From the NCBI GenBank assembly GCA_017649925.1, contig JAGCFX010000010.1, forward strand, positions 1-39,813: 39,813 nucleotides of DNA, in the 5' to 3' direction. The DNA comes from Paludibacteraceae bacterium (lineage in GTDB: Bacteria > Bacteroidota > Bacteroidia > Bacteroidales > Paludibacteraceae). Every line of letters begins with the position of its first letter. Within the stretch, counting starts at the first letter, position 1. Shown piece by piece: positions 1 through 39,813 of this stretch. Below the pieces are notes generated by a model that ran no database searches, had not been told where the DNA came from, and saw only the letters and a list, made by a program, of their open reading frames with translations. The position numbers were made by a program, and so were the translations under genes.

Positions 1-1516
1 GCTGTTGCTGCTGTTGGTCTTGGTTTTGTTGCTGCTGTTGCTGCTGTTGCAGCTGTTGTTGCTGCAACATCTCCATCGCTTTCACCAGATTATAACGGGT
101 GTCATTGTCCTTGGGATTGCAACGCAGCGACTCTTGATAAGCGGCTACCGCTTTGTCATATTGCTGTTGCGCGAAGTTACAGTTGCCGATGTTATGCATC
201 GCCTTGGCATAACGCTCCTTGTCGGATTTCTTATCCAGCATCTTTGCTGCCGTCTCAAACTCCGTCTGCGCGTCCGCGTACTTGTCCTGTTTGAAAAGCG
301 CGTCCCCTAAGTTAAAATGCACTTCATAACTGTCTTTATTCTTCTCCAACCCGCGGCGGTAGTCCACTTCCGCTTCCGTATAGTTCTGCTTGCGGTAGTC
401 TTTGTTGCCGCGACGCACATCACCCGCCTCACGTTGGGCAAATGTGCTGAGACTGCAGAGGATTAACAGCGTCGTAATGACATGACGACGAGTCGAGTCT
501 CCGAAGATATCCAGTCTTGTTATCATTTTGTTCTTACGATTGAAAATAAAGTAGTCGATGACAAGTAACAATAATGCAATCAAAGCGAAGCTCTGGAACT
601 GCTCGTTATAATCCGTATATACCTGCGTCTCAATCTCTTGCGTGCCGAGTTTGTCCAGTTCTTTCTGGATAGCTTTGGTCGCAGTGTTGGTGTTGTCGCA
701 ACGCACGTATATACCTCCGCCTGCTTGCGCTATCTCGCGACACATATCTTCGTTCAGACGACTGACAACCACGTTGCCCTCACGGTCTTTGCGGAAGTTG
801 TTTGTGCCCGGCATCGGGATTGGACTGCCTTCGGGTTTACCGATACCTACTACCAGCACATGAATACCTTCTTCCTTGGCGCGTTTGGCTACTGCAACCG
901 CATCGTCCTCGTGGTTCTCACCATCGGTGATGAGAATGATAGCACGACTGGCATCGGATTGTTCGCCAAAACAGCGGATACTGGTACTCAGCGCCTGTCC
1001 TATTGCCGTTCCCTGAGTCTTAATCAGCTCCGGTTTGATGGAGTTGAGGAACATTTTCGCAGATACATAGTCGCATGTGATAGGCAACTGAACAAACGCG
1101 TCACCGGCAAAGACAACCAGTCCCACTTTGTCGTTGACCATGTTATCCATCAACTTGCTTAACATCTGTTTAGCGCGGTCGAGACGGTTCGGCGCCACAT
1201 CTTCCGCCAACATCGAGTTGGAGATATCCAGTGCCACGATGGCTTCTATACCTTGCCGTTTCTCCGTGCGCTCGGATTGACCGAACTGCGGACGGGCAGC
1301 AGCGAAGATAAGCAGCGTCAAGGCTACCATCACGATTGAGAACTTAACAGTAGGACGTACGCGACTGGCGTTCGGCATCAGCGTTTCCATCAGTTCCGGG
1401 TCGCCGAACTCCGCCAACTGACGTCTCTTATGACGCGTATATATCCAATAGGCTACCACAAAAACACCCACTAACGGCAGCAGCCATAACACTTCTATAT
1501 GTGCAAATCTAAACAT
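1..1516 (-). CDS. batB: BatB-BatC fusion: VWA membrane protein joined to TPR protein, 3' end cut by window
   Basis: One uninterrupted frame reads from ATG 1516 to the window edge. Residues 1-330 are BatB: two N-terminal membrane helices (about 11-27 and 57-74), a periplasmic von Willebrand A domain with an intact MIDAS (DISNS at 97-101, T170, ITDGEN near 196-201) and a C-terminal helix (about 312-328). With no stop codon the frame continues through Met331 (codon 526-524), a second hydrophobic stretch (VITTLLILCSLSTFA) and about three TPR units typical of BatC, then a glutamine-rich tail. The predicted topology is coherent: the extra helix returns the chain to the periplasm. BatB and BatC are usually separate genes in this operon, so this looks like a fusion; internal initiation at Met331 could still make free BatC. 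The start lies 1 nt past the batA stop, suggesting coupled translation. Family role: Bat proteins are linked to aerotolerance and envelope stress, mechanism unclear. Confidence 0.88.
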   Translation of the reverse strand, partial: MFRFAHIEVLWLLPLVGVFVVAYWIYTRHKRRQLAEFGDPELMETLMPNASRVRPTVKFSIVMVALTLLIFAAARPQFGQSERTEKRQGIEAIVALDISNSMLAEDVAPNRLDRAKQMLSKLMDNMVNDKVGLVVFAGDAFVQLPITCDYVSAKMFLNSIKPELIKTQGTAIGQALSTSIRCFGEQSDASRAIILITDGENHEDDAVAVAKRAKEEGIHVLVVGIGKPEGSPIPMPGTNNFRKDREGNVVVSRLNEDMCREIAQAGGGIYVRCDNTNTATKAIQKELDKLGTQEIETQVYTDYNEQFQSFALIALLLLVIDYFIFNRKNKMITRLDIFGDSTRRHVITTLLILCSLSTFAQREAGDVRRGNKDYRKQNYTEAEVDYRRGLEKNKDSYEVHFNLGDALFKQDKYADAQTEFETAAKMLDKKSDKERYAKAMHNIGNCNFAQQQYDKAVAAYQESLRCNPKDNDTRYNLVKAMEMLQQQQLQQQQQQQQNQDQQQQQ

Positions 1517-1517
1517 A

Positions 1518-2504
1518 TCAGTTACTTATTGTGCGTAAAACGAAATACCTCAAAACGACTTCCAGCAGCAAGCAGATCAGTGCGGCCATCAGGAACGGAG
1601 CGAAGTTCTCCGTATGTTTGCTGTACTCGCGCACACGCAGTTTTGTTTTCTCCAATTGGTCAATCTGCTCATAGATCCGTTTCAGACTGCCGTTATCCGT
1701 TGCGCGGAAATACTGACCTCCTGTCGTCTCGGCGATGCGGCGCAGTGTGCCTTCGTCAAACTCCGAGTCCATCGTCATATATTGTACGCCCATCGGCGTA
1801 TGAACCGGCACGCGCGTTTGACCGTAACTGCCGACGCCCACCGTATAAACACGGATGCCGAAGGTCTTGGCTATCTCTGCCGCTGTTTGCGGATCAATAT
1901 CGCCGCGGTTGTTTGAACCATCGGTTAACAGAATTACCACTTTGCTCTTCGTCTCGCTGTCTTTCATGCGGTTCACTGCATTCGCCAAGCCCAGACCGAT
2001 AGCCGTACCATCTTCAATCATGCCGTATTCTACGGATTTGAAGAGGTTCACCAGCACTGCGTGATCGGTTGTCAGCGGGCATTGTGTGAAACTCTCCCCG
2101 GCAAAAACGACAAGTCCTATCTGATCGTTCGGACGGGCAATCACAAAGTCCGACGCCACCTGTTTGGCGGCCTCCAGACGATTGGGTTTCAGGTCTTCGG
2201 CAAGCATTGTGCCGGATATATCCAGCGCCATCATGATGTCGATACCTTCCGTACTCTCCGAAGACCAACGGTTCGTCAACTGCGGGCGCGCGAGCGCGAT
2301 ACTTAATAAGGTGATGACCGCTACGCGTAACACAAACGGAACATGCAACAACCATATCCTCAGGCTCTTCGACTGCGCAGCAAGCGTTGAGGTATCCGAA
2401 ATCTGAACACTCGCGTCCGACTTGCGCAGTTCGTAGATATACCAGCCGATAACGGGTATCAGCAGGAATAACAGGAATAAATATCCCGGATTAGCAAATG
2501 TCAT
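1518..2504 (-). CDS. batA: BatA, VWA-domain membrane protein
   Basis: A 328-residue protein with two N-terminal membrane helices (about 8-24 and 55-72), a VWA domain and a C-terminal helix (about 305-322), the usual BatA plan and length. The MIDAS reads DISGT (95-99), so the third position is Thr rather than the usual Ser; Thr can still offer a hydroxyl ligand. The DGTAIG and LLTDGSNN segments complete the metal site. The ATG overlaps the stop of the preceding BatD-like gene (ATGA), and the stop lies 1 nt before batB. The family is tied to aerotolerance in Bacteroides, with MoxR as the presumed ATPase partner. BatA and BatB are paralogues; order and adjacency support this assignment. Confidence 0.92.
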   Translation of the reverse strand: MTFANPGYLFLLFLLIPVIGWYIYELRKSDASVQISDTSTLAAQSKSLRIWLLHVPFVLRVAVITLLSIALARPQLTNRWSSESTEGIDIMMALDISGTMLAEDLKPNRLEAAKQVASDFVIARPNDQIGLVVFAGESFTQCPLTTDHAVLVNLFKSVEYGMIEDGTAIGLGLANAVNRMKDSETKSKVVILLTDGSNNRGDIDPQTAAEIAKTFGIRVYTVGVGSYGQTRVPVHTPMGVQYMTMDSEFDEGTLRRIAETTGGQYFRATDNGSLKRIYEQIDQLEKTKLRVREYSKHTENFAPFLMAALICLLLEVVLRYFVLRTISN

Positions 2505-3421
2505 ACTTCGTCCTCCTCTTCTTTATTATCCGATTGGTCTGACTCCTCCGGCTGATCCGAAAGTTTTGTCTCCAAGACAAAGTCATATGCAGCCTTCAAG
2601 CCTTGTTCATTCTCATCGGGCGTGGTATGCCATTTGGCGAACTTCACGAGGTCAGCCAGTTGGAGCATGTTTTTCAGACGGTCAAACAGGTCTTTCTCTA
2701 TCAGCGGCTTCATCGCCTGTAGTGTCTCATCACTCGTCTTCTCCGTGCTCTGCACGTCAAAACGACGACCGATATACTCGCGCACTACATCCGTCAGTTC
2801 GGTCTGATATTCCTTCACTTTACCGTCCTTCCATATCTTCGTGGCCTTGATCTCATCGAGTTTCTCCAAAGCCACCTCATCGGCAGGGCGCAGTAACTCC
2901 GAATTGACGGGTTCTTCTTCCTGCTTGCGGTTCTTCTGATACCAACGCCAGAGGAGATAAGCGCCCACGCCCAAACCGGCAATACTAAGCGCAAGGAGTA
3001 TCCAGCGGATGATTCCCCACCACCAGATAGGTGCGCGTTCGATATCTTTGATATCGGTGATAGCGAGCGTTGTATCTATCTCAAACGGCTGAATGACATT
3101 CAGCGCCATCGGCTCTGTCCAGAATGTATCTTCGCCGCTTACTACCGCTATCGGCTGAATGGCGAAAAGCGAGTCTTTAAAACTCGTAAGTGTCAGATGT
3201 TGTTGCAGTTGCAGCCGACCATCCGGCAACGCAGTAGTGTCAATACCGGTGCGGTCCACTATCTCTATCTCCGGCTGAAGTGTTTCGCCGAAAACAGGCA
3301 GACTGACTTTCTCACTCGCTTCTTGCGTCACTTGCAAATGCAAAGCCGTCTGGTCGCCAAGCATCAACATCGTCGAGTCGATGCTTGCGCTCACCACTAT
3401 TGCTAATAATAAGTTTATCAT
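2501..3421 (-). CDS. BatD-like/DUF4381-like single-pass membrane protein of the bat operon
   Basis: A 306-residue protein. A weak N-terminal signal segment (LLLAIVVSASI) is followed by an extracytoplasmic beta-rich region (about 15-130). Next come a tryptophan-rich membrane segment (WWWGIIRWILLALSIAGLG, about 133-151, extending to 160) and a charged cytoplasmic region ending in an acidic tail (SDNKEEEDEV). The cytoplasmic part resembles the C-terminal region of BatD/DUF4381 proteins found between DUF58 and BatA genes in Bacteroidota. It overlaps both neighbours by ATGA junctions, so it should be made in step with them. Biochemical function is unknown; placement in the Bat complex is inferred from synteny. 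Confidence 0.75.
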   Translation of the reverse strand: MINLLLAIVVSASIDSTMLMLGDQTALHLQVTQEASEKVSLPVFGETLQPEIEIVDRTGIDTTALPDGRLQLQQHLTLTSFKDSLFAIQPIAVVSGEDTFWTEPMALNVIQPFEIDTTLAITDIKDIERAPIWWWGIIRWILLALSIAGLGVGAYLLWRWYQKNRKQEEEPVNSELLRPADEVALEKLDEIKATKIWKDGKVKEYQTELTDVVREYIGRRFDVQSTEKTSDETLQAMKPLIEKDLFDRLKNMLQLADLVKFAKWHTTPDENEQGLKAAYDFVLETKLSDQPEESDQSDNKEEEDEV

Positions 3422-4305
3422 TGTTTAAACAGTCTCATTAATGCCTTCACATAGTCCTCGTCCGTACGCACGGAGATATTATGAATTCCCGTCTTCGTGT
3501 AGATGGCTTCGAGGGCATCCTGTTGTTCACGCCAAGCCCTGTTGTACGCCTCGCGAGTGCTTGCCAGACCGGTATCTGCCCAAACACGCGCGCCGCTCTC
3601 CGGGTCCCGCACTTTGAGCAAGCCTACGTTCGGCAGTTCAGCGTCACGACGATCATAGATCTGAATCGCACTCAAGTCATGCTTTCGGCTCGCGATAACA
3701 ACCGGTGCCACTTCGCCTCTCTTGGCTGGTGTTGCCGTGAATTGAGAATCCATCATGTCGCTTATCAGGAACGCCGCACAACGTCGCTTCTGCGCATTGG
3801 TCAGGAACTGCAGCGCCGCGTTGATATCCGTTCCCTGATGTTCGGGTTCAAAACTCAACAACTCGCGGATGATATGCAGTACATGGCTCTTACCTTTCTT
3901 CGGAGGGATGAATTTCTCCACTTGGTCAGAGAAGAAGATCACGCCCACTTTGTCGTTATTCTCGATGGTCGAGAAAGCGAGCGTAGCAGCAATCTCCGCC
4001 ATCGTGTCGCGTTTCATCTGACTCATCGTACCAAAATTACGACTTCCACTGACATCGACGAGCAGCATCACGGTCAGTTCGCGCTCTTCTTCATAGATCT
4101 TGATGTATGGCCTGTTCATTCGCGCTGTCACATTCCAATCTATAGAACGCACGTCGTCGCCCGGCTGATACTCGCGCACCTCGCTGAAAGCCATACCACG
4201 GCCTTTGAACTGGCTGTGGTATTCGCCCGCGAAGATATTGCGGCTCAACCCGTGAGTCTTGATCTCTATCTTCCGAACCTTTTGTAATAACTCTTCACTT
4301 GTCAT
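3418..4305 (-). CDS. DUF58 family VWA-like protein
   Basis: A 295-residue protein with no signal peptide or membrane helix, hence cytoplasmic. It carries the DUF58 signature REYQPGDDVRSIDWNVTAR (44-62) and a VWA-like fold with a complete DxSxS motif (DVSGS at 84-88). DUF58 proteins nearly always sit beside a MoxR AAA+ ATPase and are thought to act as its adaptor or substrate-binding partner; here moxR ends 36 nt upstream. The stop overlaps the next start (ATGA). The family assignment is firm, but the molecular role is not established. Confidence 0.9.
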   Translation of the reverse strand: MTSEELLQKVRKIEIKTHGLSRNIFAGEYHSQFKGRGMAFSEVREYQPGDDVRSIDWNVTARMNRPYIKIYEEERELTVMLLVDVSGSRNFGTMSQMKRDTMAEIAATLAFSTIENNDKVGVIFFSDQVEKFIPPKKGKSHVLHIIRELLSFEPEHQGTDINAALQFLTNAQKRRCAAFLISDMMDSQFTATPAKRGEVAPVVIASRKHDLSAIQIYDRRDAELPNVGLLKVRDPESGARVWADTGLASTREAYNRAWREQQDALEAIYTKTGIHNISVRTDEDYVKALMRLFKQ

Positions 4306-4341
4306 AAATGACGTTGTTTTCGTAAACTACGCAAACTACGT

Positions 4342-5337
4342 TTACGGTACCTGAACCGCGTTCAGTACTTCCGTGATAATATCTTCGGTCGTGATGTTGT
4401 TAGCCTCGGCCTCGTAGGTCAGACCGATACGGTGACGGAGCACGTCGTAGCAAACGGCACGCACGTCTTCCGGTGTTACATAGCCTCTCCTATGAATAAA
4501 CGCGTACGCACGCGCGGCTTTCGCGAGATTGATGGATGCACGAGGACTGCCGCCAAAAGCAATCATCTGTTTCTGTTCTTTCAGTCCGTATGCTTCCGGA
4601 TCACGCGTTGCAAACACGATATCCACGATGTATTTCTCGATTTTCTCGTCCAAATACACCTCTTCTACAATCTTACGCGCCTTGATGATATCGGCGGTAG
4701 AGAGTATCGGTAGCACTTGTTTCTGCTCGCTGGAGATGTTCTGACGGATGATAGCCTGCTCTTCCTCTTTCTTCGGATAGCCGATTACCACCTTCAGCAT
4801 GAATCGGTCAGTCTGCGCTTCCGGAAGCGGATAAGTACCTTCCTGTTCAATCGGGTTTTGGGTAGCCAGCACAAGGAACGGATCGTCGAGTTTGAAGGTC
4901 TCCTCGCCGATGGTCACTTGGCGTTCCTGCATCGCCTCGAGCAATGCGGACTGCACTTTTGCCGGTGCACGGTTAATCTCATCCGCAAGCACAAAATTAG
5001 CGAAGATCGGACCGCGTTTGGTCTTAAATTCTTCGCTCTTCTGACTGTAGATCTGTGTACCGATAACATCGGCAGGCAACAGGTCCGGAGTAAACTGAAT
5101 ACGGCTGAAATTAGCTTTGATAAGGTCGCTCAATGTCTTGATAGCCAATGTCTTTGCCAGTCCCGGCACACCTTCCAAAAGGATGTGTCCGTCGCTCAAC
5201 AAACCGATCAACAGGCTCTCAACGAGATGTTTCTGACCTACAATAACTTGATTCATACCCAAAGTAAGGGCGTCTACGAACGAACTCTCGCGCTCTACGC
5301 GCTCTTGGAGTTCACGAATATCCACTGGATTTTGCAT
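4342..5337 (-). CDS. moxR: MoxR family AAA+ ATPase
   Basis: A 331-residue cytoplasmic ATPase and first gene of the bat operon. Walker A is GVPGLAKT (56-63) and Walker B is FVLADEINRAP with the acidic pair at 119-120. Downstream are a sensor-1-type segment (LATQNPIEQEGTYPLPEAQ) and a lid domain rich in helices. Length and motifs are standard for MoxR. MoxR ATPases act as chaperone-like remodelers with VWA-domain partners, four of which follow in this operon. The 165-nt gap to the divergent lipoprotein gene must hold the operon promoter; only a weak match to the Bacteroidota consensus is visible. Confidence 0.95.
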   Translation of the reverse strand: MQNPVDIRELQERVERESSFVDALTLGMNQVIVGQKHLVESLLIGLLSDGHILLEGVPGLAKTLAIKTLSDLIKANFSRIQFTPDLLPADVIGTQIYSQKSEEFKTKRGPIFANFVLADEINRAPAKVQSALLEAMQERQVTIGEETFKLDDPFLVLATQNPIEQEGTYPLPEAQTDRFMLKVVIGYPKKEEEQAIIRQNISSEQKQVLPILSTADIIKARKIVEEVYLDEKIEKYIVDIVFATRDPEAYGLKEQKQMIAFGGSPRASINLAKAARAYAFIHRRGYVTPEDVRAVCYDVLRHRIGLTYEAEANNITTEDIITEVLNAVQVP

Positions 5338-5389
5338 AAAATTATGATGTTAAAAAAATCTTACAATTTAACAGTCTGTAGTTACACTA

Positions 5390-5421
5390 CAAATTTCGTG
5401 CCAAACCGCAACATTTGCAAC
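5390..5421 (-). promoter_or_regulatory. Weak candidate promoter for the moxR-bat operon
   Basis: Read on the minus strand, GTTG (5421-5418), a 20-nt spacer and GAAATTTG (5397-5390) resemble TTTG-N20-TAnnTTTG. Both boxes carry mismatches, including the usually conserved T of the -7 box. It lies about 50 nt before the moxR start. No better candidate was seen in this gap. Confidence 0.3.
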
Positions 5422-5446
5422 ATTTCTTTTGATATTCCCCGAATTA

Positions 5447-5478
5447 TTTGCATATATGCAATTTTTGTAGTACCTTTG
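5447..5478 (+). promoter_or_regulatory. Bacteroidota -33/-7 promoter for the small lipoprotein gene
   Basis: TTTG at 5447-5450, exactly 20 nt of spacer, then TACCTTTG at 5471-5478. This matches the Bacteroidota sigma-ABfr consensus TTTG/TAnnTTTG. The ATG at 5503 follows 24 nt after the -7 box. Confidence 0.8.
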
Positions 5479-5502
5479 CAGCGGATTTAATCAACAGGGC
5501 AT

Positions 5503-5910
5503 ATGAAGCAGATTATTCGTTTTGTGTATTTTGCGGTATTGCTGGCAGCAGCGGTGGGTTGTAAGTCCACAAAGCCGGATGCTGAACCGCCGATGGAGAC
5601 GCTGAAGGGCAAAGTGACGGCAACGGACGGAACAGCGCTGAAAGGTATCTATATCACGGTATATAGTGATACTACGCTGTCGCATCTGTATTACAACGAA
5701 GTGCGTTTTTCCGATGAGAAAGGCGAGTTCCTTTTCTGGGATGCTACCCATCAGAAACAGGCTAAAGACAACATCCGCGATGTATACGTGACCGCCACGG
5801 ATACCACGGAAGTATATGAGACCAAGACCGTCCGCACACGAATAGTGTACGACCCGACATCGCTGGTAGGACAGGGAGAGGTCCAAATACAACTGGCGGC
5901 GAAAAAATAG
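5503..5910 (+). CDS. Small lipoprotein with carboxypeptidase-regulatory-like (transthyretin-type) fold
   Basis: A 135-residue protein with a lipoprotein signal ending at AAAVGC (Cys20). The mature part begins with a segment like the regulatory-domain family (LKGKVTATDGTALKGIYITV), then FSDEKGEFLFWD, the common 'GxV.D..G..L.G..V...D..G.F' pattern of small Ig-like domains. It resembles the 'radical SAM-associated putative lipoproteins' of Bacteroidales, but no radical SAM gene is nearby, so I do not name it so. Its own promoter and terminator make it a single-gene unit, divergent from the bat operon. Function unknown; probably anchored to the outer membrane. Confidence 0.8.
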   Translation: MKQIIRFVYFAVLLAAAVGCKSTKPDAEPPMETLKGKVTATDGTALKGIYITVYSDTTLSHLYYNEVRFSDEKGEFLFWDATHQKQAKDNIRDVYVTATDTTEVYETKTVRTRIVYDPTSLVGQGEVQIQLAAKK

Positions 5911-5930
5911 ACCGCCACTAACCTCCGAAG

Positions 5931-5954
5931 AGCGTCCGATTGGGCGCTTTTTTT
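5931..5954 (+). terminator. Rho-independent terminator after the lipoprotein gene
   Basis: A 7-bp stem, AGCGTCC (5931-5937) with GGGCGCT (5942-5948) including one G-T wobble, closes a GATT tetraloop and runs into seven T (5948-5954). It lies 21 nt past the stop codon. Confidence 0.8.
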
Positions 5955-5971
5955 ATACCTTCGTATGACGG

Positions 5972-6055
5972 CGATTTTTATGCAAAATCTTAAAAATCGT
6001 ACATTTTGCAAAGTCCATTTTACAATTCCACACACGCGCGACCTTAAAAATCGTA
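5972..6055. repeat. Inverted and direct repeats upstream of the giant gene promoter
   Basis: CGATTTTTA (5972-5980) and TAAAAATCG (5991-5999) form a perfect 9-bp inverted repeat around 10 nt. The 13-mer CTTAAAAATCGTA occurs at 5989-6001 and again at 6043-6055, 54 bp apart. The second copy ends 22 bp before the -33 box of the promoter at 6077, a plausible place for a regulator site. No known binding consensus is recognised. Confidence 0.55.
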
Positions 6056-6076
6056 TACTTTTTAATAACAATTGCT

Positions 6077-6108
6077 ATTGTGGGGGTGCGCGAAAAGCAG
6101 TAATTTTG
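6077..6108 (+). promoter_or_regulatory. Promoter of the giant surface protein gene
   Basis: ATTG (6077-6080, one mismatch to TTTG), 20-nt spacer, TAATTTTG (6101-6108). Transcription from about 6114 would give an A/T-rich leader of roughly 130 nt before ATG 6248. The 337-nt gap 5911-6247 otherwise holds only the terminator and the repeats; no gene is seen there. Confidence 0.65.
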
Positions 6109-6247
6109 CACTCGATAAAATTTGTACCCTTTTGAACCCAAAAAACGCAACAATTTTAATAAAAATATTAATAATCGTCAATTTTTGAAGGTTTTTAAGG
6201 ACGAACAAATCACCCAAGTGAAAATAAATTCAAAAAATAACAACAAA

Positions 6248-9200
6248 ATGAGTAAATTTTTACAACGTGTATTAGTATGTTTAACGGTGGCAGTGATGCC
6301 ATTCGTTGCGAATGCACAACAATTGCCGGACCCGGGCTTTGAGAACTGGAACGGTGAGAAGTTCGACGGAAACATCCAGCCGAAGTACTGGAACGGATCG
6401 AACGTAGAACAAGTAGGTTTTAAGTTTAACTTCATCACCCGTGAGACGGGTCACACCGGCTACTGCGCCAAAGTAGAGGACAAGGAAGTCGGTGCGATGG
6501 GTATCACCGAGGTAGGTCCGGGTTATTTTGCGCTCGGTAAGCCTTGGGCATATCTGCCGAGTATCACCGCCATCAACCAGGCAACTGCCGGAACGGAAGG
6601 CGGTATCTCGTTCACTTATCGCCCGGATACCATCTCCGTCTGGATCAAACGTACAGGTTCGGCTTGGAACAACGAGGACTTCCACGTGCTGTTCTACACA
6701 TGGAAAGGAACGGCGCAAGGAACGAGTTACAAGGGAAAGAACGGTAACTGTACGTCCACCAACCGTACCAACGAGGAGTCGGATATCCGTATTGCGCTGG
6801 ATGGAAACGAGTGCCAGACGACAACCGTGGGTCAGCAGATCGCCGAGGGTTGGCTTCGTGACCGCAAGCAGTACAATGATTGGACGAACGTGCGCGTGCC
6901 CATCTATTATCTAAACAACGATGTGCCGCAGATGTGTAACGTCATCTTCTCCGCAGGTAACTACCCTAACTTCCGCGCCAACAGCGGTCTGAACGAAGGT
7001 AACGCCATCTACGTGGATGATGTAGAACTGATCTACTCGTCCAAGATTGACCACCTCTTTATCGGCGGTAAGGAATGGAAAGGTTTCAACCCGAACAGCA
7101 CCGAGGAACAGACGTATTCGGTAGGCCGTACGACAGAAGTGCCGGAGGTATACGGTATGCGTGGTACGGGTTCGCTGACCAACACCAAAGGTACGAAGGT
7201 GGACTTCCCGGGACGTAAGCTCTCCGGCAACGAGATCACAATCTCTTATGGTCAAGTGGACGGCACTCCGACGGTTATCACCGTCCGCGCAGAAGACGGT
7301 TCGTCCACAATGACTTATAAAATCAAGATGGTTCAAGAGCCTTCTGACAACCCACGTCTGAACACCATCATGGTTAACGGCGAGTCCATTAAGGGCTACA
7401 ACGCATACGTAGGCACATACAACGTAGCGCTGCCTTACGGAACGACCGCTGCACCTGAGGTTACTTTCACTTACGCCGAGGATGGTCAGACTGCTGTGGT
7501 AACGCAGGCTTCTTCGCCGACTGGTACCGCCACTATTGTTGTGACCGCACCGGACAACAAGACGAAGATGACCTATACGATCAACTTCTCGGTAGCTCTG
7601 CTATCCGATAACACGCTGAAGGATATCAAGGTCAACGGAGAGAGTCTGCCGAGTTTCAACCCGACACTTTCATCCTATAAAGTAGAGTTGCCGCTGGGCA
7701 CGGAGACAATGCCGACTGTAGAGGCCGTTTCCGCTTATCCCGCAGGTGCTCAGACTATTACATATAATGCTCCGGATAAGATCGATGGCGGTCAGTATCA
7801 GATTAGCGTAACTACTCCGGGTAACCAGAACCCGCGTGTATACAAACTGAACTTCAAGATCACCGCTTCATCCAACAGCAAGCTGCGTGACCTCCAGATG
7901 GGCGGTTATATCATAGCTTTCAATCCGGACAACACGACTTATTATGTGGACCTGCCAATGGGTACTACGGCGCTGCCGGAGATCACTTACGTGGCTGGTG
8001 ACAAAGAGCAGACGATAACCGTCGAAGAAGGTGGCCTGAACGGAACAACGAAGATCACCGTCACTGCCGGTAACGGCACAAACACTACGGTATATAAGAT
8101 TGTTTGCTCCACCAAGAAATCCGATGTATCTTATCTGAACGACATTCTCCTAGACGGTGTTTCGCTGCCGGGCTTTGATCCGTTTACCTACCGTTACACG
8201 GTAGATCTCGGTCTTGGTGCTACTACTATCCCGACCATCACTACCGTTCCGGGTGACCAGTATCAACCCGAACCCCGTATCGTGCTGGGTGCTATCAACG
8301 CGACGACACGTATCTTCGTGACGGCAGACGACGGCTCTACCTCGCTGTATGAGATCGTCTTCACCGTTAAACTGTCCAGCGTTTCTACCCTGTCGATGAT
8401 TAAGATCGGCGGTGTGAACCTCGAGGGCTTTGATCCGGATATCACCGAATACAATGTTAACCTGCCGCAAGGCACGAAAGAACTGCCGACGATTGAGGCG
8501 GTCAAAGGAGATCCTTATCAGTCCGAACCGGTTATCCGCGAAGGCGGTATTGACGGCGACACGAAAATCACCGTACGTGCGCAAGACGGTTCTACAACGG
8601 TTTATATCCTGCATGTTTCGGTAACTCAGTCCTCCAAGACTACGCTGGATGCCGTTTATTTCGACGGACATAAGTTCCTTGGCTTCGACCCTGCTATCCG
8701 TGAATACGACAGCACACTGACCGAAGGTGTGACCAAAGTGCCGGTACTGACGTACGACTACGATGAGAGCCAGCAGAGTGTAGTGATGATGCAGGAAGGT
8801 TCAACCTACACCGTGCTCGTCATCGCAGAGAGCGGTGCTTCGGATACCTATGTCTTCCGTTTCCATGTACAGAAGTCCGAGAACGCCAAACTGAAGATGA
8901 TCTATCTCGACGGCGACTCTTTGGAAGGCTTTGATCCGGAGATCAACAACTATTCCGTTGTGCTTACCAAAGCAACTTGTCCGATTATTACGGTGGACAA
9001 AGACCCGACACAACAAGTGACCATCACCACACCGGTATCGACTGGTGAGGCGCTTATCCGTGTACAACCGGAGTCCGGTGCGCCGATGGATTATACCATC
9101 ACATTCGAGTCCTCGCTCCAACCGCTGTTGAGCACTATCAAAGCGGACGGCGTAGAGATAGAAGGCTTCGCAGAAGACAAATTCGATGGCTACACTGTTA

Positions 9201-12200
9201 CATACTCGGGCGCAATGCCGGTTATTACCTTTGAGGTAAAACATGAGGGCACGAAAGCTTCGCTGGTAACCAACGCAGCGGGCGCGCGTATTTATACGGA
9301 AATCGCAGGCACGAAGAAAGAGTACGTCATCGCCTTTACCAAACTGGCTTCGTCTGACGCTACACTCACTTCTATCGCAGCCAACGATTCCATCTTTGCT
9401 GACTTTGCAAAAGACAAGCTGAACTACAATTACATACTGCCGACAAGCCAGGAATTCCCGGTTATCACCTATACGGCTTCCAATCCTGAGAAGCAGCATA
9501 TCGTAGCCGGTCTTATTTCGCAATATGACTATGCTATCACTGTTATCGCAGAGAACGGCGCAAAGAACGAATATACGATTCATTATGTTTCCAACGCTTC
9601 TACCAACACTACGCCGGCAGAAGTGAAGATTGGTGACGAGATCATCGCTTTCGGCGAGAATGATACAATCGAAAAGACCATCACCAAAGGTAGCGACCTG
9701 CCTGAGTTGACCTACACGGCACAAGACAACCAAACGGTTATCTCCGCCCAAACCGGCGCACTCGAGCAACAGATGATCGTTATTGCCGAGGATGGTTCTT
9801 CTACGAAACAAGTCATCAAATACAACGAAGATAACGTAATTACCGCACAACTCAACGACCTGCACATCCTTAACGGAGAAAAGTGGGAACAAGTAGCGGG
9901 CTTCAAGAAAGATAGTTTCGTTTACAATGTTACTCTTCCGCGTGGAACGAAGAACGCACCTTGCGTTTGGGCAGTTGCCGGTCAACCGGGCCAAACCATC
10001 ACGATAACCTATGGTAATGCGGATGGTCAGACCAACGTTCACGTTGTGGCTTCCGACAACTCGTTCGCTGACTACAACATCAACTTCACCGTAGCAAAAT
10101 CGAACAACTGCAAGTTGGGCGACCTGCAATTGAATACAGATGAAGATGTGGAATTGCAACCTGCCTTCCATGCAGATTCTCTCAATTATGTAGTGGTAAT
10201 GCCGTTTGGCGCTACCGCGTGCCCTGTACTCGAGTTTGAAAAGGCAAGAGATGAGAATAACGTTGAGATTGCAGAACAACGTATCGACATGATCTCCCGT
10301 CCGTTGGGCGACACCACAAAGATTATTGTAACTGCAGAGAACGGCGATTCTCGTACATACAATATCTACTTCAAAGAAACATTTGCGGAAGAGGCTAACC
10401 GTTTGGTTTCCATCTATATTCCGGAAATCGAGAATAACCTAAGTCTCAAAGACAAAACCAAACGTAATTTCGATGTTACGCTGCCTTACGGTTGCCGTAG
10501 CCTTACTGTCGAGTACGAGAAGAACTTCCCCGAGCAGACGGTATTTGTTCAACCGGGTGGTATTAACAATCCTACGATTTTGACCGTTAAGTCAAATCGT
10601 CCGGGCGAGGCAGACGAGGTATATACCATCAACCCGATTAAGACGACTCAGAATCCGGCTATTCTGACCGGTATTACTGTTGATGGCGAGGCGTTACCGG
10701 GATTTGATCCGAACCGTTTCACATATATTCTGAACCGCACGGCTACCACTACGCCAAAAGTAAAGGTAACTAAAAATTCAGGCGTAGAGTACGATGTTGA
10801 GACTGACCTCTACAAATGGATAGCTACGGTGGAAAAAGACGGGTTTGTTAATACCTATAAAATTTTCTTCCATTATCCGAATGATGTAATTCCTAACAAT
10901 AATTTTACAAGTTGGACGAAGACTTCATCCGCGAACTCAGACAAACCGTCATCGTGGAATGCTCCGGGTGATTACATTGACACCTATTTATGGACAGCCA
11001 AAGCAAGTGATGTAATAAAGAAGGAGAGTAATACAGTTGTTCACCTCGTTACTGCATATTGGGCTGCGTTAGCCGGTCCGATTCCTTCGGTCCTCAACTT
11101 GGGCACAATGACTGCCAAATTTGCTGTGGCAGGCGGTACAACGGTAACTCCGTCAGGCTTTATCGGCTTCCATAATACACCGGATAAAGCAATCGTCAAT
11201 TATAAATATACAAGTAAAGCCGGAAACGGTGCATTGTTCCGCTTTAAATTTGTGGATATTGATGGCGAAGAACACCTCTTTGATCACACCCAAACAAGCA
11301 CTAAGAGCAGTTACGCAAATTACAATGTGCCCTTGACAACTGACGGTATGGCAGTGGCTGGATTGGATATTATCATTGATGCTACTGGACAATATCCGAC
11401 GGCATCCTCTTCGGCTGATCTGTATGTGGATTCCATCGCATTTACTTATAACTCCACTCCTAAGGATGCTAAAGTAAATGGCATTGATGCTGTTTTGAAT
11501 GATAAGAAATTCACGGTAACGCTTACTGATCCGGAGGATGTGAATATCCGTTCATATGAGTTCAACGGTGAGGTATCCGACCAGGCACAGAAACTGACTT
11601 GGGGCGCATGGAGCACTTCCGGCAACCCGAGAGTACGCACTGCTACCATCATTAACTATGCAGAGGATGGCACATCGACAACAGGCTACACTCTCGAAGT
11701 AAAACGTCCGTTGTGCTCGAAGGACTATCTAAGCAATTTGTTGATTGATGGTGCTCAAATCAGTGGTTTCGCAGCCAATACATTGAACTACGAGATTACT
11801 TTGCAACCGAAGCAACAACTTCCTGATATCTATCCGGTACCGGCTTCTTCACTGCAAACCATCACGACGAACTACGATGCTTCGAGCAAGAAGATGACCA
11901 TCACCGTCACATCAGAAACCGGCAGCGTCAAAACCTATACTATTCAGTTTAATGTGAACTTGAGCGCCGATGCTACATTGGCAGGCATTGCCGCCGGCAA
12001 GCAAGCGCTGGATGTTACGCAGCATGAGTTCACGCTGGAAGGCAAGAACATGCCGATTATAACGTTCACCAAGCAGTCTGACCTCCAAACGGTTTCGCTC
12101 ATCAATGGTGTTATCACCGTTACCGCCGAAGATGGCGTGCACACCGGGATTTATACCATCGAGTGTAAGGAAACGATTCCTCCGAGCGACAACCAATTGG

Positions 12201-15200
12201 CAACTATTACACGCGAACTGGAGCGTATCAAAGATTTCGATGCAGGTACGTTTGATTATAATGCAACGTATAGTGACAACGTTGGCTTCGAGCGTAAGGG
12301 CTTGCAAGAGGCTGACGCTATCGTGGAAACGTTGACCGATGCTTACATGAGTATCGCTGTCAACGGCATCAGCACCTATACGATCACCTACCCGACTGAG
12401 GCTTCTGATGATGCTGATTTGGCAGACATCCTCTATAACGGCGTATCGTACGACCAGTTCTCGCCGCAACAGGTTGATTATGAAGAGGAGACCGATGATC
12501 CGGTTGACGTGAAATTCATCCTCAAAGAGAAAGTACAGAAACTCGAACTTGATATGATTCGTACGCGCGGTGCTCTTTATACCAAGGTAACCGCTAAAGT
12601 AACTGCTGAAAGCGGCAGAGAGAAAACGTACACCTTCATTATCAAGCCCGAAAGCTCTGTCATCAACACCCTCGCTTGCATCAAGGTTGCCGGCGACACG
12701 CTTGAGGACTTCTTCCCCGAGAGAACCAACTACGTTTACAATATTCCGGTGGCTACGCCGAAACTGGCTGAGCCGAACATCCCGAACGTAGAGTATGTCC
12801 TCGGTCAAGAGAGTGAAACGGTCGAGATCATTCCGGCTACGAAGATTGGTGAATATACCCAACTCATCGTAACGCCGGAGAATGGCGACATCACAAAGCA
12901 GAAGACCTACAAGATCCAGATGGTGGCAGAACCGTCGCGTAACGCCGAACTGAAGAACATCATCGTGAATAGTGAGCCTGTCAAGAACTTCAAACCGTCG
13001 CGTACCTACTATTCAATGCAGGTTGTGGGTGACCAAGTGAAAATTGACTACTCGCTCGGCGATCCGTTCCAAACGGTTGAAGTATCCGAAACGACCGATG
13101 CTGAGGGCACCATCATCAAAACGCTGAAGGTAACAGCACAAGACGGCGTTACTGTTCGTGAGTACGAGATTGAAATCTGGAAGGCTGTTAAGTCCAACAA
13201 CGCTAATCTTGAGGACATCCTCTTCAACAATGCGCCGATGTCCGCTTACAAAGAGGGTCTCTACTTCAGCGAGAAGAACTATAACTACGTTATCCCGGTT
13301 CTCTCTACGGACACGCTGCCTGATATCTCTGCTAAACTGCAGGAAGACGCACAGCGCATTGAGATCACCAGCGTGGATGGTACGGAAGGTATCGTGAAGA
13401 CCATCATCGTTACGGCTGAAGACGGCACAACGAAGAACGAATATACGCTGCTCTTCAAGCGTACCAAGTCCGACAACACGAAGCTCGAGACGATCCGTAT
13501 CAACGGTGTGGCATTGGCTAACTTCGCCGATACTATCCACGAGTATGTTTATCCGCTGGAGGTAGGCGTTCGTAAGTTGCCGCTCGTCACCCCGATGAAG
13601 GGCGAACCGGTTCAGACCGTATCGCAGACGCAGGATAGCCTCACTACTATCATCACCGTCATCGCAGAGAACGGTGCGAAGGGCGAGTATAAAGTTCGCT
13701 TCGAATACACCCTCTCCGATATCGATGTACTCAAGAGCCTCTCTATCATCGGTGAGCAAAACGATATCGATGGCTTCCGTCCGGATAGCTTCCGCTACTC
13801 GTACATCCTGCCGATGGGCGTTCGTGAGGCTTACGAGCTGACCTACGAAAAGGGTTACAAAGACCAGAAAGTGGAGACCTCGGTTGTCAAAGAAGGACTC
13901 CATACTATCTACCACTTCACGGTTGAGGCGGAGAACGGTAGCAAAAACTTCTATACCGTCACCTATGAGATGCAGCGTTCTAACGTCGATACGTTGATCT
14001 CCATTACCTTGGGCGGTAAGCCGATGGTTGAGTTCGAGCCGCGCACGAATGACTACACCGTTGTTCTGCCTCATGGCACGAAATCCAACCCGACGGTAGA
14101 GGTTGACTCGACACTCTACGGCGATCCGTACCAGAAGGTTGAGATTGACTCTACGAAGAACTACACCAAGGTGGCTGTCATCGCTGAGGACCAGCACCAA
14201 CGTGTGTACACCATCCTCTTTGAGATCGCGCGTAGCAACAATGCCGACCTCGCAGGTATAGCTATCGACGGTACGCTCCTCTCTGACTTTGACGAGGACA
14301 AACTCAACTACACCGTTGCCCTGCCGTACGATGCTACGTCCCTGCCGAACGTGACATACTCGCCGGTAGAGGATGAGCAGATTATCAAAGTAAGCAAAGA
14401 TGGTGCTACCGTTTATATCGAAGTGCTCGCAGAGGACCGTGTAACGAAGAAGACCTACGTTGTCAACTTCGTACGCGCACTCTCTTCCGAGGCACACATC
14501 AATATGATCTATCTTGACGAGAAACCGATTGAAGGCTTCATGCGCGATATCTACGAGTACCCGGTTGTGCTGCCGTACGGTACGGAAGAACTGCCGCAAG
14601 TATCTTACCTCTTGGCAGACACAACAGCCAAAGTGGATACCATCTGGTTCGGCGATATCCTCACTCTCCGCGTCACCTCGATGGACGAGACCGAGCTTGA
14701 GTATGTGATTAACTTCACGCGTGCTCTCTCGCCTGTAAGTTGGCTCGACGGCATCATCATCAAGGGTGAACCGCTGGAGAACTTCCATCAGGATACGCTC
14801 GTCTATAAGATCACCTACCCGATCGGTACGCCGACAAGTGAGTTCCTCACAGCAGATGATATCACTTACATCAAGGCCGATACCGCTGAGACCGTCATCG
14901 TAAACATGCAAGGAGATGACATCACCCTTGTGGTAACAGCCGCCGACGGCGAGAACTCTACGGCTTATGTCATCCGTCAGTTCGTTGCTCTGCGCAGCAA
15001 TAGCCTCTTGAAGGCCATCATGATCGACGGTAAGATGTTACCGCACTTCGCTGACAGCGTCTTCACTTACGAGTATATCCTCGCCGAAGGTACGATGATT
15101 CCGGAGATCGTAGCAGAGCCGCAAGACTCCGCAGCGACATGGGATCTGACTAAGGGTGATATCGGTAAAGAGACCATCGTCTACGGTATCGCTGAGGATG

Positions 15201-15568
15201 GTTCCGAGACTCAGTATAAGATCTTGTTCCGTTACTCGACTATCAACGAAGGTCTGGATGCTACGTTCAATGACGTGCTTGTCAAAGTCGTTGGCTCGCA
15301 ACTCTTCGTGGCTACCATCCGTAAGAACGTATCCTTCGCGCTCTATGATCAAAGTGGCCGACTCGTATACTACAATAGTGTACCGGTTGCTGACCCGAAC
15401 GCTTCGGATATCTACTACGACCCGCAGTCCAAAGAGGTGCTCAACGATGTTACCGATGCTGACTCCGGACTCTTCATCGACATCAACCAAGGACAGATCT
15501 ACTTCTACTCCTTCTACGTTGGTGACAAGCAGAAGATCAAATCCGGCAAACTCATCGCAGTGCCCTGA
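6248..15568 (+). CDS. Giant secreted repeat protein: two PCMD domains, about 30 cadherin/Ig-like repeats, T9SS-like C-terminus
   Basis: The protein has 3106 residues from ATG 6248. This start is chosen because it opens a clear signal peptide (cleavage near ANA/QQ, residue 23); the frame is open upstream to a TTG at 6122, but that extension is Asn/Lys-rich and lacks signal character. Order: PCMD domain (about 27-265, LPDPGFENWNG start, IYVDDVELIY end); about 15 repeats of about 85 residues (266-1546); a second PCMD-like domain (1547-1736, NNNFTSWT start, LYVDSIAFTY end); about 15 more repeats (1737-2999); a C-terminal domain (3000-3106) like T9SS sorting domains (FALYDQSGRLVYY, IYFYSFYVGDKQKIKSGKL). 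Each repeat runs 'L..I.v.G..l.gFdp....Y.v.LP.Gt..lP.v' to 'I.V.AeDG....Y.I.F', fitting the cadherin-like beta-sandwich family. Likely a cell-surface or secreted adhesin or glycan-binding fibre; no catalytic domain is visible. It is its own transcription unit. Confidence 0.9.
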   Translation: MSKFLQRVLVCLTVAVMPFVANAQQLPDPGFENWNGEKFDGNIQPKYWNGSNVEQVGFKFNFITRETGHTGYCAKVEDKEVGAMGITEVGPGYFALGKPWAYLPSITAINQATAGTEGGISFTYRPDTISVWIKRTGSAWNNEDFHVLFYTWKGTAQGTSYKGKNGNCTSTNRTNEESDIRIALDGNECQTTTVGQQIAEGWLRDRKQYNDWTNVRVPIYYLNNDVPQMCNVIFSAGNYPNFRANSGLNEGNAIYVDDVELIYSSKIDHLFIGGKEWKGFNPNSTEEQTYSVGRTTEVPEVYGMRGTGSLTNTKGTKVDFPGRKLSGNEITISYGQVDGTPTVITVRAEDGSSTMTYKIKMVQEPSDNPRLNTIMVNGESIKGYNAYVGTYNVALPYGTTAAPEVTFTYAEDGQTAVVTQASSPTGTATIVVTAPDNKTKMTYTINFSVALLSDNTLKDIKVNGESLPSFNPTLSSYKVELPLGTETMPTVEAVSAYPAGAQTITYNAPDKIDGGQYQISVTTPGNQNPRVYKLNFKITASSNSKLRDLQMGGYIIAFNPDNTTYYVDLPMGTTALPEITYVAGDKEQTITVEEGGLNGTTKITVTAGNGTNTTVYKIVCSTKKSDVSYLNDILLDGVSLPGFDPFTYRYTVDLGLGATTIPTITTVPGDQYQPEPRIVLGAINATTRIFVTADDGSTSLYEIVFTVKLSSVSTLSMIKIGGVNLEGFDPDITEYNVNLPQGTKELPTIEAVKGDPYQSEPVIREGGIDGDTKITVRAQDGSTTVYILHVSVTQSSKTTLDAVYFDGHKFLGFDPAIREYDSTLTEGVTKVPVLTYDYDESQQSVVMMQEGSTYTVLVIAESGASDTYVFRFHVQKSENAKLKMIYLDGDSLEGFDPEINNYSVVLTKATCPIITVDKDPTQQVTITTPVSTGEALIRVQPESGAPMDYTITFESSLQPLLSTIKADGVEIEGFAEDKFDGYTVTYSGAMPVITFEVKHEGTKASLVTNAAGARIYTEIAGTKKEYVIAFTKLASSDATLTSIAANDSIFADFAKDKLNYNYILPTSQEFPVITYTASNPEKQHIVAGLISQYDYAITVIAENGAKNEYTIHYVSNASTNTTPAEVKIGDEIIAFGENDTIEKTITKGSDLPELTYTAQDNQTVISAQTGALEQQMIVIAEDGSSTKQVIKYNEDNVITAQLNDLHILNGEKWEQVAGFKKDSFVYNVTLPRGTKNAPCVWAVAGQPGQTITITYGNADGQTNVHVVASDNSFADYNINFTVAKSNNCKLGDLQLNTDEDVELQPAFHADSLNYVVVMPFGATACPVLEFEKARDENNVEIAEQRIDMISRPLGDTTKIIVTAENGDSRTYNIYFKETFAEEANRLVSIYIPEIENNLSLKDKTKRNFDVTLPYGCRSLTVEYEKNFPEQTVFVQPGGINNPTILTVKSNRPGEADEVYTINPIKTTQNPAILTGITVDGEALPGFDPNRFTYILNRTATTTPKVKVTKNSGVEYDVETDLYKWIATVEKDGFVNTYKIFFHYPNDVIPNNNFTSWTKTSSANSDKPSSWNAPGDYIDTYLWTAKASDVIKKESNTVVHLVTAYWAALAGPIPSVLNLGTMTAKFAVAGGTTVTPSGFIGFHNTPDKAIVNYKYTSKAGNGALFRFKFVDIDGEEHLFDHTQTSTKSSYANYNVPLTTDGMAVAGLDIIIDATGQYPTASSSADLYVDSIAFTYNSTPKDAKVNGIDAVLNDKKFTVTLTDPEDVNIRSYEFNGEVSDQAQKLTWGAWSTSGNPRVRTATIINYAEDGTSTTGYTLEVKRPLCSKDYLSNLLIDGAQISGFAANTLNYEITLQPKQQLPDIYPVPASSLQTITTNYDASSKKMTITVTSETGSVKTYTIQFNVNLSADATLAGIAAGKQALDVTQHEFTLEGKNMPIITFTKQSDLQTVSLINGVITVTAEDGVHTGIYTIECKETIPPSDNQLATITRELERIKDFDAGTFDYNATYSDNVGFERKGLQEADAIVETLTDAYMSIAVNGISTYTITYPTEASDDADLADILYNGVSYDQFSPQQVDYEEETDDPVDVKFILKEKVQKLELDMIRTRGALYTKVTAKVTAESGREKTYTFIIKPESSVINTLACIKVAGDTLEDFFPERTNYVYNIPVATPKLAEPNIPNVEYVLGQESETVEIIPATKIGEYTQLIVTPENGDITKQKTYKIQMVAEPSRNAELKNIIVNSEPVKNFKPSRTYYSMQVVGDQVKIDYSLGDPFQTVEVSETTDAEGTIIKTLKVTAQDGVTVREYEIEIWKAVKSNNANLEDILFNNAPMSAYKEGLYFSEKNYNYVIPVLSTDTLPDISAKLQEDAQRIEITSVDGTEGIVKTIIVTAEDGTTKNEYTLLFKRTKSDNTKLETIRINGVALANFADTIHEYVYPLEVGVRKLPLVTPMKGEPVQTVSQTQDSLTTIITVIAENGAKGEYKVRFEYTLSDIDVLKSLSIIGEQNDIDGFRPDSFRYSYILPMGVREAYELTYEKGYKDQKVETSVVKEGLHTIYHFTVEAENGSKNFYTVTYEMQRSNVDTLISITLGGKPMVEFEPRTNDYTVVLPHGTKSNPTVEVDSTLYGDPYQKVEIDSTKNYTKVAVIAEDQHQRVYTILFEIARSNNADLAGIAIDGTLLSDFDEDKLNYTVALPYDATSLPNVTYSPVEDEQIIKVSKDGATVYIEVLAEDRVTKKTYVVNFVRALSSEAHINMIYLDEKPIEGFMRDIYEYPVVLPYGTEELPQVSYLLADTTAKVDTIWFGDILTLRVTSMDETELEYVINFTRALSPVSWLDGIIIKGEPLENFHQDTLVYKITYPIGTPTSEFLTADDITYIKADTAETVIVNMQGDDITLVVTAADGENSTAYVIRQFVALRSNSLLKAIMIDGKMLPHFADSVFTYEYILAEGTMIPEIVAEPQDSAATWDLTKGDIGKETIVYGIAEDGSETQYKILFRYSTINEGLDATFNDVLVKVVGSQLFVATIRKNVSFALYDQSGRLVYYNSVPVADPNASDIYYDPQSKEVLNDVTDADSGLFIDINQGQIYFYSFYVGDKQKIKSGKLIAVP
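7043..10885 (+). repeat. First block of about 15 cadherin/Ig-like protein repeats
   Basis: The encoded units are about 80-95 residues long and diverged at DNA level. Anchor segments recur: a Gly before a 'GF(D/N)P' turn, 'LP(x)GT', 'AEDG' or 'AENG', then a 'Y(x)I' strand and a Ser-Asn/Asp hinge. Units near residues 1180-1260 and 1460-1546 are the most degenerate. Confidence 0.85.
11456..15244 (+). repeat. Second block of about 15 cadherin/Ig-like protein repeats
   Basis: Same unit as the first block, after the internal PCMD domain. The first four units (about residues 1737-2060) are the most diverged; later ones restore the 'LP(x)GT' and 'AEDG' anchors. Unit counts were made by eye and may be off by one. 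Confidence 0.8.
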
Positions 15569-15590
15569 TAATCAGAGTCCTGATATACGA

Positions 15591-15630
15591 GAAAGAAGCG
15601 CAACACCCCTGCGCTTCTTTCTTTCTCTAT
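15591..15630 (+). terminator. Strong rho-independent terminator after the giant gene
   Basis: A perfect 12-bp stem, GAAAGAAGCGCA (15591-15602) with TGCGCTTCTTTC (15610-15621), closes a 7-nt loop and is followed by TTTCTCTAT. It starts 22 nt past the stop codon. Confidence 0.88.
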
Positions 15631-15766
15631 AAATAGTATAATGTTCTAAATTCCTAACGAGCTCTCATCGGAGGCATATCGCACTTTCATCGAGAGCACA
15701 ATGTTGTATTTTTTTTCGCTTTTGTCCTTCAACTTTGGGCTTTTGATTGAAAAAGTGCAAATTAAA

Positions 15767-15798
15767 TTTGCATATTTGAAAAAATTGTTGTACCTTTG
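15767..15798 (+). promoter_or_regulatory. Bacteroidota promoter of the GT4-flippase-sulfatase operon
   Basis: TTTG (15767-15770), 20-nt spacer, TACCTTTG (15791-15798), a full consensus match. The expected transcript start is near 15803. That leaves almost no leader for the TTG at 15807, which argues for the ATG at 15828 as the start of the first gene. Confidence 0.82.
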
Positions 15799-15827
15799 CA
15801 GCCCAATTGAAAAACACAAGGGTTTGC

Positions 15828-17000
15828 ATGTTTGGTATATTCAATGACAACTTCCCTCCGATTCTCGACGGTGTGGGTATGACGGCGCAGAACTACGCCT
15901 ATTGGTTGAATGAGAAAGGCTATGACGTCGCGGTCGTGACGCCTTATGCTCCTAAGTCGGAGAGCGTTATCAATGCCGCAAAATATCCCATCTATCGTTA
16001 TCCCTCTATCCCTATTCCTTTCCGCCCGCCCTACCGTTTCGGCATGCCGTATATATCCCCGCGTTTCTGGCATCAATGGCGTCAGATGAAGTTCGAACTC
16101 ATTCACGCGCATTGCCCCTTCACGACGGGTGATTTGGCGGTGCAGGCCACGCGCAGGCAACAGATTCCTCTTGTCGCTACCTTCCATTCCAAATACCGCC
16201 AGGATTTCGAGCACAACGTGCCCAACAAGCACGTGGTGGATTTTATGGTGAAGCATATCATCCGTTTCTTCGAGATGGCGGACGAGGTCTGGATCCCGCA
16301 AGCAGCAGTAGAGGAGACGCTCCGCGAGTACGGATTCAAAGGGCATGTCGAGGTTGTCGAGAACGGCAATGATTTCTATACGCCTACGGCGCAGATCGAG
16401 GCCATGCGCGCGGATATGCGCGATGAGTTGGGTCTTGAGCCTAACGAGACCATGCTGCTCTTCGTTGGACAACATATCTGGGAGAAGAACATCGGCTTTA
16501 TCCTCGATTCGCTCGCGCTCATCAAAGACCTGCCGTTCCAACTCTTCATGGTCGGTACAGGCTATGCCGTACGCGAAATTCGCCATCGTATCAAGCAGTT
16601 AGGTCTCTCGCATAAAGTGACCATGCTCGGAAATATCCACGACCGCGAACGTCTCAAGCGTATTTACTCTGCGGCAGACCTCTTCATCTTCCCGTCTTTG
16701 TATGACACTTGCGGTCTGGTGGTGCGCGAAGCGGCAGCCATGCACACACCATCACTCATGCTCGCAGACTCTACGGCGGCTACCGCTATCCATGACGGCG
16801 TTGACGGCTTTGTTACGCCCAATTCCACAGAGGCGTACGCCCAACGCATCACCAAACTGATGGAGAACCCCGAACTGCTCAGCCGAGTCGGCGCAAAAGC
16901 ATCGAAGACTATCTCCCGTTCATGGGAGAGCGTCATCGATGAAGTGATACTCCGATACAGAGATATTCAAGCATCGTATAAACTCAAACATGGAAAATAG
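15828..17000 (+). CDS. GT4 family glycosyltransferase
   Basis: A 390-residue GT-B enzyme. ATG 15828 is chosen because it gives a leader after the mapped promoter boxes and opens directly with the first Rossmann strand (MFGIFNDNFPPILDGVG). An in-frame TTG at 15807 would add seven residues. The N-terminal domain has the donor/acceptor loop DGVGMTAQNYAYWL and HAHCPFTTGDLA. The C-terminal domain carries VENGNDF, LLFVGQHIWEKN and the GT4 motif region LYDTCGLVVREAA, where the usual first Glu of E-x7-E is Asp. The sequence is closest in style to glycosyltransferases that build glycolipids such as diacylglycerol or phosphatidylinositol glycosides, but donor and acceptor cannot be read off. First gene of a three-gene operon. 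Confidence 0.88.
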   Translation: MFGIFNDNFPPILDGVGMTAQNYAYWLNEKGYDVAVVTPYAPKSESVINAAKYPIYRYPSIPIPFRPPYRFGMPYISPRFWHQWRQMKFELIHAHCPFTTGDLAVQATRRQQIPLVATFHSKYRQDFEHNVPNKHVVDFMVKHIIRFFEMADEVWIPQAAVEETLREYGFKGHVEVVENGNDFYTPTAQIEAMRADMRDELGLEPNETMLLFVGQHIWEKNIGFILDSLALIKDLPFQLFMVGTGYAVREIRHRIKQLGLSHKVTMLGNIHDRERLKRIYSAADLFIFPSLYDTCGLVVREAAAMHTPSLMLADSTAATAIHDGVDGFVTPNSTEAYAQRITKLMENPELLSRVGAKASKTISRSWESVIDEVILRYRDIQASYKLKHGK

Positions 17001-17006
17001 TCACGT

Positions 17007-17372
17007 ATGAAAATGCTCTATTTATTCCTTTTTATGCTCGTTCAGCAGGCCATGTCCGTCGCCGGACAGTTGTTGTTGAAGATGGGCATGGCAGCCGAGA
17101 CCGGCTTTAGATGGTCGTGGCGCAACGTAGGACATCTGTTTATCAATCTATACCTTCAGAGCGGCTTATGGCTTCTCATTGCAGCGAACGTCTTCTGGCT
17201 TTGGCTGCTTAATAAATATGCGTTCTCGCTAGTCTATCCGCTGACGAGTCTCGGCTTTGTCTTCAGCGTCATCTCGGGCATGATTGTCTTCCATGAGCAC
17301 GTGGCTCCTATCCACTGGTTAGGCGTGTTGCTTATTATGGCGGGTTGCATCTGTATCGCAAAAGTGGTATGA
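17007..17372 (+). CDS. Small four-helix DMT/SMR-type membrane protein
   Basis: A 121-residue, very hydrophobic protein with four predicted helices (about 5-25, 46-66, 72-92, 100-119), the size and layout of SMR/EamA half-transporters such as the ArnE/ArnF undecaprenyl-phosphate-aminoarabinose flippase subunits. The last helix pair with VYPLTSLGFVFSVISG and VLLIMAGCICIAKV is typical of the fold. It sits 6 nt after the glycosyltransferase and overlaps the next start (ATGA), so a role in flipping a lipid-linked sugar is a reasonable inference. Such proteins work as dimers; no second copy is present here. Confidence 0.75.
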   Translation: MKMLYLFLFMLVQQAMSVAGQLLLKMGMAAETGFRWSWRNVGHLFINLYLQSGLWLLIAANVFWLWLLNKYAFSLVYPLTSLGFVFSVISGMIVFHEHVAPIHWLGVLLIMAGCICIAKVV

Positions 17373-18958
17373 AATCGAATCGCGCCAACTGGATCATCTT
17401 CGGGCTCTTTTCCCTCATGGTCTTTGCCAAGACCCTCCTCTTTGACCATTTTGCCTTCCGGGAATGGAGTTTTGAACCTTCGCTGCTAAGCCTACTCTGC
17501 AAACTTGCAGCGGCAATGTTCTTCGGCTCTTTCATTTTCCTTCTGCGCGACAAACGCTGGCTTATTCTCCTCTCTGTAGTGCTTGATACATGGTTCATTG
17601 CCAACCTCGTGTACATGCGCAACAACCATATCCTGTTGGATGGAGAAGCGTTTAATATGGCGGGGAATCTGCACGGCTATTTCTGGTCCGTACTTATCTA
17701 TATTGAGTGGGGAATAGATCTGATTTTCTATGGTATAACAGCACTCTTCTGCCTTATCTTTCTCTATGCCAAGAAGACCGAACGTAGTTGGCGTTCGTGG
17801 CTCGTGACCTGTCTGATAGGTCTGCTGCCCTTGATATATGAACGTACCACGCATGTTTATGGGCAGAACTTCCCCAAGACCGTTGCCTCCACTTCCGTTC
17901 TCTACGCGCCCTATTATATCGTAGCGGACTATCGCCTGATGATCAACGGTATCCAGCCCGTTCGTCCTATGAACGAAGAAGATATGGCTCAAGCAGCCCT
18001 TCTTAACCAAGGACAAGACTCCATCACTCTTGATAGTCCGCTTATAATCGTTTTATTGGAGAGCCTCGAGAATTGGGTACTCACGCCCGAGATCATGCCT
18101 AATCTCTACCGCCTAACTACCAACGACCATGTCTTCTACGCCAATCGTATCCACACGCAGATAGTTGGTGCGCCATCGGCAGATGGACAGATGATCGTCA
18201 ATACCGGTCTGCTTCCTATCACGGCCGGCGGAACATGTCTGCATTATGCGCACAATACCTATCCCGCGGTGATGAAACTGGCGCCGGACAGCGCTATCTG
18301 TCTTCTTCCCCACGATACTTGCGTATGGAATCAGACCGCAATGTCACCCGCCTACGGCTACGACTCCACGATATGCTATCTGGATATCGACACCATCCTC
18401 TTCCGCAAACTCGATAGCCTCGTGGACCACGGCTACCGTTATATCCAATGCATCACGCAGTCCACGCACGCACCTTTTGTCAACGAGAAATACAGTCATC
18501 TCGAGTTGCCCGAATCGATGCCGTGGGTGATGTATAACTTCATCCGTGGTTTTAACTCTTTGGACGATGGACTCGGATACCTCGTGCGTAAGATAGAGAC
18601 GGATTCCGTACTGCAGCAATATACCATCGTCATTACCGGCGATCATCGAATCTTGCATTACGAAAAACGCCAACAGATGCAGCGTTATGCGGACAAACAT
18701 AACATGCACCTCACGCCTTCGGATGACTGCCTGCCGCTTATCATCTATTCGCCGCGCATCTCCGGCAACCCGCGTTATACGGCAGATGCTTATCAGATGG
18801 ATATTTATCCCACTTACATGCCGCTCATCGGCGCGGGAGACTTTCACTGGCAGGGCTTCGGCGTCAACCTGCTGGACAAACAACAAAGCGCCATCTCTGA
18901 AGATGACGCCTATATCCTTTCTGATAAGTTAATCCGCAACAACTACTTCGCGCATTAA
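17369..18958 (+). CDS. LTA synthase-like sulfatase-family membrane transferase
   Basis: A 529-residue protein from ATG 17369, which overlaps the previous stop (ATGA); an in-frame TTG at 17345 is less likely. About five N-terminal membrane helices (to residue 157) precede an extracytoplasmic alkaline-phosphatase-superfamily domain. Metal and catalytic sites are visible: IIVLLESLENW (Glu231), GAPSADGQ (candidate nucleophile Ser270, where LtaS has Thr), THAPF (His367) and VITGDHRI (Asp425, His426). Bacteroidota members with the following NTGLLP segment are annotated LTA synthase family. It probably transfers a phosphoglycerol or phosphoethanolamine group onto a glycolipid or surface glycan made by the two upstream genes. 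Substrate unknown. Confidence 0.82.
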   Translation: MKSNRANWIIFGLFSLMVFAKTLLFDHFAFREWSFEPSLLSLLCKLAAAMFFGSFIFLLRDKRWLILLSVVLDTWFIANLVYMRNNHILLDGEAFNMAGNLHGYFWSVLIYIEWGIDLIFYGITALFCLIFLYAKKTERSWRSWLVTCLIGLLPLIYERTTHVYGQNFPKTVASTSVLYAPYYIVADYRLMINGIQPVRPMNEEDMAQAALLNQGQDSITLDSPLIIVLLESLENWVLTPEIMPNLYRLTTNDHVFYANRIHTQIVGAPSADGQMIVNTGLLPITAGGTCLHYAHNTYPAVMKLAPDSAICLLPHDTCVWNQTAMSPAYGYDSTICYLDIDTILFRKLDSLVDHGYRYIQCITQSTHAPFVNEKYSHLELPESMPWVMYNFIRGFNSLDDGLGYLVRKIETDSVLQQYTIVITGDHRILHYEKRQQMQRYADKHNMHLTPSDDCLPLIIYSPRISGNPRYTADAYQMDIYPTYMPLIGAGDFHWQGFGVNLLDKQQSAISEDDAYILSDKLIRNNYFAH

Positions 18959-18972
18959 CTATCAATTATCAA

Positions 18973-19764
18973 CTATCTCCACCTATACCCGATCTGCAGA
19001 CTCACCGACTGCGGATAGATAAGTGCGTCCGCCACTTTCGTTCCCTTCATCTCTTTGTAGAATCCGGCAATGTCGGAGAAACTGACTTTGTACGTAGCGT
19101 TGATGAACATGCCGAAGTAGCATTCATAGCCCACCATCACACAAACACCGAAATGGTTGTTATGCAAACTATATAGCCGGCTATAGTCGTATTTGTCCTC
19201 TGCTAACAACTGACTCGTCGAACTCGTTGCGCCGGCAGTAGCGGGCGACTCATCAAGGTTGCTGTATTTGTCCTTCACGTTCGACGCGAAAGTGAAATGC
19301 GTAAACAATCCGCCTCCAAAGAGGATATACCCTTGCTCCAATGAACCGTAACGCCCCAGAAAATAAATAGGAATCTCTGCGCCGAATGACCAAAGGTGGT
19401 TCGTTGTGTCGGTTGCCTCGAAATGGTTTTGATGTGCAGTAAAAATAACCTGCGGTTGAACCACAAAATGTTTGGCCACATTGAAATTCAAAAAGCCGCC
19501 CAACTCTGCGCCGACACGCATGTACGAACTCATCGTATGGTGATCGCGAGTGATGATGAAGTTGCTCATATTGCACCCTGCGAACAAACCACCGGATACA
19601 ATCCTCGGCAGTTGTTCTTGGTCGATGGAGTCAAACTTATGCTCTGTATTGAAATCCACGAGACGCGCCTTCGCATCTTCCATCGATTGCTGAATCTTGA
19701 TATCACTCTGTGCCCTCACCATAAAAGGCAGCAAGAGCATTATGATAAATAATATGTGCTTCAT
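18973..19764 (-). CDS. Outer-membrane beta-barrel protein (PorT-like family)
   Basis: About 263 residues from the ATG at 19764, which gives a standard signal peptide ending MVRAQ. An ATG three codons upstream (19773) is an alternative. After a short N-terminal helix, the body shows alternating strand patterns (GGFLNFNVAKHFVVQPQVIF, FGAEIPIYFLG, FGVCVMVGYECYFGMFINATYKV) and ends in a final strand with aromatic/Arg residues (VSLQIGYRWR), as expected for an outer-membrane barrel of the OMP_b-brl_2 type. It is the last gene of the minus-strand operon, just after the DUF5686 gene, and ends 14 nt from the convergent sulfatase gene. Ligand or role unknown. Confidence 0.78.
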   Translation of the reverse strand: MKHILFIIMLLLPFMVRAQSDIKIQQSMEDAKARLVDFNTEHKFDSIDQEQLPRIVSGGLFAGCNMSNFIITRDHHTMSSYMRVGAELGGFLNFNVAKHFVVQPQVIFTAHQNHFEATDTTNHLWSFGAEIPIYFLGRYGSLEQGYILFGGGLFTHFTFASNVKDKYSNLDESPATAGATSSTSQLLAEDKYDYSRLYSLHNNHFGVCVMVGYECYFGMFINATYKVSFSDIAGFYKEMKGTKVADALIYPQSVSLQIGYRWR

Positions 19765-19777
19765 ACAGTTCATTATC

Positions 19778-22627
19778 CTATAACGAGAACCTCACTGTTA
19801 TCTTAACGCCGTTACGCCCCCAAGCGCCTATACGCCGGCGGCCGTGAATCATTACCGGACTGCCGTCTTCATTGAAAGCCGGTCTATAACCCAACGTCGG
19901 TTTCTCCGGGTCGATTGGCTCCATCTTCTGGATCATATAAGGTAATTCATAGTCGTTATACGTGATACGGCGGATATAATCAATACGGATGAACTTAAAG
20001 ATATTCTCAAAGCCCGCTGTCACCTCCATATACGGCAACTTACCAATCGGCGAACAGGTGCGGTAACCGTCGCGTATATAACCGTCATGGTCAAACGCAT
20101 TGTCCTGTATAGTGCCGAAATCAGAGTGCGGGAACTCATACAAACCCGTTCCTGTTTCCAGATATGGATTGTTCTTCTTCGTCAAACCACCGTAAACGCC
20201 CGAGAACGAAACCACACCGCGTAACTTCAACTTGTTGATGCCCGGAATACGGTTCAGTATCCAGCCTTTGAAGAAATACGTCGCGTATAGCGATACATAC
20301 TCGTCCATCAGAAACTCCATCGGTTTCATCAGGTTAAACGCACGGTTCGCGAGGAAGATACTCGTACTGCTCTGCGGAATATAAAGATGCGTGAACGGCG
20401 TCTTTTGCCATACCATTCCTGTCTGTACGCGTAAGTCGAGGTGTCCGAATGCCGAGAACCAGAACCGTTTGTCAAATAGGAACTCCGTACGGTTGTAGAT
20501 AAAGCCGTCTCCGCCGTTATGACGGTCATCCAGATAACCCACGTAGTGCGTTAACTTGAACGTCGGCGCATCTTTGTCAATGGCGAACGGACTCTCAATA
20601 CCCATGCGGTCGATATACACGCGGCTACCCGGAGAATACTGGAACTCGATCATACCCTCATAGTTACGATACGAACCAATAGACGACATGTTGTTGCTCC
20701 ACGTTGAGTCAGCGTTCATTGTCCAATTCATACGGTTGTACCTCAGCGCACCCGCCGCCTCGTTGTTCGTGAAGTCAAATGCCGTCTTAATGGAGAACTT
20801 GTTCCGCCACTCCTTCATATATTCCAGTTTGGCATGGAAGACATATTGGCTAAAGCCGAGCGTCGGCGTACTCGTTGGAATAGACATCAGAATATGGTCG
20901 CGACGAATGACATCGGTCAATTGTCCCGGCTCTTCTACGTCATATTGACCCGTCAACTGTATATGATGCCGTAGTCCGTCATAAGGCTGACTCTTGTGTT
21001 TGTCGAAGGTATAGACGAGCGTTGCGCTGTATTTCGGTCGTAGGTCCGTCGTGCCGAAAGCCGCATAGCCGCGGAAGAAGAACTGAGGATGTAATTTAGC
21101 CGTACTCACGCCGCCGATGCGAATACGCACACCCTCTAACATGTTCCAACTGACGAACTGATAGATAGGGCCGAAATCGAACTTGCTGTCATCGAGGTCA
21201 CGCGCCGGAGTGGTGGCGACGAACTCAGAGGTGACAGCATTACCGAAAGCAATCAGCGATGCCAGTTTTGGATCAGACGTCACCTCTTTCACTAGGTCGT
21301 AAACCGAGTTCTCATACCATGTCAGCGGCTCAGGACGCAGACTTTCCCATGCTTTTGCGCCCAACCGCTCGGCCGTCGAGTCGTTCGTATCGACTTCAGT
21401 CGCTGTCAGACTTGAGAATGTCTCCTTGGGGACAGGCGTTTTCAAATCCCAATCGGTATAGATCTTCGTCTGCCGCGCTAAGATACCACGCGTGTTGTTC
21501 ATAATGTAGAACTTCGCGTAAGTATTTGTTCTGTCCGGCGCCCAAAGACCATTGTCCAACTGCTTGTAACTATGTTCGATGGAGAAGTTGCTTACAAAAT
21601 TGAGGTTGATATCCGGTGGAACGTTGATAGCATATTTCTTGATCCGGAATGTGCTGTCGTTCACGATGTATAGGTGTCCCGTAAAACCATAACTCTCTGA
21701 GTTAACAGGAACAAACGCTAAGTCAATACACGGATAACCGTCCACCATGATGGTATCCATGATATAGTATTGGTAGAACGTCACGGCGAGCGTCGAAGAC
21801 AACGGCGACACGAAGCGGTTAAACAGCAGATTCATACTGTTGTCGTTGATATCCACATCGCGGAATACAGCGTTGACATTCTCTTGGAACGAACCCGGTG
21901 TCACTAAGTCTTCCACGCCGAAAATACGTTTCTTCTTCAAAATCTTTTTCTCGCGGTGAGGCTTACGTTGGTAGTACTCGTCGTTCAAATGCTCGCGGAT
22001 ACTGATCGTGATGCTCGGATAAACACCCGTCGTATCAATATATTTTTGCACGAACTTAAAATTGCGCCAAAGCGGCTTCTCCCAGTTAACCTGCACATTA
22101 TCAAGTGCAAACGACATACGCGAGTAACTCTCTGCCGTATATTGGTCCACCGTCCGGACGTTAAATGAATCCTTGTTCGCGATGACGTTCTTGATCAACT
22201 CCACCGCTGGATTGCCTTTGCGTTTGTAGTCACGTTTGCGATGTTTCGGCGTCACAACGATATCTTGCAGTCCGTACACATCAGGCGTCAACTTCACCTT
22301 CACATCTTTGCGATTCTGGCCCTTGCGAAGCGTCAACATCTCCGTCTTATATCCCAACATCTGGAAATGCAGCGTAGTGTAGCCTTCGGTGTTGCTGATG
22401 TGGAATTTGCCGTCGATGTCGGACGTCGTACCCACTTCCGAAGCCACCATACCTTTGTTCGTCGTCGATTTGAGGAAGTAGATCTGCACAAAAGGCAGCG
22501 TCTCGCCGGTATCGCCGTCAACCACCACGCCCGATATACTCGTGCGTGAAGCCGTTTCCTGCGCCATTCCCGGAACAAAGAATAAGAAACAAAGCGCCAA
22601 ACCTAATATGCAATTTTTTATTTTCAC
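19778..22627 (-). CDS. DUF5686 outer-membrane protein with carboxypeptidase-regulatory-like domain
   Basis: A 949-residue protein: signal peptide (cleavage near GMAQ), then a carboxypeptidase-regulatory-like domain (about 31-115: ISGVVVDGDTGETLPFVQIY, SDIDGKFHIS, LHFQMLGYKTEML), a DUF5686 core, and a long C-terminal half of beta strands ending in KITVRFSL, typical of outer-membrane barrels. The family is common in Bacteroidota and resembles TonB-dependent receptors without the plug. Its transport role is not established. The start overlaps the upstream gene stop (ATGA), and the next gene follows after only a few nucleotides. Confidence 0.88.
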   Translation of the reverse strand: MKIKNCILGLALCFLFFVPGMAQETASRTSISGVVVDGDTGETLPFVQIYFLKSTTNKGMVASEVGTTSDIDGKFHISNTEGYTTLHFQMLGYKTEMLTLRKGQNRKDVKVKLTPDVYGLQDIVVTPKHRKRDYKRKGNPAVELIKNVIANKDSFNVRTVDQYTAESYSRMSFALDNVQVNWEKPLWRNFKFVQKYIDTTGVYPSITISIREHLNDEYYQRKPHREKKILKKKRIFGVEDLVTPGSFQENVNAVFRDVDINDNSMNLLFNRFVSPLSSTLAVTFYQYYIMDTIMVDGYPCIDLAFVPVNSESYGFTGHLYIVNDSTFRIKKYAINVPPDINLNFVSNFSIEHSYKQLDNGLWAPDRTNTYAKFYIMNNTRGILARQTKIYTDWDLKTPVPKETFSSLTATEVDTNDSTAERLGAKAWESLRPEPLTWYENSVYDLVKEVTSDPKLASLIAFGNAVTSEFVATTPARDLDDSKFDFGPIYQFVSWNMLEGVRIRIGGVSTAKLHPQFFFRGYAAFGTTDLRPKYSATLVYTFDKHKSQPYDGLRHHIQLTGQYDVEEPGQLTDVIRRDHILMSIPTSTPTLGFSQYVFHAKLEYMKEWRNKFSIKTAFDFTNNEAAGALRYNRMNWTMNADSTWSNNMSSIGSYRNYEGMIEFQYSPGSRVYIDRMGIESPFAIDKDAPTFKLTHYVGYLDDRHNGGDGFIYNRTEFLFDKRFWFSAFGHLDLRVQTGMVWQKTPFTHLYIPQSSTSIFLANRAFNLMKPMEFLMDEYVSLYATYFFKGWILNRIPGINKLKLRGVVSFSGVYGGLTKKNNPYLETGTGLYEFPHSDFGTIQDNAFDHDGYIRDGYRTCSPIGKLPYMEVTAGFENIFKFIRIDYIRRITYNDYELPYMIQKMEPIDPEKPTLGYRPAFNEDGSPVMIHGRRRIGAWGRNGVKITVRFSL

Positions 22628-23271
22628 TTCTTCTTTCGTTTCACGTCTCCCGTCTCCGCGAACTCCACAAGGTTCTCCAAGATCACTTTAAATCGCCATT
22701 CTATTGCATTGTGCCATACTTTGTCGGAGATGAAAAGTGCCAGCATCTGACCAAACGTGAAGTCAAACGTAAAATGTACTTGAGTGGTGGTAGGACCCAG
22801 CGCTTTCAGCTCAAAGATACAATTGCCGCCTTCGAGCAACGAACCGCTGTAGGTCGCGGTCATATGTGATGTGCTGATCTGAGGAAGGGTTTTGGAACAG
22901 ACATGCTTGCAATGAGTTCCCAGATGCGTGTCTTTCCACCAACGCACACCTAACACGTAGATATCAATCGCCACATCACCCGTCAGAGTCTTTGGATCAT
23001 AAGTGCGGTCTTTGTAGCGCAACTGAATAGCATCGCGGCTCTCTTTGGTCTTCTCTTTCTCCGTCTTTTCCTCCTCCAAACCCAGATAAGCCCAGTCAAA
23101 AAGCGAATCCGGACAGGCTTGAAACTCCCGGCAGAAACGATGCGCACTCTGTTCCATCGCCTGAATAGGAGCATGGCATATCGTGTCAAGAATCACAACG
23201 CGGTATTTGGAACCGGCTGTAACAAACGAGGAAAATACCGCACCTACGACAACAAGAAACAAACGCCTCAC
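22624..23271 (-). CDS. Unknown envelope protein with possible SRPBCC/START-like C-terminal domain
   Basis: A 215-residue protein from GTG 23271. This start is preferred because it overlaps the upstream TGA (GTGA) and opens a signal-like segment (RRLFLVVVGAVFSSFVTAG); an ATG at 23310 would overlap the neighbour by 43 nt. The middle is highly charged (EEEKTEKEKTKE). The C-terminal half (ATYSGSLLEGGNCIFELKAL, TTTQVHFTFDFTFGQMLALF, WRFKVILENLVEFAE) shows a strand-strand-long-helix pattern that recalls SRPBCC lipid-binding folds, but I cannot confirm this. It contains four Cys residues in the mature part and a basic tail (KRKKK). Between DAHP synthase-CM and DUF5686 genes, with coupled junctions on both sides. 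Function unknown. Confidence 0.72.
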   Translation of the reverse strand: MRRLFLVVVGAVFSSFVTAGSKYRVVILDTICHAPIQAMEQSAHRFCREFQACPDSLFDWAYLGLEEEKTEKEKTKESRDAIQLRYKDRTYDPKTLTGDVAIDIYVLGVRWWKDTHLGTHCKHVCSKTLPQISTSHMTATYSGSLLEGGNCIFELKALGPTTTQVHFTFDFTFGQMLALFISDKVWHNAIEWRFKVILENLVEFAETGDVKRKKK

Positions 23272-24311
23272 TCTTGCTGTTTTAAGCTCTGTTCGTGAAT
23301 CAAATCCCATATACGTTCGATGAATTCGCTGGGTAATCCCAACTTTTCACTCTTCACTTTTAACTTTTCACTAATCGCCTTATATCTCTCCGGTTGCAGA
23401 GCTGCTACGCCGTTCGCCTTTTTCCAAATGCCGATTCGACGACTGACGTCCATACGCGATGCGATAGTTTCCCACAAAGTATCGTCCAACTCGTCAATTT
23501 CTGCCCGCAACCACTCCAACTCTTTGGACTCATTAGATGGGCAAATCAGACTGGCGAGACAGAATCGAGAGAGTATCGAATCGAGACTATCTCGGAATTC
23601 TCTCGGAGTCATCTGCTGCGCAGCATCGGATAATGCTTGCGATGGATTACAATGTACTTCCGCCATCACGCCGTCCAATCCTAACTCGACCACTTTCGGC
23701 AACAACTCAGGTACTTTCGCCGCATCGCCGCTCATATGACTCGGGTCCAATAACATCGGAATATCCGGCCGAGCCGTGCGTACTATATGTGCCATCGACC
23801 AACATGGCTTATGGCCACAACCGCGGTGAACAGCCATCACTGGCACACCGGTTTTCTCCAAACGCTCTATATTCCCAATCCACAATCCCGCATCCGCATT
23901 CACCGGATTCTTTATAAGAAGTCCTACAGGCGCAGCCGGTCTTACAGCGTTAGCGGTCTTACAGTGCAACGGTCTTACAGCGAAGCGGTCGATCGCTTCC
24001 GCTATCGTTTGAACCGCAAGCGGATTAGCACTTGTTCGCGCTCCAATCCACAAATAATCCACTCCCGCTTTCAGCGCCGCCGTCACATGTTCCGGCGTCG
24101 CCACTTCCGTCGCAATAGCTACTCCATAGGTTCGTTTTACCTCCGCAAGCCATTGCAATCCCTCTTCTCCCGCACCTTGAAAACTGCTCGGACGCGTACG
24201 CGGTTTCCATACGCCCGCGCGAAAAATAAAAGAGGAAACACCGCACGCCTCTTTCAATTGGCGCGCAGTGTCCAACACCTGCTCACGGCTTTCCGCCGAA
24301 CAGGGACCCAA
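23268..24311 (-). CDS. Bifunctional DAHP synthase (KDOPS-like type) - chorismate mutase
   Basis: Entry enzyme of the shikimate pathway (PEP plus erythrose 4-phosphate to DAHP) fused to chorismate mutase (chorismate to prephenate). DAHP synthase motifs: GPCSAES at the N-terminus, AGVWKPRTRPSSFQG, KNPVN, HRGCGH, LLDPSHMSGD and EVHCNPSQALSD. The AroQ-type chorismate mutase follows (LRAEIDELDDTLWETIASRM to EFIERIWDLIHEQSL). Two oddities. A stretch of about 16 extra residues before KNPVN is encoded by a short repeat. No ATG or GTG exists upstream of GPCSAES before an in-frame stop at 24342, so TTG 24311 is the only common start; it trims the usual first strand, and a rare ATT/ATC/ATA start upstream (the frame reads NNPIYIL before GPCS) is possible. 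The bifunctional form is typical of Bacteroidota. Confidence 0.85.
   Translation of the reverse strand: MGPCSAESREQVLDTARQLKEACGVSSFIFRAGVWKPRTRPSSFQGAGEEGLQWLAEVKRTYGVAIATEVATPEHVTAALKAGVDYLWIGARTSANPLAVQTIAEAIDRFAVRPLHCKTANAVRPAAPVGLLIKNPVNADAGLWIGNIERLEKTGVPVMAVHRGCGHKPCWSMAHIVRTARPDIPMLLDPSHMSGDAAKVPELLPKVVELGLDGVMAEVHCNPSQALSDAAQQMTPREFRDSLDSILSRFCLASLICPSNESKELEWLRAEIDELDDTLWETIASRMDVSRRIGIWKKANGVAALQPERYKAISEKLKVKSEKLGLPSEFIERIWDLIHEQSLKQQE
23341..23372. repeat. Low-complexity ACTTTTCAC-type repeat inside the chorismate mutase coding region
   Basis: The plus strand shows overlapping ACTTTTCAC, CTTCACTTTTA and ACTTTTCACTA units. On the coding strand this encodes an alternating Lys/Ser-rich helix (SEKLKVKSEKLG). 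Similar AGTGAAA-type runs occur between genes in Bacteroidota; here the run is in frame and translated. Confidence 0.6.
23921..23980. repeat. Short direct repeat (CGGTCTTACAG) within the DAHP synthase coding region
   Basis: CGGTCTTACAG occurs at 23937-23947, 23954-23964 and 23970-23980, with a degenerate relative GTCCTACAG at 23921-23929, giving a period of 16-17 bp. It encodes the extra segment around RFAVRPLHCKTANAVRP that lies just before the conserved KNPVN. Confidence 0.75.
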
Positions 24312-24341
24312 TATATAAATGGGATTATTGATTACTGATGA

Positions 24342-24806
24342 TTAATATATCAACTGCAGATGGAAGCGCATGTCTCCCGGCGCAAAGCCCGTGTAGTAGA
24401 AGTCGCTCATTGTCAGCGTCAACTCTACGTAGCCGATACCCGCCATGTAATCAATCAATTGCTGATAGTACACTTGAGTCGTTGTGCCGTTTTCCGTTAC
24501 GTCTTGCCACAAGAAAAGTGTCTCCGGAAGAGCGGTTTGGAACTCGTTATCCGTACCTACATTGTAAATGCGGTGAACGTTTACATTACCAAATGCCAAC
24601 ACTTCTGATGTCAACTCAGGAACATTGAAACGCACATAGTACTGCTGGGCGGTGTTGTCAAACTTCCAGTCTGCTGCAGGAACAATCAAATCGATAGTTT
24701 GTTTGTGCAGATGTTCGTGTTTCTCGCAATCATAGACCTCATACTTACAACCTGTCATCAGAGTTCCCATTACTGCGAGCAAGCCAATAAATAGATATTT
24801 TCTCAT
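24342..24806 (-). CDS. Bacteroidales lipoprotein of unknown function
   Basis: A 154-residue protein with a clear lipobox (LMTGC, Cys20). The mature part starts with a charged His/Lys segment (EKHEHLHKQ) and then a beta-rich domain with several Tyr pairs (QQYYVRFNVPEL, QVYYQQL, FYYTGFAPGDMRFHLQL). I do not recognise a characterised family. It is the first gene of the minus-strand operon and has its own full-consensus promoter. The stop (24342-24344) coincides with the in-frame stop before DAHP synthase, so translation of the two may be coupled. Confidence 0.82.
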   Translation of the reverse strand: MRKYLFIGLLAVMGTLMTGCKYEVYDCEKHEHLHKQTIDLIVPAADWKFDNTAQQYYVRFNVPELTSEVLAFGNVNVHRIYNVGTDNEFQTALPETLFLWQDVTENGTTTQVYYQQLIDYMAGIGYVELTLTMSDFYYTGFAPGDMRFHLQLIY

Positions 24807-24846
24807 AATTAAACAAATTTATTTGTTTTCAATTCCAATTCGGCCG

Positions 24847-24878
24847 CAAAGATACTGCTTTTTTTTCACATACACAAA
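24847..24878 (-). promoter_or_regulatory. Bacteroidota promoter of the minus-strand lipoprotein-DAHPS-DUF5686 operon
   Basis: Read on the minus strand: TTTG (24878-24875), 20-nt spacer, TATCTTTG (24854-24847). It lies about 40 nt before the ATG at 24806. Its -33 box is back to back with that of the galE promoter, 25 bp apart. Confidence 0.8.
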
Positions 24879-24903
24879 TATTATGCCAAAAAATTAAAAA
24901 TTA

Positions 24904-24935
24904 TTTGTATATGTCGAAACTTTTTTGTATCTTTG
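24904..24935 (+). promoter_or_regulatory. Bacteroidota promoter of the galE operon
   Basis: TTTG (24904-24907), 20-nt spacer, TATCTTTG (24928-24935), followed by CGCCC. The galE ATG is at 24957. No other consensus promoter was recognised downstream, so this may drive the long run of genes to the right edge. Confidence 0.82.
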
Positions 24936-24956
24936 CGCCCGATTTTGAAAAGAGAC

Positions 24957-25970
24957 ATGAATATTCTTGTTACCGGAGGAGCCGGATTTATCGGCTCCCA
25001 CACTTTGATTGAATTGTACAAGGCCGGACATACCGCCTTGGTAGTGGATAACTTGTACAATTCCAACCCTGAGGCTTTGCGGCGTGTTGCGGAGATTATC
25101 GGCGTTCCCGAGATTCCTTTTATCAAAGCCGACATTCGGGACCGAGAAGCGCTTGAAGATATCTTCTCTGCGCATCGCTTTGATGCCTGCATACATTTCG
25201 CGGGACTGAAAGCCGTCGGAGAATCCGTTGCCAAGCCGCTGGAGTACTACGAGAACAATATGAACGGCACGTTTGTATTGCTCGACGTAATGCGCCACCA
25301 TGGATGCAAGAATATCATCTTCTCCTCTTCGGCTACTGTTTATGGCGATCCGGCCATCATTCCCATTACCGAGGAATGCCCTAAAGGACAATGCACCAAT
25401 CCTTACGGGCAAACGAAATCGATGTTGGAGCAAGTGATGATAGACCTGCAGAAAGCTGACCCGGAATGGAACTTAGTGCTGCTGCGCTATTTCAATCCCA
25501 TTGGCGCGCATCCCTCCGGCCGCATAGGCGAAAACCCGAACGGTATCCCTAACAACTTGATGCCGTACATCACACAAGTAGCTGTCGGCAAACGCGAGCG
25601 GCTCGGTGTCTTTGGTAATGACTACCCCACTCCCGATGGCACAGGTGTGCGAGACTATATCCACGTAGTGGACTTAGCGTCAGCTCATGTTGCTGCTTTG
25701 AAAGCCATTGAACGCAAACAAGGATTGGCGATATATAATATCGGTACGGGACATGGCTATTCGGTTTTGGAGGTCGTCAACGCTTTCATACGCGTAAACA
25801 AAGTTGATATTCCTTACCAAATCATGCCTCGCCGCGCAGGCGACATAGCAATTTGCTACTGCAACCCGGAGAAAGCAGTCAAAGAACTCGGATGGAAAGC
25901 ACAGTTCGGCATCGATGAGATGTGTCGAGACGCATGGAACTGGCAGAAAAACAATCCGAACGGTTATTGA
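24957..25970 (+). CDS. galE: UDP-glucose 4-epimerase
   Basis: A 337-residue extended SDR enzyme interconverting UDP-glucose and UDP-galactose with bound NAD. The NAD-binding TGGAGFIG is at residues 6-13, catalytic Ser lies in FSSSATVYG (122-130), and the Tyr150-Lys154 pair sits in PYGQTK. Length and YFNPIGAHPSG / MPYITQVAVGKRERL segments match GalE closely. ATG 24957 is taken because it opens directly with the first strand (MNILVTGGAG) and follows the promoter; the open frame to 24933 would overlap the -7 box. It supplies sugar nucleotides for surface glycans. Confidence 0.96.
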   Translation: MNILVTGGAGFIGSHTLIELYKAGHTALVVDNLYNSNPEALRRVAEIIGVPEIPFIKADIRDREALEDIFSAHRFDACIHFAGLKAVGESVAKPLEYYENNMNGTFVLLDVMRHHGCKNIIFSSSATVYGDPAIIPITEECPKGQCTNPYGQTKSMLEQVMIDLQKADPEWNLVLLRYFNPIGAHPSGRIGENPNGIPNNLMPYITQVAVGKRERLGVFGNDYPTPDGTGVRDYIHVVDLASAHVAALKAIERKQGLAIYNIGTGHGYSVLEVVNAFIRVNKVDIPYQIMPRRAGDIAICYCNPEKAVKELGWKAQFGIDEMCRDAWNWQKNNPNGY

Positions 25971-25975
25971 AAAAA

Positions 25976-26962
25976 ATGAAAGAACTAATCGATAAGGCAA
26001 ATAATATTGTCATTTTAACGCATATGGCGCCTGACGGCGATGCGATGGGCTCCGCGTTGGCGATGTGGCACTATGTGAGGAACGCGGAGCGGTCAGTACA
26101 TGTCATTGTGCCTAATGCATTTCCGGCATTTTTCAACTGGATGCCTGGAGCGGCACAGATTTTGATATACGAGAAACAAGGACGCGAATGCGATGCGCTG
26201 ATAGCCGCAGCGGATCTGTTTATATGCACGGACTTCAACGACCCGAAACGTATTGGGCCTGTGGGAACAAAGATGCTGGAGAATAAATGCCCGAAGATAC
26301 TGATTGACCATCATCTCAATCCTACGGATTTTGCGGATGAGATTCACTCCCACCCCGAAGCATCGTCCAGTTGTGAGATAGTATATCGGCTCATCCAAAA
26401 TAGTCTGAATACGGATATTGCGACCTGCATATACACAGGCCTGATGACAGACACCGGCAACTTCAGTTTCAACTCAACGAACGCAGAGTTGTACGATATC
26501 ATAGCTTCTCTTATACGCGCGGGCGTGAAGAAAGACGAGATATACAATGCGGTGTTTAACCAGTACTCCACCGACCGCGTGCGCCTCACGGGCTATGCAC
26601 TATACCGCAAGATGCGGATCTACCCGGAGTACCACTTGTCGCTTATCACGCTTAGCGCCGATGAGTTGGACCGCTATCATTATCAAGTGGGCGACACGGA
26701 AGGACTGGTGAATATGCCTCTGCAGATTGCTGATGTCTATTACTCGGTCTATATGCGTGAGGAGCGCCCGAAACCCGGCACACCCAAACCGCGGATTCGC
26801 ATCTCGTTCCGCTCGCAAGGAGACCGACCGGTGAATATTTGGGCAAGCGAGGTATTCCACGGAGGCGGACATATGAATGCCTCCGGCGGAGAAATCTTCG
26901 GAACGATTGAACAGGCAGTGAAACTTTTTGAACAAACATATACTAAATATTTGAAGAAATGA
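25976..26962 (+). CDS. DHH family phosphoesterase (NrnA-like oligoribonuclease/pAp phosphatase)
   Basis: A 328-residue cytoplasmic enzyme. The DHH domain shows HMAPDGDA (His16, Asp20, Asp22), an Asp in ICTDFNDP, and the DHH triad in ILIDHHLNP; the DHHA1 domain has the GGGH-type motif (FHGGGHMNASGG). This layout matches NrnA proteins that degrade nanoRNA and dephosphorylate pAp. The ATG at 25976 follows the galE stop by 5 nt and gives the normal N-terminus. It overlaps the next gene by ATGA. Confidence 0.9.
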   Translation: MKELIDKANNIVILTHMAPDGDAMGSALAMWHYVRNAERSVHVIVPNAFPAFFNWMPGAAQILIYEKQGRECDALIAAADLFICTDFNDPKRIGPVGTKMLENKCPKILIDHHLNPTDFADEIHSHPEASSSCEIVYRLIQNSLNTDIATCIYTGLMTDTGNFSFNSTNAELYDIIASLIRAGVKKDEIYNAVFNQYSTDRVRLTGYALYRKMRIYPEYHLSLITLSADELDRYHYQVGDTEGLVNMPLQIADVYYSVYMREERPKPGTPKPRIRISFRSQGDRPVNIWASEVFHGGGHMNASGGEIFGTIEQAVKLFEQTYTKYLKK

Positions 26963-28722
26963 AAAAAAGCATTTTTGTGATGGCCTTAGCGGCAATGAGT
27001 ATGACCGCGATGGCGGACGAGACGCTCATGACGATTAACGGTAAACCCGTGAGCGCAGAGGAGTTCATTTACATTTATGAGAAGAACAACCAGGCGGGTG
27101 CCATTGACCCGAAGTCAAAGGACGAGTACTTGGATATGTTCATCAACTTCAAACTCAAAGTGGCGGAAGCCGAGGCACAAGGCATTGATACCACGGAATC
27201 CTTCAAGAAAGAACTGAAAGGTTACCGCGGTCAGGCAACGCCGAAGTATCTGCAGGACAACGAAGCAATGGATAGTCTGATTGAGTTGAGCTGGCGTCAT
27301 ATCTCGAAAGACCGCCGTGCGGCGCATATCGCTATTCAGTGCCCGGCTACAGCTGACGAAGCGGCACAGAAAGAGGCTTTGGACAAGATCAACGAAGCGC
27401 GTGAGCGTGTGACCCTGGGTAAGCAAGTAATGCAAGGAAAAGGCAAGAAAGCAAAACTCGTTCGTCAACCCGTAGAGGCATTTGACGTGGTAGCACGTGA
27501 AGTGAGCAGCGATCCGAACGTGGCAGAGACTGGCGGTGAGTTAGGTTGGATCACTCCGTTCCGCTATGTCTATCCGCTGGAAGAAGCCGTTTACGAAACG
27601 CCTGTCGGCGAGATAAGCGAGGTATTCCGCACACAGTATGGTTTCCATATCGTGAAAGTAGAAGAGGAACGCGATCACCGCGAAGTGCGTGCACGTCATA
27701 TCATGAAGATGGTGCCCGCCGATAGTCTGGATGCAGAAAAGAAAGCAGAGATTGACGGCATCGCCAAGAACGTGAACGCAGAGAATTTCGCCGAGGCGGC
27801 ACAACGCGAGTCCGACGATCGCGGTAGCAGTATGCGTGGCGGCGACCTCGGTTGGTTCGGCAAAGGCATGATGGTTAAGGAGTTTGAAGATGCCGCTTTT
27901 GCACTCAAGGAGGGCGAGATAAGCGCACCAATTCGCACGGCTTACGGCTGGCATATCATCTATAAAGAAGGCGAGCGTGGTGTTCAACCGCTCGACAGTA
28001 TGCGTGCTCAGATTCAACGTCAGGTGCTGCGCGACGAACGTGCCAAAGAGGCAGAAAAGAGTTTTATCCGCAAGACCCGCGCTGAGTATAACTTGCCGGC
28101 AGAGATGAGCGACGCAGATGTCAAAGCATATGCCGACGAGCACCTCGAGGAGAAATACACGGAATTGAAACACCTCGTTCAGGAATATCACGATGGTATT
28201 CTGCTGTTTGAGGTATCGCTGCGCGAGGTATGGGACAAAGCCGCCAAAGATACCGCAGGCTTGGAGCAGTTCTTCGCAGCTAACAAAAAGAAATATACGT
28301 GGGAAGCTCCGCGTTGGAAAGGACATGTTATTCAAGCAAAAGACAAGAGCAGTCTGAAGGCGGCCAAAGCCATCATCGCAAGTGCCGACAAAGACTCCGT
28401 ACAAAGTTATATTGCACAGCGCATCAATAGTGATAGCGTGACATACGTAAAAGTGCAAAACGGACTTTGGGAGCAAGGCAAGAATCCGATGGTAGATAAG
28501 TTCGGCCTCAAAGTGAAAGGTGCAGCGTTCACTGCCAACGAACAACTGCCCGTCGTAGAGTGCGTAGGTAAGAAACTGAAAGCTCCGGAGACATGGGAAG
28601 ATGTCAAAGGAACAGTCATCACCGATTACCAGGATTATCTTGAGGCAGAATGGATCAAAGCGCTGCGCGCGAAATATCCCGTTGTCATTGATCAGAAAGT
28701 TTGGGAAAGTATAAAGCAATAA
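26959..28722 (+). CDS. SurA-like periplasmic peptidyl-prolyl isomerase with two PpiC domains
   Basis: A 587-residue protein with a signal peptide (cleavage near AMAD), an N-terminal SurA-like chaperone region (about 20-110), two parvulin (PpiC) domains (about 121-238, ending FRTQYGFHIVKVEEERD; about 244-341, starting VRARHIMK and ending IRTAYGWHIIYKEGERG) and a C-terminal region of about 240 residues with long charged helices. Likely a periplasmic foldase and chaperone for outer-membrane proteins, several of which are encoded nearby. It starts in an ATGA overlap, and its end overlaps the next gene by 22 nt. Confidence 0.9.
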   Translation: MKKSIFVMALAAMSMTAMADETLMTINGKPVSAEEFIYIYEKNNQAGAIDPKSKDEYLDMFINFKLKVAEAEAQGIDTTESFKKELKGYRGQATPKYLQDNEAMDSLIELSWRHISKDRRAAHIAIQCPATADEAAQKEALDKINEARERVTLGKQVMQGKGKKAKLVRQPVEAFDVVAREVSSDPNVAETGGELGWITPFRYVYPLEEAVYETPVGEISEVFRTQYGFHIVKVEEERDHREVRARHIMKMVPADSLDAEKKAEIDGIAKNVNAENFAEAAQRESDDRGSSMRGGDLGWFGKGMMVKEFEDAAFALKEGEISAPIRTAYGWHIIYKEGERGVQPLDSMRAQIQRQVLRDERAKEAEKSFIRKTRAEYNLPAEMSDADVKAYADEHLEEKYTELKHLVQEYHDGILLFEVSLREVWDKAAKDTAGLEQFFAANKKKYTWEAPRWKGHVIQAKDKSSLKAAKAIIASADKDSVQSYIAQRINSDSVTYVKVQNGLWEQGKNPMVDKFGLKVKGAAFTANEQLPVVECVGKKLKAPETWEDVKGTVITDYQDYLEAEWIKALRAKYPVVIDQKVWESIKQ

Positions 28723-30314
28723 TAGCGTTAGTGTGCACCGCGGCAGTGGTAGCGCTGTCGCACGTGTGGATCGTTCGTTGGGATATGACGGACGACAAAC
28801 ACTATAGTTTGAGTGAGGCATCAAAGACCTTGCTCAAACAAACTGACGCACCAATCGAAGTAACGCTGCTTCTGGACGGCGATCTCAACGCAGGATTCCG
28901 ACGGCTGAAGAAAGCCGCCGAAGAGACGGTAGAAGAGTTAGCCGTGTACAGCGACCTTAAAGTCATTAAGGACACTAAAGCCTTGAAGGACTCGTTAGGT
29001 TTGCAACCGATCGTTATCCATGAGCGGGAACAGAACGGCAAGACGGCACAGACAACGGTCTATCCGTATGCCATCATGCGTTACAAAGGCAAACGAGCAG
29101 TAGTGACGCTGCTGAAGAACACTCGCGGTTTGAGCGGCGAAGAGAACCTGAACGCCAGTATCGAGCAGTTGGAGTTCGCATTCATGGAAGCACTGCATCT
29201 GCTACAACAGACTGAGACTCCGCGCGTGGCGATTTTGGAAGGACACGGCGAACCCGACGAGGCACATACTTACGATCTGATGGCCGCGCTGAGTAAGTAT
29301 TATCAGATAGACCGCGGACAGTTAGGCACCGATGTGCATATGTTAGATGCCTACAAAGCGGTAATCATCGTCAACCCGCAGACAACGTTCACCGATGCCG
29401 AGCGGTTTATTATTGACCAATACGTCATGCGAGGCGGCGCGGTACTATGGGCTATCAATGGTGTACGATTCAGCGAAGATATATTGCAGAAAGAAGGCTT
29501 CACACCTATCGTTCCGCTGGAGTTGGGCTTGACTGACCTATTGTTCCGTTACGGCATACGTGTCAATCCTGCGTTGGTACAAGATGTTCAGTGCCTGCCG
29601 ATACCGGTTAACGTGAGCAGTGACCCGCAGCAACCGAACTTACAGCCGATGCCCTGGACCTATGCTCCGTTGTTGCTGACGAGTCAGGGTAGCCCTATCA
29701 CACGTAACTTAGGACAGGTGATGAGTACATTCGTCAGTCCGCTGGACGCAGTAGGCGGAGACGATGGCATCGAGAAACGCATCTTGCTGGCAACGAGTAC
29801 TGCCAGTCGCGTAACGGCTACGCCGGGAGAAGTAGACCTCAATGATATGAATCCCGACATGGCGACTTTCAAATATGAATACGTACCTATTGCTGTATCG
29901 TTGGAAGGTGCATTCGCCAGTGCTTATGCGCATCGCATGATACCAGAAGGTATCGAGTCCGACGAGGCTATTCGCAAGAGCGGCGTGAATACACGGCAAG
30001 TGGTCATCGGCAGCGGCAGTGTGCTACTTAACGAGATTCAGAAAGGCGCACCGCTTCCAATGGGATATGACCGTTATAGCGGCATGCAGTTCAGCAATCG
30101 CGATTTCATCGTCAACGCGTTGCTATGGTTGACGGATAGCGAAGGACTGATAAGCCTCAGAGAGAAAAGTGTAGTACTGCGACTGCTCAACGATCGCCGT
30201 GCGCATAACGAACGACTGAAAGTACAACTCGTGAGTACAATTACCCCGGTAGCCATCTTGGCGCTCATCGGAGGTTTGGTTTGGATAATTAGAAAAAAGA
30301 AATATGAAAAGTAA
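28701..30314 (+). CDS. gldG: GldG-like ABC-transporter-associated protein
   Basis: A 537-residue protein with an N-terminal membrane helix (about 7-25, followed by VRWDMTDDKHYSLSEAS, the GldG hallmark), a large extracytoplasmic region with the IFT52/GldG-type core (VAILEGHGEPDE, VIIVNPQTTFTDAERFIIDQ) and a C-terminal helix (about 509-530) with a KKK tail. The start is TTG 28701, 22 nt inside the upstream gene; no ATG exists near the N-terminus. GldG normally works with the permease GldF and ATPase GldA in gliding and T9SS-linked envelope function, yet neither is next to it here. In this order GldG is probably part of an envelope module with the flanking genes. Confidence 0.85.
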   Translation: MGKYKAIIALVCTAAVVALSHVWIVRWDMTDDKHYSLSEASKTLLKQTDAPIEVTLLLDGDLNAGFRRLKKAAEETVEELAVYSDLKVIKDTKALKDSLGLQPIVIHEREQNGKTAQTTVYPYAIMRYKGKRAVVTLLKNTRGLSGEENLNASIEQLEFAFMEALHLLQQTETPRVAILEGHGEPDEAHTYDLMAALSKYYQIDRGQLGTDVHMLDAYKAVIIVNPQTTFTDAERFIIDQYVMRGGAVLWAINGVRFSEDILQKEGFTPIVPLELGLTDLLFRYGIRVNPALVQDVQCLPIPVNVSSDPQQPNLQPMPWTYAPLLLTSQGSPITRNLGQVMSTFVSPLDAVGGDDGIEKRILLATSTASRVTATPGEVDLNDMNPDMATFKYEYVPIAVSLEGAFASAYAHRMIPEGIESDEAIRKSGVNTRQVVIGSGSVLLNEIQKGAPLPMGYDRYSGMQFSNRDFIVNALLWLTDSEGLISLREKSVVLRLLNDRRAHNERLKVQLVSTITPVAILALIGGLVWIIRKKKYEK

Positions 30315-31680
30315 AGCATTTTTTATCTTGGCTCTTTGTTCCTTGTTGGCGATGGGAGCACAAGCCCAGGAGTTACTTAACTATCCGTTGGATACCATCA
30401 ACGGAGAAGAAGTGTACAAATACGAAGTAGAGCGCAGCATCGGTCTCTATCGTATCGGTATCAATTTCAATGTGTCGCAAAATGACATCATCCGTCTCAA
30501 CCCGCAACTTCGCGAGCGCGGATTGCATTACGGCGAGTTGCTGTATATCCCTACAGGACGTGAAGTGAGCAATGAGCCGGTGGTTATTGAGAGTAAACCC
30601 GTAGTAGTGGAGACGCGTGTGACAGAGACTCGCACAGTGGCAGACACAGCGCGTGTGTTACCTGCGCACCCTTCGTTGCGACCTAACGCGCCATCTCTGG
30701 CAGAAGAACCAATAGAGCGAAAAACCATCGAACTGGCTCTGATTCTGCCGTTTGAGAGTCAACAGACCAAACGTAGCGGTAACGCTGACCGTATGCTGGA
30801 GTTCTATCAGGGCGCACTCATTGCATTGCATGACCTGCAAAACGACAGCACACTCTACCGCTTGCGCGTATATGACAGTGAACGCAGCGAATTGCGCGTG
30901 AAAGCATTGTGCGATAGTACAGAACTAAACGAAGTAAAAGGTGTGTTGGGTTTGGTATATCCGATACAGATTGAGCGCATGGCTACATGGTGCAAAGACC
31001 ATCAGGTTCCTTTGTTACTGCCTTTCAGCGATGCGACGAACTTAACCAACCGGCCGCAAGTGATGCAGTTCAACTCTACTGACGCACAAGAGGCTGATAG
31101 TTTGTGCAGTTGGATGAAAAAGCACAAGCATGCGCATTTTATAGCCGTTGAAGCACGCGACGCGGAGATTGCTTCTCAGACGCAAGAATTACGCAGCCGC
31201 ATGCACGAGAACAGCATTACCTATACAGGACTGGCATTGCGTGACTTACTGAGCGACTCTTGTGCATATGCATTGGATGCCTCCAAAGAGAATATCTTCA
31301 TCTTGCATTCCGACCGTTTGAACAACGTGCGTGTGCTGGTACCGCATTTGACAAGACTACAGGCACAGGGCTATCGTATTCGGATAGTAGGACAGTATTC
31401 TTGGGTAAAAGAGAACCTCGGCGTGCCGATGGTTTATACATCGATGTTTACCGTAACGGATGGACGCGAAGCATATGAAGCCATGTGGGCTAAATATTAT
31501 GCAGGCAGTCATGTGAGCGATGCTCCGCGATATGATATGCTGGGTTATGATTTGATGCGCACATTGGTTGGGTGGCTGCAAGGAGAGAAAGAAAACCATG
31601 GTATTCAGTCGAACATCCGCTGGAAACAAGTGGGCGAAGGCGGTTGGCAGAATGCACATGTGACGGTACTTGAAAATTGA
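30304..31680 (+). CDS. LysM and PBP1-like (ABC-receptor fold) periplasmic protein
   Basis: A 458-residue protein with a signal peptide (cleavage near GAQAQ), one LysM peptidoglycan-binding domain (about 37-84: YKYEVERSIGLYRIGINFNV to LLYIPTG), a Pro/Thr/Val linker, then a type-1 periplasmic-binding-protein fold (about 140-455: ELALILPFESQQ, VLGLVYPIQIERMA, VPLLLPFSDATN). This pairing is frequent in Bacteroidota. The fold resembles the C-terminal domain of LpoA, an activator of peptidoglycan synthase PBP1A, so a role in sensing or regulating wall synthesis is an inference. It overlaps gldG by 11 nt and the next gene by 4 nt. Confidence 0.85.
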   Translation: MKSKAFFILALCSLLAMGAQAQELLNYPLDTINGEEVYKYEVERSIGLYRIGINFNVSQNDIIRLNPQLRERGLHYGELLYIPTGREVSNEPVVIESKPVVVETRVTETRTVADTARVLPAHPSLRPNAPSLAEEPIERKTIELALILPFESQQTKRSGNADRMLEFYQGALIALHDLQNDSTLYRLRVYDSERSELRVKALCDSTELNEVKGVLGLVYPIQIERMATWCKDHQVPLLLPFSDATNLTNRPQVMQFNSTDAQEADSLCSWMKKHKHAHFIAVEARDAEIASQTQELRSRMHENSITYTGLALRDLLSDSCAYALDASKENIFILHSDRLNNVRVLVPHLTRLQAQGYRIRIVGQYSWVKENLGVPMVYTSMFTVTDGREAYEAMWAKYYAGSHVSDAPRYDMLGYDLMRTLVGWLQGEKENHGIQSNIRWKQVGEGGWQNAHVTVLEN

Positions 31681-32402
31681 GGAATAAGAGATACATAGTA
31701 GTCATCGGACTGTTGTTATGTCTCGTAGGAGTAAATGCACAGCCGCGATTGAAGACACCTGAGTATTACCTGGGTGCGCACGGCGGTGCAACCTTCAGTA
31801 CGGTGTATTTCAACCCTGCGGAAGCCAACATGTCACCGATAACAAATGCGTGTGTGGTCGGCGGAAACGGTGGTCTGGTCTTTCGATATGCCGGGCATAA
31901 GTACTGCCATTTCCAGATGGAAGTGAATTATATGCACCGCGGCTGGTCCTCCGGCAATGATTCTATCGGTCACAACAATCGAAGTCTACACTATATCGAA
32001 GTGCCGATATTCATGAACCTCAATTTTGGTACTGATTTATGCCGTTGGTTCTTCAATCTAGGTCCGCAGATAGGTTACTGCATTAAAGATGAGTCGCAGA
32101 GTATTGACCATCTGTTCGACTGGGGTTTGGCGGCAGGCACAGGCTTTTATGTACAAACCAAACATGCGGGATTGTATGAGTTTGAGGTGCGCTTTGATTA
32201 CTCGTTTGGAGGAGTGTACGGCACCAGCATATTAGATGCTCACCGCATGGCAAGTCCAATGGATTTGAGCATCAATATCGGTTGGTTGATGCCCATACGC
32301 AAGCAGTCCGCAGCGGATAAACGCCGCAAAGAAACCGAACGCAGACAGAAAGAAAGGGAGCGGCAACAGAAAGAACTGGAACAAGAATATCAAATACATT
32401 AG
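31677..32402 (+). CDS. PorT-like outer-membrane beta-barrel with charged C-terminal tail
   Basis: A 241-residue protein starting at TTG 31677, which overlaps the previous stop (TTGA). Signal peptide to about VNAQ (residue 22). The beta-barrel body (YYLGAHGGATFSTVYF, HYIEVPIFMNLNFG, FFNLGPQIGYCI, EFEVRFDYSFGGVYGTS, DLSINIGWLMP) fits the PorT/OMP_b-brl_2 family. PorT itself is a T9SS component in Porphyromonas gingivalis, but many unrelated barrels share the family, so the symbol is withheld. After the last strand comes a 34-residue tail of Lys/Arg/Glu/Gln (208-241) expected to project into the periplasm as a helix. Confidence 0.8.
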   Translation: MRNKRYIVVIGLLLCLVGVNAQPRLKTPEYYLGAHGGATFSTVYFNPAEANMSPITNACVVGGNGGLVFRYAGHKYCHFQMEVNYMHRGWSSGNDSIGHNNRSLHYIEVPIFMNLNFGTDLCRWFFNLGPQIGYCIKDESQSIDHLFDWGLAAGTGFYVQTKHAGLYEFEVRFDYSFGGVYGTSILDAHRMASPMDLSINIGWLMPIRKQSAADKRRKETERRQKERERQQKELEQEYQIH

Positions 32403-32405
32403 CAT

Positions 32406-33248
32406 ATGAAAACAAATTACGAAGTACGCTATGCGTCAAACCCGACAGACGCGAAGAGTTATGACACCGCGCGTTTGCGCAAGGATTTTTTGATAGAACG
32501 CGTGTTTGCGCCGAATGAAGTGAACATGGTCTATTCGATGTACGACCGCATGATTGTAGGCGGTGCGATGCCTGTAGGCGAGACGTTACTGCTCGAAGCG
32601 ATTGACCCGCTGAAAGCACCCTATTTCCTCACTCGCCGTGAGATGGGAATCTTCAACGTCGGCGGCAAAGGACGCGTGATTGCCGGAGACGAAGTATTTG
32701 AGTTGGATTATAAAGAGGCTTTATATCTCGGCAAAGGCGACCGCGAAGTGAAGTTTGAGAGTATTGACAAAACCAAACCGGCACTGTTCTATTTCAACTC
32801 TACCACCGCGCATTGTGCATACCCGAACAAGAAAGTGACGAAAGCGGATGCCGTGGTCGCGCATATGGGAAGTCTGGAGATGAGCAACGAGCGTGACATC
32901 AATAAGATGCTCGTCAATCAAGTACTACCGACCTGTCAATTACAAATGGGCATGACCGAACTGGCAACCGGAAGTGTTTGGAACACCATGCCTGCGCATG
33001 TGCATAGTCGTCGTATGGAAGCGTATTTCTATTTTGAAGTTCCGGAAGAGCAAGCGGTCTGCCATTTTATGGGAGAAGTGGAAGAGACGCGTCATATATG
33101 GATGAAAGGCAACCAAGCCGTTCTTTCGCCGGAGTGGTCTATCCACTCTGCCGCTGCCACGCATAACTATACTTTTATCTGGGGAATGGGAGGCGAGAAT
33201 CTCAATTACGGCGATCAGGACTTCAGTAAGATAACCGATTTGAAGTAA
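32406..33248 (+). CDS. kduI: 5-dehydro-4-deoxy-D-glucuronate isomerase
   Basis: A 280-residue cupin isomerase converting 5-keto-4-deoxyuronate, the product of unsaturated uronic acid sugars from pectin or glycosaminoglycan breakdown, to 2,5-diketo-3-deoxygluconate. Zinc ligands expected for KduI are present: His198 and His200 (PAHVHSRR), Glu205 and His247 (WSIHSAA). Length equals the usual 280 or so. It starts 3 nt after the PorT-like gene and is 1 nt from kduD. No lyase or glycoside hydrolase is in view. Confidence 0.96.
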   Translation: MKTNYEVRYASNPTDAKSYDTARLRKDFLIERVFAPNEVNMVYSMYDRMIVGGAMPVGETLLLEAIDPLKAPYFLTRREMGIFNVGGKGRVIAGDEVFELDYKEALYLGKGDREVKFESIDKTKPALFYFNSTTAHCAYPNKKVTKADAVVAHMGSLEMSNERDINKMLVNQVLPTCQLQMGMTELATGSVWNTMPAHVHSRRMEAYFYFEVPEEQAVCHFMGEVEETRHIWMKGNQAVLSPEWSIHSAAATHNYTFIWGMGGENLNYGDQDFSKITDLK

Positions 33249-33249
33249 T

Positions 33250-34053
33250 ATGAATAGTTTATTTTCATTGGAAGGCAAGAATGCCTGGGTAACCGGTGGA
33301 TGCTACGGCATCGGTTTTGCGATTGCAAAAGCATTCGCGCAAGCAGGCGCAAGTGCAATCATCTTCAATGCCCGCAGCCAGGAGGCTATTGACAAAGCAT
33401 ATGAGTTATACCGCGCGGAAGGCATTGAGAATGCGCATGGCTATGTGTGCGACGTGACAGACGAAAAGGCTGTGAAGGCTTTGGTGGAACAGATTCACAA
33501 AGAAGTGGGGCAGATTGATATTCTGGTCAACAATGCCGGCATCATCAAACGTATTCCAATGCATGAGATGAAGCGTGAGGAGTTCCAACAAGTGATTGAT
33601 ATTGATCTTGTAGCGCCGTATATCGTCAGTGCAGCCGTACTGCCGGAAATGATGGAGCGGCGCGAAGGGAAAATTATCAACATATGCTCTATGATGAGCG
33701 AGTTGGGTCGTGAAACGGTAAGCGCTTATGCAGCTGCTAAAGGCGGACTGAAGATGCTGACGCGGAATATCTGTTCAGAGTACGGCGAGTATAATATCCA
33801 ATGCAACGGCTTGGGACCTGGTTACATTGCTACTCCTCAGACAGCGCCTTTGCGCGAGCCGCAGGCCGACGGCAGCAAACATCCGTTCGATGCGTTTATA
33901 TGCGCAAAGACTCCGGCTGGTCGCTGGTTGGAGCCGGATGAGTTAGGCGCACCCGCTGTGTTCCTCGCGAGCCATGCGAGCGATGCCGTGAACGGACAGA
34001 TATTATATGTAGATGGAGGAATATTGGCTTATATAGGCAAACAACCGAAGTAA
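33250..34053 (+). CDS. kduD: 2-dehydro-3-deoxy-D-gluconate 5-dehydrogenase (SDR family)
   Basis: A 267-residue classical SDR that reduces 2,5-diketo-3-deoxygluconate to 2-keto-3-deoxygluconate (KDG). Cofactor motif TGGCYGIG (15-22), NNAG (94-97), catalytic Ser147 and the Tyr160-Lys164 pair (YAAAK). It follows kduI by 1 nt, the standard pairing. The next steps (KDG kinase and KDPG aldolase) are not in this window. Confidence 0.95.
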   Translation: MNSLFSLEGKNAWVTGGCYGIGFAIAKAFAQAGASAIIFNARSQEAIDKAYELYRAEGIENAHGYVCDVTDEKAVKALVEQIHKEVGQIDILVNNAGIIKRIPMHEMKREEFQQVIDIDLVAPYIVSAAVLPEMMERREGKIINICSMMSELGRETVSAYAAAKGGLKMLTRNICSEYGEYNIQCNGLGPGYIATPQTAPLREPQADGSKHPFDAFICAKTPAGRWLEPDELGAPAVFLASHASDAVNGQILYVDGGILAYIGKQPK

Positions 34054-34068
34054 ATTCAAAATCACGGA

Positions 34069-34089
34069 ATAATATACATAGTATATTAT
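34069..34089. promoter_or_regulatory. Perfect palindrome between kduD and the DUF4861 gene, possible operator
   Basis: ATAATATAC (34069-34077) and GTATATTAT (34081-34089) form a 9-bp inverted repeat around ATA. It sits in the only gap of notable size (90 nt) of the long plus-strand run. No -33/-7 promoter is visible in the gap. It could be an operator, an mRNA hairpin or a processing site; the regulator is unknown. Confidence 0.5.
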
Positions 34090-34143
34090 AGGTATGGGTA
34101 GGATACGATATTCCCTCGACACACTCCGAATAATAGCAGGAAA

Positions 34144-35049
34144 ATGAAACGAATCATATATTTCATACTGGCAATGGTGAGTCTGGCGGCATGCCAACCA
34201 CAAACACAACGCGTGTTCGGTCGTTTTGTTCCGGAACGCAAGGATGACTTTGCGTGGGAGAACGAGTATGCTGCGTACCGTTTCTACGGGCCGGCATTAC
34301 GATCTGAGAATCCGTCAAACGGCGTGGACATCTTTATGAAAAATACGCCGGCTTTTGTGCTGGATACATTTTTCTACAACTACGTCAACTTCAAGATCCC
34401 TTATCATGTGCAGCATGGAATCGGCTTCGACGGTTACAAAGTGGCGCATACGACGGGTTGCGGAGGTTTGGCTGTTGTGGTAAACGATACATTGTATGTC
34501 GGCGACCAGTTTGACCGTTGGAAAATATTGGAACAGACGCCGCGTAAATTGGTATTCAAGCTTTATTATGACAGCCTGAATGTAGCCGGCACCGTTTTCA
34601 GCGAAGAATTGACGGTGAGTGCTCGCGCAGGCGAAATACTGAATCGTGCAGAAGTAGTGTTGACGCCTCACGGAGAGTGCCCGTTTGAGTCGCTGCTGGT
34701 GGGAGCAGGTCTATATTTGCATGACAGCATCGGCGAGTATCATTTGCTGGCGGATGAGCATGCCATCACTTACACAGAAACAGCATTGAGCGATCCGGGA
34801 GCCGTGAGACTGAATCGCAAATGGTACGACAATACGGATTTGGGCCGGACACACGAAGCGATAATAGTGCCTAATTCGAGTCCGCATATCATTGCCAACA
34901 CCGCTGTTGCACTAACGGAATACAAACCCGGAGAGAAACTGACATATTGGTTCGGAGGCTGCTGGGACAGATGGACTGACGGCAAACAGTCGTTCCCGAC
35001 GCAAGAGGCTTGGGACAAAGCGATAAAAAAGAAAGCACGCAAGTTATGA
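34144..35049 (+). CDS. DUF4861 lipoprotein, probably in uronic-acid glycan use
   Basis: A 301-residue lipoprotein (lipobox LAAC, Cys17). The opening RVFGRFVPERKDDFAWENE and the YRFYGPAL, GIGFDGYKV and GCGGLAVVVND segments are characteristic of DUF4861. The domain is commonly found with pectin or rhamnogalacturonan utilisation genes in Bacteroidota. Adjacent kduI and kduD support a link with unsaturated uronates. No activity can be assigned from sequence alone. It ends in an ATGA overlap with the GT9 gene. Confidence 0.82.
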   Translation: MKRIIYFILAMVSLAACQPQTQRVFGRFVPERKDDFAWENEYAAYRFYGPALRSENPSNGVDIFMKNTPAFVLDTFFYNYVNFKIPYHVQHGIGFDGYKVAHTTGCGGLAVVVNDTLYVGDQFDRWKILEQTPRKLVFKLYYDSLNVAGTVFSEELTVSARAGEILNRAEVVLTPHGECPFESLLVGAGLYLHDSIGEYHLLADEHAITYTETALSDPGAVRLNRKWYDNTDLGRTHEAIIVPNSSPHIIANTAVALTEYKPGEKLTYWFGGCWDRWTDGKQSFPTQEAWDKAIKKKARKL

Positions 35050-36035
35050 CATACTTGATTATTCGGTTAGCGACGTTAGGTAATGTGGCGATGACGGTTC
35101 CCGTTGTTGCTTCATTAAGTCGGCGCTACCCGAATGATCGGTTCATTCTCGCGAGCAAGAAAGACCTGAGCGCCATGTTTGCAAGCATGCCAAACGTGGA
35201 GTTTCGGGAAGTGGACAACCACCTGGGCTGGAAAGGTGTTATAGCAATCTGGCATGCATGGAAAGATGAGATAGATGCGGTGATTGACCTGCAGGCAGTG
35301 CTGCGGACGAAAGTATTCGGGATGTTGATGCGGTTCAGCGGCAAGCGCGTGACGCGAGTGCATTATGGGCGTCTGAGAAAACACTTGATTACCGTTTGGG
35401 GCATTGGTAAGAAACGTCTGCCAAGCGAGTTCGCACGCTATGAGGATGCTTTTCGGCGCGCGGGTCTGGAAACGGACGAAGAGTTTGCGGCATTGCCGGT
35501 TAATAAAGCCGCAGCCAAAGCCGTAAAGACGCAATTTGGCGACAAAAAAGGACGTTGGATAGGTCTGGCACCATTTGCCAAATCGAAATCGAACATGCTA
35601 CCTTATCGCGTGACGAAAGATATCATTGAGCAACTGACGAAAGATAAAAAAACGCAAGTGTTTCTCTTCGGCGCAGGCGAGATTGAGTGCGAGATGTTGC
35701 GCCAGTGGGCGAGCGTTTTTCCGCGCACGAAGAGTGTGGCTGGACAATTGAAACTGGGAGAAGAACTGGAATTGATGCGGCATTTGGACGTGATGATTTG
35801 TATGGATAGTGCCAACCAACACTTGTCGAGTCTGGTGGGACTACGAGCTATCAGCGTTTGGTGCGCCACCCACCCGATGATAGGTTTTATGGGATGGAAG
35901 CAAAAGGAATCAGACATCGTGCAACGACATGACTTGCGTTGCCGGCCGTGCACATGTCACGGAACGAACCATTGCAGGTACGGAAACTATGCCTGCCGAG
36001 AAATAGAAGCAGAAAAAATCATTGAATATATATGA
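35046..36035 (+). CDS. GT9 family glycosyltransferase (heptosyltransferase-like)
   Basis: A 329-residue GT-B protein from ATG 35046, which overlaps the previous stop (ATGA); a longer open frame to 35010 would run inside the upstream gene. The N-terminus (YLIIRLATLGNVAMTVPV) and the DLQAVLRTKV and GLAPFAKSKSNMLPY segments match ADP-heptose:LPS heptosyltransferases; the C-terminal domain has CMDSANQHLSSLVGL. The end is rich in Cys and His (CRPCTCHGTNHCRYGN), seen in Bacteroidota members of this family. Likely adds a core sugar to lipopolysaccharide at the inner face of the membrane. Confidence 0.88.
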   Translation: MTYLIIRLATLGNVAMTVPVVASLSRRYPNDRFILASKKDLSAMFASMPNVEFREVDNHLGWKGVIAIWHAWKDEIDAVIDLQAVLRTKVFGMLMRFSGKRVTRVHYGRLRKHLITVWGIGKKRLPSEFARYEDAFRRAGLETDEEFAALPVNKAAAKAVKTQFGDKKGRWIGLAPFAKSKSNMLPYRVTKDIIEQLTKDKKTQVFLFGAGEIECEMLRQWASVFPRTKSVAGQLKLGEELELMRHLDVMICMDSANQHLSSLVGLRAISVWCATHPMIGFMGWKQKESDIVQRHDLRCRPCTCHGTNHCRYGNYACREIEAEKIIEYI

Positions 36036-36796
36036 GTAAAGTTATTTCATTAGCCAACCAAAAAGGAGGCGTTGGCAAGACGACAACCTCCATTAATTTA
36101 GCGGCAGCGTTAGCTAAATTGGGCAAACGCGTATTGCTTGTAGATGCCGACCCGCAGGCAAACACCTCGTCGGGTTTGGGCATTGAGATTCGAGAGTTGA
36201 ACAACACGATTTACGAGTGTCTGGTGAACGGCGTTGACCCGCACTCTGCAGTAGTGGAGACTGACACCAAGAACCTGAGTGTTATTCCGAGTCACATCGA
36301 CCTCGTGGGTGCAGAGATCGAGATGCTGAATATGGAGCATCGCGAGCTGCTGCTTAAGAACATCTTGACGCAAGTGCGCGATGAGTATGATTTTGTACTC
36401 ATTGACTGCAGCCCTTCGTTGGGACTGATTACCGTCAATGCACTCTCCGCCAGCGACAGTGTGATTATTCCTGTTCAGTGCGAGTTCTTTGCGTTGGAAG
36501 GTATTGCAAAACTGCTAAATACGATTAAAATCATCAAGTCGAAACTGAACCCGCAACTGAAGATTGAAGGTTTTCTATTGACGATGTTTGACAACCGCTT
36601 ACGACTGAGCAATCAGGTGTACGAAGAGGTGAAACGTCACTTCGGCGATTTGGTTTTCAATACCGTGATTGCTCGTAACGTACGCTTGAGTGAAGCACCA
36701 TCGCACGGCGTTTCGGTATTGGAATATGATCCAAGTTCAAAGGGTGCAAAGAATTATATAGCATTAGCAAAAGAATTAATAGCACGGAACAAATGA
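36032..36796 (+). CDS. parA: ParA/Soj chromosome-partitioning ATPase
   Basis: A 254-residue ParA ATPase with the deviant Walker A KGGVGKTT (11-18), the LLVDADPQANTSSGLG box and DFVLIDCSPSLG. No N-terminal DNA-binding extension, as in chromosomal Soj proteins. It overlaps parB by ATGA. It drives origin segregation with ParB; no parS site was recognised in the window. Confidence 0.96.
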   Translation: MSKVISLANQKGGVGKTTTSINLAAALAKLGKRVLLVDADPQANTSSGLGIEIRELNNTIYECLVNGVDPHSAVVETDTKNLSVIPSHIDLVGAEIEMLNMEHRELLLKNILTQVRDEYDFVLIDCSPSLGLITVNALSASDSVIIPVQCEFFALEGIAKLLNTIKIIKSKLNPQLKIEGFLLTMFDNRLRLSNQVYEEVKRHFGDLVFNTVIARNVRLSEAPSHGVSVLEYDPSSKGAKNYIALAKELIARNK

Positions 36797-37623
36797 AAAA
36801 GCATACAGGATTAGGGCGAGGTTTGGACGCATTGATTGACACCTCGCATATAGACACCAATGGTGGCAGTTCGATTTCGGAAATAGCAATCGATGCCATA
36901 GTGGCAAACCCCGACCAACCGCGCAGGAACTTCGACGAGGAAGCGTTGCAAGAATTGGCGGATTCTATTCGTGAGCACGGAGTGATATCTCCTATCACAT
37001 TGCGCGACAACGGCGACGGAACATATATGATTATTGCCGGTGAGCGTCGTTTCAGAGCCAGCAAGATAGCGGGGTTGGAACGTATTCCGGCGTATATACG
37101 CACGGCAAAAGACGAGCAAGTGATGGAGTGGGCACTCATTGAGAACATCCAACGTGAAGATTTGGATGCCATTGAGATTGCCTTGGCTTACCAACGATTG
37201 ATGGATGATTACAACCTGACGCAAGAACGAATGTCCGAGCGCGTAGGAAAGAAACGCGCTACCGTAGCCAATTATCTGCGTTTGCTGAAACTGCCGGCAG
37301 AGATACAAGTAGGCATCAAAGAGAAGAAAATTGACATGGGACATGCCCGCGCCATTCTCTCCAGCCCATCCGCTGAACGCCAATTGGCATTGTACCAGCG
37401 CATTTTGCGCGAAGGACTCTCCGTTCGCAAAGTGGAACAACTGGCGCAGGAGGACAAAGTGGATAGCAAGAAACCAAAAGATAAAAGTGTCAATCCCTAC
37501 AAAGCGCTTGAACTGGAATTGCGCGAGAAGTTGGGTTTGAACGTCAAGATTCAAAACGGCAAAGTGAACATCACTTTTGCTAATGAAGAAGAATTAGAGC
37601 GAATTGTGAACAAGTTGCTTTGA
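36793..37623 (+). CDS. parB: ParB/Spo0J chromosome-partitioning protein
   Basis: A 276-residue ParB. The N-terminal CTPase domain carries NPDQPRRNF, ELADSIREHGVISPI and the GERRFRA motif; a helix-turn-helix follows (LTQERMSERVGKKRATVANY); a short C-terminal dimerisation domain ends the chain. It binds parS, spreads as a CTP-dependent clamp and recruits SMC in characterised homologues. Translationally coupled to parA and to the next gene (TTGA). Confidence 0.96.
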   Translation: MKKHTGLGRGLDALIDTSHIDTNGGSSISEIAIDAIVANPDQPRRNFDEEALQELADSIREHGVISPITLRDNGDGTYMIIAGERRFRASKIAGLERIPAYIRTAKDEQVMEWALIENIQREDLDAIEIALAYQRLMDDYNLTQERMSERVGKKRATVANYLRLLKLPAEIQVGIKEKKIDMGHARAILSSPSAERQLALYQRILREGLSVRKVEQLAQEDKVDSKKPKDKSVNPYKALELELREKLGLNVKIQNGKVNITFANEEELERIVNKLL

Positions 37624-38264
37624 AACGTTGGTTAAGCATATTACTGCTGATGCTTCCGATAGCGCTACATGCACAACAGGATAGCATTTACTTCCATCCC
37701 GACACGATAGACACGGCAGAAGAGGACTATCGGTATTATATCGATTTGACCAAACGACCGGATGCCATCAAAGCGGTGTGGTTGGGCGCTATCTTCCCCG
37801 GCGCAGGGCAGATATACAACGGTTCCTATTGGAAATTACCTCTTGTATACGGCAGTTTTATGGGCTGCGCATATGCCATCACATGGACGCACAATCGATG
37901 CTCGAACTACAAACGTGCCTATCTGGATTTATATGCAGACAATGAAGCCGGCACCGTAACGGAAGACCCGAGTAAGACATATATCGCCGTTATACCGGAA
38001 GGATACAATTTGACACGCGTCGGAGGTGTGAACACATGGATGAATACTCTCAAAAACGAGCAGAGCCGATTCAGACGATATCGCGACTATTCGATTTTGG
38101 CAACAGTAATCGTTTATGCATTGTCACTTATTGACGCGTACGTGGATGCGCAGTTGTTTGACTACGACATATCGCCCGATTTAACACTCAACGTCGAACC
38201 GCAGATTTATTATGACTTACAGCACCAACGGAGTGCGGAACTTAAATTAGCCATACAATTTTGA
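37620..38264 (+). CDS. DUF5683 membrane protein
   Basis: A 214-residue protein starting at TTG 37620, overlapping the parB stop (TTGA). Signal peptide to about LHAQQ. The DUF5683 hallmark AVWLGAIFPGAGQIYNGSYW is followed by a hydrophobic segment (LPLVYGSFMGCAYAI) and a second one (YSILATVIVYALSLIDAYVDA). It is regularly found between parB and mltD in Bacteroidota. Function unknown; the context suggests cell-envelope work linked to growth or division. Confidence 0.86.
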   Translation: MKRWLSILLLMLPIALHAQQDSIYFHPDTIDTAEEDYRYYIDLTKRPDAIKAVWLGAIFPGAGQIYNGSYWKLPLVYGSFMGCAYAITWTHNRCSNYKRAYLDLYADNEAGTVTEDPSKTYIAVIPEGYNLTRVGGVNTWMNTLKNEQSRFRRYRDYSILATVIVYALSLIDAYVDAQLFDYDISPDLTLNVEPQIYYDLQHQRSAELKLAIQF

Positions 38265-39601
38265 AAAAGATACTCTTGATACTATTCGCGCTGAGCACAA
38301 TAACTTATTATGTGAACGCGCTGGAAGTTAACATCGATAGTCTGGCAACAGATAGTACGTCTGTCGAATCGTTGGAATTAGTACCGCTACAGGTAGCCGA
38401 CAGTGTGGCAATGGAAGATACTATCGTACCCATCAAACCATTTTATACCTTATGGAATGATAGTACACTGAGCGACATCGAGATGCGAGCGTTGGACTGG
38501 AGTCTACGTTGGCTGGACACCACTGATTGCGTGGCAACACACGACACCACCACTCTACCCGATTCGGTTTATAAAGCGCGCTTGCAAGCTTTGCCGTGTG
38601 TGATTGAATTGCCGTACAACGAGCGCGTGCGCGCGTTTATATTAAGGTACGTCAAACGCAGTCCTAAACAAGTAGCTCGACTGATGCGAATGAGTGAATA
38701 CTACTTCCCCATTTTTGAAGAAGCACTCGGGCGTTACCAGCTGCCGTATGAATTGAAATATGTGCCAATCATTGAATCTGCACTCAACCCTATGGCGCGC
38801 TCTCATGCAGGCGCTGCTGGGCTATGGCAATTCATGCCGGCAACAGGTAAGTTATTCGGGTTGGAAATTAACTCGTTGGTAGATGAGAGAATGGATCCCA
38901 TCAAATCAACCGAAGCTGCTTGTCGTTTTTTGAACAGTATGTATAACATTTACCATGACTGGAATCTTGTTATTGCAGCCTATAACTGCGGAAGCGGAAA
39001 CGTCAACAAGGCAATCCGTCGTGCGAACGGGAAACGCGATTTCTGGTCTATCTATCCTTTCCTTCCGCGCGAGACAAGGAACTATGTGCCTATCTTTATT
39101 GCAGCCAACTATGCGATGAACTATGGGCAGGAGCATGGTATTTGCAAAGCACCGATGGAGAAAATCATGATTACGGATACGATTTGTACTACACAACGAT
39201 TACACCTCCAGCAAGTGAGTGAGAATTTGAATATCGATATGGAAGAGTTGAGACGACTAAATCCGCAATACTCGCGAGATATCTTACCCGGCGGGAACAC
39301 ATATGCTTTATGTTTGCCGGCCGATAAAATGGGATTGTATATTGACCATGAGAATTCTATTTTAGCATATAAAGCGGATAGTCTGATTAACAATCGCCGC
39401 GCAGAGATTGATATGGCAAAAGTAACGTCCATCACAGGCGCGTACCGCGTGAATGGCGTAACATTTTATACCATTAAAAACGGCGACACTTTGGGCGGCA
39501 TTGCTAAGAAGTTCCATTGCTCAGTTAAACAACTAAAACAATGGAACGGACTGAAGAATGACAACATCCGTGCAGGTAAAAAACTGAAAATCTGTAAGTA
39601 A
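38261..39601 (+). CDS. mltD: Membrane-bound lytic transglycosylase D with LysM domains
   Basis: A 446-residue protein starting at TTG 38261 (TTGA overlap). Signal peptide to about residue 20, an acidic Asp/Ser/Thr linker, then an SLT domain with catalytic Glu172 (PIIESALNP), the GLWQFMPATG motif (187-196) and AAYNCGSGNVNKAI. A degenerate LysM (about 300-350) and a clear C-terminal LysM (about 402-445: FYTIKNGDTLGGIAKKF) bind peptidoglycan. It cleaves glycan strands to 1,6-anhydromuramyl ends. No lipobox is seen, so it is probably soluble in the periplasm despite the family name. Confidence 0.93.
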   Translation: MKKILLILFALSTITYYVNALEVNIDSLATDSTSVESLELVPLQVADSVAMEDTIVPIKPFYTLWNDSTLSDIEMRALDWSLRWLDTTDCVATHDTTTLPDSVYKARLQALPCVIELPYNERVRAFILRYVKRSPKQVARLMRMSEYYFPIFEEALGRYQLPYELKYVPIIESALNPMARSHAGAAGLWQFMPATGKLFGLEINSLVDERMDPIKSTEAACRFLNSMYNIYHDWNLVIAAYNCGSGNVNKAIRRANGKRDFWSIYPFLPRETRNYVPIFIAANYAMNYGQEHGICKAPMEKIMITDTICTTQRLHLQQVSENLNIDMEELRRLNPQYSRDILPGGNTYALCLPADKMGLYIDHENSILAYKADSLINNRRAEIDMAKVTSITGAYRVNGVTFYTIKNGDTLGGIAKKFHCSVKQLKQWNGLKNDNIRAGKKLKICK

Positions 39602-39813
39602 TGGCAGACGAAAAACTATATTACTCTTTGCGAGAGACTGAACTGGAGACCGGTGTCACAGCCTCCACTTTACGGTATTGGGAGAAACAGTTTGAAGAGC
39701 TGAACCCTCGAAAGGACGGACATGGCAACCGGTATTATACGCGCGAAGATCAAGAAGTAATCAAGCGAATCAAATACATCCGCGACGAACTGAAGATCAC
39801 GCGGATTGAAGCC
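39601..39813 (+). CDS. MerR family transcriptional regulator, 3' end cut by window
   Basis: The first 71 codons are present. ATG 39601 shares its A with the mltD stop (TAATG). The winged helix-turn-helix is clear (YYSLRETELETGVTASTLRY then WEKQFEELNPRKDGHGNRYY and the DQEVIKRIKYI helix), matching MerR regulators of the Bacteroidota type with a WEK(Q/E)F turn. The effector domain lies beyond the window, so the signal sensed is unknown. Confidence 0.88.
   Translation, partial: MADEKLYYSLRETELETGVTASTLRYWEKQFEELNPRKDGHGNRYYTREDQEVIKRIKYIRDELKITRIEA

What the first reader, a model, noticed from the sequence alone, without database searches (positions are those of the whole stretch)
6248..15568. 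Giant surface protein with mirrored halves: PCMD, 15 repeats, PCMD, 15 repeats, T9SS-like tail
Seen: two PCMD-like domains (residues about 27-265 and 1547-1736), each followed by about 15 cadherin/Ig-like units of about 85 residues, then one C-terminal sorting-like domain. Known: PCMD domains in Bacteroidota usually occur once, at the start of modest-sized surface proteins. Inference: the gene arose by head-to-tail joining of two such proteins, or by duplication of a half, giving a fibre with a ligand-binding head and a mid-shaft binding module. It may be an undescribed adhesin or glycan-capture fibre.
Basis: partly seen in the sequence, partly recalled or inferred. Interest (0 to 1): 0.8.

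Follow-up and report, generated by a model that had tools for sequence, protein, structure and literature searches.

The report
Giant fold-back fibre with equal arms
A giant surface protein of gut bacteria seems to fold in half like a hairpin, carrying a sugar-binding-type domain at its tip, because its two long arms of repeated units grow and shrink together, nearly unit for unit and at facing positions, as the protein evolves.

Summary
Window 6248-15568 encodes 3106 aa: PCMD domain, 15 cadherin-like repeats, a second PCMD-type domain, 15 repeats, C-terminal tail. The duplication reading does not: repeat n does not pair with n+15.

Instead the arms are mirror-related about the middle domain. 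Of 115 complete relatives, 96 have equal repeat counts in the two arms, 16 differ by one, 2 by two, 1 by six, while arms range from 6 to 29 repeats. A gene truncated at 29+8 was predicted to end as 29+29 and did (arms 2512 and 2514 aa). Recent tandem expansions lie at the same distance from the middle in both arms, with the same super-unit (two 24+24 genes: tip numbers 9-20, unit 3; the 29+29 gene: 14-20 and 14-22, unit 2), yet are copied within each arm. Profile similarity and residual evolutionary distances of repeats both peak at i+j=31.

Best explanation: the chain folds back, arms zip antiparallel into a shaft, the variable middle domain sits at the tip, PCMD1 and the tail at the base. 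An antiparallel dimer predicts the same mirror rule and is not excluded. No coordinates or experiments were available.

The parts
6248..15568 (+). Giant fold-back fibre gene, 3106 aa
   Evidence: Open frame from ATG to stop; PCMD1 matches in all 37 genomes of the genus searched, the window's own included, many of them in frames of about 2000-4750 aa
6248..6316 (+). Signal peptide, residues 1-23
   Evidence: Read directly from the sequence: hydrophobic stretch ending ANAQ before QLPDPGFENW; no signal predictor was run
6317..7048 (+). PCMD1, residues 24-267, inferred to sit at the base of the folded fibre
7049..10897 (+). Arm 1: 15 cadherin-like beta-sandwich repeats, residues 268-1550
   Evidence: Own repeat HMM; PF12733; 15 repeats in this arm in most complete orthologues
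10871..11458 (+). Middle PCMD-type domain (PCMD2), residues 1542-1737, inferred tip
11498..15256 (+). Arm 2: 15 cadherin-like repeats, residues 1751-3003
   Evidence: Own repeat HMM; PF12733
15257..15565 (+). C-terminal tail, residues 3004-3106, likely a divergent type IX secretion sorting domain
   Evidence: Alignable in 30 relatives; 4 of 30 match TIGR04183 weakly, best E 0.004, the window's own tail does not; genome has PorU, 1014.8 bits

Best explanation
The protein is a single-chain fold-back (hairpin) surface fibre. After export, probably by the type IX system, the chain runs outward through arm 1, turns at the middle PCMD-type domain, and runs back through arm 2. Repeat i of arm 1 packs against repeat N+1-i of arm 2, making a two-stranded shaft with the carbohydrate-binding-type PCMD2 at the tip and with PCMD1 and the tail together at the cell surface. 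Because repeats face one another, an insertion or loss in one arm is matched at the facing place in the other, which keeps the arms equal or nearly so while their length varies about five-fold. The tip varies between species and would bind the varying target, most likely a glycan of plant fibre, mucus or a neighbouring cell. Shown: anatomy, equal arms, mirror positions of expansions, mirror coevolution, CBM-like fold of both PCMD domains (predicted models). Inferred: intramolecular pairing, tip location, surface anchoring, glycan binding.
For: Equal arms: of 115 complete genes 96 have equal counts, 16 differ by one, 2 by two, 1 by six; correlation of counts 0.977, and 0.978 in the 39 genes outside 15+15 and 15+14. 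Equal classes seen: 6+6, 7+7, 9+9, 10+10, 11+11, 15+15, 19+19, 20+20, 24+24, 29+29. Prediction met: truncated 29+8 and 19+17 genes became 29+29 (arms 2512/2514 aa) and 19+19 when fetched whole. On a PCMD1 tree of 108 genes the 17 arm labels need 24 changes. Expansions at mirror places with the same super-unit in both arms, copied within arms: in the 29+29 gene repeats two or four apart at tip numbers 15-20 share 74-92% DNA identity within an arm, facing repeats of the two arms 59-68%. Self-similarity of the two arms agrees in mirror order (mean r 0.393) more than in the same order (0.079), in 89 of 102 genes. Repeat-profile similarity across arms peaks at i+j=31, p 0.0006. Residual evolutionary distances over 70 genes correlate across arms best at i+j=31/30, 0 of 20000 permutations as high; holds in blocks of only the outer repeats (p 0.0001-0.013) and in 41 non-redundant genes. 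CBM-type jelly-roll matches for the middle domain.
Against: No structure shows the arms touching: the AlphaFold tool gave no coordinates, and pTM (centre 0.54, one-arm control 0.44) decides nothing. An antiparallel dimer of straight rods predicts the same mirror rule. Nineteen of 115 genes are unequal by count; about 8 of them (14+15 three times, 13+15, 14+12, 14+13, 19+20, 24+18) differ in length too. Direct cross-arm similarity inside single genes does not show the mirror: of six genes tested, the exact mirror sum is among the five best in one, and the two 10+10 genes show an unexplained signal at offset 14 (z 2.2-2.3). In the coevolution matrix only 3 of 15 arm-1 repeats have their exact mirror partner as best partner, 9 of 15 within one place. 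Some coevolution near the middle may be plain sequence neighbourhood. The type IX tail is not recognised by the curated model.
Confidence: 0.7

Rival explanations
1. Antiparallel homodimer: two straight molecules lie side by side head to tail, or reach across from two cells as cadherins do, so that arm 1 of one faces arm 2 of the other and the middle domains meet at the two-fold axis.
For: Predicts the same equal arms and mirror coevolution. Cadherins and protocadherins are among the Foldseek matches of the centre model.
Against: Anchoring at the C-terminus alone (inferred) fits a hairpin more simply. A jelly-roll tip whose ends are adjacent (recalled, not measured here) would naturally turn the chain. 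The centre piece as one chain scores a somewhat higher pTM than a one-arm piece of equal length (0.54 vs 0.44), weak.
Confidence: 0.2
2. Duplication of a half: the gene arose by joining two PCMD-plus-15-repeat proteins, and equal counts are inherited.
For: Two homologous PCMD domains; 15+15 in 70 of 115 genes; a half-like relative exists (L208: PCMD-like start plus 15 repeats, no second PCMD, no tail).
Against: No n / n+15 similarity; arm counts change in both arms in many separate places of the tree, which inheritance does not explain; expansions lie in mirror, not same-order, places.
Confidence: 0.04
3. Equal arms reflect a rule on the position of the middle domain (for example a secretion or ruler constraint) without contact between the arms.
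For: Would also centre the middle domain as length varies.
Against: Does not predict that expansions use the same super-unit at facing places, nor that facing repeats coevolve.
Confidence: 0.06

Closest known systems
Streptococcal antigen I/II adhesins (SpaP, SspB, AspA)
   Same: Single-chain surface adhesin whose two repeat regions pair into a stalk that holds a variable middle domain away from the cell; N- and C-terminal domains interact in SpaP (passages of PMC7732690; PMC3178794; PMC6586375).
   Different: Stalk there is an alpha-helix intertwined with a polyproline helix, LPXTG-anchored, in streptococci. Here both arms are beta-sandwich repeats (models almost wholly of strands), in Bacteroidales; no sequence relation was tested. 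Mirror co-expansion of arms is not mentioned in the passages seen.
Periscope proteins (passages of PMC9704523)
   Same: Single-chain surface rods whose tandem-repeat number varies and sets the reach of a functional domain.
   Different: There one rod of highly identical repeats varies among strains. Here two arms vary together between species; repeats are mostly diverged.
Bordetella FhaB (passages of PMC13232309)
   Same: A giant filament that leaves the cell in a hairpin configuration and carries a globular tip domain.
   Different: Beta-helix shaft, no second arm of matching repeats described in the passages seen; two-partner secretion.
PCMD-family structures 3hbz, 4jrl, 4het, 3s30
   Same: Both PCMD domains share this fold in predicted models.
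   Different: Those chains have 256-348 residues in the library; here the fold is built twice into a 3106-aa fibre.

Membership tests
PCMD (PF13201), N-terminal domain | Pfam score over cut-off | tested here: met
PCMD (PF13201), middle domain | Pfam score over cut-off | tested here: not met
   No PF13201 match among the families listed for the 17 members scanned, E up to 1
PCMD superfamily, middle domain | Homology and fold shared with PCMD proteins | tested here: met
Cadherin-like beta sandwich (PF12733) | Pfam score over cut-off | tested here: met
   62.6 bits vs 24.2 for the whole protein, 4 stretches pass on their own; the other units rest on the own HMM
Type IX secretion type A tail (TIGR04183) | Score over cut-off in the tail | tested here: not met
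   Window tail: no match at the E 1 setting; 4 of 30 tails match weakly, best E 0.004; the gene is not among the own-genome matches
Type IX secretion cargo | Machinery in the genome | tested here: met
   PorU 1014.8 bits over a cut-off of 420; 12 TIGR04183 matches elsewhere, 11 over the cut-off, one of them inside the PorU frame
Antigen I/II family | Alanine-rich alpha-helical arm | tested here: not met
   Model pieces are strands with a few helices of 3-4 residues
Antigen I/II-like working principle | Two arms pair so that the middle domain is the tip | tested here: inconclusive
   Mirror coevolution supports antiparallel pairing; contact not seen
Periscope proteins | Highly identical tandem repeats varying within a population | tested here: not met
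   The window gene is not among the 26 printed of 102 genes ranked by highest within-arm repeat identity, the last of which reaches 0.49; within-species variation was not tested
Carbohydrate-binding module | Demonstrated sugar binding | not testable with these tools
   Fold resemblance only

The most novel reading that the evidence does not exclude
A new class of bacterial fold-back fibre in which two arms of about 6 to 29 beta-sandwich repeats zip antiparallel, and in which duplications in one arm are repeatedly compensated by duplications of the same super-unit at the facing place of the other arm: a repeat-scale version of compensatory mutation that reveals the fold from sequence alone.
Probability: 0.68. 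Interest if true: 0.88.

Novelty: new variant of a known kind. Interest (0 to 1): 0.82.

Why it matters
It would add a large family of surface fibres, not named in the papers I could search, to Bacteroidales of herbivore guts, with a variable tip and adjustable reach. It also offers a rare natural experiment: whole-domain insertions that must be matched in a partner strand. The signature (equal arms, mirror expansions, mirror coevolution) can be sought in other giant repeat proteins to tell hairpins (or antiparallel dimers) from lone straight rods without a structure, and its claims are directly testable on members of 1608-1610 aa.

Tried and rejected
Half-duplication: rejected, no n / n+15 signal. 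Quantised lengths: arm counts 10, 15, 19, 24, 29 first suggested whole turns of about 4.8 repeats (note); further genera gave 6, 7, 9, 11 and 20, so dropped. Cross-arm mirror similarity inside single genes: not seen in most of six genes; it appears only in profiles over many orthologues. Pfam and NCBIfam scans of the middle domain and tail gave only weak, scattered names. PDB sequence search gave no hit for the middle-domain profile and one weak hit for PCMD1 (3hbz, E 0.11). AlphaFold pTM as a hairpin test: centre 0.54, one-arm control 0.44; the alignments differ in depth (58 and 44 rows) and conservation, so not decisive. Jelly-roll matches of the middle domain also include domains of Bacillus insecticidal proteins, phage tailspikes and meprins, so the fold alone does not prove sugar binding. 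Paper searches: 0 papers for the PCMD terms, for Paludibacteraceae with adhesin and rumen, and for the fold-back repeat terms; others (10 listed; 1; 5) and the 6 of 126 papers listed showed no title or abstract start that describes this family. Only the open-licence library was searched, and one search was seen in part.

Left out of the 115-gene count: 16 frames that were truncated, broken or lacked a domain (three of them, L151, L144 and L149, re-entered whole as L167, L169 and L168), and, from later fetches, L170, L203, L207, L208, L210 and the split second gene of L189. The 115 are not filtered for close relatives. One search used 102 of 104 genes (arms differing by more than one left out). 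Searches used 108 genes, without the six 15+14 genes and L169. The control alignment used 44 of 58 orthologues, because a start-motif search missed 14. The related-loci scan kept 80 of 258 relatives.

Full report
What is there. The window lies in a 1.98 Mb, 94-contig genome. Its relatives in the named collection are Paludibacteraceae and uncultured Bacteroidales genomes, many from ruminant and other herbivore guts (record titles). One ATG-started frame at 6248-15568 encodes 3106 aa. PCMD1 scores over Pfam's cut-off. A repeat profile trained on the protein finds 30 units, 15 and 15, either side of residues 1551-1750. The middle domain is too diverged for Pfam but matches PCMD1 profile to profile (E 1.4e-12). 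Its predicted structure matches solved PCMD proteins first, then other jelly-roll domains, among them several carbohydrate-binding modules. PCMD1 matches the same four structures first.

Kin. Forty of 61 genomes searched have a PCMD1 match, including all 37 of the genus counting the window's own. In the family search 213 of 358 genomes, in 14 of 33 genera, match. Many hold a giant gene; many also hold a short paralogue (frames of about 360-456 aa); the six compared with the window protein cover PCMD1 and the first repeat only.

The unexpected rule. In relatives the number of repeats differs, but the middle domain stays in the middle. Of 115 complete genes, 96 have the same count in both arms, 16 differ by one, 2 by two and 1 by six; counts correlate at 0.977, and at 0.978 in the 39 genes that are neither 15+15 nor 15+14. 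Arms run from about 500 aa (6+6) to about 2520 aa (29+29). If the middle domain sat at random between repeats, a balance at least as good would have probability 0.018-0.171 in each class other than 15+15; the classes are not independent, so I do not rely on a product. On the PCMD1 tree of 108 genes, the 17 labels need 24 changes and the 15+15 label 16, of which at least 10 are forced by well-supported branches; changes to unequal labels are among these. Labels 10+10, 19+19, 11+11 and 7+7 need 3, 4, 2 and 2 changes. By my own reading of that tree, equal-armed labels other than 15+15 sit in roughly a dozen separate places, several at unresolved forks.

A prediction. Three loci ended inside the second arm, with 29+8 and twice 19+17 repeats. 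I wrote down in advance that they should be 29+29 and 19+19 (note). Fetched whole, they are 5621 aa with 29+29 (arms 2512 and 2514 aa), and 3880 and 3877 aa with 19+19. The two 19+19 genes are close in size and may be close relatives.

Mirror, not tandem. Three kinds of evidence point to mirror pairing. First, recent expansions: numbering repeats outward from the middle domain, the two 24+24 genes (one lineage in the tree) have their pairs over 55% identical at numbers 9-20 in both arms, with period 3; the 29+29 gene at 14-20 and 14-22, with period 2. The copies are within arms: in the 29+29 gene, repeats two or four apart at numbers 15-20 share 74-92% DNA identity, facing repeats of the two arms 59-68%. 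Over 102 genes, arm self-similarity agrees in mirror order (mean r 0.393) and hardly in the same order (0.079); mirror wins in 89. Second, profile similarity of the 30 positions over 59 orthologues: next-door repeats are most alike (offset 1), and across arms the peak is at i+j=31 (permutation p 0.0006), with nothing at n+15 (p 0.78). Third, coevolution: residual evolutionary distances of repeats over 70 genes correlate across arms best at i+j=31 and 30 (0.211 and 0.206, same-order diagonal -0.054; 0 of 20000 permutations as high). This holds in blocks of the outermost 6 to 12 repeats of each arm (p 0.0001-0.013), in 200 subsamples (best sum 31 in 119, 30 in 81), and in 41 non-redundant genes. 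Gains and losses fall largely in the middle of each shaft; the exact positions assigned there are approximate.

Results against. Direct comparison of repeats across arms inside single genes does not show the mirror: of six genes the exact mirror sum is among the five best in one (L069), and the two 10+10 genes show an unexplained signal at offset 14. In the coevolution matrix the best partner is the exact mirror for 3 of 15 arm-1 repeats and within one place for 9 of 15. Of the 19 unequal genes, 11 (five 10+9, six 15+14) look like missed degenerate repeats: the 10+9 genes have an unmatched stretch of about 70 aa in arm 2, and the 15+14 genes have a second arm at least as long as the first. The other 8 (14+15 three times, 13+15, 14+12, 14+13, 19+20, 24+18) look real; the 24+18 gene has a further degenerate repeat but stays unequal. 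The rule is strong, not absolute.

Interpretation. Equal arms, compensating expansions and mirror coevolution are what one expects if arm 1 and arm 2 pack antiparallel. The simplest form is a hairpin within one chain: PCMD2 at the tip, PCMD1 and tail at the base. The middle domain is the more variable (24-58% identity to the window's in 16 alignable relatives) and PCMD1 the more conserved (50-70% in 18), as expected for a ligand-facing tip and a structural base. An antiparallel dimer would give the same signatures and is the main rival. AlphaFold pieces (centre pTM 0.54, one-arm control 0.44) lean to the hairpin only weakly, since no coordinates were returned.

Export and anchoring. The genome has the type IX sortase PorU and 12 matches to the type A sorting tail elsewhere, 11 over the cut-off. 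The fibre's tail can be aligned in 30 relatives and ends in a pattern that looks like type A tails (recalled), but the curated model does not recognise it. I treat type IX export as likely, not shown.

Known relatives in kind. Antigen I/II adhesins of streptococci work this way, with two repeat regions forming a stalk under a variable domain (passages), but from an alpha-helix and a polyproline helix. So this is a new variant of a known working principle, with other building blocks and, as far as my searches (the last seen in part) show, an undescribed family. The mirror co-expansion is the most novel part.

Limits. Counts rest on a repeat model trained on the same family. Sequences are mostly metagenome assemblies, in which repeats could be mis-assembled, though long open frames and matched arms argue against it. 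Permutation tests treat repeats as exchangeable, and relatedness of genes is handled only through the residual correction and one non-redundant subset.

Noticed in passing
L071:3678-4856 (-), window genome contig 30: Short paralogue (392-aa frame): signal-like start, PCMD1 and one repeat, no tail. Similar short genes occur in many relatives, in several directly upstream of a longer PCMD1 frame (G190, G172, G162, G196, G216); possibly a base partner.
   Followed up: partly
L208 (G347, another genus of the family): Half-like form: PCMD-like start followed by 15 repeats, with no middle PCMD and no tail.
   Followed up: partly
L188 and L193: Two giants near each other on one contig: a 15+15 gene and a 6+6 gene (1608-1610 aa), good small models for experiments.
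   Followed up: partly
L177 residues 1106-1310: An extra unidentified stretch of about 205 aa within arm 1 of an 11+11 gene.
   Followed up: no
L138; second gene of L189: Giant genes that appear broken or split into two frames; the longer piece in L189 has 29 matched repeats but no recognised middle PCMD domain.
   Followed up: no
window 2-5337 and 15807-18958: Neighbours are ordinary: MoxR, DUF58 and BatA/vWA genes upstream on the other strand; a glycosyltransferase and a sulfatase-family protein downstream.
   Followed up: partly
window genome contigs 35, 22 and 61: Other very large frames (3798, 2879 and 1989 aa) with recognised type IX tails; their architecture was not examined.
   Followed up: no
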